Shown one piece after another: positions 1 to 33,792 of a DNA stretch of 33,792 bases. A program made the position numbers and the translations under genes. Every line of letters starts with the position of its first letter. Positions within the stretch are counted from its first letter, which is position 1. The stretch is taken from the IMG/VR virus record IMGVR_UViG_3300045999_004987, positions 1 to 33,792 of that record; one strand, given 5' to 3'. The stretch comes from a virus. Below the pieces are notes generated by a model. The model did no database searches, was not told where the DNA came from, and worked only from the letters and a program-made list of their open reading frames with translations.

Positions 1-1
1 A

Positions 2-127
2 CGCATTACCCGGCGACAACCCAAAACTCCCCGAGAGTTACCTTGAAGAGTTGGCAAGTTTGCCCGAGCAACTTCGCAAGCGATTACTGGACGGCGATTG
101 GGATTACGACGAAAGCATTGACGTTAT
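2..127. repeat. Terminal direct repeat, left copy
   Basis: These 126 bases are identical to the last 126 bases of the window (33667-33792); only base 1 (a, against c at 33666) breaks the match. The repeat lies inside the large terminase gene and joining the two copies keeps that gene open and in frame. It is most simply the overlap left when a circular or circularly permuted genome is assembled into a linear contig, not a biological terminal repeat. Confidence 0.93.
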
Positions 128-719
128 GTTTAAGACAGACGACGTGCTGCGATGTTTCAGAAACGAACTGCTAAGTGGTGAAAAGAGAATAACCGCCGAC
201 ATTGCTCGCCTTGGTCAAGATAGAACGGTGATCGGTGTGTGGGACGGGCTTACACTTATTGACATTCGGGTGCTCACAAGGGTGGATATAACCGTAACGA
301 TTGAAGCGATCCGTGAACTCATGGCTGCGCACAAGGTTAGCTTAAAAAGCGTGCTTGTCGATGAGGACGGTATTGGCGGTGGAGTGAAGGACGTTATGAA
401 GTGCCTTGGATTCGTTAACGGTAGCAAAGCCACGCAGCCCCAGTACATGAACCTAAAGAGCGAGTGCTACTACAAGTTAGCCGACCTTATCGAAAAGGGT
501 AAGGTAACGATGCTTGTGGCGAATGACTACAAAGATAAGATAGCCAGCGAACTCGACATGATACGTCGCGAGAACGTCGATAAGGATGGCAAGCTAGCGG
601 TTACTCCAAAGGACAAGATTAAGTTACGCCACGGGATCAGCCCCGACTTCGCTGATATGCTTATGATGCGGGCTTACTTTGAACTCAAACCGAATTACGG
701 TAAGTACTCCTTTGTTTAG
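3..719 (+). CDS. terL: Terminase large subunit, C-terminal part (5' partial)
   Basis: This is the 3' part of the DNA packaging motor gene whose 5' part is at 33068-33792. Joined across the repeat the gene is 438 codons plus stop. This half carries the nuclease domain that cuts the concatemer: the segment VIGVWDG supplies the first acidic site, and VDEDGIGGGVKD the second Asp-rich motif followed by Gly residues, as in TerL nuclease domains of the RNase H fold. The frame is open from base 3; the first in-frame start-like codon (TTG at 51) is not a real start. The stop codon lies inside a 17-bp palindrome that precedes the next promoter. Confidence 0.95.
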   Translation, partial: ALPGDNPKLPESYLEELASLPEQLRKRLLDGDWDYDESIDVMFKTDDVLRCFRNELLSGEKRITADIARLGQDRTVIGVWDGLTLIDIRVLTRVDITVTIEAIRELMAAHKVSLKSVLVDEDGIGGGVKDVMKCLGFVNGSKATQPQYMNLKSECYYKLADLIEKGKVTMLVANDYKDKIASELDMIRRENVDKDGKLAVTPKDKIKLRHGISPDFADMLMMRAYFELKPNYGKYSFV

Positions 720-731
720 AATCGTTCTAAA
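715..731. promoter_or_regulatory. Palindromic operator-like site A
   Basis: TTTAGAATCGTTCTAAA is a palindrome with 7-bp perfect arms around TCG. Sites of the same length and pattern occur at 8298, 17066 and 27081, each upstream of a Bacteroidota-type promoter. Here the gap to the -7 box is 35 bp. It overlaps the terL stop codon. A protein binding site is inferred; no regulator is proven. Confidence 0.7.
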
Positions 732-741
732 TTTCTATTTT

Positions 742-774
742 TTGTCAAACAGTGTAAAAATTAGATTACATTTG
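742..774 (+). promoter_or_regulatory. Bacteroidota-type promoter for the 801 gene
   Basis: TTG at 742-744 and TACATTTG at 767-774 match the -33 and -7 elements of Bacteroidota housekeeping promoters. The spacing of 22 bp is slightly long. The A-rich leader that follows ends in AAACACAATG with no Shine-Dalgarno sequence, like the leaders at 8393, 17163 and 27167. Confidence 0.7.
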
Positions 775-800
775 TAGACACAATAAAACAAATAAACACA

Positions 801-1214
801 ATGGAAAAGACACTAAGACAATGGTTCGAGATGTTTTCAGAACCTTACAGAACACAGGCGATTGAGACACAAGCACGGATGATGCACGAATTACACCGAT
901 TGGCAACCGATATGAAGTATTTCTTTGGAGAACTTGATATGTTGCAAAGCGCGGGCAATGATGTTGTAAACTTGAACAAGCGGCTAGAGTTTAAGATTGA
1001 AAACAAGTCTTACCTTATAGTCATTGACGGGTTTATTGGAGCAGATGTAAGAACCGACGGAGGGTATCTATACCTACCAAATGGTTTGCACTCGGAGGTA
1101 AACGTAACCGTTGAAGGTATCGACGAAATAAACGACAACCAGATGCTAGATTTATTTTTCGGCCACGTTCTGGTGAACAATCTAGCTAAGGAACTTGGAA
1201 TGGAGGTGATTTAA
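801..1214 (+). CDS. Hypothetical protein, 137 aa
   Basis: I do not recognise this protein. It is soluble, with an amphipathic helical first third (residues 1-60, rich in Met, Gln, Glu) and a beta-rich, acidic second half. It has its own promoter and upstream palindrome and is closed by a terminator, so it is a single-gene transcription unit between the terminase and the convergent lysis block. The start follows the typical A-rich leader of this genome. The same promoter and operator arrangement as the early unit suggests co-regulation with it, but its function is unknown. Confidence 0.85.
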   Translation: MEKTLRQWFEMFSEPYRTQAIETQARMMHELHRLATDMKYFFGELDMLQSAGNDVVNLNKRLEFKIENKSYLIVIDGFIGADVRTDGGYLYLPNGLHSEVNVTVEGIDEINDNQMLDLFFGHVLVNNLAKELGMEVI

Positions 1215-1245
1215 CAATTAACATTAACCTCCCTCAAAACATAGA

Positions 1246-1267
1246 GGGGTGTAACAACCCCTTTTTT
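1246..1267 (+). terminator. Rho-independent terminator
   Basis: A GGGGT/ACCCC stem with a 6-base loop is followed by six T residues on the plus strand. It closes the 801-1214 unit and sits at the convergent end of the leftward lysis operon, touching the stop of the peptidase gene. Confidence 0.8.
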
Positions 1268-1706
1268 ATTTGCCTGACACGATATTCATTTTATCCATGC
1301 CAGTATATCGGCAGTCAATGTGTGTCCACGTGGGAGTGTCTTCTAACTCTTCAATGGTTGTGATCCATTGCCTTTCAATAAACAGCCGTTCGTTGTCCAT
1401 AATGAACTGATGAACCTCGGCGGGTGTCTTACCTTGCACCTGCAAGTCAATCGCTCTACCGTACTTGTGCTGGCTCCAGCGCGCGCCTGTGGTTGTGTTA
1501 TGCGGACGAAGACCTGATAAGCGGCGTTTACCACCATTTACCCAGTTGTTGACGGTTACAGGTCCCAAGTGATCGCGGATGTATTGCACGGCGAGAATGA
1601 TCCTCATATCCATAAGCTCAATCGAACGCGCCCCGCGTGCAGCGTAGGTAGATGGATCTATGAACTCGTCGAGGAAAAAGTTTTCTGTAACCCTAACGCG
1701 TCTCAT
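1266..1706 (-). CDS. M15-type D,D/L,D-peptidase (endolysin)
   Basis: This 146-aa protein has the zinc peptidase signature of family M15: SQHKYGRAIDL (His80 and Asp87) and THIDCR (His129, Asp131). Its length equals the bare catalytic domain of this family, which cleaves peptide cross-links of peptidoglycan. There is no signal peptide, so release needs a holin, and two to three candidate membrane proteins lie directly upstream. Start and stop overlap the upstream gene by ATGA (1703-1706). It is the last gene of the leftward capsid and lysis block, a usual place for the lysin. Confidence 0.9.
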   Translation of the reverse strand: MRRVRVTENFFLDEFIDPSTYAARGARSIELMDMRIILAVQYIRDHLGPVTVNNWVNGGKRRLSGLRPHNTTTGARWSQHKYGRAIDLQVQGKTPAEVHQFIMDNERLFIERQWITTIEELEDTPTWTHIDCRYTGMDKMNIVSGK

Positions 1707-2245
1707 TTGTTCAAGTTTTTAATAATGTCGTCTTTCTGTCGGCTGCCCCGTGAACTACCAAAGTAGTACTGAAAGATGGCCTGTGATCCGCTCACGACAA
1801 CACCACCAAGCAACATATCGAAGATACGCACGTTAGCTTCGGGAACGGTGCGCATTGCGAGAAACACAAGCATAGTGGCAAGGATTGCCATATTGAATAT
1901 GACAAGCCCTCCCTGTACCCAATCGCGCTTACCTCCGTTGGCTTGCATGAATTCAACTTCGCGTGAACGTGCATTCTGCGTGTCGGCTAAAGTGATCTGT
2001 AACTCTTCGATCTCCATGCGACGAAACTCCAACTCCCACTCCATGCGCTTCTCTTCGAGTTCGATTTGCAAAGCTTTGAACTGCGCATCCTCTTCGGCCT
2101 TAGCATTTAGGAACTCACCAACCTTGTCGATGGCTTCAATGCCTGTAACGTCCCCGACGAATTCGAGAACGTCCCCAGCGATTGGCTTTACCTTGTCGCT
2201 GATGAACTTACCAACGGCGGTATCTTTAAATTTTTTCTTGCTCAT
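1703..2245 (-). CDS. Holin-like membrane protein (GTA holin 3TM type)
   Basis: The 180-aa product has a basic N-terminus, a hydrophobic stretch near residue 20, a long charged coiled coil (about 45-95) and a hydrophobic region (about 108-155) ending in YYFGSSRGSRQKDD. This layout resembles the 3TM holin family first named from gene transfer agents. Such proteins make the inner-membrane lesion that lets the endolysin out, and the endolysin gene overlaps its 3' end. I chose the start at 2245 because it overlaps the upstream stop as ATGA; an in-frame start nine codons upstream lies inside the previous gene. Confidence 0.72.
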   Translation of the reverse strand: MSKKKFKDTAVGKFISDKVKPIAGDVLEFVGDVTGIEAIDKVGEFLNAKAEEDAQFKALQIELEEKRMEWELEFRRMEIEELQITLADTQNARSREVEFMQANGGKRDWVQGGLVIFNMAILATMLVFLAMRTVPEANVRIFDMLLGGVVVSGSQAIFQYYFGSSRGSRQKDDIIKNLNK

Positions 2246-2580
2246 TTTTTCTTTGTGATAAAGAATATCCAACTTTCAATAATGTGCTTGTTATTCTTGT
2301 GAATGTAGAGGGCGATGTATTGCCCAAACATGGTAGAAAGTGCGGGAACCACGTGCTTTAAAAAGCCGAAATCGTGATGCTCACACACCACACTTCCAAG
2401 TGTTCCAAAGGTCAGCGATACCATAACAATGCCCACGCGTTGCTTCCATGTGTACCTTTTGTTTACCATTAAGTCAAAGCCTATTGAACCAATCAATCCC
2501 ATGAGTATAGAGAGGATATACGTGAATGATTTTGATATGATAGCGTTCAATTCAGCTAGTGTGTCGTACTCGTTTTGCAT
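2242..2580 (-). CDS. Small membrane protein, possible holin component
   Basis: The protein is 112 aa if it starts at MQNEYDTL. It has three hydrophobic segments (about residues 20-38, 50-68 and 75-95) separated by basic loops such as NKRYTWKQR, and a lysine-rich tail. An in-frame start 28 codons earlier would lie deep in the upstream gene and gives an atypical N-terminus. It sits between another small membrane protein and the holin-like gene, so a role in lysis is plausible. No family was recognised. Confidence 0.7.
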   Translation of the reverse strand: MQNEYDTLAELNAIISKSFTYILSILMGLIGSIGFDLMVNKRYTWKQRVGIVMVSLTFGTLGSVVCEHHDFGFLKHVVPALSTMFGQYIALYIHKNNKHIIESWIFFITKKK

Positions 2581-2887
2581 AGTAATATACCGCGAATAAT
2601 GCGGTTGATACCACAAATATACCTTCATTGATCTGAAAGATAGTAGGATCGAAAAATAATTCATCGATTAAATTCGAGATACTACCCCAAAGAAGAACGC
2701 TGGCTGTGACTTTAAGCCAAGTTAATTCTTTTGCAATAAATACAAAGAGAGCGAATGTAACACAGACCTTGGCGATTGCGTCGCACATAAAGTAAGTGTC
2801 ATCCATGCCAAGTGGCGCAACTGCATAAGCAATTAACCACGAGGCCATGGCACCAAGCATGGAGGTTAAAACGATAACCGACCTCAT
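2552..2887 (-). CDS. Small membrane protein, 111 aa
   Basis: The protein is strongly hydrophobic with four likely membrane helices and a short basic tail (YYYAKRVRHTS). The start at 2887 forms an ATGA overlap with the upstream gene, the joint used repeatedly in this operon; an alternative ATG at 2899 would add four residues. The overlap with the following gene is 29 bp. Its position in the lysis end of the operon suggests a holin or antiholin partner, which is inference only. Confidence 0.7.
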   Translation of the reverse strand: MRSVIVLTSMLGAMASWLIAYAVAPLGMDDTYFMCDAIAKVCVTFALFVFIAKELTWLKVTASVLLWGSISNLIDELFFDPTIFQINEGIFVVSTALFAVYYYAKRVRHTS

Positions 2888-3150
2888 TTTCTTCTGCATT
2901 TTTTAGGGCGGCCGCCAATGATACGATTACCCACGTTGCCGTTTGAATCGGTTATGGTGTCTTGAAAGTCCGCGTTAATACTTTCCGTGTCCTCTTGCAC
3001 ATATTCTGCAAGATCGGCCACTACCGATGCGCCCGTGTTGTCAATGAACTTGTTATCAATTCCAACCTCGTCGATAAAGTATTCATCTCTACCGATGGTT
3101 GCAATAGTGAACTCGTCATTTTTCTTTAGAAAGATTGCCATTTTTGCCAT
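2884..3150 (-). CDS. Hypothetical acidic protein, 88 aa
   Basis: This small protein is acidic with a basic C-terminus (GRPKKCRRK) and no hydrophobic helix. I do not recognise it. It starts at 3150 or at a second ATG at 3141; both lie within the preceding 39-codon gene. Its place between the connector-type gene and the membrane proteins suggests a small virion or lysis accessory protein. Confidence 0.65.
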   Translation of the reverse strand: MAKMAIFLKKNDEFTIATIGRDEYFIDEVGIDNKFIDNTGASVVADLAEYVQEDTESINADFQDTITDSNGNVGNRIIGGRPKKCRRK

Positions 3151-3235
3151 TGTTTTTCTGTTTTAATTTTTCGCGTTCGTATTCTCGAAGTTTAAGCAGT
3201 TCCTTGAACCGCTTTTCTTTTTGTTCCTTACCCAT
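3116..3235 (-). CDS. Short basic protein, 39 aa
   Basis: This reading frame begins with MGKEQKEKRFKELL and is highly charged and helical, with many Lys, Glu and Arg. Its ATG lies in an 8-base overlap with the stop of the 3228 gene and its end overlaps the start of the 2884 gene, so it fills what would otherwise be a gap in an operon where every other gene abuts or overlaps. The codons flow without interruption. Function is unknown and the call rests on position. Confidence 0.5.
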   Translation of the reverse strand: MGKEQKEKRFKELLKLREYEREKLKQKNNGKNGNLSKEK

Positions 3236-3815
3236 GATATGGAAGTTGTGATATTCTTATTCCAGTTGTTGCGCCCTCTCTGCTCATCGCTGTGTTACCA
3301 TCGCTGAAAATTACACTACTTCTACCGCGTGTTTGCAAGGTAGGCGAAATCTTTTCTTCGGTGTTGCTGCTAAATTCGGGAAATAGTGAACTCTTTGCGC
3401 AAAGATAATCGCTTAGTCGCTGGGTGTAGTGCCTTGCCTTGTTTATTGCTTGATCTTTTAAATCTTTCATCCGCGCATCGTCGATAGGCGTAGTGTCTTC
3501 TGATGTGCGTTGCACGAGGTTTCCGTTATCCATCTTGTATGCAAGGTGAGGGAGTAGGTCAACCATAACCCACCACGCAAGGGCCGGGCGAATGTATTTA
3601 TCGCGCAGCGTTTCGTAGTTGCCGGTGATGCTATCGGCAGCGGTGTCGGCCTTGATCTTCACCATAAGGTCCGTGCCTATGATGTTCTCGATGTACATAT
3701 CCTGAGCGGCATACACCGACGGGTTGATAAGGTTCTGATCTACCGAATCATTGAGGTGGGTGTACTTTTTAACGTACTCCGCATTTACTAGTAAAACTTG
3801 TGCTTCGATTGCCAT
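3228..3815 (-). CDS. Head-tail connector-type protein (DUF6712-like)
   Basis: The 195-aa product starts MAIEAQVLLVNAEYVKK and is mainly helical, with a conserved-looking block around ALAWWVMVDLLPHL and a polar C-terminus. It resembles a family found next to portal genes in Bacteroidota prophages (annotated DUF6712), which may act as a connector between portal and tail. The start at 3815 leaves one base after the portal stop; the frame is open far upstream but that stretch overlaps the portal gene in another frame and should not be included. Confidence 0.7.
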   Translation of the reverse strand: MAIEAQVLLVNAEYVKKYTHLNDSVDQNLINPSVYAAQDMYIENIIGTDLMVKIKADTAADSITGNYETLRDKYIRPALAWWVMVDLLPHLAYKMDNGNLVQRTSEDTTPIDDARMKDLKDQAINKARHYTQRLSDYLCAKSSLFPEFSSNTEEKISPTLQTRGRSSVIFSDGNTAMSREGATTGIRISQLPYHG

Positions 3816-3816
3816 G

Positions 3817-5574
3817 TTATGAATATTTAAGTGAACCGCGTTTTGGCGTGTCGATCGGTGCCACGCTTTCTTTTCCTTTCTTGGGCACGTATGGAACATT
3901 GCCCACACGCTTATCATTTTTAAGCCCATCGTTGGGCAAGAAGCGACCCTTTTCGCGCTTGCGGAAGTAGATAAGGCGAACCCACTTGTGGTGGCAGAAT
4001 GCGCCTCCCTTCCACTCGAATATGTCGTACGTGCTTTGTCCTTCGGGCGCGAATTGTCCATTAACTCCAGCATCGCTCATGCTTTCTATATCCTCATATC
4101 TGAAGACCTTACCTTGCTTGGATAGGTACACCATCTCACGGCAAAATTCTCGCGTGTCTTCAGTGAGGTTTTGCGAATAAGCGAAACGAAGTTTAAACAA
4201 TCCCGCGTCGCCCCATTTGCTTTTCTCGTCGCCGTTAGCGTACTGCCCAACTGACAATTCAAGGTTGGCGTACTTTTCCATTTGCGCGAGTTCTTCCTCA
4301 CGGGTACCCGCCTCTTCAATGCTTACCAGTTCCCACTCTTCATCGTCTACTTCCTCGGCCTTGTCAGCAAGGTAAGCAAGCCACGCCTTTCCGTCTTCAT
4401 CGCTTATGTTGTGGCTACACTTTTTTTTTTCAGCCGACATTGCAACGTTGGGCTGTGGTTGTGGTTCATCGAGTGAGATAGGTGTATTCGGAACAATGCT
4501 GATCTTACCTTTCGCATTCAAAATATCTTCGATACCTTTAATCAAAATGCGCTGATACGGCTCGATAACGTGGTTTAAGAAGATACGCAAGCCTTCAACC
4601 ATCTCTTCCTTGTTGCTTCCGAATCCACCTCCCGCATCACGTACACCAAAGAGTAGTGGTGTGGTCACCCTGTGGCCGATCATTACAAGTGATAAGGCTT
4701 GTGAAGAAAGGAATTGATATTGTTTGTCGGCATCGCTGATGGGGAACGTTGTTATCTCTGCACCCTTGCGATCCGTTTCGTTGAATGACATCAAAAATTT
4801 ACCTGCGTTTTTTGCGCCAGTAAGGTTTTTCTCCCACTTCTTTTTTATTTCAGTTTGCTGCTGTGGATCAACATCGCTACCGTTGTACAAATTCACAATG
4901 AAAGACGGCATCAACGAGTTCATAATATTATTCACATGGTAGATGCCTATCTCGCGTTCGAGTTCCACGTAGTTGATGCACGATGTGTAGTCGGGCGAAG
5001 GGTAGTACTCGTCGTCCTGTTTTGGAACGTGCAGATACACCACGCCCTTACCACCTTCCATACCTACACCATCGTAGGGGTGAATAAGTTTTACAGGGTT
5101 CTTTTTTAAGTCCTTCCAGTTCTTTGAGTAGTACACGCCAATAACCTCACCATCTTCGTCTGCTGCAAGTCGGCACGACGCGAAACCAAGGTTGTTTATT
5201 TTGGCGACGCCTGTTCTATCAAGTCGGTTTATGACTTCGAGGTACACGCCTCCGAATGTTTTAATGTCGTCGGCTATTGAATCAATTTGGTCGTTAAGGT
5301 TTGAACTGTCAATAACCGCTTGAACAGATGGATCGTCGGAGGCAAATCCCTTGCCCGAGATCATTGCAACGATGGAACGAATGAGTACGCCGTGAACGGG
5401 CGCACTGTTCTTTAGTTCTTGCAAGTACTTAGGGTACATATTATCGTCGCCGTAATTTATCCACCCCTTTTTATCCAGCTTGGTAGCTGGCGATACGGGT
5501 TGATACACGGCAAGTTCAATGCTCTGTACTTGCGGTTGCTTATTGGGTTGCTTATTTGGGGTATTTTCAGCCAT
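3817..5574 (-). CDS. Portal protein with C-terminal CHH-W domain
   Basis: Residues 1 to about 370 look like a phage portal: an N-terminal region with WINYGDDNMYP, a mixed core with GVLIRSIVAMISGKGF, and a helical part (FGVRDAGGGFGSNKEEM) followed by the long helix that lines the DNA channel. Residues about 390-585 form a second domain with an acidic linker, then YSQNLTEDTREFCREM and CHHKWVRLIYFRKR. In Bacteroidota prophages I associate this second domain with the C-terminus of XkdF-type protease proteins, so here it seems fused to the portal. The gene overlaps the upstream gene by 8 bases. Confidence 0.85.
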   Translation of the reverse strand: MAENTPNKQPNKQPQVQSIELAVYQPVSPATKLDKKGWINYGDDNMYPKYLQELKNSAPVHGVLIRSIVAMISGKGFASDDPSVQAVIDSSNLNDQIDSIADDIKTFGGVYLEVINRLDRTGVAKINNLGFASCRLAADEDGEVIGVYYSKNWKDLKKNPVKLIHPYDGVGMEGGKGVVYLHVPKQDDEYYPSPDYTSCINYVELEREIGIYHVNNIMNSLMPSFIVNLYNGSDVDPQQQTEIKKKWEKNLTGAKNAGKFLMSFNETDRKGAEITTFPISDADKQYQFLSSQALSLVMIGHRVTTPLLFGVRDAGGGFGSNKEEMVEGLRIFLNHVIEPYQRILIKGIEDILNAKGKISIVPNTPISLDEPQPQPNVAMSAEKKKCSHNISDEDGKAWLAYLADKAEEVDDEEWELVSIEEAGTREEELAQMEKYANLELSVGQYANGDEKSKWGDAGLFKLRFAYSQNLTEDTREFCREMVYLSKQGKVFRYEDIESMSDAGVNGQFAPEGQSTYDIFEWKGGAFCHHKWVRLIYFRKREKGRFLPNDGLKNDKRVGNVPYVPKKGKESVAPIDTPKRGSLKYS

Positions 5575-5950
5575 TTATGTCGAGGGGTATATCAATGATG
5601 GGTTCATCGAAGTATTCTGTGGTATCATTCATTCTTACCGTTCCTATTGCCACGCTACCAACAACCGAACTATTATTCGGGTTAAGGTTTGATGCGCTGT
5701 TTTGGCCGTAAATTTCGTAACGGTAGGTGCCGCCACGGGTAAGTGTTACCGTTGTAACTGTTAAGCTAGTGATACGGTCGTTTTCGTACGCAATCGCAGG
5801 AACTTGCGCAAGCTGCACACCGCTCTCGCCGTTGTCGTCTTGGGTAATGATAAGAAGGTAATGCGTAAACGCACTACTTAGCACTTGGCGCATCTCCCTC
5901 AACGAGAGTAGCACCGTTTGGTTCGCTTGGTTTGCGTTTAGTGTTATCAT
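5567..5950 (-). CDS. Hypothetical structural protein, beta-rich, 127 aa
   Basis: The product is beta-rich with an Ig-like look: hydrophobic strands alternate with polar turns, and GTYRYEIYGQNSASNLNP sits at the point where related small Bacteroidota phage proteins have a YxYEIY motif. No signal peptide is present. It overlaps the portal gene by 8 bases at its end and the 66-aa gene by 77 bases at its start, so translational coupling is likely. It is probably a minor virion protein; no exact function is known to me. Confidence 0.7.
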   Translation of the reverse strand: MITLNANQANQTVLLSLREMRQVLSSAFTHYLLIITQDDNGESGVQLAQVPAIAYENDRITSLTVTTVTLTRGGTYRYEIYGQNSASNLNPNNSSVVGSVAIGTVRMNDTTEYFDEPIIDIPLDING

Positions 5951-6074
5951 TTACCGTGATTAAATGAGGGTACTTTGGGTGCAGTTCTGCAAGTCTTGCT
6001 TGCGACAACAAAGATAAGTTAATCTCTTTGCCGTTGGACACTAGAATAGTGTAGTCTTTAGCCTTGTATTTCAT
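5874..6074 (-). CDS. Small hypothetical protein, 66 aa
   Basis: The N-terminal part (MKYKAKDYTILVSNG, then LLSQARLAELHPKYPHL) resembles short proteins that often sit between capsid and portal genes in Bacteroidota phages. Its last 25 codons overlap the next gene in another frame, an unusually long overlap for this genome. It lies just after a strong terminator, so it depends on read-through or on its own weak promoter. Function unknown. Confidence 0.6.
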   Translation of the reverse strand: MKYKAKDYTILVSNGKEINLSLLSQARLAELHPKYPHLITVNDNTKRKPSEPNGATLVEGDAPSAK

Positions 6075-6085
6075 TTTGCGTGTAT

Positions 6086-6111
6086 AAAAAAAGGCGGGCT
6101 ATATACCCGCC
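6086..6111 (-). terminator. Strong terminator after the capsid and tube genes
   Basis: A GGCGGG/CCCGCC stem with a 7-base loop is followed on the minus strand by seven T residues. It lies 23 bases past the stop of the 6134 gene and in front of the portal-side genes. This would let capsid-proximal genes be expressed more strongly than portal, connector and lysis genes. Confidence 0.82.
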
Positions 6112-6133
6112 CCTTTTCGGTTGTTTGTTTTGG

Positions 6134-6691
6134 TTATGATGCCACCACGTAGGGAGGATCAACCGTTACATCGTTGAAGTTATCGAAAGGAACTTCGGTG
6201 TAGGTTTCGAGGTGTTCCGCTGCGTTACGCTCTTGTCCTGTGAATACAAGGTTGTAACCGTTGAAGTCGCCTTTTGCCGATCCAGTTGTCCAATCGCCAC
6301 TAGATAGTTCAAGACCATCAAGACGGCCAGCCATTAAAATGTTATCGTTGCTGTCGCGAACGAATACGGTGATGGCTCGGTTGCGTGCGATGCGGTCAAG
6401 TTCTTTGCGCTTGTCAGCCGATAAGCCTTGCAATACAGTTGTTACGGTTTGCGTAAACAACACACCTCCGTTCGCTGATTCCACGGCCTCAACGAAAGAC
6501 GATGTGCCTAGCTTGGTGTCGATCTGATAGCGGTACAAGGTTACTGTTGGTAGCCCTGTTACCTCTCCTGTTAAGCTGTCGATGGTTACGCCCGTGGCGA
6601 AGTTGGAAGTTGGCGAAAGGAAGATTTCCTTTATACCACCTACTCCTTCTTTGCAATCGAAGGTAAAACCTTTGGTTAAATTACATGCCAT
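6134..6691 (-). CDS. Probable tail tube-like or major structural protein
   Basis: The 185-aa product begins MACNLTKGFTFDCKEGVGG, a start seen in a Bacteroidota phage structural family that I recall being placed with tail tube or major structural proteins. It is beta-rich and has the block LSADKRKELDRIARNRAI followed by short strands and LVFTGQERNAAEHL. It is encoded directly after the capsid gene and before a terminator, a position fitting high expression. The tube assignment is an inference and a decoration or head protein remains possible. Confidence 0.65.
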   Translation of the reverse strand: MACNLTKGFTFDCKEGVGGIKEIFLSPTSNFATGVTIDSLTGEVTGLPTVTLYRYQIDTKLGTSSFVEAVESANGGVLFTQTVTTVLQGLSADKRKELDRIARNRAITVFVRDSNDNILMAGRLDGLELSSGDWTTGSAKGDFNGYNLVFTGQERNAAEHLETYTEVPFDNFNDVTVDPPYVVAS

Positions 6692-6712
6692 TTTTTCAAG
6701 TGGTATTTAGAA

Positions 6713-6740
6713 AGCGGAGCAGTATTTCTACTACTCCGCT
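6713..6740 (-). terminator. Long hairpin with GAAA tetraloop after the capsid gene
   Basis: On the minus strand the RNA can form a 12-bp stem (with one G-U pair) closed by a GAAA tetraloop, directly after the capsid stop. The T-run behind it is short, so it may act as a partial terminator or as a 3' stabiliser of the capsid message. Confidence 0.6.
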
Positions 6741-6753
6741 GTCAGGTTAATGA

Positions 6754-7659
6754 TTAAGACAATCCGGGGCCGTATGCGGCGATCTCGTTACCGAAACCAT
6801 ACTGTGCGCCCGCGAAGAACTTCGCTGAGAAGCGTACGTTCTCTTCTGCGAATTGCTCCATGTCAACAACTTGTATATTGTTGTAGTCGCTCTCCACGTT
6901 TGTTCCCCACCAAAGGTTTGACTTTTGTGCCGCGATCATAACGTTGTCAGGCATGCCTGGGCATATTGCGATGTCATAGATACCCATGAACGTTGGGGCA
7001 ACTGCTGCACCGTTGTAGGTATACCATCCGTTACCCGTTGCAACGTTTGCTTGACGGTAAAGATGGAATGCCTTTTGGTTCATGTACACAAGTGGCTTCT
7101 CAATCGAGTTCTCGACTGCTGTTGGAATTTCGGCAAGTAGCAACTCGATCTTTGCAATGATGTTTGAAACTGTCAAAGCCACGGGCGAGGCAACAAAGTT
7201 TACTGTGTTGTCTGCGTCAATCAAAGTAATCAACCCGTCATACTGGCCAGTCGTTCCATTGACACCGCTCCACATAATTGTTTCGTTGATTTGCGCGATC
7301 TTACCGATCATCTCTTGCACGAGTGCCTCTTGCAAGTTTGTTGGAAGGTCGCCGTTCTGTGCTGCGCGAGCATCCCAATCTGTCAAGAAATCCTTTTTGC
7401 AGAGTTGCAATTGCACTTGGAATTTCTCCAAGGTCAATATGCGCTCGTCGATTGTTACCGTGTTGGTCGGCGTAAAGTCGCACGTAGCGGCGGCAAAGGA
7501 ATTGATGTTTGTTGTCAAACGCTTTACGACTTGCTTGTAGTCGATGTTTGGTTTGATGGTTACGAACTGTGTTGAACTGTTCGCGAGTACGGCGGCAAGA
7601 AGGTAATTACCCGCTTCTTTACCTGCGTAGGTTGTTGTTAGTGAAGTAGTTGTTGGCAT
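6754..7659 (-). CDS. Major capsid protein
   Basis: The 301-aa protein has the features of an HK97-fold major capsid protein of Bacteroidota phages: an N-terminal arm (MPTTTSLTTTYAGKEAG), a middle part with a WSGVNGTTGQYDGLI loop, a PLVYMNQKAFHLYRQ segment, and a C-terminal strand with SAKFFAGAQYGFGNEIAAY. It is encoded next to a scaffold-like gene and followed by a stable hairpin. A very similar order (scaffold, capsid, small proteins, portal) is common, although portal usually precedes capsid. No cleavage site is obvious, but a prohead protease gene lies elsewhere in the genome. Confidence 0.88.
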   Translation of the reverse strand: MPTTTSLTTTYAGKEAGNYLLAAVLANSSTQFVTIKPNIDYKQVVKRLTTNINSFAAATCDFTPTNTVTIDERILTLEKFQVQLQLCKKDFLTDWDARAAQNGDLPTNLQEALVQEMIGKIAQINETIMWSGVNGTTGQYDGLITLIDADNTVNFVASPVALTVSNIIAKIELLLAEIPTAVENSIEKPLVYMNQKAFHLYRQANVATGNGWYTYNGAAVAPTFMGIYDIAICPGMPDNVMIAAQKSNLWWGTNVESDYNNIQVVDMEQFAEENVRFSAKFFAGAQYGFGNEIAAYGPGLS

Positions 7660-7679
7660 TTTTTATTGTAAAGTTTTGT

Positions 7680-8279
7680 TTAATTTGCTGATTGTTTGCG
7701 AAGTTTTTCAAGGTTGAAGTTCACCTTTTCGGCGTACGTCATTTCGGTGTATGGCTTTTCAGTTTTTTCAACCGCAAGTTTTGTTTTGTCCTTTGCGGAA
7801 GCGACGGCTGGTGTTGCTTTCAATGCCGTGATTTGCTTGCTCAGTTCGGTAACCTTACCCTCGGCTGTTACTGCCTTGGTGTTGGCTGCTGCGAGTGCTT
7901 CCTCGCTTGCGGCAAGTTTGCCCTCGATCTCGGCAAGGCGGCTTGATAGTGCTTCGATTACTTTGGTAACCTCTTCGCCCATCTCAACCTCTTCCTCTTC
8001 CATTGGCTTCATTTCGGTAACAATGCCGTTCTCACCGATTACGATGGTTGAACCGTCCTCCATTGCGTACTCACCCGCAGGGGCGAATATCTCGTTACCA
8101 TCTGCATCGACGGTGTACACCTCAACGCCTACTGCGAATGCTTCGGCGGGTGTTGACATTACTTGGCCGTCGGCTGTGTTGGCAGAGGCAAGCATCTCCT
8201 TTTTTTCTTCACCAAGGTTGATGGCCTTAAGGCCGACCTTCGCGAGGATAGCGTTTACTTGTTCTTGAATTTTTGACAT
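7680..8279 (-). CDS. Scaffolding-type protein
   Basis: The 199-aa product is acidic and helical: an N-terminal part with AFAPAGEYAMEDGSTIVI-like beta turns, an acidic patch (EEEEVEMGEE), a long coiled coil (about 105-150, Ala/Glu/Lys rich) and a basic tail (FNLEKLRKQ). Acidic coiled-coil proteins just upstream of the capsid gene are usually scaffolds that are later removed by the prohead protease. The ATG at 8279 was preferred over a TTG two codons upstream. It is the first gene of the leftward capsid block, 18 bp from a palindromic operator-like site. Confidence 0.72.
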   Translation of the reverse strand: MSKIQEQVNAILAKVGLKAINLGEEKKEMLASANTADGQVMSTPAEAFAVGVEVYTVDADGNEIFAPAGEYAMEDGSTIVIGENGIVTEMKPMEEEEVEMGEEVTKVIEALSSRLAEIEGKLAASEEALAAANTKAVTAEGKVTELSKQITALKATPAVASAKDKTKLAVEKTEKPYTEMTYAEKVNFNLEKLRKQSAN

Positions 8280-8297
8280 TTGCAATAGTTTTCCTAA

Positions 8298-8314
8298 AAT
8301 AGAATCATTCTAAA
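8298..8314. promoter_or_regulatory. Palindromic operator-like site B
   Basis: AATAGAATCATTCTAAA keeps the core TAGAA-TCA-TTCTA of the 17-bp palindrome found at 715, 17066 and 27081; the outer left arm is degenerate. It lies between the divergent scaffold gene (minus) and the 8393 gene (plus), 46 bp before the plus-strand -7 box. Confidence 0.68.
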
Positions 8315-8338
8315 TATTAGGCTAAAAGCAAAATAATT

Positions 8339-8368
8339 TTGACAGAGTATGTTTTATTTGTATGTTTG
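8339..8368 (+). promoter_or_regulatory. Bacteroidota-type promoter for the accessory unit
   Basis: TTG (8339-8341) and TATGTTTG (8361-8368) are 19 bp apart, the ideal spacing for Bacteroidota promoters. The leader ends in AAACACAATG. Confidence 0.78.
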
Positions 8369-8392
8369 CCAAACCATTAAAACACAAACACA

Positions 8393-8668
8393 ATGAAAAA
8401 ACCACCAAAGAACACCTACGAATTCAACGTAGACGGCAAGCGTTTCTACGCACGTGTATTTAACATGGGCAACAAGCCCGAGCCGAGCGATTGGCTTAGC
8501 GTGGCGAGGTCTCGTGTGATACTTGAATTAAAAGACCAGTTAACCGTTTGCGAAGAGCAGCTCTCGAAACAAAAAAAGGAATTGCACGATTGGAAGGTAG
8601 CTTGCTTTTGCTTTGCCCTGCTTATGTGTGTGTTTGCTATTGTTACCGCTGATCTTTTAATGCCATGA
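8393..8668 (+). CDS. Small membrane-anchored protein, 91 aa
   Basis: Residues 1-40 are polar, 45-65 form a coiled coil (LKDQLTVCEEQLSKQKKEL), and 68-88 form one membrane helix (VACFCFALLMCVFAIVTA). The protein therefore likely sits in the membrane with its N-terminal part on the cytoplasmic side. It is the first gene of its unit and overlaps the next gene by ATGA. A superinfection-control or spanin-like role can be imagined, but nothing in the sequence proves either. Confidence 0.75.
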   Translation: MKKPPKNTYEFNVDGKRFYARVFNMGNKPEPSDWLSVARSRVILELKDQLTVCEEQLSKQKKELHDWKVACFCFALLMCVFAIVTADLLMP

Positions 8669-9489
8669 GCCATTGCATAGTTACTGCTCTCAACGAGCGT
8701 CCCGCGATTAGTCGGGTAATGATTAACTGCGCGAACCGTTTGAACCTAAAAGTATTCGCTGGCGTGCATTGCGATTCGGACGCGGCGGTTGTTCAAGATT
8801 ATGCCCATGAGCATGAATTGTTTTGGGCGACTAACGATCCGTCCGCAAAGTTTAACAAGGCTTTGTTTCTCGCATACGAAGCGGGCTACGATCACTTCGT
8901 TATTATGGGCGACGATGATAGCGTGAGCGATGCCGTTTTGGGTGAGCACGATCACGCGGGCTTCTCTCGCAACCACTACGTTGACACGCACACGGGCTCC
9001 ATTGGTCTTCACGACTACACGCGCAAGCATAGCTATCCTAAAGTAATCGGAGCGGGTAGAGTGTTATCACGCAAGGCGGTTGAAGATACGTGTTTCGATG
9101 TAAGAGCGGAAGTTATTCGAGATCACGACGACCCGCATTTAGGTTGGAGGGTTGGTAGCAAGTTGCATCTACCATTTAGTGTAGCCAAAATGTTTGAGCG
9201 GTTGGGCGTTGTGAAGATCACAAGCACTGACTACATTGGCTTGTGGCCCCCAAACTTGAAACGAGGCATGGATTGGCGGGCTGACTACCGTTTAATTGCA
9301 AGCGGGTACACACCTCATCTGATCGATAAGCACGACCAACGCGTACACGTAACCGATGTAAAGAGCAGCGTTAACATTTGGCCCTATTCGATTCTCGAAA
9401 AGGATTTATCGGACGCTACAATTAACGACGCGACTTGGTTTATGGATGAAGGCGAGAAAGAATATTTACTATTTTTGATTAAACACTAA
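8665..9489 (+). CDS. Glycosyltransferase-like protein (GT-A fold)
   Basis: The 274-aa product starts with a nucleotide-sugar-type beta strand (SHCIVTALNERPAISRVM), has KFNKALFLAYEAGYDHFVIMG followed by DDD (DxD-type metal site, near residue 92), and later GAGRVLSRKAVEDT and DHDDPHLGWRVG, the usual acceptor-side acidic block. It shares the order KFN, then GDDD or GADD, with the 32383 gene, so they may be distant paralogues. Phage enzymes like this may modify the host surface glycan or virion parts. The donor and acceptor cannot be told from the sequence. Confidence 0.7.
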   Translation: MSHCIVTALNERPAISRVMINCANRLNLKVFAGVHCDSDAAVVQDYAHEHELFWATNDPSAKFNKALFLAYEAGYDHFVIMGDDDSVSDAVLGEHDHAGFSRNHYVDTHTGSIGLHDYTRKHSYPKVIGAGRVLSRKAVEDTCFDVRAEVIRDHDDPHLGWRVGSKLHLPFSVAKMFERLGVVKITSTDYIGLWPPNLKRGMDWRADYRLIASGYTPHLIDKHDQRVHVTDVKSSVNIWPYSILEKDLSDATINDATWFMDEGEKEYLLFLIKH

Positions 9490-9502
9490 ACACAAATAAA
9501 CA

Positions 9503-9748
9503 ATGAAACACCAACTAACTCAAAAAGAATGGAACGACAAGCGAGATGCGTTCTTGTGTGCGATTATTCAAGGTTCTATAATTAGGGATGGCAATTATGG
9601 CTTTAATGGAGCGATTGATGTAACTAACACACTCACCTCCCAACTTTACGAAGTGGTAGACCAAATTCCTGACGTCGGGAAAAAGGCCATTCGCGCCACC
9701 CCCGAACAGTTAAGAGAGTGGTTTCCTAGTGCTTATGATAATAAATAA
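9503..9748 (+). CDS. Hypothetical protein, 81 aa
   Basis: A small soluble protein with no recognised family. Residues 1-25 are helical and polar, followed by GNYGFNGAIDVTNTLTSQLYEVV and an RATPEQLREWFP tail. It starts 13 bp after the glycosyltransferase-like gene behind an A-rich leader (AAATAAACAATG). It is the last ordinary phage gene before the AT-rich cassette-like region. Confidence 0.72.
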   Translation: MKHQLTQKEWNDKRDAFLCAIIQGSIIRDGNYGFNGAIDVTNTLTSQLYEVVDQIPDVGKKAIRATPEQLREWFPSAYDNK

Positions 9749-9749
9749 A

Positions 9750-10496
9750 ATGAACAATGTAAAAACAGAACCAATGGTGAAGCACAGTAACCAAGTTCAC
9801 ACAACAACGGATTACTTTCTATTTAAACCAATTGAAGGTAACAGAAACAAAAACCTATTGCACATCAATAGGTTAAAAAAATCAATGGCGGAAACTTACT
9901 TATTTACGGTTATTATAGTAAATGAAAAGTATGAAATCATTGATGGGCAACACCGATTTGATGTAATACAGGAGTTGAAACTACCACTAAATTACATTGT
10001 TTGCAATGGTTATGGACTTAACGAAGTTCACATTCTAAACCAAAATTCAAAGACTTGGAATGCTGATGATTACTTAACGGGCTATTCTAATTTAGGAAAC
10101 AAAAACTATTTACAATACAAAAAATTTAAAGACAAATATCAGTTTGGTCATAACGAATGTATGGCAATGTTAACAGGTGTAAATACTGGTGGCGGAAGCA
10201 TTTTTGAAGATTTTAAAAATGGTAATTTTAAAATAACTCACATTGAAGATGCTGAACAAAAAGCTGAAAAAATTTGGTTATTTAAAGATATTTATGATGG
10301 CTTTAAAAGAAGGGCTTTTGTTTACGCAATGCTCTATTTATTTGACAAGCCGCAATTTGAATTTACAGAATTTTTGCAAAAGGCAAAAAATCAACCATCT
10401 GTACTTACAGATTGCAACGATAGCAAGCAATACGTTTCTTTAATTGAGGAAATATACAATTACCGCAGACGTGAAAAGGTTAATCTTAGATACTAA
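9750..10496 (+). CDS. ParB/sulfiredoxin-like domain protein
   Basis: The 248-aa protein contains the ParB N-terminal-type motif EIIDGQHRFDVIQELKLP (core DGQHRF at 65-70), preceded by a strand VIIVNEKY and an N-terminal FKPIEGNRNKN segment. Single-domain proteins of this fold include nucleases and NTP-binding proteins linked to partition or defence. The C-terminal 150 residues are helical, rich in Lys, Phe and Asn and of unknown role. It is in the first block of the cassette-like array and ends 44 bp before an attC-like site. The start at 9750 avoids overlap with the previous gene. AT-rich codon use suggests recent transfer. Confidence 0.72.
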   Translation: MNNVKTEPMVKHSNQVHTTTDYFLFKPIEGNRNKNLLHINRLKKSMAETYLFTVIIVNEKYEIIDGQHRFDVIQELKLPLNYIVCNGYGLNEVHILNQNSKTWNADDYLTGYSNLGNKNYLQYKKFKDKYQFGHNECMAMLTGVNTGGGSIFEDFKNGNFKITHIEDAEQKAEKIWLFKDIYDGFKRRAFVYAMLYLFDKPQFEFTEFLQKAKNQPSVLTDCNDSKQYVSLIEEIYNYRRREKVNLRY

Positions 10497-10540
10497 TTTT
10501 ATGGTGGTATGTCAGTCGGCTTGTGTGTCGGCTGGCATTA

Positions 10541-10671
10541 CTGCTAACGATAGGGCTTTGCGATGTGTGGGAATAGTAGCACCACAGACCAATAATAGCA
10601 CTAAAGCATCATAGAAGTACGATGCTGAATATAAGTATTCTGGCCACATATTGCAAAGCCCCTTGTTATAT
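10541..10671. other. attC-like recombination site 1
   Basis: Two long arms can pair: 10545-10570 starts TAACGATAGGGCTTTGC and 10644-10668 ends GCAAAGCCCCTTGTTA. They match except for small bulges, and enclose a 73-nt loop with its own small hairpin (AGCATC/GATGCT). The right end CTTG-TTATAT fits the R' core G^TTRRRY loosely. Extra-helical bases between the boxes are a mark of folded attC sites. Confidence 0.75.
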
Positions 10672-10707
10672 GTTGTGCTTTTTTATTGGGGTTAAAAATT
10701 ATTAAAA

Positions 10708-10932
10708 ATGGGATTAACATCAAACAAAACAGCAAACTCAAAAGAACTTTTTAAACATTCTTTTGATTTAATGCAGCTTTTAAAGCAGAAGCTAATTACA
10801 GTAGAAGAGGCTAAGGCACAAGCAAATTTGCTTAAACAGTCTAATAATATTCTACGTTATGAACTAGATCGAGCCGTAGCAGAAAAGAAATTCGATAACC
10901 TTAATATAAGAGAAATAGAAGACAATGAATAA
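10708..10932 (+). CDS. Cassette ORF, 74 aa, helical
   Basis: This small protein is almost all helical and coiled-coil-like (KELFKHSFDLMQLLKQK, EEAKAQANLLKQSNN), with an acidic tail. I do not recognise it. It lies just inside the second cassette, 37 bp past the recombination core, as is usual for the first ORF of a cassette, and its stop overlaps the start of the next ORF by 8 bases. The two probably act together; a regulator or antitoxin-like role is possible but not supported by a motif. Confidence 0.68.
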   Translation: MGLTSNKTANSKELFKHSFDLMQLLKQKLITVEEAKAQANLLKQSNNILRYELDRAVAEKKFDNLNIREIEDNE

Positions 10933-11419
10933 TCTTTTTTATAACAACTCATTGCTTTCAAAACTTTGCGAACTACTTGATGAAATTTCAGATAATGAGG
11001 ATAAAGAAGTAATTGCAAAAATTATAAAAAAGCAAATGCCAAAAAAAACAAAATATAGTTTTTCATTGGATGAACTTTCTAGTATTACAAAAAATGATGC
11101 ATCTCATCATTCAGTAGGTGTAAGAAAATCAAAATTATTTGCAACTGAATATTTATACTCACTTTATAAAATAGACTTTGAATTTTCATATAAAGAAGAT
11201 GGCATTTTAGAAGATTTAATGTTTAACAAATGGAATGATATTATTGAAAAAATGACTGATGATTTTCAAATAACAAGGGCTTTGATTTACAAAACTATTC
11301 CTTTTGAAATTAGAATAGAAAGTATTGAAGCGTTTGACTTATATGTTACCAATGTATTCATAGAGGAATATTTGAAAATAAAAAAAGAGTATGACTTGTT
11401 GAGTGCTGTCACAGCATAG
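10925..11419 (+). CDS. Cassette ORF, 164 aa, unknown
   Basis: The product is very rich in Lys, Ile, Asn and Glu, mainly helical, with a central SFSLDELSSITKNDASHH and two Phe/Tyr-rich stretches. No enzyme motif is visible. The start overlaps the previous ORF by 8 bases and the stop is 2 bases before the R''-type core ATATAAC, so coding sequence fills the cassette as is typical. It may be a partner of the 74-aa protein. Confidence 0.68.
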   Translation: MNNLFYNNSLLSKLCELLDEISDNEDKEVIAKIIKKQMPKKTKYSFSLDELSSITKNDASHHSVGVRKSKLFATEYLYSLYKIDFEFSYKEDGILEDLMFNKWNDIIEKMTDDFQITRALIYKTIPFEIRIESIEAFDLYVTNVFIEEYLKIKKEYDLLSAVTA

Positions 11420-11420
11420 C

Positions 11421-11553
11421 ATATAACGTTTCGGGTATTGCCGAAGGTGGGGCATTAAACCACTAAAGTTAATTAAAAGTACAAAAGATGAATATAGATA
11501 CAAAAGTTTATAGAAAGCACGAAAGCCCCACTTTTGGCAATACCTTGTTAGGT
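11421..11553. other. attC-like recombination site 2
   Basis: The left arm (11424-11453) reads TAACGTTTCGGGTATTGCC and on to GGTGGGGC. The right arm (11525-11550) runs from GCCCCACTTTTGGCAATACC to TTGTTA and is its near-perfect complement. The last 7 bases, GTTAGGT, match the integron core GTTRRRY exactly, and ATATAAC opens the site. Arms enclose a 71-nt loop. Size (133 bp) is within the known attC range. Confidence 0.8.
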
Positions 11554-11583
11554 GCAGTGCCTTTGGTGTCGGAAGTGTATTTA

Positions 11584-12213
11584 ATGGATAACATCGAATT
11601 AATGAAACATTACCCTGATAAATACTTCGATTTGGCTGTGGTTGACCCACCTTATGGAATTGGTGAGGATGGGGCAAGTAGTCACAGCAGGGGCAAGTTT
11701 GCAAAACCAACATTTTACACTCCTAAAAATTGGGATAAAGAACCGCCACCACTTGAATACTTTTATGAACTATTTAGAGTATCTAAAAATCAAATTGTAT
11801 GGGGTGCAAATCACTTTATTAGTCGTATGCCTTATGATAGTAGCTGCTGGATAATTTGGGATAAAGAGAATGGCGAAAATGATTTTGCTGATTGTGAAAT
11901 GGCTTGGGCTTCATTTGGAACTGCGGTAAGACGTTTTAAATTTCGCTGGGCTGGAATGCTACAAGGCAATATGAAAGACAAAGAAATTAGAATGCCCCCA
12001 ACTCAAAAACCTGTGGCACTTTATGATTTTATTTATTCAAGATACGCTACTGAAGGAATGAAAATTTTAGATACTCACTTGGGTAGTGGTTCAAGTAGAA
12101 TAAGTGCCAACAAAAACAAATTACACTTTGTAGGTTGTGAAATTGATGAGGAATACTTTAACAAACAAAATAAAAGATATGAGGAATTTGTCAGTCAGGC
12201 TCGTTTATGGTAA
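11584..12213 (+). CDS. DNA methyltransferase, beta class (N6-adenine or N4-cytosine)
   Basis: The 209-aa product has motif IV DPPYGIG (from residue 21) before the SAM-binding motif LDTHLGSGSS (162-171), preceded by TQKPVAL (140-146); this order defines the beta class. The region between is short and would hold the target recognition part. No restriction nuclease is adjacent, so it is a solitary enzyme that could protect phage DNA from host restriction. The frame is open from an ATG at 11488, but that start lies inside the attC-like arm; MDNIELMKHYPDKYFDL is a typical start for the family. It is the third cassette. Confidence 0.88.
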   Translation: MDNIELMKHYPDKYFDLAVVDPPYGIGEDGASSHSRGKFAKPTFYTPKNWDKEPPPLEYFYELFRVSKNQIVWGANHFISRMPYDSSCWIIWDKENGENDFADCEMAWASFGTAVRRFKFRWAGMLQGNMKDKEIRMPPTQKPVALYDFIYSRYATEGMKILDTHLGSGSSRISANKNKLHFVGCEIDEEYFNKQNKRYEEFVSQARLW

Positions 12214-12223
12214 GCGGTCTGTT

Positions 12224-12244
12224 GGCATTGCACCTAACTCCTTG
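12224..12244. other. Collapsed attC-like site 3
   Basis: GGCATTGCACCTAAC (12224-12238) is complementary, with one mismatch, to the start of the same cassette (GTTAGGTGCAGTGCC, 11547-11561). It is followed at once by TCCTTG, the right end of the other two sites, so the hairpin body is missing. What follows (CTAACC) probably is the original phage sequence. Confidence 0.6.
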
Positions 12245-12276
12245 CTAACCGCACCTGCATAAAATGAAGTACAAAG

Positions 12277-12299
12277 CACCTCCACACGGGGGTGTTTTT
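12277..12299 (+). terminator. Rho-independent terminator before rusA
   Basis: A 7-bp stem CACCTCC/GGGGGTG with a 4-base loop is followed by five T, G and four T. It ends the accessory unit that carries the cassettes and shows that the longer rusA reading frame start (12264) is wrong. Confidence 0.78.
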
Positions 12300-12314
12300 G
12301 TTTTACATTGCACC

Positions 12315-12641
12315 ATGCAAAAAGTAGAAGTAAAGCCGATTTCAGTGAACACCGCGTGGAAAGGGAGGCGGTTTAAAAGCAATGCCTACAAAGCATTCGA
12401 GTACCATTGCTTGATGGCATTAAAGCCCGTAAAGATACCCGACGGCCAGCTATGCGTGTACTTCGTGTTTGCGTTCTCAAACGATGCGCAAGACATTGAC
12501 AACTCGGTGAAGATGTGCATGGATATTCTCCAGAAGAAACACGGATTCAATGACAAGCGGGTATCGCGGTTGGTGGTTGACAAAGTAATTGTGCCCAAGG
12601 GTAAAGAGCATTGGTGTTACTCGATAACGGAAAACAAATAG
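12315..12641 (+). CDS. rusA: RusA-type Holliday junction resolvase
   Basis: The 108-aa protein has the RusA core FAFSNDAQDIDNSVKMCMD: acidic residues at 60 and 62, Lys66 and Asp70, followed by GFNDKRV with Asp80. These match the metal-binding Asp residues and Lys of RusA, a dimeric endonuclease that cuts branched DNA before packaging. The start at 12315 (MQKVEVKPIS) is preferred because an upstream in-frame ATG would place a terminator hairpin in the coding region. Length is near the family norm of about 120. Confidence 0.88.
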   Translation: MQKVEVKPISVNTAWKGRRFKSNAYKAFEYHCLMALKPVKIPDGQLCVYFVFAFSNDAQDIDNSVKMCMDILQKKHGFNDKRVSRLVVDKVIVPKGKEHWCYSITENK

Positions 12642-12664
12642 CCCCACTTTTCAGCAGGGCTATT
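12637..12664 (-). terminator. Terminator at the convergent end of rusA and the secreted protein gene
   Basis: The 8-bp stem AATAGCCC/GGGCTATT is followed on the minus strand by TGTTTTCC, so it would mainly end the leftward unit. It overlaps the rusA stop. Confidence 0.55.
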
Positions 12665-12715
12665 CGACACAAATACACAAACAATAAACACACGACGAAT
12701 GTCGATGCGGTAAAG

Positions 12716-13756
12716 TTAATACATTTCTTTGTTCGGGTCTTGATCTTTTGCAGGCCAAAGATATCCACTACCTTGTGGCGTGTGGCCGTACTGATAAAAC
12801 AAGTGGTAACTCCTATACTCCTGTTGCTTGTGGTTAGCGGGTAGAAACTCCGCTTGGAGCATGATGTACACAGGCTTTCCGTTGTTTGGCGGGTAGGTAA
12901 ACGTGTGAGTGCTTGCGTCGAATCTACCAGTCGGCCCCGCTTGAATAGTCAACGTTTGTCCTTTCGGGTCTGTTCGCGGGTACTGCGTTATACTCGTTGC
13001 CCATGCGTCGATGGCTGCGTGACCTCCCGTTACTTTCGGCGTATCTCCATAAGTCCACCATCGCCATACAAAGTTTTGATCTGTCTTGCCCCAAGGCATT
13101 ATTAAGAATTCAATGTTTACTTCGTTCCAAGGCTTGCCATTGATTAGTGTGCGATTGTACGCAACTCCATTTTCCACTACGATATGAGGAAGGAATGATG
13201 TTAAGGTAGTCGCGGGGTTAAACTTGGATGCGTATTGGATCATAGGGTTATGACTATATCGCAACTCAAAACGTCCGTCGGGTAGTAAGGTAACGAAAAT
13301 GTCATGTGGTGGTATGTCTTGCCTTACCCCTTGCGGATCGGTGAACCTTATTCCTACCTTATGCCATTGCCAAGTGTTCCCTGTTCGGCCTTTGTATTGT
13401 AATTGCCCAGGCGCAGAGTTTACCGTTTCGATCAATTCGTTAAGTAAAGGTCTACCATGTGTAGCCGTGAACCTTCGCACCTCGGGAATATTCCTTCGTC
13501 TTTCGGTGAAGGTAGTGTCTCTTGATGTTTCGATCCAGCCTTGCGCGGTTAGCGTTCGGCGCACACGCACACGAGGAACGCGCTCGATCTTAACATAAGC
13601 GGGAACGATTGATTGATTTAGGCAGTAGTCCATTGACGCCTCGATGAGGTCTTGCGGTACGCCTGTGAGTTCTTCGTTAATCGTCGGCCATGCGGGCTGC
13701 GCGAATGATGCGACGACGAAGAACAACGCCGCGAGAATTGAAAATAATTTTTTCAT
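12716..13756 (-). CDS. Secreted protein with signal peptide, 346 aa
   Basis: Residues 1-20 are a clear signal peptide (MKKLFSILAALFFVVASFAQ) with the AxAQ-type cleavage site common in Bacteroidota. The mature part is Trp-, Pro- and Arg-rich and beta-looking, with IPPHDIFVTLLPDGRFELRY and a C-terminal WPAKDQDPNKEMY, but no T9SS sorting domain. Such a protein would be exported to the periplasm or beyond from an infected cell. It is transcribed after the 13770 gene, 13 bp away. I do not recognise a family; a lysis, superinfection-exclusion or host-interaction role is possible. Confidence 0.8.
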   Translation of the reverse strand: MKKLFSILAALFFVVASFAQPAWPTINEELTGVPQDLIEASMDYCLNQSIVPAYVKIERVPRVRVRRTLTAQGWIETSRDTTFTERRRNIPEVRRFTATHGRPLLNELIETVNSAPGQLQYKGRTGNTWQWHKVGIRFTDPQGVRQDIPPHDIFVTLLPDGRFELRYSHNPMIQYASKFNPATTLTSFLPHIVVENGVAYNRTLINGKPWNEVNIEFLIMPWGKTDQNFVWRWWTYGDTPKVTGGHAAIDAWATSITQYPRTDPKGQTLTIQAGPTGRFDASTHTFTYPPNNGKPVYIMLQAEFLPANHKQQEYRSYHLFYQYGHTPQGSGYLWPAKDQDPNKEMY

Positions 13757-13769
13757 TTTGATTTTGATT

Positions 13770-14237
13770 TTAAGGGTTTGTTATTGTGAGTTCTTCGCCA
13801 GTTAGCGCGAAGTAAAGGTTTTGTAGCTGGTGCACGTGTGGGATATTCAAATTTTTACTAGCCGTCAAACTTTCAAGTATTGAAGTGCGCCAATACTCTT
13901 TTTTACAAAAGGCATTAGGTGGATAAATAGCAAACTCATAATTATTTTCACAAAATAGCATTGGATTGTACTCGTTTTTTTGACCGTACTGCTTAAACCC
14001 AAACTTCACCAACCACTCTTCGGTTAATGGGATAAACTCAAAGTAGCTAGTTTCAAAATTATACCCGTGTTCTTTTGTTTTTGGGCAGAAGAAACTTATG
14101 CAGTTTGGGGTTGTAACTTGAATAGAGCTGTTTAAATAAGAGGTTATTTCAACAACCTCTAAATATGTTTCTTTATACTTTTCTTTTGGTACTTGAAATT
14201 TTATGTAGTTACCAATTCTTAATTCTTGTGCATTCAT
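13770..14237 (-). CDS. Conserved Bacteroidota protein with N-terminal MNAQELRIGN
   Basis: The 155-aa product has the start MNAQELRIGNYI, the middle block TEEWLVKFGFKQYG and the end HVHQLQNLYFALTGEELTI. I know this pattern as a widespread family in Bacteroidota genomes and phages, with no assigned function. The N-terminal part resembles a small beta-barrel that sets a context-dependent value. It has its own -7 box (14263-14270) and A-rich leader and seems to lead the leftward unit with the secreted protein. Confidence 0.8.
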   Translation of the reverse strand: MNAQELRIGNYIKFQVPKEKYKETYLEVVEITSYLNSSIQVTTPNCISFFCPKTKEHGYNFETSYFEFIPLTEEWLVKFGFKQYGQKNEYNPMLFCENNYEFAIYPPNAFCKKEYWRTSILESLTASKNLNIPHVHQLQNLYFALTGEELTITNP

Positions 14238-14262
14238 GGTTTCGTGTTTATTTTATGTGTGG

Positions 14263-14270
14263 CAAATATA
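14263..14270 (-). promoter_or_regulatory. Probable -7 box for the leftward 14237 unit
   Basis: On the minus strand TATATTTG matches TAnnTTTG and is followed by an A-rich leader (ATAAAATAAACACG) before the ATG at 14237. No clear TTG is found at the -33 position, so this promoter may be weak or need an activator. No palindrome of the TTTAGA type is nearby. Confidence 0.5.
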
Positions 14271-14299
14271 AGTAAAAATTATTGAATTACCTTTACACT

Positions 14300-14479
14300 A
14301 TGAATCACAGAGATAACCTTGAACTATTGTTCCAATACTCCAAGATGGGGGTGAAGTCAAAACACGATCACGCCATACGCGGATGGAGGCGCACGATGCT
14401 TAAGGTATCGTCGGTTGTGTGGCGGCTTGTGCTTATGGTAATCGGTGCGTATCTTTCTATTTTACTTTATGGCAACTAA
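14300..14479 (+). CDS. Small membrane protein, 59 aa
   Basis: The product has a charged N-terminal half (HRDNLELLFQYSKMGVKSKH) and one hydrophobic helix at about residues 38-56 (VVWRLVLMVIGAYLSILL). It overlaps the tape measure gene by 11 bp, so the two are probably coupled. Function unknown; a small protein in front of the tape measure might have a role in tail assembly or membrane interaction. Confidence 0.6.
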   Translation: MNHRDNLELLFQYSKMGVKSKHDHAIRGWRRTMLKVSSVVWRLVLMVIGAYLSILLYGN

Positions 14480-16388
14480 GTATGTAATTCAGTTAGACGT
14501 AAACGCACAGGGAGCGATAACCAATGCCGACCAAGTGGCCGAAAAATTAAAGGCCGCTGATAAAGCTGCGGGTGCTGCTGCGGGTGGTATGCTTGCTTTG
14601 CGTAAAGAACTCAAAGCAGTTGAGAGCGAGTTATCAGGTCTTGATCCAAACTCGGCAGCATTCGCTGAACTTTCGCAAAAGGCTGGTCTTATCAAAGATC
14701 AGATGAAGGACATCAAAGAGGCGGTGGGTAACCAAGCAGGGCCAGCGGTGGAAGTTTTCGGCAACAACCTAGGCAAATTAAAAGGCGACCTCGGGAACCT
14801 CGACTTTGAGGGCGCGACATCGGCCATTCGTGGTATGGGTAACGCGGTGAAAGGCTTTTCATTCAAGGACTTGATCGGTGGTATCAAGAATTTCGGCAGC
14901 GCACTTGCGAGTGTGGGCAAGGCATTACTTACCAACCCTATCTTTTTAATCGCCGCCGCTGTTGCCGCTGCTGCACTTGCCATTAACGCAGCGTTTGAAA
15001 GCATACAGGCTGAGCAACAAAAGACGATCGACCTTGCGTACGAGAATGCGAATGCGGAGAAAGAGAAGTTGGCCGCATTAAGTGAGGGTGAAAATACATT
15101 AAGGCTCCAAGGCAAGAGCGAAAAAGAAATACTAAAGCTGAAGATCGACCAAGCCAACGCGGCTGTTGAAGCGCAGATAACGGCTATCGAAACGCAGAAG
15201 GCAGTTTTAAAAGATCAGATCGAAACGGCTAAGCGAAACAAAGAGATTGCGAGTGGTATCATTCAATTCATCACCCTACCGATCCAAGTTATTCTAGCCA
15301 CGGTTGACAAGATCGCGGGCTTCCTTGGTAAAGAACTCAACCTACGCGACAAGCTAAACGACTTCCTTTCATCAAAAGTTTTCGATCCCGATCAGATAGC
15401 AAAGGACGGCGAAGCAAGTGTGAAAGAGAACGAGAAGACACTTGCGCAACTTAAGAACCAACGCGATGGGTTTATACTATCACAACGCGACGCTGAAAAG
15501 AAGGCGAGAGATCAGCAAATAGCGGCCAAAAAAGAACAAGAGGACGTTATTTTAACTTTAGAGAAAGACAGTTACAAGGCAAGGTTAATTGAAATTGATC
15601 GGTTTTATTCTGACTTAAGACAAAAAGCCAACGGCAACAAGGATTTGCTTGCTCAAATTTCTAAACAACAAGCGGATGAAGAGGCGGTATTAAAGGATCA
15701 GCAACTCATAAAAGAACAAAACACACAAGAGCAAATTGCGCAGATTAAATCAATCGGCATTCAATCGCAAGGCATTGTGTTATCGCAAGGGTTGCAAATG
15801 CAACAAGCTACTATTGCCGAATCTAGTGCTAACATTAAGCAATTAACTGACGAAGAAAAAGCGTATCAGTTAGAAAAAGAAGTGCAGCTGGCAAATTTAC
15901 GAGCAGACACGGTGAACAATGGCCTGTCAACAATTAGTAACCTCACCACTTTATTCGCAGGCAAAAGTGAACGCTCACAAAAAAGAGCGTTTGAAATTCA
16001 GAAGCGGGTACAGATTGCGATGGCCTTGGCCGATACATACAAGGGTGCAACTGCTGCTTATGCTTCGCAGATCATACCCGGCGATCCAACATCTGTTGTG
16101 CGTGGTGGTCTTGCTGCTGCTGCTGCTGTTGCCGCTGGTCTTGTTAACGTTGCTCAAATAAGAAAGCAACAATTCACGGGCGGTAGTGGAAGCGGTGGAG
16201 GTGGTGGCGGTAGTGCCGCTGCATCATTGGGCGGTGGTGGATCGGCCCCAAACTTCACGGTAACAAACGATAGAGAAGTAGGTGAACGACCAGATCAGCC
16301 AGCTATCAAGACTTATGTAATCGCCAGCGACGTAACGTCGAACCAAGAGGCGACTGAAAAGATTGAATCACGAACAAGAATAGGATAA
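14469..16388 (+). CDS. Tail tape measure protein
   Basis: The 639-aa product starts MATKYVIQLDVNAQGAI, is mostly long helices with Lys/Glu/Gln/Ala heptads, has a hydrophobic segment at about 157-173 (PIFLIAAAVAAAALAIN), and a Gly-rich stretch (GGSGSGGGGGGSAAA) near residue 580. These are typical for tape measure proteins, which set tail length and help DNA exit through the membrane. At about 1.5 angstrom per residue the tail would be near 95 nm. It is on the opposite strand from the other tail genes, which is unusual. It overlaps the protease gene by one base (TAATG). Confidence 0.9.
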   Translation: MATKYVIQLDVNAQGAITNADQVAEKLKAADKAAGAAAGGMLALRKELKAVESELSGLDPNSAAFAELSQKAGLIKDQMKDIKEAVGNQAGPAVEVFGNNLGKLKGDLGNLDFEGATSAIRGMGNAVKGFSFKDLIGGIKNFGSALASVGKALLTNPIFLIAAAVAAAALAINAAFESIQAEQQKTIDLAYENANAEKEKLAALSEGENTLRLQGKSEKEILKLKIDQANAAVEAQITAIETQKAVLKDQIETAKRNKEIASGIIQFITLPIQVILATVDKIAGFLGKELNLRDKLNDFLSSKVFDPDQIAKDGEASVKENEKTLAQLKNQRDGFILSQRDAEKKARDQQIAAKKEQEDVILTLEKDSYKARLIEIDRFYSDLRQKANGNKDLLAQISKQQADEEAVLKDQQLIKEQNTQEQIAQIKSIGIQSQGIVLSQGLQMQQATIAESSANIKQLTDEEKAYQLEKEVQLANLRADTVNNGLSTISNLTTLFAGKSERSQKRAFEIQKRVQIAMALADTYKGATAAYASQIIPGDPTSVVRGGLAAAAAVAAGLVNVAQIRKQQFTGGSGSGGGGGGSAAASLGGGGSAPNFTVTNDREVGERPDQPAIKTYVIASDVTSNQEATEKIESRTRIG

Positions 16389-16975
16389 TGAACAAGAAAA
16401 AGAAAGTAATCAAGTACCATGTGCAAGACGACCACATGGGTATTCAAGCGGTAAGTTTAGTAGATGAACCCGCAATCATGGTAGACTTCGTTTATTTGAG
16501 CAGCCAAAAGAAGGTAAAGCTTGCAGAGGTGAACAAAGAACGCCGCATGGTGTATGGTCCTATCCTTATTCCCGATATGCACATATTGCGGATTGACAAA
16601 GAAACAGGCGAAGAGTACTACATTACCTTTACAAGAGAATGCGTTATGCAGGCCACACACGCGATCCTTAGAAAGAACTTGCAGCATAGTCACACGGTGC
16701 AGCATTCGTTCGCTGTTGCGGGCTTAAGCATCGTTGAATTGTGGGTGAAGGAAGGCGAGAGCGATAAGAGCGTTCACCTTGGTTTTGATCTGCCTATTGG
16801 TACCGCGATGGCGGGTGTGTACATTGAGAACGAAGATGTGTTGGAAGCGGTGAAGGCGGGGGATTTGAAAGGCTTTTCTATTGAAGGTCTATTCACCGAA
16901 ACGCAAGAGCAGTTATCGCTGTCAATTACCGAAAGTCAAATTTTAACAGAACTGGAGTTGCTTCTTTCAAAATAA
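16388..16975 (+). CDS. XkdF-type prohead serine protease
   Basis: The 195-aa protein matches the XkdF family (putative phage serine protease): VSLVDEPAIMVDFVYLS near the start, RMVYGPILIPDMHILRID, the YYITFTRE block, a SHTVQHSFAVAGLSIVE region with candidate catalytic His, and GDLKGFSIEGLF near the end. Such enzymes cleave scaffold and capsid proteins in the prohead. In Bacteroidota phages the family usually sits near capsid and portal and often has an extra C-terminal domain; here that domain is missing and the gene lies after the tape measure, about 8 kb from the capsid gene. Coupled to the previous gene by a TAATG overlap. Confidence 0.88.
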   Translation: MNKKKKVIKYHVQDDHMGIQAVSLVDEPAIMVDFVYLSSQKKVKLAEVNKERRMVYGPILIPDMHILRIDKETGEEYYITFTRECVMQATHAILRKNLQHSHTVQHSFAVAGLSIVELWVKEGESDKSVHLGFDLPIGTAMAGVYIENEDVLEAVKAGDLKGFSIEGLFTETQEQLSLSITESQILTELELLLSK

Positions 16976-17035
16976 GTGCTACCTTGCGCCAAGGTTAATA
17001 CGCATTCTTTGCGTGAAAAATGGTTTAAGCTAGTC

Positions 17036-17064
17036 AGCCCTCGAAAACGTTCGGGGGCTTTCTT
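17036..17064 (+). terminator. Strong terminator after the protease gene
   Basis: A 10-bp stem AGCCCTCGAA/TTCGGGGGCT (one G-T pair) with a 4-base loop is followed by TTCTT. It closes the tape measure and protease unit just before operator site C. Confidence 0.85.
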
Positions 17065-17065
17065 A

Positions 17066-17082
17066 TTTAGACGGTTTCTAAA
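17066..17082. promoter_or_regulatory. Palindromic operator-like site C
   Basis: TTTAGACGGTTTCTAAA has 6-bp perfect outer arms and the same 17-bp length as the sites at 715, 8298 and 27081. It is 46 bp before the -7 box of the next promoter. Confidence 0.7.
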
Positions 17083-17106
17083 TTACAAAAATAATTCACT
17101 TTTTTC

Positions 17107-17136
17107 TTGCAAGTTGTAAAATTCGCTTTACATTTG
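17107..17136 (+). promoter_or_regulatory. Bacteroidota-type promoter for the 17163 unit
   Basis: TTG (17107-17109) and TACATTTG (17129-17136) are 19 bp apart, with TGTAAAATT in the spacer as also seen at the 27111 promoter. The leader ends in AGAAACACGATG. Confidence 0.8.
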
Positions 17137-17162
17137 TCAAGTCAAACAAACACAGAAACACG

Positions 17163-17537
17163 ATGAAGCAGATTACCCTTAAAAAAACAGACACAGGCCG
17201 CAAGAACGGAAAGTACAACTACCGAGTAATTGAAAATGGCTATGTTCTTTGTCAACACAATTCAAACCGAGAGTACGTCGCTTGCTATGTTACTACAAGA
17301 AAAGAGTGGATTCCAAGCGAAGGGCATTATGTAGCAAATCCTAATTTAGTAAAAAACGGTGGTACTGAAAAAAGCGGAGCAAACGAGGTTTGGATTGAAA
17401 CAAAGCCAGCTTACTACACCGATAAAGATATTTTTGAAACACCTTTCTTTTTTGGACGAATGGAGCTTGTGGGCAAGGCTGATTCTAGCCACCTTACACC
17501 AGATCGAATTTACGCCTTGGCCGTACTAGACAAATAA
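17163..17537 (+). CDS. Hypothetical protein, 124 aa
   Basis: A soluble protein with alternating basic and aromatic residues; NYRVIENGYVLCQHNSNREY and FFFGRMELVGKADSSHL stand out but match no family I know. It leads a short two-gene unit with a strong promoter and operator-like site, similar to the early promoters, so it may be made early in infection. A terminator-like hairpin follows. Confidence 0.78.
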   Translation: MKQITLKKTDTGRKNGKYNYRVIENGYVLCQHNSNREYVACYVTTRKEWIPSEGHYVANPNLVKNGGTEKSGANEVWIETKPAYYTDKDIFETPFFFGRMELVGKADSSHLTPDRIYALAVLDK

Positions 17538-17554
17538 AAACAAATCACCCACCG

Positions 17555-17582
17555 CCCCGCCTCTACTAAGTTGCGGGGTTTT
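17555..17582 (+). terminator. Weak terminator between 17163 and 17618 genes
   Basis: CCCCGC/GCGGGG with a 12-base loop is followed by TTTT, and flanking CCACC/GGTGG can extend the structure. It may attenuate transcription of the second gene. Confidence 0.5.
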
Positions 17583-17617
17583 GGTGGTACAAACAGAAAC
17601 TTAAAAACACAAACGTT

Positions 17618-17833
17618 ATGACAATCAACACAAAATTCAACATCGGACAATCGTTGTACTTTATCAATCCCGACACTATGAAGATGCAGTATTCGGAGGT
17701 TTACAGGATTGACGCCGAAATTCACGCCAACGAAATTAAGGTGACTTACTTTATGAACATCGACGGCAAGTTCAAGATCATAAAAGAAGATGGCCTATTC
17801 ACCACACGCGAAGAACTACTCGAATCATTGTAA
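17618..17833 (+). CDS. Hypothetical protein, 71 aa
   Basis: The product looks like a small beta-barrel: FNIGQSLYFINPDTMKMQ, then three short strands and FTTREELLESL at the end. The pattern (a value-setting start, then a switch-like KEDGLFTTREEL end) is common in small phage regulators of Bacteroidota, but no function is known. It follows an A-rich leader and ends at a bidirectional terminator. Confidence 0.7.
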   Translation: MTINTKFNIGQSLYFINPDTMKMQYSEVYRIDAEIHANEIKVTYFMNIDGKFKIIKEDGLFTTREELLESL

Positions 17834-17836
17834 AAG

Positions 17837-17863
17837 AAAGCCCCTTAATTGGGGCTTTTTTTA
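17837..17863. terminator. Bidirectional terminator
   Basis: AAAGCCCC/GGGGCTTT encloses a 6-base loop; seven T follow on the plus strand and a T-rich stretch on the minus strand. It serves both the rightward 17618 gene and the long leftward tail operon. Confidence 0.88.
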
Positions 17864-20830
17864 TTTTACTTGGACGTACGTTAAACTTGCCGCGATCCGA
17901 CAGCCGTTGTGGGTACTTCCGTCGTTATGCTTCACGCTCACCCGATGCTCGTTCGTGTTGGTCGTTGGATCAACTTCGATGCTTATATTGCCGATCGTGC
18001 CGTTCCGCTCAACTAGATTGAACTCACCTTTAAACGCGGAGCCAGCTACCTTGGTAAGCGTTCCGAAGTACAAACCGTAACCGTATTTACTGATGCTACC
18101 CGACACGTATTGGCTCACCATCACTTGCAGGGTTACAGCCCACGCGCTTTCATTGGGAATGTTTATGTGTTTGCCCACAATCCCGTTAATGTATAGCGGA
18201 ATTTCACTTACCCCAACGAAGTTACCTTGGCCACTCATTACGAAGGTGCCTGCCTGTTGGGTAGCTATACCTTTCGTGCGGTCGTTGTTGTACCAACCGC
18301 CGCCCAAGTGAATGCCCGGTATATTGGTTCTAACACCTTGACCGAACACCGCCACCGTTCCCGCGTCGTTTTGCACTTCGATGTTATCACCCACGGCCAT
18401 AACGTTTCTATTACCCGTCCCGATCTTGATGTTTTGCCCTGCGGCAACTGTATTGCCTGCGTCTGCGGGAATGGTTATCCTGTTGCCTATGCGAAACGCA
18501 TTTGTATTAGTGTCTGCTCCAGCGTTTTGGTTGTTGCCGATGGAACGCACACCAAGCGCAAACAGATCGTTGGGTACTTGGCCTCCACTTCCCGTGCTTG
18601 GAGGAAAGGCTGAACAATAAGTCTTGTCGGTTTCCTCGATCCAAAAGTAGCCGTACCTTGTGCAGCACAGTTCACTTGCCCCTTCTTCACCCTCTGCATT
18701 CTCGAAGATCACTTCACCGTCAAGGTTAACAGATACGGGTTGGAACTCACAATCGAGCGCAGGGTTGAGAATCTTTATCAATCGAAGCGGCGTACTCACC
18801 TCTTGCCCCACCGCATGGTTATTAATATCGAGTATTCTCCAGTAGGCATCACGAATGAATATCTTGTCGTTGAACTTGAAGTTCACAATATCGGAGGTAT
18901 CAAGGTTGAATGACGCTTCCATAACCCTTGCATCGTTTGAATAAATCTCGTTGAGGTAATCTCTCCAGTAAAGGTTGAATAGATTATTAAACGGGTTGCC
19001 GTTGATGCTGTGCAGGGGTGCCTCGGGTGCGAAGTTTAGATCGAACCCGCCGACCGTTGGTAGAAAATTATTGTAGTGGTTGCCCACGTACACAGATCGA
19101 ACCTCGGGGCCTACCCCGTCGATGAATAAGTAAACCTCAACCGTTCCAGCTGTGTAAAGAAAACGAAGGCTTGGCGCAACGTAGTTACCATTCTCGGCGA
19201 TGAACTTAGGTATTGGAACAGGCGTACCGTTAATCACGCTGCATGGTGTTGACTGCGCGGTTAATTCAATCTTTAACTCACCCTCTGCAAAGTCGCTCGG
19301 GTCTTCGAGAGAGGTAGCGGTGTACCCGTCAACCTTGTAGTCGCCGTACACTCTCTGCTTCTTATCCACGTAGTACTTTGAGTTAGCATCGCCACCCGCT
19401 TTGTATGTGAATAGTAACGTCTTCTTTTGCTCTTCGTCTGTACCTCTCACCACAACATCAACGCTTTCATCTAACTTACCCGTCCAGTCTTTCACGTCGC
19501 CACCTTGTAGGTACTCGGGAAAGGGGGTAAAATATAACTTGTTGGGTATGTTTCGATCGGGAACCACGGCAAGGTTGTGCATACGCATAACGTCGCGCAG
19601 AAAAGCCATCTGCGTAACGTCGGGAGCATTGAGCGGCAAGTTGACAGTACCGCCACTAAGCGCATCACTTGTGGCTGCTATTCTCCATCCCGTGCCTTCT
19701 GTTGGCAAGTTGGTTGCGGTGCCTTCGAGATTGTAAAAGTTGTCGGCGTTGGATATGTAGGTGCTATCAAGTTTAACGCTTTGCCCCGTGTCAAGGAATA
19801 CCGAAAAAGTAGAAAAAATATGGTTGGTAATGTTTTCAAGATCAAAGAACTGTTGCGCCAACACCTCGTTAGTATCGGTATCTATTATGCGCAGGGTTAA
19901 ATGACCGAACGCTGTTTCACCGGGAGGTGCTGTGCTTAGCGATGGATCAACACCCGCCCATACCTCGAATTGAAAGAACGCTGTGTAAGGTGCGGTATAA
20001 ACACCCGCCAATAAGTTAGTGCCGTTATCGTACACCTCACTCATCGTTGCACTATCCACAGTGCCCGGCGTTTGATCGGTTAAGAATCCCGCCTCAAAGA
20101 ATGCCTCTTGTCCGGGGCTTTCGTTAATGATATTTGATGTAACGCTAAACGGAACGTAATACAACGCAAGTCGATCCGCCAAGGTTTCACCCTGCCACAC
20201 GAAGCCAGCTTCAGTAATGATCTTATCAAACAACCACAACGCTTGAACGTGCGGCGTAAGGTCTGCTGCGTAAAGTGGGTTATTCGGGTTCCATATCGGA
20301 CGTGTAGCTGCCTCGCCAAGCTGCGACCACTTTTGCCCACGATCGCACAAGAAGTATCGCACGGTTTCTGCATCAAGATCGGTAACACTTGCCGCGTTCA
20401 TTACCTCGTTCAAGTCGGGTAACGCTTCGATGTCTGCCAGTTTCTTTTCACCAACTGCTGTGGCTAGGTCTGTGGTTTCGGTATAGAAAACTACATCGTA
20501 ATCGAATCCGCTCTTGTCCTTTGTTTTTACCACCCGCTTAACTTGGATATGACCAACTGCGATGGGTACGGTGTCGACAGTCAATACGGCGTCGACCTTC
20601 TTTCCAAACTTGAACCATGACTGCGCATTCACGTCGTCGAGCGCACCGAAAAACGCAACGTTTGTCGGGCTATCGGGTATAGAGAATTGACGGGAGAAAC
20701 CTCCCGCCGCTTTGAGTTCGGATATATCGGTAAACTTCCACGTTTGGGAAATCGTTTCGTTCTCATACAAGTCGAGAATTGTACCCTGCCCCGAATCGGA
20801 GTTTATAGCTGTGAGTATTACTTGGCTCAT
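17861..20830 (-). CDS. Large tail tip / receptor-binding fiber protein, 989 aa
   Basis: The N-terminal half (MSQVILTAINSDSGQG, FSRQFSIPDSPTNVAFFGALDD) resembles the large tail tip proteins of Bacteroidota prophages, which form a hub below the tape measure. Around residues 770-850 the sequence changes to short Gly-containing repeats (IGNRITIPADAGNTVAAG, IKIGTGNRNVMAVGDNIEV) like the beta-roll of trimeric adhesins. The last 150 residues form a beta-rich head and are the likely receptor-binding part. Last gene of the leftward operon, joined to the previous one by ATGA. Confidence 0.8.
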   Translation of the reverse strand: MSQVILTAINSDSGQGTILDLYENETISQTWKFTDISELKAAGGFSRQFSIPDSPTNVAFFGALDDVNAQSWFKFGKKVDAVLTVDTVPIAVGHIQVKRVVKTKDKSGFDYDVVFYTETTDLATAVGEKKLADIEALPDLNEVMNAASVTDLDAETVRYFLCDRGQKWSQLGEAATRPIWNPNNPLYAADLTPHVQALWLFDKIITEAGFVWQGETLADRLALYYVPFSVTSNIINESPGQEAFFEAGFLTDQTPGTVDSATMSEVYDNGTNLLAGVYTAPYTAFFQFEVWAGVDPSLSTAPPGETAFGHLTLRIIDTDTNEVLAQQFFDLENITNHIFSTFSVFLDTGQSVKLDSTYISNADNFYNLEGTATNLPTEGTGWRIAATSDALSGGTVNLPLNAPDVTQMAFLRDVMRMHNLAVVPDRNIPNKLYFTPFPEYLQGGDVKDWTGKLDESVDVVVRGTDEEQKKTLLFTYKAGGDANSKYYVDKKQRVYGDYKVDGYTATSLEDPSDFAEGELKIELTAQSTPCSVINGTPVPIPKFIAENGNYVAPSLRFLYTAGTVEVYLFIDGVGPEVRSVYVGNHYNNFLPTVGGFDLNFAPEAPLHSINGNPFNNLFNLYWRDYLNEIYSNDARVMEASFNLDTSDIVNFKFNDKIFIRDAYWRILDINNHAVGQEVSTPLRLIKILNPALDCEFQPVSVNLDGEVIFENAEGEEGASELCCTRYGYFWIEETDKTYCSAFPPSTGSGGQVPNDLFALGVRSIGNNQNAGADTNTNAFRIGNRITIPADAGNTVAAGQNIKIGTGNRNVMAVGDNIEVQNDAGTVAVFGQGVRTNIPGIHLGGGWYNNDRTKGIATQQAGTFVMSGQGNFVGVSEIPLYINGIVGKHINIPNESAWAVTLQVMVSQYVSGSISKYGYGLYFGTLTKVAGSAFKGEFNLVERNGTIGNISIEVDPTTNTNEHRVSVKHNDGSTHNGCRIAASLTYVQVK

Positions 20831-22098
20831 ACGTTAATAGTGTGTGCGTATTGAAGTTTCATGGCTTGGTTGTACTGCTTCTTATCCCTTGCGCGTCGCA
20901 CTAGATAACTGTTGTCCTCGATAAGTACGGGCGTTATCGTCGCGTTATCGTTCACGATAAATACTTGTTTTGAATAGAGTAGCGATTTTAGCAGGGCAAA
21001 CTCTCCTTCCTGTAACCACCCGCTTTCGATGTTGAGGTACTGCTTCACGATCGGTGTGCGTTCGGTTAGTCCACGATCGAATGAGTTAAACCCGAAAGTG
21101 TCGGCCGCATAAGTGCCTACCACCTTGCGGTATCTTCTGCGTTCCACCTCTATATTTTCCTCGTTTTTTCGGGTAAAGTTGAAGAAGTCCCACCCTCCAT
21201 GCTCGTTCACCCATGCAAGGCGCACATTGGGGTACTTGCAATCTGCGCCGCCGTATATCGCCGCGTTGTACAACACATACGATGCAGATACAATAGCGTT
21301 CGACGCGTTAAGAACTTGGAACCCGATATACCTCCAGTTAGGGTAAGCAGATGGTTTAGGTATTCCGCTAATAATTGAGGCGTTTAGGTTAGCAGGGTAG
21401 CACCCGAAGTGTCCGAAATCGGGCAGGTCTGCCGTGTAAGTAACAGGCGATCCGCTATCGGGCACAAGGGTAACGCGTCCTTTGAGTGCTGCGATGCCTG
21501 AAGCTTGAATCGTGCAGAAACTTATCACACCGAAATCACTTTCGCGTGTTGGAATGTAGACCACATTGCCGCTGCTTGATATTTTCGGAAACAAGTCGGG
21601 CAGATGCGTGTCGGCGTATCGGCTTGAAAGAAGGTACTTTGTTTGCCCTGTCAAGCCGTAACGAGTTGCAGGATTTGGACGATAACCGTCGCTGATTTGG
21701 TAGCGTGCGGGCCATACTTTTATGTCCGTTATTTCTTCGCTACTAGGAGCGTCTGTCAGCACACCGTCAACTATCCACGCTTCGTACATATTACACTTAA
21801 ACTGCACCAAACCACTTGCACCAACCTCTTCGTACGAACCGTCAGCAAACACAATGGGCGAACCCGACAAATCAACCGCGTTCATGCACCACTTGGTAAC
21901 GATTGCATTGGCATCAAACACAAGTTTGTCGGACGGGTTGGGAGGTAGGTAGAATGAAATCTCTTCATTCGTTGATGTGTTTATTAACATCACCCTGTAG
22001 CGAAATCCCGTATTGCCCACGTTGGTAGACGATGCCACAAATATTAAAGGCTGACCGACGGGCGTAACGCCGTAGGGCTGTTGTTCGATTGTTATCAT
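20827..22098 (-). CDS. Tail tip (baseplate) protein, 423 aa
   Basis: The protein is beta-rich throughout and contains RLAWVNEHGGWDFFNFTRKNEE, a block I associate with tail tip proteins of Bacteroidota phages (WxNxxGxxDxFxF), and a C-terminal region that ends RDKKQYNQAMKLQYAHTINV. It is encoded between a gp10-like protein and the large tip protein, with ATGA overlaps on both sides, so the three are likely made together. It probably forms part of the distal tail. Confidence 0.78.
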   Translation of the reverse strand: MITIEQQPYGVTPVGQPLIFVASSTNVGNTGFRYRVMLINTSTNEEISFYLPPNPSDKLVFDANAIVTKWCMNAVDLSGSPIVFADGSYEEVGASGLVQFKCNMYEAWIVDGVLTDAPSSEEITDIKVWPARYQISDGYRPNPATRYGLTGQTKYLLSSRYADTHLPDLFPKISSSGNVVYIPTRESDFGVISFCTIQASGIAALKGRVTLVPDSGSPVTYTADLPDFGHFGCYPANLNASIISGIPKPSAYPNWRYIGFQVLNASNAIVSASYVLYNAAIYGGADCKYPNVRLAWVNEHGGWDFFNFTRKNEENIEVERRRYRKVVGTYAADTFGFNSFDRGLTERTPIVKQYLNIESGWLQEGEFALLKSLLYSKQVFIVNDNATITPVLIEDNSYLVRRARDKKQYNQAMKLQYAHTINV

Positions 22099-22607
22099 TG
22101 TTTTAGTTTACTTTCAATGTACGCTTGCAATGCGTTTACTATTTTTTCCTCATGTTCTGGGAGCGCGTCGTTGTACGCGTTCTCGTAATACTTCACGGCG
22201 GGTATTCCGTTCTTGCCTATGCCTCTCGCTATTGAAAAAGCTAACCCTTTTTTTCTGCTTTCGGTCTGCTTTACGATCTTGCCCTTTTCGTCGCGCACTT
22301 TAATCTTCTTATCGTTGATCCATTTGAGTATCGGCTCAACAGGCGGTTGCTTGCTGTTAGGCTTGCGTCCCTCCTCTACATAGTCGGCGTAATTTGCCGC
22401 CGCACCTTTGGCAATGAACTTAATCGTGTAGCTATCCTTGTTGCGGCGAAGCGAAAAGGTTAACGAATTTTTGAGGGTTCCCGTTGCAACTGCTCTGCGC
22501 TTCTTACCCTTAACCATGCGCGTTGCACCAAGGTTACGCTGAGCACGTTCAACCACATCGTTTCCGAAGTTCACAAGTGCATCAACTATGGCCGTGTTAT
22601 CGTTCAT
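22095..22607 (-). CDS. HK97 gp10-like head-tail or tail-completion protein
   Basis: The 170-aa basic protein has the layout of the gp10 family: an N-terminal helix (VERAQRNLGATRMVKGKKRR), ATGTLKNSLTF, and YADYVEEGRKPNSKQPPVEPILKWI, then KGLAFSIARGIGKNGIPAVKYYENAY. The YxxxVExGxxP motif is characteristic. Members act at the joint of head and tail. Coupled by ATGA to genes on both sides. Confidence 0.85.
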   Translation of the reverse strand: MNDNTAIVDALVNFGNDVVERAQRNLGATRMVKGKKRRAVATGTLKNSLTFSLRRNKDSYTIKFIAKGAAANYADYVEEGRKPNSKQPPVEPILKWINDKKIKVRDEKGKIVKQTESRKKGLAFSIARGIGKNGIPAVKYYENAYNDALPEHEEKIVNALQAYIESKLKQ

Positions 22608-23590
22608 TGTATCACCACTTTGGTTCGTTGCTCGTCTTGCTCCACCACATAAACCCCTTGTTTTAATTCGCAGTTCTCAATGGATCCCGAATACATAACC
22701 GCTCCCTCCATTGAATAAACTTTAATAGGGGAGTTACTGCCAGTGGATAGACTAAACTTATCGGTGCTTGGATTTGGATATGCGTAGAACGATTCATCTT
22801 CACTTGTAGCCATGGCACTTGGGTTGATCTTCACGAAGGTGCCGACTATCCAAATGTTGGAGTTAGGTTGCAGGGTAGTAACGTTTGAAGTAAAATCGAA
22901 TGTTTGCGGCCTTCGTGCGAAGTCGGTTAGAAAGAACTTCATGTTAGCGTCGGGCGTTGCTACCCTTTGGCCGTTATGGTAGAACGCTATTCTTATCTGC
23001 GTGTTGCTGTTTGATACAAGAACTGCATGGTAGTACAACTGCGATAAGCTAGTTACGTTTGTTTCTAAAGATATACCCATTACTCCGCCCGATTGAATGC
23101 CTTGTTTCCAGTTGCTGTTATCGGTTAAGTTACGGGCTAATTGAAGGCATTGCATTGAACTATTCCACGTTGCGGTGTAACCACTTGCACCCACCCACGA
23201 TGTGCCATTAAAGGCGATCTGTTGGCCGCTCGCTATATTGTTCGATCCACGAATTACTATCGAGGTTGAACTCACCGAAGCCCCGAATGTATGGCCTTCC
23301 ATCGCGTAGGTTTCATCTGCTCCACATACTAGACCACTAGGCGTCCATTGTGAAGGGTTCATGCCCATGCCGTCGAAATCCATATCCAAGGTGAGTTGAT
23401 TGCTCGTTGCTGTTATCGTCCCCGAAAATCCAAGTGCATCATGGTCGGGCGTTACGAAGCCCCAACCCGACGAAGCGCGACGAATTACGCCGCTGACTAT
23501 TGCTACCTCTCGATTCCAAGTAAAGATTGAATCTTGCGCGGTTAAACAAAACGTGCAGAATAAAAGGATTGAAAGTAAAATTGTTTTCAT
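22604..23590 (-). CDS. Secreted protein with type IX secretion sorting domain
   Basis: Residues 1-18 form a signal peptide (MKTILLSILLFCTFCLTA, cleavage before QDS). The mature part is beta-rich with 230 residues of unknown fold (FTWNREVAIVSGVIRR, then TFDFTSNVTTLQPNSNIWIVG). The last 60 residues (from about 269) are a type A T9SS C-terminal domain: YPNPSTDKFSL, IKVYSMEGAVMYSG, ELKQGVYVVEQ, TKVVIQ. Such domains send a protein across the outer membrane by the host T9SS and then to the surface. The gene overlaps the gp10-like gene by ATGA and follows the fiber gene by two bases, so it is co-expressed with tail genes. Nothing suggests truncation. Confidence 0.88.
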   Translation of the reverse strand: MKTILLSILLFCTFCLTAQDSIFTWNREVAIVSGVIRRASSGWGFVTPDHDALGFSGTITATSNQLTLDMDFDGMGMNPSQWTPSGLVCGADETYAMEGHTFGASVSSTSIVIRGSNNIASGQQIAFNGTSWVGASGYTATWNSSMQCLQLARNLTDNSNWKQGIQSGGVMGISLETNVTSLSQLYYHAVLVSNSNTQIRIAFYHNGQRVATPDANMKFFLTDFARRPQTFDFTSNVTTLQPNSNIWIVGTFVKINPSAMATSEDESFYAYPNPSTDKFSLSTGSNSPIKVYSMEGAVMYSGSIENCELKQGVYVVEQDEQRTKVVIQ

Positions 23591-23592
23591 AA

Positions 23593-24978
23593 TTACTGAT
23601 ATTCGATTGATATGTTATTGACTTGAATTGCATTTGTTGTTGCGCCAACTAACCGCCAACTCCATAAATCGGTTGCGCTGTACGATATGGCTCCAGTCGC
23701 AGTAAAAACACCAGTCGTTGATCCGCTCGGTATGGTTACTACTAACCCCGTATCTACTCCGTTACGGCGTAAAGTGAAGGTCGATGCGCCAACTGTTGCT
23801 GTAACTATCACTAGGTAGGCGGTTGCGCCAACCGTTGTTAACGCACGAGGCACCACTTGTTGTGGCGTACCCTCGGAAGTTGCGATAGCGTTTGATCCTT
23901 GCACCACTAAAAAACGGGTAAGCCCTGCGGCGAGTGTTCCGCCCGGCGAAGAGTTAGCAAAAAAGGTAGGCGTGAACCATTGTGTGTTAAAGTCGGTTGC
24001 GTTTATTTTTCGCAACACTTGCCCTGTCGTTCCACCCGTTGGCACGCCTTGGCCGTTTGCCCCAGTTGCGCCTGTCGGCCCTGTGTCACCGGTATCACCT
24101 TTATCTCCTTTGTCGCCCTTATCACCTTGGATTCCCTGTATTCCCTGTATGCCTTGGATGCCTTGTATTCCCTGCGTACCTTGTTCGCCTTGCGGCCCTT
24201 TGATATTACCGACAACTGTCCAAACGTTTGCGGCCTTATTGTACACATCACCGTTCGATGTGCGTAGGTAGTAGTCGCCATTATTGCCAAGTGAATTGCT
24301 CGGCACGCCCGAACCATCAAACCAAACGCTCCCACCGCCGCCACTTGTTATCGCGTGCCAACCTTTCACCCCACTTGCATTAGTGCCGTAGTACTTTGAA
24401 TTGCCAGGTGCCTCTTCATCGTTATCAAGGGTTATGGTAACACCTTCTTTGTTCAATGATTCAGCAAAAACTAAAGAGGTATTCGGATCGGTGCTATCGG
24501 GCGAGGTAACGCCAATAGTAAAGTCGGCGGGTATATCACACGCGCTCCAGTTCCAATCGAAGGATAAAGTAATATCGAGAGTAACGCCCGTTAATGTGTT
24601 CGTTCCTTCCTCGAATAGTGGGGTAATAGTCGGATCGCCTTCAAAGGCAACATCGCTGCCAAATATCGTGCGCCCGTTTTGAATCTCGGCGATCAAGTCC
24701 TCGGCGATTCTTTGCATCGCGCTTGCACTTTCCTTTTGGTATTCCGTTTTTTCGGTGCGGTCCCTCGGCAAGTCGGCAAACAAGATCGCGAAAGTCCACG
24801 TCTTCATCTTGGAAGGGTACCCGCTATTTGTCCAAAATACGTGCATCAATGGGTACACGGGTTCTTTTGGTAAGTCGGCTTGTGTTGGCTGTCCATGGCT
24901 GAATGCCTTGATCTGCAAGTGCGCGTCGGCAAATGCACGGAACCTTTCAATTATTACTTTGTATGATACGTTGGTCAT
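23593..24978 (-). CDS. Tail-completion domain fused to a collagen-like fiber
   Basis: Residues 1-155 resemble tail terminator/completion proteins of Bacteroidota phages (IIERFRAFADAHLQIKAFSHGQ, then MQRIAEDLIAEIQNG, DITLSFDWNWSACDIP). Residues 260-309 are Gly-X-Y collagen-like repeats, and 310-461 a beta-rich head ending in IQVNNISIEYQ. The fusion places a trimeric fiber on a protein of the upper tail or neck. The next gene upstream ends with an overlapping ATGA. A head or neck whisker is the most likely structure. Confidence 0.78.
   Translation of the reverse strand: MTNVSYKVIIERFRAFADAHLQIKAFSHGQPTQADLPKEPVYPLMHVFWTNSGYPSKMKTWTFAILFADLPRDRTEKTEYQKESASAMQRIAEDLIAEIQNGRTIFGSDVAFEGDPTITPLFEEGTNTLTGVTLDITLSFDWNWSACDIPADFTIGVTSPDSTDPNTSLVFAESLNKEGVTITLDNDEEAPGNSKYYGTNASGVKGWHAITSGGGGSVWFDGSGVPSNSLGNNGDYYLRTSNGDVYNKAANVWTVVGNIKGPQGEQGTQGIQGIQGIQGIQGIQGDKGDKGDKGDTGDTGPTGATGANGQGVPTGGTTGQVLRKINATDFNTQWFTPTFFANSSPGGTLAAGLTRFLVVQGSNAIATSEGTPQQVVPRALTTVGATAYLVIVTATVGASTFTLRRNGVDTGLVVTIPSGSTTGVFTATGAISYSATDLWSWRLVGATTNAIQVNNISIEYQ
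24052..24198 (-). repeat. Collagen-like Gly-X-Y repeat coding region
   Basis: Sixteen consecutive Gly-X-Y triplets (five GIQ, three GDK, two GDT and others) are encoded here. Synonymous changes keep the amino acid repeat but the DNA stays repetitive, so length changes by slippage are likely. Confidence 0.85.
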
Positions 24979-25259
24979 CGTTTCTTTTTTTGCTGTTCAA
25001 AATTCTTTCGCTGCATGTACACCATGTGTGTTAGTAGGGTGTAGTGGTTTATCTTAGTTAACTCCTCGATTCTTACCACATCGTAATTCGCTAACTGCTC
25101 CAAGGTATGCAGCCAACCGAACGCCGCTAGTCCTCCTCCATCAGTTGCGCCAGCATCTTCTCCAGTTCCTTCTTCTCCTTGGTCAACCGCACTAACAAAG
25201 AGTGCTGCGAAATGGTCGGTAGTTCGTTTGCAATGGCCGAAAAAAAAAGCAGCGCACCG
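24975..25259 (-). CDS. Tail assembly chaperone extension in the -1 frame
   Basis: The -1 frame is open from after TGA at 25262-25260 through the stop of the 25127 gene to TGA at 24975-24977, where it overlaps the next start as ATGA. The part past the first frame's stop reads FGWLHTLEQLANYDVVRIEE and LTKINHYTLLTHMVYMQ, protein-like and typical for the T part of a G/GT chaperone pair. It has no start codon of its own in a good place. The only canonical slip heptamer I see is T TTT TTT at 25247-25241, in the right frame; a slip nearer the stop by another signal is possible. Confidence 0.7.
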   Translation of the reverse strand, partial: RCAAFFFGHCKRTTDHFAALFVSAVDQGEEGTGEDAGATDGGGLAAFGWLHTLEQLANYDVVRIEELTKINHYTLLTHMVYMQRKNFEQQKKKR

Positions 25260-25750
25260 TCAACTCTATCCATAGTCATTGCCTCGATCAAGTGCAGATG
25301 CCTTACCCTCTCGTTGTCGTATGGCTCCACCTCGTACAACAACTTACCACCACCACGCATTGAATACGTAACGGGGCGAAAGAGTAAAGCCATAAGTTTA
25401 GGCAAGTCGGTATAATCGGGATTGCGTTTGTCCTTCCAAATGTTTTGCGTGTAAGACAAACCGTCGATGTATTCACCGGCGGTCATTTGGGTGAAGTCGG
25501 GAATTAAACCGATACGCCCTTGAAACCACTTTGGCCGAAATACATTATCATGCCTCCGCATTGTTTTACTAAGCACAATTTCAAACGTTTCAATGATCTT
25601 AGAAAGCGTTTCAATCGGCCACTTGTACACCACCTTTTTCTTCTCACCCGTTATCGCGCATACCTTGTCCACATCGCTCTTCGCTGTTTTGTAGGCGACG
25701 AACTGCGCAAGGGTAACGCTCGAATAAAGGGCGGGTATATTAACCTTCAT
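25127..25750 (-). CDS. Tail assembly chaperone (G-like product)
   Basis: The 207-aa product starts MKVNIPALYSSVTLAQFVAY, as do tail assembly chaperones of Bacteroidota phages, with IIPDFTQ-like middle sequence and a charged coiled coil at the end (LTKEKKELEKMLAQLMEED). It sits just before the tail genes, where this chaperone is expected, binding the tape measure during tail assembly. The 148 bp behind its stop have no independent gene but are open in the -1 frame, pointing to a frameshifted longer form. Confidence 0.78.
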   Translation of the reverse strand: MKVNIPALYSSVTLAQFVAYKTAKSDVDKVCAITGEKKKVVYKWPIETLSKIIETFEIVLSKTMRRHDNVFRPKWFQGRIGLIPDFTQMTAGEYIDGLSYTQNIWKDKRNPDYTDLPKLMALLFRPVTYSMRGGGKLLYEVEPYDNERVRHLHLIEAMTMDRVDGALLFFSAIANELPTISQHSLLVRLTKEKKELEKMLAQLMEED

Positions 25751-25773
25751 ACTTTAGAATAGAATTGTGCTTA

Positions 25774-26184
25774 TTAAATGCCGTTAGGAATAACGATGTT
25801 AACTAGTCGATCACCGTCCTTTCCTGTTATCTCTTGGCGCTCGACGTAGCCACGGTGTTTGCCGCGTGTCTTTAAAAAGAAGATAGCCGCTGTCTTATCG
25901 GGCTTACCCCGTAATTCAACGATCTCACCGCTTAGTGGGTGTATCACTTCCTCGGTTGCCCCGTCGATAAGGTCGAGCAGCTTACTTTCCACGAAGTCAA
26001 TCGCCCCTTCGTTGATGGCTTCGATATCTTCTTTAAACTCTGGGTCATCTTTGAGCCAAGCATAGTAAGTAGAGCGAACCACGTCGGCAGCTTCAAGAGA
26101 ATGCGACACGATTCCACGGTACTTCTTCATCGCTTTTAACATCGCTTTTTTAGCAAGTACAGTTCTATTTTGGTCTTTACTCAT
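25774..26184 (-). CDS. terS: Terminase small subunit
   Basis: The 136-aa protein has an N-terminal helix-turn-helix (AMLKAMKKYRGIVSHSLEAA, then VVRSTYYAWLKDDPEFKED), an oligomerisation helix (AIDFVESKLLDLIDGA), and a C-terminal tail with TAAIFFLKTRGKHRGYVER, which is typical for small terminase subunits that recognise the packaging site. It is 7 kb away from terL and on the other strand, which is unusual. It begins 6 bp after the Cys-rich gene. Confidence 0.85.
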   Translation of the reverse strand: MSKDQNRTVLAKKAMLKAMKKYRGIVSHSLEAADVVRSTYYAWLKDDPEFKEDIEAINEGAIDFVESKLLDLIDGATEEVIHPLSGEIVELRGKPDKTAAIFFLKTRGKHRGYVERQEITGKDGDRLVNIVIPNGI

Positions 26185-26190
26185 ATCTTC

Positions 26191-26622
26191 TTAGTTTTCA
26201 GTATATTGCCTAACCACCTTCCTCATCTCACTTATTGCATCTTTCACGCAAGTACCACAAACCGTTACTTCAACTACCTTGCCCTCGATCGTTGATACCC
26301 AAGAGTATAACTCTTCGAGTTCCTTGCGGTTAAAGGTGTTCTTCGTTTCGATCGACTTCACGTACTTCTCGAATTTCTTGAACTCTTTTTCGGTTATCGC
26401 TCCTTTCCATTTACCAAGGGGGCATGATGCCCACGATAGTTTGGCCTTTACTTTCATCACGCAGCCACATAAGCGTTTCTTAGAACGGTACCAAGTTACT
26501 TTTTGGCCGAGCGGATTCAGCCAGCGGGGCGTACCGCAAGTGCCGTGCTCCTTATTGTAGAACTCGCAGCCCTTACACATCGTCATGCGTTCTTGCTCGA
26601 TCTTTCCGTGTACTTTAAACAT
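26191..26622 (-). CDS. Cys-rich probable zinc-binding protein, 143 aa
   Basis: Cysteine motifs CKGCEFY, CGTP, CGCVM and a late CGTC point to one or two zinc sites in the N-terminal half; the second half is helical (EKEFKKFEKYVKSIE, FNRKELEELYSWV). Proteins with this MCKGCEFYNKE start are known to me from Bacteroidota phages but have no assigned role. It sits between a sigma-like gene and terS, so a regulatory or packaging accessory role is possible. The start overlaps the sigma-like gene by 8 bases. Confidence 0.75.
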   Translation of the reverse strand: MFKVHGKIEQERMTMCKGCEFYNKEHGTCGTPRWLNPLGQKVTWYRSKKRLCGCVMKVKAKLSWASCPLGKWKGAITEKEFKKFEKYVKSIETKNTFNRKELEELYSWVSTIEGKVVEVTVCGTCVKDAISEMRKVVRQYTEN

Positions 26623-27091
26623 ATTGCTTTAGTGTTTGTTTGCTTTTTTTCACCGATTCGTATAACGTTCGTTTGTTTATTCCTGTGGCCGCGCTCAGTT
26701 CGTCGAAGCTGAATCCTTCTTGGATATACTGCCGAAAGATAATCGCGTCGTACTCTGGTAGCCGACCTATAAGCACATCGAACTGCTCGTTGATAACCCT
26801 GTACTCCATGTACACCTCGTCGGTTATCGCTCGGCATTCTTTGCAGTTATCAATATCGATGCTCACAGCCTTCTTATAGTTTATCGCCGACCTTGGGCTA
26901 ATCGCCGTAAGGTACAAAGCCCTGCACACATACACGTGCAGTTGCTCGGGGGTTAACTCAGTCAGTCTCTCACGCTTGCGCAATACACTTTCGAGAACCG
27001 TATGCAATAACTCGTCGCCACTTCGATGCAATCCACGTGAAAACACGCGCCATTGCTTGTATCGTTTCTCTATTTCGTTATTTAGATTCAA
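26615..27091 (-). CDS. Sigma-70-like factor (region 4 HTH)
   Basis: The 158-aa protein ends with a clear sigma region 4: RLPEYDAIIFRQYIQEGFSF, DELSAATGINKRTLYESV, KKSKQTLKQYV. The N-terminal part (residues 20-60) may be a short region 2. Such small factors are common in Bacteroidota phages and may switch late genes on. It leads the leftward operon. The 17-bp palindrome of site D covers its start codon, which suggests that a regulator directly controls it. Confidence 0.8.
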   Translation of the reverse strand: MNLNNEIEKRYKQWRVFSRGLHRSGDELLHTVLESVLRKRERLTELTPEQLHVYVCRALYLTAISPRSAINYKKAVSIDIDNCKECRAITDEVYMEYRVINEQFDVLIGRLPEYDAIIFRQYIQEGFSFDELSAATGINKRTLYESVKKSKQTLKQYV

Positions 27092-27097
27092 TCTAAA
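27081..27097. promoter_or_regulatory. Palindromic operator-like site D
   Basis: TTTAGATTCAATCTAAA is a perfect palindrome with 8-bp arms around one base. It covers the start codon of the leftward sigma-like gene and is 36 bp before the -7 box of the rightward early promoter. Confidence 0.78.
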
Positions 27098-27110
27098 TTT
27101 GTAAATTTAT

Positions 27111-27141
27111 TTGACACTATGTAAAATTGTTATTACATTTG
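27111..27141 (+). promoter_or_regulatory. Bacteroidota-type promoter for the early unit
   Basis: TTG (27111-27113) and TACATTTG (27134-27141) are 20 bp apart. The leader before the ATG at 27167 is A-rich and lacks a Shine-Dalgarno sequence. This promoter drives the RecT and replication operon. Confidence 0.82.
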
Positions 27142-27166
27142 CCATCACAAATATAAACATAAAAAC

Positions 27167-27562
27167 ATGAACAGAGAGAATCTACAAAAAATGGCCGATT
27201 ACATTCGGACTATTCCGCAAGATCGTTTTGATATGTGGACTTACCGACACGGTCAAGAGAAAACAGCGGAGTGCGATTCCGTTGCTTGCATTATTGGGCA
27301 TTGCACCAAACTAGATGCAGAGCCGCTTCCAGTAGGAGCAAACGGCAATATAGATTTTGAAACTTGGTGCGACCGATTCACCGAACTAGATAGCGATAAT
27401 TGCTGGATTTGGTGTTTTAACGGACGTTGGAAATACGTAGACAACACCTCCGAAGGAGCGGCACTACGTATTGAGTGGCTTCTTAAACATGGCTTGCCCG
27501 AAAATTGGTATGAACAACTTTGGGGTATTGAACCGTTATGCTATAAAGGAGGTGAGCAATGA
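27167..27562 (+). CDS. Hypothetical early protein, 131 aa
   Basis: The N-terminal start MNRENLQKMADYIRTIP and the motif CDSVACIIGHC recall a family of small phage proteins in many hosts (a conserved Cys and His block near residue 40-50) with no known function. The remaining part is rich in Trp and acidic residues. First gene of the early unit; its 3' end encodes a strong Shine-Dalgarno sequence for the next gene and overlaps it as ATGA. Confidence 0.78.
   Translation: MNRENLQKMADYIRTIPQDRFDMWTYRHGQEKTAECDSVACIIGHCTKLDAEPLPVGANGNIDFETWCDRFTELDSDNCWIWCFNGRWKYVDNTSEGAALRIEWLLKHGLPENWYEQLWGIEPLCYKGGEQ
27545..27555 (+). promoter_or_regulatory. Near-perfect Shine-Dalgarno sequence
   Basis: AAAGGAGGTGA, complementary to the 3' end of 16S rRNA, lies 3 bp before the ATG at 27559 (GGAGG is 6 bp away). 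This contrasts with the A-rich leaders without such a sequence elsewhere in the genome. Confidence 0.6.
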
Positions 27563-27798
27563 CAACCGAAGTACACATCGAGAAATGGGATATGGAAAAG
27601 CAGTCCTTCGTCCCACACATGACACGGGAGCGCAAGGCAACCGACTACTACATGTTACATACATGGGCGCACTATCAGTCAGTAAGCGCGGCCAAGCATT
27701 CAGAGTATAGGGTTAGTGCAAAGCTAATCAATGAGGGTAAGGTGCGGTTATCTTTCACGGTAGGCACAAACAACCCCGACTGGGCAGTAAACAATTAA
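27559..27798 (+). CDS. Hypothetical early protein, 79 aa
   Basis: A soluble protein with TEVHIEKWDMEKQSFVPHM and a beta-rich end (YRVSAKLINEGKVRLSFTVG). It starts in an ATGA overlap behind a strong Shine-Dalgarno sequence. I do not recognise it. Its position before recT suggests a role in early infection or recombination, which is inference. Confidence 0.72.
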   Translation: MTTEVHIEKWDMEKQSFVPHMTRERKATDYYMLHTWAHYQSVSAAKHSEYRVSAKLINEGKVRLSFTVGTNNPDWAVNN

Positions 27799-27812
27799 AT
27801 CACAATAACACA

Positions 27813-28760
27813 ATGAGTGCACTAGTTAAGATCACAGAGAAGCCTATCTTTCAGCTTCTCGAAGCAAAGAAAGCCGACATCATTCGCTTTATAGGCGAAG
27901 ATCGGTTTAAGAAAGAAGTTTCGTTCGCTATCCAAGCGGCTAACAGCAACGAATACCTAAGCAATGCCACGCCCGCGAGTGTAGCCAAGGCAATATTCAA
28001 CCTTGCAATGGTAAACCTTTCACTCAACCCCGTGCAGAAATTGGCCTACTTGGTTCCTAAATCTATTAAGGGACAAGTGGAGGCGGTTCTTATGCCGTCG
28101 TATCAAGGTTTGGTACAGCTTATTTTAGAGGGTAAATCCGTTAAGCGTATCAACGCAAGGGTTGTGTACGATGGCGACGAATTCGAGTACTCCCTTGGCC
28201 TTGAAGATAAGTTAGAGCACAAGCCGAAAAACAAAACCAAAGAGGTAACACACGTTTACGCCGTTGCCTTTCTCGAAGACGGTACGCCTCAGATCGAAGT
28301 TATGACCCGCGAAGAGATTGACGGTATTAAAATGCGCAGCGATAGCGGCAAGAAAAACACAGGCCCTTGGGTTACTGACTATTCGGAGATGGCGCGAAAA
28401 ACTGTCATACGTAGAATTTACAAGTACCTACCCAAAGGAACAAACCACGAGTTGGTATCTGAGGCAATCAAGCTTGACGAGCAAGACTACCCTGCAACTA
28501 TCGGTCAAATTAGCTACATCGAAAGCCTTTTACAAACATCAAACGTTGACCACGAAGAACGCGGAAACATCGAGCGCAACTTGTCGGACATGACAGCCCA
28601 AGAGGCACAAGACATGATCGAGTTTTTAAAAGAGAACCAACTCGACAAAATCGCCGCTGGGCTTCCGTATAACATGACGGACATCAAGCAAAAAATAGAT
28701 TCAGAAATTCAACCCTTATTTGACAATGAAAAAGAAGAAACACAACAACCCCGAGTTTAA
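27813..28760 (+). CDS. recT: RecT-family single-strand annealing protein
   Basis: The 315-aa protein matches RecT: an N-terminal YLSNATPASVAKAIFNLAMV, the LNPVQKLAYLVP motif, MPSYQGLVQLIL, and GPWVTDYSEMARKTVIRRIY near residue 190-210. Such proteins anneal complementary strands during phage recombination and replication. The partner exonuclease that is often adjacent was not seen. The C-terminal 80 residues are acidic and variable. The next gene overlaps by 35 bases. Confidence 0.93.
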   Translation: MSALVKITEKPIFQLLEAKKADIIRFIGEDRFKKEVSFAIQAANSNEYLSNATPASVAKAIFNLAMVNLSLNPVQKLAYLVPKSIKGQVEAVLMPSYQGLVQLILEGKSVKRINARVVYDGDEFEYSLGLEDKLEHKPKNKTKEVTHVYAVAFLEDGTPQIEVMTREEIDGIKMRSDSGKKNTGPWVTDYSEMARKTVIRRIYKYLPKGTNHELVSEAIKLDEQDYPATIGQISYIESLLQTSNVDHEERGNIERNLSDMTAQEAQDMIEFLKENQLDKIAAGLPYNMTDIKQKIDSEIQPLFDNEKEETQQPRV

Positions 28761-28989
28761 GTCCTTCGACGAGTTCGTAAAGTACCACTTTGGAACGAAA
28801 AGCGAATTCGCAAAGCAGATGGGAATCAGCAGACCGACCGCTCACCAATGGATCGCACAACCCGGCACAATGAGTGTCGGTTCCATGAAAAAGGTTTACG
28901 ACCTTACTAAAGACAACGGCGGCGACATTGTTAACCTAGCGGAACTATGCCTCCAAGGTAGTGCCGCACAATGGGAGGGCGAGGAATGA
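28726..28989 (+). CDS. Small helix-turn-helix DNA-binding protein, 87 aa
   Basis: Residues 20-50 form a helix-turn-helix (FGTKSEFAKQMGISRPTAHQW), as in Cro/CI-like proteins. A Lys-rich start (MKKKKHNN) and a small helical tail complete it. The ATG at 28726 is preferred to a TTG two codons earlier. It is a candidate for the regulator that binds the TTTAGA palindromes, though nothing links the two directly. Overlaps recT by 35 bp and the DnaA-like gene by ATGA. Confidence 0.78.
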   Translation: MKKKKHNNPEFKSFDEFVKYHFGTKSEFAKQMGISRPTAHQWIAQPGTMSVGSMKKVYDLTKDNGGDIVNLAELCLQGSAAQWEGEE

Positions 28990-29465
28990 GTACCATTAAA
29001 ACCCTCCTATCCTTTGTGCCGCCAAGGTTTCATGCGCCGTTTTTAGATGAATTAAGTAGGGTTAACTTTGAACCAACAGAGGTGGAGCAGTTGATAACCG
29101 ACATGGGCGCGAACTACATGAGCGACCACAAAAAGCGCGATATTATTATCGAAGAGATTTGCCTAACCTTTGGAATATCAAAGCTGGAGATCATGGATAA
29201 AACGCGCAAGCATTACGTAACGCTACCAAGGCAAATAGCAATGATAGCGACCTACTTTTGCACCAATTACACTATGATGCAAACGGCGAAGTATTACGGC
29301 AAAGATCACGCAACGGTTCACCACGCGCGTAAAGTAGTATGCAATATGCACGACACAGACAGAGAATTCAGAACGGCGATGGGTGGGTTGAAAGGCCGAC
29401 TGATTGCCAAGGGTATTCAAGGATTTGAAAAACTTTTTAACACAAAAGATGAAACACAAAATTGA
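28986..29465 (+). CDS. DnaA domain IV-like protein
   Basis: Residues 54-121 of this 159-aa protein follow the DnaA C-terminal domain: IIEEICLTFGISKLEIMDK, LPRQIAMIATYFC and GKDHATVHHARKVV. In DnaA the last motif (GGRDHTTVLHA) contacts the DnaA box. No ATPase domain is present, so it cannot act as a full initiator; it could hold DnaA boxes or compete with host DnaA. It is co-transcribed with SSB-like and initiator genes. The start at 28986 forms the ATGA joint. Confidence 0.82.
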   Translation: MSTIKTLLSFVPPRFHAPFLDELSRVNFEPTEVEQLITDMGANYMSDHKKRDIIIEEICLTFGISKLEIMDKTRKHYVTLPRQIAMIATYFCTNYTMMQTAKYYGKDHATVHHARKVVCNMHDTDREFRTAMGGLKGRLIAKGIQGFEKLFNTKDETQN

Positions 29466-29631
29466 CCAAACATTTATCGCCCTGCACGTAGGGCGCAACA
29501 CACCGATGAAACTTAAGACCATCGAAACAACAAAGCACACGGTAGTGTTCCAGAACCTCGACGTTCCGAACGGAAAGAAAATTCGAGTAATGAAAAAACA
29601 ATTTACAGAAACCTTTAAAATTATTGAGTAA
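29449..29631 (+). CDS. Small hypothetical protein, 60 aa
   Basis: The product (MKHKIDQTFIALHVGRN, ending KKQFTETFKIIE) is basic and beta-rich. The start at 29449 lies in the end of the DnaA-like gene; a longer in-frame start at 29404 would overlap it by 62 bases. The stop shares a TAATG with the SSB-like gene. Function unknown; the setting is replication. Confidence 0.6.
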   Translation: MKHKIDQTFIALHVGRNTPMKLKTIETTKHTVVFQNLDVPNGKKIRVMKKQFTETFKIIE

Positions 29632-29945
29632 TGGCAAAAATTATTTCAGCATCGATCGACCTAACAAAGATCGACAAGTCAAAAGTGCAGACCGTCGACA
29701 AGAACGGCAAGCCTTTCAAGAACGGCGGCAAGTATATCAATGTTTCGATCACCATAAACGACGAGGCGGATCAGTACGGCAACCACGCGTCTATTAAAGT
29801 GAACCAAACCAAAGATGAGCGAGACAGGGGTGAACCTACTGTGTACCTCGGTAACGGCAAGATCGTTTGGCAGAGTGATGCGCAAAGTAACACGCCGCGT
29901 GTTGATAACTCCGCTAGTAATGCAGAGGACGATTTACCGTTTTAG
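29631..29945 (+). CDS. SSB-like single-strand DNA-binding protein
   Basis: The 104-aa protein is beta-rich (KYINVSITINDEADQYGNHA), like a short OB-fold, followed by a flexible acidic tail that ends EDDLPF, the SSB tip that recruits repair and replication proteins. It is shorter than bacterial SSB. Adjacent RecT and initiator genes fit. Other OB-fold phage proteins could also carry such a tail. Confidence 0.75.
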   Translation: MAKIISASIDLTKIDKSKVQTVDKNGKPFKNGGKYINVSITINDEADQYGNHASIKVNQTKDERDRGEPTVYLGNGKIVWQSDAQSNTPRVDNSASNAEDDLPF

Positions 29946-29946
29946 G

Positions 29947-29954
29947 TATCTTTG
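29947..29954 (+). promoter_or_regulatory. -7 box for the small RNA
   Basis: TATCTTTG matches TAnnTTTG and lies just before the first hairpin of the 29957-30049 RNA. No TTG is seen at the right distance upstream, so the promoter could be activator-dependent or the RNA could be made by processing. Confidence 0.45.
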
Positions 29955-29956
29955 AT

Positions 29957-30049
29957 TTACCTATGGTTGCAGAGTAGGTAATGTAAAAACTTTAAATAGC
30001 CGTATGGGGAGTAGTGCTGCAACCACGAAACCCTGCGGCTCTTTTTTTT
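29957..30049 (+). ncRNA. Probable phage small RNA with complementary hairpin loops
   Basis: Hairpin 1 pairs TTACCTA with TAGGTAA (29957-29963, 29975-29981) around an 11-base loop. Hairpin 2 pairs AGCCG/CGGCT and continues toward GGG/CCC (29998-30040) around a large loop, and ends in eight T. The loop of hairpin 1 (TGGTTGCAG, 29964-29972) is exactly complementary over 9 bases to the loop of hairpin 2 (CTGCAACCA, 30017-30025), so a kissing-loop complex is possible. I know of no named family that matches. Confidence 0.6.
29998..30049 (+). terminator. Rho-independent terminator of the small RNA
   Basis: The AGCCG..CGGCT stem with GGG/CCC extension is followed by eight T, directly before the replication initiator start at 30058; the T run can also pair with the following eight A, so the terminator might attenuate or control that gene. 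Confidence 0.7.
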
Positions 30050-30057
30050 GAAAAAAA

Positions 30058-30810
30058 ATGGCACAAGAATTTTGGTTTAAGTTCAACTTCAAAGACTGGG
30101 CAAACGACGTGAAGCCGTTGTCATTAACCGCTCGCGGATTGCTCTTGGAGTTAATCATTTATTTACGGCAAACTGACGAGGTTGGAAGGATGCCTGTTGA
30201 CATTCGGTTGCTTGTTCGGTTAAGCGGTGGGTTAACCGAAGAGATAACCGAAAGCCTAACCGAGTTTAAAAAATTCGGTTGCTTCGATTTCGTAGTTGAC
30301 GAGTCGGGTGTGGAGTGGTTGGTTTCTCGGCGCATAGAGCGTGAATTTCATAAGTCATTGATTAACAAAGAAAATGGAAAAAAAGGAGGCAATCCAAAGT
30401 TAGTTGGGTTAACCGATGGGTTAACCGATTCGGTTAAGCGAACAGCTAACCGAACCTCTAACTCTAACTCTATATCTAACTTTAACTCTTTATCTTTAAC
30501 TGAAAAGGGATTGTCAAGGGAAAAACATAAACCGACCTCACCCGATGAAGTTGGAAATTACTTTCTCGAAATTGGCCTACCCTACACCGAGGGTCAAAAG
30601 TTTTGGGATCACTTCTCGAGCAACGGCTGGAAGATCGGCGGCAAAGCACCGATGAAGGATTGGAAGGCAGCGTGCAGAACTTGGAAGCGCAACCACAAGC
30701 CCTCACCAAACGACGAAGTGCGTATCTTTGGCAAAGTAACAGCAGCAGACCTCGAAGCACAAGCGAGGCGATTAGCGGAACAAGACAACCCTCAAACACA
30801 AACACAATGA
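30058..30810 (+). CDS. Replication initiator-type protein (DUF1376-like N-terminus)
   Basis: Residues 1-105 form a winged-helix-like domain (FKFNFKDWANDVKPLSLTA, LLLELIIYLRQTDEVGRMP, then WLVSRRIEREF), as in phage replisome organisers. A low-complexity linker (about 110-145) carries repeat-coded residues (LTDGLTD, TSNSNSIS). The C-terminal part (FWDHFSSNGWKIGGKAPMKD, WKAACRTWKRN) is typical for phage replication proteins. Iteron-like repeats lie in the DNA of the gene, as in lambda O. It overlaps the next gene by ATGA. Confidence 0.78.
   Translation: MAQEFWFKFNFKDWANDVKPLSLTARGLLLELIIYLRQTDEVGRMPVDIRLLVRLSGGLTEEITESLTEFKKFGCFDFVVDESGVEWLVSRRIEREFHKSLINKENGKKGGNPKLVGLTDGLTDSVKRTANRTSNSNSISNFNSLSLTEKGLSREKHKPTSPDEVGNYFLEIGLPYTEGQKFWDHFSSNGWKIGGKAPMKDWKAACRTWKRNHKPSPNDEVRIFGKVTAADLEAQARRLAEQDNPQTQTQ
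30203..30500. other. Candidate replication origin with iterons
   Basis: At least ten copies of a TTAACCGA / TCGGTTAA-type element occur here: six between 30203 and 30282 and four between 30406 and 30456, including two adjacent 12-bp copies GGGTTAACCGAT (30406-30417, 30418-30429). An AT- and pyrimidine-rich stretch with repeated CTAACT follows (30457-30500). The arrangement (iterons inside the initiator gene, then an easily melted tract) is that of lambdoid origins. Confidence 0.65.
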
Positions 30811-31505
30811 ACATCAACGACACAATCATTCGAGAGGCCACCACGGGCAAGAAGTTAAAGGACTGCTCGATCCAAGACCTGCACGTACCGCTGACCAAAT
30901 GCGCCGCACTTGCTGGCGCGAAAGAAGCCATACCCGATCCGCAGTTCAAAATGTTTCAAACGGTTTTAGCCGTCGGTTATCCGCAACTAACTCTAAACGA
31001 ACTGTCTATCGCGGTAACGATGAACATAACGCGGCAACTTGAAAAACACGTTCAATGCTTTGGTGAATTCACCCACGATTACCTTTGCTCCATTTTAAGC
31101 CAATACAAGGACTTTCGCGGCAAAGTAATGGTAAGATACCACCAAGAGGTAGAAGATCAAAGGACGGCCCTCGCCTTGCCGCCAAAACAGGTAACGGAGG
31201 CCGATTGGCTTTCGATCATTGAAGCGGATAAAAAAAGTTTGGCTGCTGGCAAAGACACATGGACGTTCGGAGCGGTTCGTGTTTTCCGCTGGCTGCAAGA
31301 AACAGGACGCGTGAATGACGACGACTACACCGACGAGCAAATTAAGGAGATGCGCCGCCGTGCGAGGTATGAAGTTATGACGCGGGAAAACATTTCACCG
31401 CGCAAGGTCAGCACGATGAGTGAAGCTGAACTCCGTATCTTTGAGCAGAAGTGTGTGTGTGAACTGCAAACGATGGCTTACTTTCAATACTTAAAAAAAC
31501 TATGA
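30807..31505 (+). CDS. Replication-associated protein, 232 aa
   Basis: The product starts MNINDTIIREATTGKKLKD, is helical, and has FGEFTHDYLCSILSQYKDF near residue 90 and a positively charged C-terminal region (MRRRARYEVMTREN). Its place just after the initiator suggests a helicase loader or similar factor; I see no Walker motif. An open frame extends upstream but overlaps the initiator gene by 200 bases. The ATGA joint at 30807 decides the start. Confidence 0.72.
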   Translation: MNINDTIIREATTGKKLKDCSIQDLHVPLTKCAALAGAKEAIPDPQFKMFQTVLAVGYPQLTLNELSIAVTMNITRQLEKHVQCFGEFTHDYLCSILSQYKDFRGKVMVRYHQEVEDQRTALALPPKQVTEADWLSIIEADKKSLAAGKDTWTFGAVRVFRWLQETGRVNDDDYTDEQIKEMRRRARYEVMTRENISPRKVSTMSEAELRIFEQKCVCELQTMAYFQYLKKL

Positions 31506-31675
31506 ACCAAAAAGAATACACAAGATGCATCGAGTTGAAAGAGGAACTTCTCGAAGTCGGTGCGCTAATCGCGATATGCGACAACAAGATTCTGAAACAA
31601 ACCTTGATCGGCGAAGGCCGTTCGATCGCCGCTGAATTGTTCGAGTTAACAGGAGATCCAAAATACAAACTATGA
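31502..31675 (+). CDS. Small hypothetical protein, 57 aa
   Basis: The sequence MNQKEYTRCIELKEELLEVG, followed by a hydrophobic LIAICDNKIL segment and ending ELFELTGDPKYKL, is helical. Start and stop form ATGA overlaps with both neighbours (31502 and 31672), as in the rest of this operon. Function unknown. Confidence 0.72.
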   Translation: MNQKEYTRCIELKEELLEVGALIAICDNKILKQTLIGEGRSIAAELFELTGDPKYKL

Positions 31676-31809
31676 GAAAGAAGTATTACAAAAAAGATCC
31701 ATTAGAAGAACAAATGAAGTTTAAAAATCGTTTGGACTTTTGGTTAACCGTAGGCAGCTTACTGATGTTATTTTATTTTTTCAAATTTCTTTTACTGGGT
31801 AAACTATGA
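31672..31809 (+). CDS. Small membrane protein, 45 aa
   Basis: A basic start (MRKKYYKKDP) is followed by one hydrophobic helix (LTVGSLLMLFYFFKFLLLG). ATGA joints link it to both neighbours, which makes a real gene likely despite the small size. It might anchor or regulate the following surface-modification genes, but no direct evidence supports that. Confidence 0.65.
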   Translation: MRKKYYKKDPLEEQMKFKNRLDFWLTVGSLLMLFYFFKFLLLGKL

Positions 31810-32423
31810 AAAAACTAAAACTGTGGTTGTTTAAAAAAGGCTGGATAAACATTCACCCCGACGCGATAGTTGAGCCAAGTGCCTTTGTGCATCGTACTTC
31901 AATCATTTACGGAGGTGCATGGATTTGCGATAACGTGCAGATAGGCCCTTACTGCATCATTGGTAGTGTCGCTGAATATCCGAATGATCGGATGCGGCAC
32001 TCAGATACGGGCGTTGTTGTTATTGGAAAAGGCGCAGTACTTCACGGCCACAATACGGTAGATGGAGCAAAAGAGATTTCGACGGGTATTGACTGTAACT
32101 GCACGCTGATGAAAGGCGCACACGTTGGGCATGATGCCTACTTAGGTGAAAGGGTAACGCTTTCGTGTGGTGCAAAGATCGGTGGGTTTACCCACGTTGA
32201 ACATGATAGTACGATTGGTTTAAACGCAACGGTACATCAAAAATCTTTTATACCTAGGGGTTCAATGATCGGGGCGGGATCGTTCTACAAAGGACACCAC
32301 GACGAGGTCTACATGGTATGGGTGGGCAGCCCTGCACGTCCGATAAAACAAAACACACACTTACTTGATAAACTAAAATTCAATGAAAATTTCGATCACG
32401 ATTCCGATTTACCTCAAGGGTAA
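31806..32423 (+). CDS. LpxA-like left-handed beta-helix acyltransferase
   Basis: The 205-aa product has hexapeptide repeats of the left-handed beta-helix (IHPDAIVEPSAFVHRTSII, NVQIGPYCIIGS) and a His-rich active region (LMKGAHVGHDAYLGERVTL, then GGFTHVEHDSTIGLNATVHQ), like LpxA and related sugar acyltransferases. Such enzymes act on UDP-sugars for lipid A or O-antigen. It is shorter than LpxA (about 260). With the next gene it may alter the host surface. Overlaps the next gene by 41 bases. Confidence 0.8.
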   Translation: MKKLKLWLFKKGWINIHPDAIVEPSAFVHRTSIIYGGAWICDNVQIGPYCIIGSVAEYPNDRMRHSDTGVVVIGKGAVLHGHNTVDGAKEISTGIDCNCTLMKGAHVGHDAYLGERVTLSCGAKIGGFTHVEHDSTIGLNATVHQKSFIPRGSMIGAGSFYKGHHDEVYMVWVGSPARPIKQNTHLLDKLKFNENFDHDSDLPQG

Positions 32424-33087
32424 GCCACACCAACCCGCATACGAACGCTGCATAGCACACTACGCGAAGAGCGGTTTTCCTGTTGTCGTTTGCGGAAGCG
32501 AGGGCAAATTATCAAAACGATTCGTGGAGCCGTTTTTATCAGATAACGTTTCATACGTTGAGGTACCACAAACGCACGGTACAACGGCGAGTGCTGGAGA
32601 TGAAAGTTTGCGCAAAAAGTTCAACGATTCTTTGGCGGCATTACCCCCGAGCGATTGGTATTGCTTGGTTGGGGCCGACGACTTTGCGCCCCTTGGTATG
32701 TTCGAGCAGTTGGCTGTACTCGATCCAAACGAAGTTATCATGTCGGGCGTAAGTAATGGTAAGCCGTTACTTATTCACCAAATGATTTCGGGCGAAACGA
32801 TCCGAGTTGATTTGAACTACAAGGTTGATCTGCTTCCCGGCATAAACATCTTTAGCAAAGGTGCGATGCTTGCTTGTGGCGGTCGCCCTTATCAACTAAA
32901 GGGCTGCGAAACGGGAGCAGAAAGAATGTTTAAGGATATTGGCAAAGTCGTTCGCCTCGATGGGTATATCGTGATGTTAAAATACAAAGATGAACTAAAC
33001 TCGTTTGACAAGATAAAGCGGGTACACTACAACGAGCCAGCAACAAAAGCAGAAATGATCTACGTGAATGAGTGCCTCAACCCATAG
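32383..33087 (+). CDS. Glycosyltransferase-like protein (GT-A fold)
   Basis: The product begins KISITIPIYLKGKPHQPAYE, as GT-A enzymes do, then has KFNDSLAALPPSDWYCLVGA followed by DDF (DxD-like site, residues about 100-105), and a later NIFSKGAMLACGG with EXXAERMF. The order KFN..GADD is shared with the gene at 8665. With the LpxA-like gene upstream a role in surface glycan modification is likely. The end overlaps terL by 20 bases. Confidence 0.72.
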   Translation: MKISITIPIYLKGKPHQPAYERCIAHYAKSGFPVVVCGSEGKLSKRFVEPFLSDNVSYVEVPQTHGTTASAGDESLRKKFNDSLAALPPSDWYCLVGADDFAPLGMFEQLAVLDPNEVIMSGVSNGKPLLIHQMISGETIRVDLNYKVDLLPGINIFSKGAMLACGGRPYQLKGCETGAERMFKDIGKVVRLDGYIVMLKYKDELNSFDKIKRVHYNEPATKAEMIYVNECLNP

Positions 33088-33792
33088 CATCGACTTCTTT
33101 CCCGTTCAACAGCGTGCCCTCGAACACCTTAAGGTGGATTCACCCGTTCGTGTTGTCCTGTTTGGGGGTGCGGCGGGTGGTAGTAAGTCGTTCCTTGGGT
33201 GCGCATGGCAGATCATGCGTCGAATAAAGTACGCTGGATCACGCGGGTTGATCGGTCGAAGTAAGCTAGACACGTTAAAGAAAACAACCCTTAACACTTT
33301 TTTTGAGGTGGCTGCGATGTTTGGGCTGCGAAGTGGTGTGCATTACACTTTCAACGGCCAGAGCAATATCATTTACTTTGAGAACGGCAGCGAAATAATC
33401 TTGAAGGACTTGTTCGCCTACCCCTCCGATCCGAATTTTGATAGTCTTGGATCGCTGGAAATAACCGATTTCTTTATTGACGAGGTGGCGCAAGTGAGCG
33501 AGCGCGCGGTATCGGTCGTGCGTTCTCGCGTGAGGTACAAGTTGAACGAGTTCGGGCTGCAGCCGAAAGGCTTAATGACTTGTAACCCTAGTAAGGGGTG
33601 GCTGTACAATAAGATATACAAGCCTTGGGTGGAGGGAGTGCTTGATCCGAAGTTTGCCTTCGTTCCCGCATTACCCGGCGACAACCCAAAACTCCCCGAG
33701 AGTTACCTTGAAGAGTTGGCAAGTTTGCCCGAGCAACTTCGCAAGCGATTACTGGACGGCGATTGGGATTACGACGAAAGCATTGACGTTAT
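33068..33792 (+). CDS. terL: Terminase large subunit, N-terminal part (3' partial)
   Basis: This is the ATPase part of the packaging motor: Walker A GGAAGGSKS (residues 33-41), Walker B ITDFFIDE (132-139) and the coupling motif TCNPS (171-175). The gene runs off the right edge and continues at 128 on the left, in frame. The ATG at 33068 is inside the end of the glycosyltransferase-like gene, so terL is probably translated from the early rightward message. Confidence 0.95.
   Translation, partial: MSASTHSIDFFPVQQRALEHLKVDSPVRVVLFGGAAGGSKSFLGCAWQIMRRIKYAGSRGLIGRSKLDTLKKTTLNTFFEVAAMFGLRSGVHYTFNGQSNIIYFENGSEIILKDLFAYPSDPNFDSLGSLEITDFFIDEVAQVSERAVSVVRSRVRYKLNEFGLQPKGLMTCNPSKGWLYNKIYKPWVEGVLDPKFAFVPALPGDNPKLPESYLEELASLPEQLRKRLLDGDWDYDESIDV
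33667..33792. repeat. Terminal direct repeat, right copy
   Basis: Identical to 2-127 over 126 bases. See the left copy: the match keeps terL in frame across the joint, so the genome is circular or circularly permuted, with about 33,666 unique bases. Confidence 0.93.

Follow-up and report, generated by a model that had tools for sequence, protein, structure and literature searches.

How a phage genome comes to carry a row of gene cassettes with integron-like boundaries but no enzyme to move them is the question raised by positions 9750 to 12238 of the window, by which we mean the entire IMG/VR record of 33,792 bases, including its portal, tape-measure, tail-fibre, and RecT genes. The locus consists of three recombination cassettes, and the phage genome around them is near complete (Table 1). 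We consider it highly probable that these are mobile cassettes of an integron-like system that is widespread in Bacteroidota, and that they have docked in the phage. An earlier sequence-only reading had described an integron-type array without an integrase, and the array is indeed real. All of its genes share one strand, and its AT-rich cargo (GC 0.30-0.34) differs from the neighbouring DNA (0.45-0.49). Furthermore, neither an integron integrase nor a related recombinase was detected in the whole 33.8 kb of the window phage.

The possibility of a chimeric assembly, which that reading had raised, was addressed by the contig ends and by a second contig. Bases 2-127 repeat the final 126 bases of the window (a 126-bp terminal repeat), and contig IMGVR_UViG_3300046000_005440 (L033) bridges both the window ends and the two array borders with 100% identity. 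Thus, the genome is close to complete and the array shows no obvious sign of being chimeric; despite its linear listing, the molecule is either circular or circularly permuted. Comparison of the window by DNA with the phage collection returned no near relative. A sister phage, L041, is approximately 95% identical to the window phage over much of its length. The two match at 97% over 9481-9663, and both diverge beyond that point.

Table 1. Features of the cassette array and its flanks, in window positions
Feature	Position	Strand	Remarks
Resident phage ORF, left flank	9503..9748	+	Colinear with L041
Cassette 1, 5'-truncated	9750..10548	+	ParB-like gene and right end
ParB-like gene	9750-10496	+	PHROG 12305, E 2e-31
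Cassette 1 right end, GGCATTACTGCTAAC	10534-10548	+	
Hairpin site 1, attC-like, leading end of cassette 2	10545..10668	+	R1 E 6e-16; scan score 15.2
Cassette 2	10548..11427	+	Hairpin 1, two ORFs, right end GCATAGCATATAAC
74-aa ORF of cassette 2	10708-10932	+	
164-aa ORF of cassette 2	10925-11419	+	
Hairpin site 2, attC-like, leading end of cassette 3	11424..11550	+	R1 E 2e-25; scan score 17.8
Cassette 3	11427..12238	+	Hairpin 2, DNA methyltransferase, right end
N6/N4-type DNA methyltransferase	11488-12213	+	Pfam N6_N4_Mtase E 8e-13
Cassette 3 right end, GGCATTGCACCTAAC	12224-12238	+	
Phage docking junction AAC↓TCCTTGCTAACCGCAC, attI-like	12236..12262	+	Weight matrix top 0.33% of AAC sites
Resident phage gene, RusA-like, right flank	12264..12641	+	PHROG 11573 E 6e-29; phrog_34 RusA-like E 2e-5; colinear in L041

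The two long hairpins in the array, each bounded by TAACG...TGTTA and lying 755 bp apart, were confirmed. They are the only ones that a simple hairpin scanner returned from the 33.8 kb window, and at an equal threshold the same scanner gave a single match in 2.8 Mb of shuffled sequence. No Rfam family matched them. A covariance model (R1) was built from 54 hairpins, mostly viral sites, among which were both window hairpins; it matches these two and nothing else convincing in the window. Because the training sites are mostly viral, the recall and the polarity calls of R1 lean toward the viral type. The stems exhibit covariation, with both sides changing in 17 of 18 pairs. The + strand folds better at 55 of 64 sites, which is consistent with strand choice only; attC sites have a similar strand asymmetry but differ in details. 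A repeated motif in the hairpin loop, ACAAAAGTTnAATAGAAGn, is kept across unrelated cassettes (alignment A2, columns 40-100).

Each hairpin is also related to a sequence on the far side of a gene. In cassette 2, 12 of 14 bases at the two ends are complementary (10665-10678 against 11414-11427), and in cassette 3 the match is 13 of 14, or 14 of 15 over the length originally considered (11547-11561 against 12224-12238). Of the hairpins, 79% match their own partner end at 12 or more of 14 positions, compared with 1.6% for upstream control sequence and 4.5% with swapped ends. Position 11 carries a G/A mismatch in 50 of 50 end pairs, and only on the + strand does it make a G.T wobble. These complementary ends support the earlier proposal that the cassettes were once circular.

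Comparing vacant with occupied sites in a related lineage of phages reveals the bounds of a unit. The methyltransferase gene recurs in many viral contigs, preceded on its 5' side by a full hairpin and followed by a lone end, ...CACCTAAC, after which unrelated DNA begins. The flanks of two such contigs, L002 and L003, predicted an empty site, TGCTGATAAC↓TATNCYATTGCCGC, and an exact match to it was found in two viral contigs; the flanks of L002 and L356 are 89-92% identical. At the same phage locus, L002 holds one unit and both L003 and L025 hold two, inserted at exactly the predicted base. The insertion point is TAA↓C, equivalent to G↓TT on the opposite strand. This comparison defines the unit as hairpin, gene, and lone end. 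The hairpins had initially been taken as terminal sites of the preceding blocks; instead, each leads the cassette that follows it, and the order of gene followed by its own site is ruled out by the empty and filled sites and by the terminal partners. Similarly, what had looked like a collapsed third site (12224-12245) is not a decayed hairpin but the intact junction of cassette 3 with the docking site. Unrelated phages repeatedly show such a lone end directly abutting other DNA, and it is equivalent to the attI junction seen in the chromosomal arrays described below.

The cassettes differ in completeness and cargo. Cassette 1 has lost its leading hairpin and left end in the window, and upstream of its ParB-like gene there is no R1 match above noise. 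Intact copies, with a left end CTGTTAGCAGTAGTGCC and an identical right end, are present in L408 and L410, so the ParB block is a cassette minus its 5' hairpin. As a marker for viral cassettes the ParB-like gene mostly fails, with only a few of 79 relatives located near hairpins. The two ORFs of cassette 2 gave no convincing family match, and a search for relatives of the 164-aa ORF found none outside the same phage. The cassette 3 unit recurs with identical bounds in L002, L003, L007, L009, and L014. Its ORF starts within hairpin site 2 (ATG 11488), and a search against defence families gave methyltransferase matches alone. This enzyme most likely guards phage DNA against host restriction, as has been inferred for other phages. 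The window protein has PPTQKP where aligned relatives have HPTQKP, and its activity may be altered.

To evaluate the docking junction, a weight matrix was derived from 25 chromosomal junctions and used to rank AAC sites. The junction in the window ranks near the top, as do those of L410 (0.08%), L009 (0.04%), and L002 (0.95%), and the fit is weaker for L003 (2%), L007 (4%), and L041 (9%). At the docking point of the window, L041 carries other DNA and a hairpin-arm remnant; the left part of L041 has decayed. The matrix ranks suggest that attI-like sites are present in phages, a view supported by the differing insertions found at a single base in two lineages.

Numerous Bacteroidota chromosomes carry the same hairpins. 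R1 matches 143 of 296 genomes from this phylum, often many times (up to 78 in one genome), but only 3 of 149 Bacillota genomes, weakly, and none of 143 Gammaproteobacteria genomes, 58 of which have a true IntI. Dense arrays end at a tyrosine recombinase. Hairpins lie within 10 kb at 47 of 55 recombinase loci, where 119 of the 122 hairpins are oriented toward the recombinase, and four random control regions yielded no R1 matches. In convergent arrays, a conserved attI-like junction mostly lies 93-107 nt from the 3' end of the recombinase gene and consists of a partner end followed by a T(C/T)GTTTATA-like sequence. Across the 296 genomes, this recombinase and the hairpins tend to occur together (odds 16, p 2e-21), although Fisher p-values overstate independence because genomes share ancestry. 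Sixty hairpin-bearing genomes are without the recombinase at E 1e-60. In the recombinase-linked chromosomal arrays, the longest ORF reads toward the hairpin in 91 of 96 cassettes.

Judging from sequence, this recombinase is a relative of IntI without the IntI-specific domain, an additional domain situated near patch III. Its two catalytic motifs are separated by 60-61 residues, compared with 102 in IntI. IntI4 aligns to it in two pieces, between which 63 residues of IntI4 stand opposite approximately 21, with approximately 42 unmatched. By curated models the recombinases fall between XerA and IntI; they score 179-216 bits against the 265-bit cut-off of TIGR02249, and for most of them the best curated family is NF040815, 'XerA/integron integrase'. 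In a tree, IntI and these recombinases group apart from XerC/D (support 0.94) and IntI proteins with the insert form one clade (0.999), although added sequences lower some supports and the branching is not firm. The predicted fold (mean pLDDT 85) has the IntI4-attC complex as its nearest match. These proteins have an extension at the N terminus that bears a W..W.LP motif (alignments A3/A4), and in a 582-aa example (L288:12771-14519) this extension seems to be repeated about three times. The IntI-specific domain has been stated to be both defining and necessary for integrons (PMC9668308; PMC8138268). Because this domain is absent, we do not file the system under IntI integrons, even though by analogy it would work like one.

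A probable scheme can be drawn from these features. A unit comprises a hairpin of approximately 125 nt, one or more genes, and an end of 14 nt that is complementary to the sequence flanking the hairpin on its inner side. When single-stranded, the two ends and the hairpin may fold into one recombination site, and an IntI-related recombinase without the IntI domain, presumably supplied in trans since the phage does not encode it, would join the unit to a ...G↓TT target (here TAA↓C). In chromosomes this target lies approximately 100 nt from the recombinase gene, and the phage has a look-alike at 12236. The phage might benefit through a methyltransferase that shields its DNA.

The sequence-only reading had judged such arrays to be rare in phages, but this is not the case for viral contigs. 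A scan by hairpin DNA pattern that ignored cargo found at least 80 loci, a figure that, like all counts from viral contigs herein, is subject to the fact that IMG/VR contigs may contain host DNA. Among the matches listed, the gene reads away from its hairpin in 94 of 96 viral cassettes, opposite to the chromosomal orientation (Fisher odds 855), and in 65 of these 94 the ORF starts inside the hairpin. The window genes also read away from their own hairpins. That all cassettes are reversed in this manner is ruled out, since those linked to a chromosomal integrase have the usual orientation; the reversed state characterizes viral cassettes and a subset of host contigs with a methyltransferase. 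One 170-kb contig, IMGVR_UViG_3300043411_001575 (G605), has 38 hairpins in a single array (77-115 kb), adjoined by a related recombinase (L491:6288-7190); evidence that it is a phage is weak.

Given these data, it is almost inconceivable that the hairpins are terminators or dispersed palindromic repeats that fall between genes by chance. They do sit between genes, but the ORF starts inside the hairpin in most reversed viral cassettes among the matches listed, the flank of a hairpin predicts the partner end on the far side of the gene, and what distinguishes filled from empty sites is precisely units of this kind, a comparison that refutes this reading. A more substantial competitor is that the array is a CALIN, a set of ordinary integron cassettes that the classical IntI of the host would have moved, as reported by Qi et al. 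(2023). The CALIN definition asks for two or more attC sites inside 4 kb and no integrase close by. The TAAC...GTTA bounds and G↓TT junction are attC-like, IntI1 can use phage attC sites (PMC9892861), and true IntI occurs above the curated cut-off in 84 of 296 sampled Bacteroidota genomes, far more than the literature suggests. However, hairpins have no positive association with true IntI in these 296 genomes (odds 0.52), R1 found no hairpin beside 20 true IntI genes, the hairpins point at a different recombinase, and the end complementarity extends over 14 nt rather than the 7 nt of an R box. A search for classical IntI also gave no match at E 1e-40 in 14 genomes, nine of which have hairpins. 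We therefore regard this explanation as improbable. The sequence-only reading is right that these are site-specific recombination cassettes in a phage with no integrase of its own, most likely inserted by an enzyme acting in trans, but this enzyme is probably not classical IntI because the hairpins track the domain-less recombinase instead.

To say that the phage took up host cassettes is also an oversimplification, because viral cassettes are nearly all reversed and chromosomal integrase-linked ones are not, and because some viral contigs own such a recombinase. A refinement of the favored explanation is that phages maintain a pool of their own, with reversed cassettes, viral recombinases, and little exchange with chromosomes. 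The reversal in 94 of 96 viral cassettes (among the matches listed) against 5 of 96 chromosomal integrase-linked ones argues for such a pool, as does the clustering (support 0.90) of the recombinases of L014, L209, and L491; the L209 contig, with virion, tail, and RecT genes and 16 hairpins, is a phage. Conversely, host contigs too can contain reversed methyltransferase cassettes, which in L099, for instance, lie by a chromosomal-type recombinase, and a recombinase is present at only 2 of 80 viral loci among the matches listed. We rate this refinement at slightly below an even chance.

The favored explanation, that cassettes of a Bacteroidota integron-like system have docked in the phage, has several implications. 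Approximately half of the sampled Bacteroidota would carry cassettes that are largely unreported by current integron tools. Phages would exchange methyltransferase genes through this system, which bears on restriction and host range in nature. The IntI domain has been held to be necessary, and arrays without it make the origin of integrons directly testable. We found no account of a system without this domain in open-access full texts; subscription papers and preprints were mostly outside the search, and priority is not established. The odds seem evenly balanced for a broader proposal, in which a domain-less integron lineage near the ancestral state extends across Bacteroidota, and phages form a parallel branch in which cassettes are reversed, docking sites resemble attI, and some viruses possess a recombinase of their own along with as many as 38 hairpins per array.

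Among known systems, XerA, XerC, and XerD have an inter-motif length close to that of this recombinase, but it groups with IntI rather than with XerC/D and adjoins cassette arrays. Cassette arrays that lack an integrase and frequently include orphan methyltransferases have been described from phages (Qi et al. 2023, PMC9892861). Those phage CALINs share with the present array the lack of an integrase and the methyltransferase cargo; in the present case the genes run in reverse and a vacant docking site is documented. R1 gave only a weak match (E 0.03) in Polaribacter phage P12002L, a case from that study. For integrons, IntegronFinder 2.0 lists one complete example in Bacteroidetes proper (Salinibacter). 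Integrons in the established sense (IntI, attI, attC, including sedentary chromosomal forms) share with this system cassette arrays of one polarity, folded sites, an attI-like site by a tyrosine recombinase, the G↓TT junction, and, in the chromosomal arrays, a gene 3' end that faces the hairpin. They differ in that the recombinase described here has no IntI-specific domain and is usually convergent to the array, in the family consensus of the hairpins, the 14-nt complementary ends, and the invariant G.T position, and in that these hairpins were not found beside true IntI. Phages thus appear to share a gene-shuffling system with Bacteroidota.

What the first reader, a model, noticed from the sequence alone, without database searches (positions are those of the whole stretch)
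22604..23590. T9SS-tagged secreted protein encoded within the phage tail operon
The protein has both a signal peptide and a type A T9SS sorting domain (YPNPSTDKFSL ... LKQGVYVVEQ ... KVVIQ), and overlaps or abuts tail genes on both sides. It would be made together with the virion and sent by the host's own T9SS to the cell surface. A surface-displayed phage product could block superinfection, mask the receptor, or help release; alternatively it may be a virion part that has kept the tag. T9SS domain pattern is established; the role is inference.
Basis: partly seen in the sequence, partly recalled or inferred. Interest (0 to 1): 0.88.

Follow-up and report, generated by a model that had tools for sequence, protein, structure and literature searches.

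The report
Phage fibre tip addressed for secretion
A bacterial virus carries, between two of its tail genes, a gene for what looks like the tip of a tail fibre, but with an export signal at the front and the host's type IX secretion tag at the back, so that the infected cell probably sends it to its own surface, where it might block attachment by other viruses.

Summary
The 328-aa gene (22604-23590, minus strand) has a Sec signal peptide and a C-terminal T9SS type A sorting domain: TIGR04183 25.5 bits against a cut-off of 23, though Pfam PF18962 scores 25.1 against 27. It lies 2 nt after a collagen-like fibre gene and overlaps the neck gene by 4 nt. A sister phage from another metagenome has it at the same place. 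It is under purifying selection (dN/dS 0.07; tag 0.12), so it is not an assembly artefact.

New here: the body (residues ~31-252) is the C-terminal domain that ends actinophage tail fibres (tblastn 1e-8). The virion-attachment part is replaced by the signal peptide, and the secretion tag follows the fibre's natural end. The body was not found in 299 Flavobacteriaceae or 395 Bacteroidota genomes. Eight related phages with the same tail gene order have only a ~60-aa ORF, or nothing, in this slot.

Best reading: a fibre-tip domain rerouted through Sec and the host T9SS to the cell surface. Its role (receptor occupancy or superinfection exclusion) is inference. Phage-encoded T9SS cargo was reported before (PMC7468147, PMC6949934), so this is a new variant of a known kind. 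A virion-component role is unlikely.

The parts
22604..23590 (-). Gene for the T9SS-tagged fibre-tip protein (328 aa)
   Evidence: conserved in L002 with dN/dS 0.073
23537..23590 (-). Signal peptide, residues 1-18 (MKTILLSILLFCTFCLTA, then QDS)
   Evidence: sequence inspection and hydropathy scan; hydrophobic in the sister phage despite 3 substitutions in 18 residues
22835..23500 (-). Tail-fibre tip domain, residues ~31-252
   Evidence: tblastn E 1e-8 to Arthrobacter phage fibre C-termini; PHROG 24580 tail fiber 5e-5; 61 bits against at most 35 in 1000 shuffles; Foldseek BFVD top hits are minor tail/tail fibre proteins
22784..22834 (-). Linker between fibre-tip domain and sorting domain, residues 253-269
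   Evidence: actinophage fibres end within 0-8 residues of this point; dN/dS 0.30
22607..22783 (-). T9SS type A C-terminal sorting domain, residues 270-328
   Evidence: TIGR04183 over cut-off; shuffle control; dN/dS 0.117
23593..24978 (-). Upstream neighbour: tail-terminator-like N-terminus fused to collagen repeats and a fibre tip; a different tip domain
   Evidence: PHROG tail fibre hits; N-terminus conserved in relatives; no similarity of its tip to the T9SS-protein body
22095..22607 (-). Downstream neighbour: neck / tail-completion protein, start overlaps the stop of the gene (ATGA)
   Evidence: phrog_5 E 1.1e-7, HK97-gp10 weak; conserved in relatives
20827..22098 (-). Tail-module protein (423 aa)
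   Evidence: conserved in all eight relatives at the same place
17861..20830 (-). Tail-module protein (989 aa)
   Evidence: conserved in all eight relatives at the same place

Best explanation
The gene encodes a phage tail-fibre tip (receptor-binding-type) domain that has been cut loose from the virion and re-addressed. A signal peptide replaces the shaft and attachment region, and a T9SS type A sorting domain is added after the natural end of the fibre. It is made late with the tail proteins, exported by Sec, carried across the outer membrane by the host T9SS, and has its tag cleaved by the host sortase (PorU type), so that it ends on the cell surface or is released. There it most likely binds a surface glycan or protein used by phages and occupies it, blocking superinfection by phages with that fibre type or keeping particles from being wasted on already infected cells. 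Shown at sequence level: the ORF, the domains, the operon position, conservation and selection. Inferred: late expression, export, display, binding and biological role.
For: T9SS tag over the curated cut-off in both phages, with shuffle control. Body homologous to the C-terminal domain of seven actinophage tail fibres, always at the end of the fibre. Fold hits are tail fibre or minor tail proteins. The N-terminal fibre module is absent and replaced by a signal peptide (alignment). The gene is embedded in a conserved tail operon with a 4-nt overlap. Purifying selection acts on body and tag. Host group is Bacteroidota: terminase relatives in Cellulophaga, Flavobacterium and Polaribacter phages and in a Flavobacteriaceae MAG with 34 T9SS cargo genes; portal relatives in Nonlabens phages. 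The body was not found in host genomes (positive control), so it is phage-derived. Precedent that a free receptor-binding protein blocks infection: purified T5 pb5 added to cells blocks T5, and the T5 exclusion gene llp lies next to pb5 (PMC9586334).
Against: No experiment. The body does not resemble the tip of this phage's own collagen-like fibre or the C-terminus of its 989-aa tail protein, so masking of its own receptor is not directly supported. The binding function of the domain in actinophages is inferred from position. The tag is short (59 residues against 72 model positions) and under the Pfam cut-off. The structure model is weak (mean pLDDT 57; body about 39-85 by block). Late expression would leave little time to protect the cell.
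Confidence: 0.42

Rival explanations
1. It is secreted through T9SS but acts on something other than phage receptors: a glycan-binding adhesin or host-altering protein (adhesion, gliding, aggregation, spread to new cells), i.e. a T9SS cargo moron whose benefit is ecological.
For: Same sequence evidence for export. Other viral contigs carry T9SS-tagged proteins with unrelated bodies, including a peptidase-like one. Cryophage carries a T9SS-tagged endoglucanase, glycoside hydrolase and PA14 protein (PMC7468147).
Against: The body is a fibre-tip domain, which points to cell-surface recognition. Co-encoding with tail genes fits a role at the end of infection rather than long-term host benefit, and no lysogeny genes were noticed in the window.
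Confidence: 0.28
2. It is a virion component (side fibre or fibre tip) that merely carries a signal peptide and a sorting tag.
For: Lies in the tail operon between fibre and neck genes. Body homologous to virion fibres.
Against: The N-terminal attachment module of the homologues is missing and a signal peptide stands in its place. Exported proteins are not available to cytoplasmic assembly (established phage biology). The tag is under purifying selection. Relatives have no fibre-size gene in this slot between fibre and neck.
Confidence: 0.12
3. It is a soluble decoy or counter-decoy: released after tag cleavage or at lysis, it binds receptors on debris, vesicles or neighbouring cells, freeing progeny from non-productive adsorption or excluding competitors.
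For: T9SS type A cargo can be released as well as attached (established for T9SS). Fibre-tip body.
Against: Nothing in the sequence separates this from surface anchoring. Own-fibre tip differs.
Confidence: 0.13
4. Tag or gene without function: a recent chance fusion or an assembly chimera.
For: Found in only two phages.
Against: Same gene and junctions in an independently assembled sister at dS about 0.5, dN/dS 0.07 over the gene and 0.12 over the tag.
Confidence: 0.05

Closest known systems
Cryophage T9SS cargo proteins (Nat Commun 2020, PMC7468147)
   Same: Phage genes with T9SS type A sorting domains; the authors proposed host T9SS hijack and superinfection exclusion
   Different: Their cargo bodies are an endoglucanase, a glycoside hydrolase 39 and a PA14 protein, among variable genes; here the body is a tail-fibre tip inside the tail operon
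crAss-BACON ORFs with a T9SS domain (PMC6949934)
   Same: Phage protein with T9SS tag near structural genes of phages predicted to infect Bacteroidetes
   Different: Body is BACON repeats, near the head section; no fibre-tip homology shown
Tail fibre / minor tail proteins of Arthrobacter phages Anjali, Mendel, Swim, Shambre1, Ranunculus and Rhodococcus phages ReqiPoco6, E3 (PHROG 24580)
   Same: C-terminal ~215-residue domain, 23-30% identity over the domain
   Different: Those keep an N-terminal part (shaft/attachment) and end with the domain; no signal peptide, no T9SS tag, hosts are actinobacteria
Superinfection-exclusion lipoproteins Llp (T5) and Cor (PMC9586334)
   Same: Phage-encoded, exported to the envelope; llp lies next to a receptor-binding-protein gene; proposed shared outcome
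   Different: Llp is a small periplasmic lipoprotein acting from inside by allostery; this is a non-lipoprotein, fibre-derived and T9SS-addressed to the outside

Membership tests
T9SS type A cargo | C-terminal sorting domain matching TIGR04183/PF18962 | tested here: met
   TIGR04183 25.5 bits over cut-off 23 and 27.5; PF18962 25.1, below its 27 cut-off
T9SS type A cargo | N-terminal Sec signal peptide | tested here: met
   MKTILLSILLFCTFCLTA^QDS by hydropathy and cleavage pattern; no SignalP run
T9SS type A cargo | Host possesses a T9SS | tested here: inconclusive
   Host not identified; terminase relatives in flavobacterial phages and a Flavobacteriaceae MAG with 34 T9SS cargo genes
T9SS type A cargo | T9SS-dependent secretion and tag cleavage | not testable with these tools
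   needs expression in a T9SS+ strain and its T9SS mutant
Phage tail fibre (virion protein) | Homology to fibre receptor-binding/tip domain | tested here: met
Phage tail fibre (virion protein) | Virion-attachment N-terminal module | tested here: not met
   replaced by a signal peptide; alignment
Phage tail fibre (virion protein) | Present in virions | not testable with these tools
   mass spectrometry needed
Superinfection-exclusion protein | Blocks adsorption or injection of a superinfecting phage | not testable with these tools
   inference only
Llp/Cor superinfection-exclusion lipoproteins | Small lipoprotein with lipobox | tested here: not met
   328 aa, no lipobox
Moron (accessory gene in a structural operon) | Absent from relatives with otherwise the same gene order | tested here: met
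   eight relatives lack it, with a ~60-aa ORF, a short gap or nothing at the slot

The most novel reading that the evidence does not exclude
A phage displays a detached tail-fibre tip on its host's surface through the host's type IX secretion system to occupy phage receptors: a superinfection-exclusion (or anti-competitor) mechanism made by re-addressing a virion adhesin with a secretion tag.
Probability: 0.35. Interest if true: 0.85.

Novelty: new variant of a known kind. Interest (0 to 1): 0.64.

Why it matters
It gives a concrete, testable case of a phage using a host outer-membrane secretion system to place its own adhesin on the cell surface. If confirmed, it would add a fibre-derived class to superinfection exclusion, show one reason why Bacteroidota phages carry T9SS tags, and offer a natural route for displaying phage-derived binding domains on these bacteria.

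Tried and rejected
Assembly chimera: rejected, sister phage in another metagenome. Host surface-protein family picked up by the phage: the body is not detectable in 299 Flavobacteriaceae and 395 Bacteroidota genomes (positive control), nor in genome contigs by pattern scan. Readthrough or frameshift extension of the upstream fibre: TAA stop, different frame, own ATG and signal peptide. Same tip as the phage's own fibre or 989-aa protein: no similarity. Single-sequence AlphaFold: useless (pLDDT 36). PDB fold search: no significant match. PDB sequence search: none. More close relatives by flanking genes: only the same sister each time.

Full report
OBSERVATION. The window is a complete or nearly complete phage record (33,792 bp; ends overlap by 127 bp with one mismatch). 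It carries terminase, portal, endolysin and tail genes. The gene at 22604-23590 (minus) encodes 328 aa beginning MKTILLSILLFCTFCLTAQ and ending SFYAYPNPSTDKFSL...LKQGVYVVEQDEQRTKVVIQ. TIGR04183 (T9SS type A sorting domain) matches residues 271-328 with 25.5 bits, over the curated cut-off of 23; Pfam PF18962 gives 25.1 bits, under its cut-off of 27. So the tag is real but short: 59 residues against a 72-position model. With a small profile built from CTDs of a Flavobacteriaceae MAG, the real protein scores 23.7 bits and the best of 2000 tail shuffles 7.2. The signal peptide was judged by hydropathy and cleavage pattern only.

OPERON POSITION. The upstream gene (23593-24978) is a fusion of a conserved tail-terminator-like N-terminus, collagen repeats and a fibre tip. 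Its TAA stop is followed by TT and the ATG of our gene. Our stop overlaps the start of the neck gene as ATGA. Eight related phages whose tail modules could be read have the same order: tail-terminator N-terminus, fibre (fused or separate), neck, 423-aa, 989-aa, tape measure, XkdF. In several of them the slot between fibre and neck holds a short ORF of about 60 codons overlapping the neck start; in two the fibre nearly abuts the neck. The T9SS gene stands in that slot in the window and in one sister phage only. TIGR04183 is found in 2 of 45 records of this phage group, but many of those records are fragments that lack the tail module.

CONSERVATION. The sister (IMGVR_UViG_3300009169_000067, L002) has the same gene with 94% protein identity and the same junctions. 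Between the two, the whole gene has dN/dS 0.073, the body 0.046, the tag 0.117 (only 17 nucleotide differences, 4 amino-acid changes), the signal peptide 0.31 and the linker 0.30; the neck gene has 0.088 and the 423-aa gene 0.123. The gene and its tag are therefore kept by selection.

WHAT THE BODY IS. tblastn against 50,697 phage genomes gives 17 records, all Arthrobacter and Rhodococcus phages, best E 1e-8, most annotated 'tail fiber protein' or 'minor tail protein'; PHROG 24580 'tail fiber protein' matches residues 33-251. In all seven fibres read here the homologous domain is the C-terminal end of the fibre: the alignment covers residues ~30-252 of our protein and stops within 0-8 residues of the fibre's end. 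The real body scores 61 bits to Anjali; the best of 1000 shuffles scores 35. The AlphaFold model of the body is of middling confidence (overall 57; body blocks about 39-85). Foldseek against viral models finds mostly tail fibre and minor tail proteins, including a Klebsiella and an Escherichia phage fibre. The actinophage hits there are not independent, since such sequences were in the alignment, and TM-scores are low. No PDB match. The body was not found in 395 Bacteroidota genomes or 299 Flavobacteriaceae genomes, while the same query finds the actinophage fibres. So the body is a phage fibre domain, not a host surface protein.

ARCHITECTURE AND INFERENCE. The protein is a fibre-tip domain in which the N-terminal shaft and virion-attachment part is replaced by a signal peptide and to whose natural C-terminus a T9SS tag has been added. 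By established T9SS biology such a protein crosses the inner membrane by Sec and the outer membrane by T9SS, loses its tag, and is attached to A-LPS or released. It would not be available for cytoplasmic virion assembly. The host is not known, but terminase relatives occur in Cellulophaga, Flavobacterium, Polaribacter and Bacteroides phages, portal relatives in Nonlabens phages, and a terminase relative in a Flavobacteriaceae MAG with 34 T9SS cargo genes.

ROLE. A displayed fibre tip most simply binds what fibre tips bind: a surface receptor or glycan. Occupying it would exclude phages with that fibre type. Precedent: adding purified T5 receptor-binding protein pb5 blocks T5, and T5's exclusion gene llp lies beside pb5, although Llp itself works differently, from the periplasm (PMC9586334). 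Against a purely self-directed role, the tip of the phage's own collagen-like fibre and the C-terminus of its 989-aa protein show no similarity to the body. Adhesion or other host alteration remains a serious rival.

COMPARISON. Phage-encoded T9SS cargo is already published: three variable genes of Cryophage, with host T9SS hijack and superinfection exclusion suggested (PMC7468147), and T9SS domains near crAss-BACON ORFs (PMC6949934). A motif scan of IMG/VR found 11 contigs and all carry a TIGR04183 match over the cut-off, on unrelated bodies. In the INPHARED collection a consensus tag, written from general knowledge of the family, finds only seven records, all metagenomic with no host named. 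What is new here is the cargo: a tail-fibre tip, inside the tail operon. I found no paper describing that, within an open-access library only.

VERDICT. Secretion of a fibre-tip domain by the host T9SS is likely at sequence level (about 0.8); receptor occupancy as its role is about 0.35-0.45.

Noticed in passing
window 12716-13756 (-): A second protein with a clear signal peptide (MKKLFSILAALFFVVASFAQ), 346 aa, no T9SS tag, no PHROG or Pfam family and no match in phage genomes; it lies apart from the tail operon, between RusA-like and tape-measure genes.
   Followed up: partly
L098 (relative G013, record 31215-32174, -): A related phage encodes a 319-aa signal-peptide protein next to XkdF without a T9SS tag; only a weak local match to window 12716-13756 (pairwise E 0.001), so secreted accessory proteins may recur in this phage group.
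   Followed up: partly
L127-L137 (IMG/VR contigs), e.g. L128, L133, L131: Eleven viral contigs with T9SS-tagged proteins; one nearly identical 446-aa protein is shared by three contigs of 75-128 kb (L127, L133, L136), and L128/L135 carry peptidase-like bodies (HExxH). Whether all are phages and not host DNA was not checked.
   Followed up: partly
window 14445-16975 (+) against 17861-26622 (-): The tape measure and XkdF protease genes are on the opposite strand from the rest of the structural genes in this phage and its sister, while the relatives read here keep them on the same strand as the tail module.
   Followed up: no
window 31806-33087 and 8665-9489 (+): A hexapeptide acyltransferase-like protein and a neighbour sit just before the terminase, and a possible glycosyltransferase-like protein at 8665-9489; possible surface-modification genes.
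   Followed up: no
window 25774-26184 (-) against L002 5377-5808: The small gene upstream of the tail module is a strongly diverged version in the sister (48% identity) while its flanks are 98-99% identical, suggesting local gene exchange.
   Followed up: no

Follow-up and report, generated by a model that had tools for sequence, protein, structure and literature searches.

A conserved run of nine or ten Ts as the probable -1 switch between a G-like and a T-like tail protein in phages of Bacteroidota

Organization of the G-like locus

The viral DNA analyzed here (the window, 33,792 nucleotides) carries on its minus strand a short gene whose -1 frame stays open across the stop codon of the gene. 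This organization raises the questions of whether the -1 frame is read as an extension of the upstream protein, at which site the frame would be changed, and whether the ribosome or RNA polymerase would change it. The following features were located in the window:

25127..25750, minus strand: G-like protein in frame 0, the short product (207 aa); ORF from ATG 25750 to a TAG stop, matched by a profile built without the window
25127..25129, minus strand: TAG stop of the G-like protein, read from the sequence
25240..25248, minus strand: T9 run assigned as the slip site (U9 in the mRNA); 280/280 assessable homologues have T9 or T10 there
25241..25247, minus strand: in-phase heptamer T TTT TTT in the frame-0 codons CTT TTT TTT
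24975..25259, minus strand: open -1 frame including its stop TGA 24977-24975, read from the sequence
24978..25247, minus strand: 90-residue stretch predicted to be read in the -1 frame once slippage has occurred (FF helix, linker and T domain), from the T profile and a structure model
25137..25187, minus strand: Gly/Asp-rich linker in the -1 frame, a low-confidence region of the model (residues 21-37)
24978..25136, minus strand: predicted helical T domain (model residues 38-90), at the KWGWY position of relatives
24975..24978, minus strand: ATGA joint between the T stop and the next gene (ATG 24978), read from the sequence

The coordinates of the G stop, the open -1 frame, the heptamer and the ATGA joint, as given in the first-pass annotation, were all exact to the base. 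The last -1 frame stop upstream of the open stretch is TGA 25262-25260, and the frame-0 codons across the slip site are CTT TTT TTT TCG. The T9 at 25248-25240, about 110 nt ahead of the G stop, is the sole minus-strand T-run of at least nine in the window. The ATGA joint was also present in 67/115 relatives. According to the AlphaFold2 model of the G-like protein (pLDDT 90.7), its C-terminal part forms a long helix (residues 160-206). The T domain of the window is devoid of the WGWY core motif and has FGWL instead.

Relatives of the locus

Searches with single proteins revealed only one near-identical relative, L002 (98%), which carries the same T9. The portal and tube genes led to the Nonlabens phages P12024S and P12024L. 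On alignment, gp38 of P12024S showed 26% identity to the window G; in both phages, a T9 is located at the same Phe-Phe, and the -1 frame is open into gp39. These two proteins of P12024S, an isolated phage, correspond to PHROG 32199 and PHROG 38404, which are unannotated in function and are given as two separate genes without a frameshift. The window's own G and T matched neither PHROG, whereas those of relatives did, and phrog_32199 was matched by 25/26 members of the G alignment.

The family was opened by alignment with P12024S, followed by alignment- and motif-based scans of IMG/VR. One search pattern behind the first, alignment-chosen set includes the Phe-Phe site and favours certain flanking residues. 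To remove this bias, two further samples were collected, one by a G motif that precedes the run and one by a T motif that follows it. In total, 280 homologues could be assessed, and 154 of them were nonredundant at 80% over 200 nt. Sequences seemingly without the run or with a short run end at or near a contig edge (e.g., L277). The window's family is a large, unstudied group of Bacteroidota phages.

Coding capacity of the -1 frame

A T profile built from 47 relatives, with the window left out, was run against the six frames of the window. The only match covered 24978-25259 (E=3.2e-12) and placed position 1 of the model at the run. A G profile, also built without the window, matched the window G at E=2.3e-29. 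Since profiles made without the window match exactly these frames and the arrangement recurs in 280 homologues, it is more than a chance one.

Substitutions in 44 independent close pairs were then assigned to frames. Upstream of the run, 723/1065 were synonymous in frame 0. In the overlap, 217/446 were synonymous in the -1 frame versus 124/446 in frame 0, and downstream of it the -1 frame reached 127/177. In bins of 30 nt, constraint acts on both frames over roughly the first 60 nt past the run, where 40–47% of substitutions are synonymous in frame 0, and thereafter the -1 frame dominates. The passage of conservation from frame 0 to frame -1, which the first-pass annotation had named as a check of its proposal, begins at the run in these pairs. 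In addition, the prophage L391 carries both domains, G and T, in one single frame, and several predicted phage proteins of 240–267 aa match both the G and T structure models.

Conservation of the slip site

At the Phe-Phe site, the run comprised nine Ts in 256 and ten Ts in 24 of the 280 homologues, and no other length occurred. The alignment-chosen set had T9 throughout, except for one T10 member, and the G-motif and T-motif samples gave the same T9/T10 outcome. In the T-motif sample, the T frame was -1 relative to G in 105/105 sequences. Wherever the T frame is intact, the assessable sequences all keep the in-phase T TTT TTT, both in the window family and in a sister prophage family described below. 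A pattern scan, with a profile search as a positive control, found no members with TTC in the Phe-Phe site.

Comparison among the homologues thus establishes the two frames and the site, as well as the fact that the site is conserved and the T frame homologous. The slip site is assigned to the T-run because the T profile starts there and the run is common to all homologues. The first-pass annotation had left the exact site open between this run and a position close to GGAGGAGGA near the stop; the former part of that proposal stands, the latter does not, and on the comparative evidence we regard the site as settled. The proposed -1 frameshift in the G-like gene itself is borne out by the T profile match and by conservation across the 280 homologues. 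Whichever machine slips, a programmed -1 switch at the T-run very probably joins the G-like protein to the T-like domain.

Three other explanations of the locus were considered. The T domain might be a separately started protein, made either from a start codon of its own or through re-initiation past the G stop. In P12024S and P12024L, the annotation does treat the T domain as a separate gene, with an ATG in the T frame at a TAATG joint (L005:23663-23830 and L006:24473-24640); this ATG exists besides the T9, and a short T could also start there. However, 112/115 relatives have no ATG between the run and the T core, leaving only three with one, and in 109/115 the conserved WGW core of T precedes the G stop. 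As for the window, its possible -1 frame starts (TTG 25103, GTG 25079 and ATG 25025) are each located within the T domain, in agreement with the first-pass annotation, which saw no evident independent start, and -1 frame conservation begins at the run. A separate start is therefore judged very improbable, and in most relatives it can be considered excluded on comparative grounds. The position of the T core, which precedes the G stop in almost every relative, equally disagrees with slippage near that stop, by GGAGGAGGA, which would keep the whole G coiled coil; so do the start of the T profile at the run and the presence of the run in all sequences. In favour of such late slippage, three positions of the overlap differ between the window and its near relative. 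These substitutions, which precede the stop and fall within the linker or ahead of it, are all silent in frame 0 and alter the -1 frame. We give this possibility scarcely any weight. Finally, sequencing often miscounts homopolymers, and single-frame fusions occur among the relatives, so that the window might truly have ten Ts and a single ORF, or be a decayed gene. Against this, the same T9 is found in an independent near relative and in the finished genomes of P12024S and P12024L. Moreover, frame 0 is still constrained past the run, the offset between G and T is -1 even in T10 members, and conservation across 280 sequences contradicts an error, whose probability we consider negligible.

Proposed pathway of G and GT synthesis

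Based on the above results, we suggest that one gene gives rise to two proteins. Normal reading would yield the 207-aa G protein. At the T9, a fraction of events would slip by -1, and the -1 frame would then supply a short helix followed by a flexible linker and the helical T domain, producing a GT fusion. According to the models, GT would exchange the end of the G helix for this helix, the linker and the T domain. By analogy with lambda G/GT, many G and few GT molecules may attach to the tape-measure protein and bring in tail-tube subunits. Both this role as a chaperone and the proportion of G to GT are what we infer from that analogy.

RNA polymerase or ribosome

For ribosomal -1 sites, a heptamer X XXY YYZ is sufficient, and runs of 7–8 are tolerated; a downstream RNA structure is a common stimulator of -1 frameshifting, though not an obligatory one. 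Bacterial RNA polymerase slips efficiently from nine (PMC5009743), and a conserved run of nine Ts is a mark of programmed transcriptional slippage (PMC1088944). The run in the window family was never 7 or 8 among the 154 nonredundant sequences. It does not fall under nine even in sequences whose run has shifted in phase: L009, L113 and L228 lack the T in front of the heptamer but have two Ts behind it, and in L146, which lacks the T behind it, an extra TTT stands in front. If the flanks were independent, the probability that all runs reach nine would be P=5.6e-6, a value to be read with caution since the sequences share ancestry. Other sense-strand T9 runs in the coding sequence of the same contigs amounted to 1 in 760 kb. 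The T-run length, always kept at nine or ten, suggests that RNA polymerase, and not the ribosome alone, may be slipping.

The opposite explanation is that only the ribosome slips, by tandem tRNA-Phe slippage on U UUU UUU, and that the extra Ts are a by-product of amino-acid choices in two frames. It agrees with the in-phase T TTT TTT always being kept in both families where the T frame is intact, with the sister prophages, which use the heptamer with runs of 7 (33/56) or 8 (4/56), and with the G/GT systems covered by a review, which are ribosomal (PMC5009743). The residues beside the run in the T9 family (L, V or I before it and Y, W, S, F or L after it) account for most of the extra Ts, and dual-frame amino-acid constraints could have fixed many flanking Ts. 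It does not readily explain the lack of 7- and 8-T runs or the regaining of a T on one side when it is lost on the other. Nor was there an RNA structure signal after the run: downstream folding in 117 sequences gave mean z values of -0.08 and -0.16, pseudoknots being outside the model. We put slippage by the ribosome only at somewhat under an even chance. The insertion of one extra U by RNA polymerase, alone or together with the ribosome, is slightly favoured, at even odds or a little better, and we lean to it because selection seems to hold the run at a minimum of nine.

It should be noted that the +1 frame shuts within five codons after the run in 104/115 sequences, mostly via TTTAG, so transcripts one U short would end at once. 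This closure is less frequent in the sister prophage family.

Sister prophage family

The T profile also detected sister prophages (L385-L389 and L392-L453), which belong to one order of Bacteroidota. Like the window family, they encode G and, in the -1 frame, T, joined at the same Phe-Phe site. Unlike it, their runs vary from 7 to 10 Ts, and other residues stand beside the run. The run comprised 7 Ts in 33, 8 in 4, 9 in 16 and 10 in 3 sequences, so that 37/56 were below nine; these counts were read from the slip-site contexts, as the longest run is not always the slip site. Run lengths of 7–10 are such as ribosomal slippage by itself would permit. Because this family works with T7, nine Ts are not needed everywhere. 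It is an even bet that GT is made by RNA-polymerase slippage on T9/T10 in the window family and by ribosomal slippage on the T7 heptamer, at the same codon, in the sister prophages.

The sister element was found in 60/300 genomes of that order and may represent either a widespread prophage or a tail that has been domesticated. Some copies (L420, L450 and L451) are broken at the slip site.

Comparison with known systems

The lambda-type G/GT tail assembly chaperones were reportedly described by Xu, Hendrix and Duda in 2004. The locus resembles them in having a short G and a frame-shifted GT, with T in an overlapping -1 frame open through the slip site. An in-phase slippery heptamer in the overlap, the location in a tail gene cluster and, in most members here, the lack of an independent T start are also shared. 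In contrast, no sequence relation is detectable, and the site here is T9/T10. Lambda-type G/GT genes are located between the major tail protein and tape-measure genes. In relatives, the G-like gene does not immediately precede the tape measure but has four other genes in between, and the window carries the two on opposite strands, so the first-pass claim that the G-like gene lies exactly at the expected G/GT place did not hold. The gene order in relatives is TerL, G/T, a terminator-like gene, a gp10-like gene, two genes and the tape measure (about 4.5 kb on). G/T adjoins the terminase, and the tube gene is elsewhere.

No significant Pfam match or PDB sequence match (G and T profiles against PDB) was obtained, and all Foldseek matches in the PDB had E values of 1 or more. 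The better of two chains kept by VIA-align was HK97 gp13 (PDB 2OB9), with Z 2.6 over 76 residues and a Foldseek E of 9.4, too weak a match to indicate a shared fold. The assignment to tail assembly chaperone genes in the first-pass annotation is retained for its G/GT anatomy, which makes this role plausible, although only inferred; it gains no sequence-family match, and the fold match to the HK97 chaperone is weak. We consider that the pair works like G/GT and do not file it as a member of the lambda family. A match of phrog_7022 to the -1 frame (E 0.05) was discarded, as it also appears in unrelated control genomes.

Transcriptional slippage on 9A/9T runs is known from Thermus dnaX, Shigella mxiE and IS elements (PMC1088944). 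Similar to these genes, the run here is conserved in length (9 or 10 in 280/280), and one extra U would join both frames. In contrast to them, phage tail chaperones were without a report of transcriptional slippage in the literature searched, which was likewise without a report of this frameshift in these phages; neither absence is proof of novelty. If the slippage proposed here is transcriptional, it would give, to our knowledge, the first G/GT pair made in this way. It would also be a further example, after dnaX, of homologous genes using either level of slippage. The two families form a natural pair for asking whether RNA-polymerase slippage can take the place of ribosomal frameshifting in the control of phage tail length. 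Both genes are "hypothetical" in hundreds of phages of Bacteroidota, to which the proposed switch would give the missing tail protein GT and two named domains.

Neighbouring genes

The tape-measure gene of the window and the protease-like gene after it (14445-16975, plus strand) run opposite to G. The near relative L003 shares this inversion, while L009, L232 and L249 have both genes on the G strand. An A10 run in the portal gene (4421-4430, minus strand) was considered as a second slip site and rejected, being not conserved in 23 relatives. This run precedes a C-terminal tail, and one extra A would stop reading at once.

The gene at 22604-23590 (minus strand) encodes a 328-aa protein with a signal-peptide-like start and a tail-fibre-like match (phrog_24580). 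It also showed a near-threshold match to the Por secretion tail PF18962 (25.1 bits against a cut-off of 27), which would give this phage protein a type IX secretion-like tail. The gene at 23593-24978 (minus strand) encodes an N-terminal domain in the terminator position fused to collagen repeats; at that position, relatives carry just a short protein.
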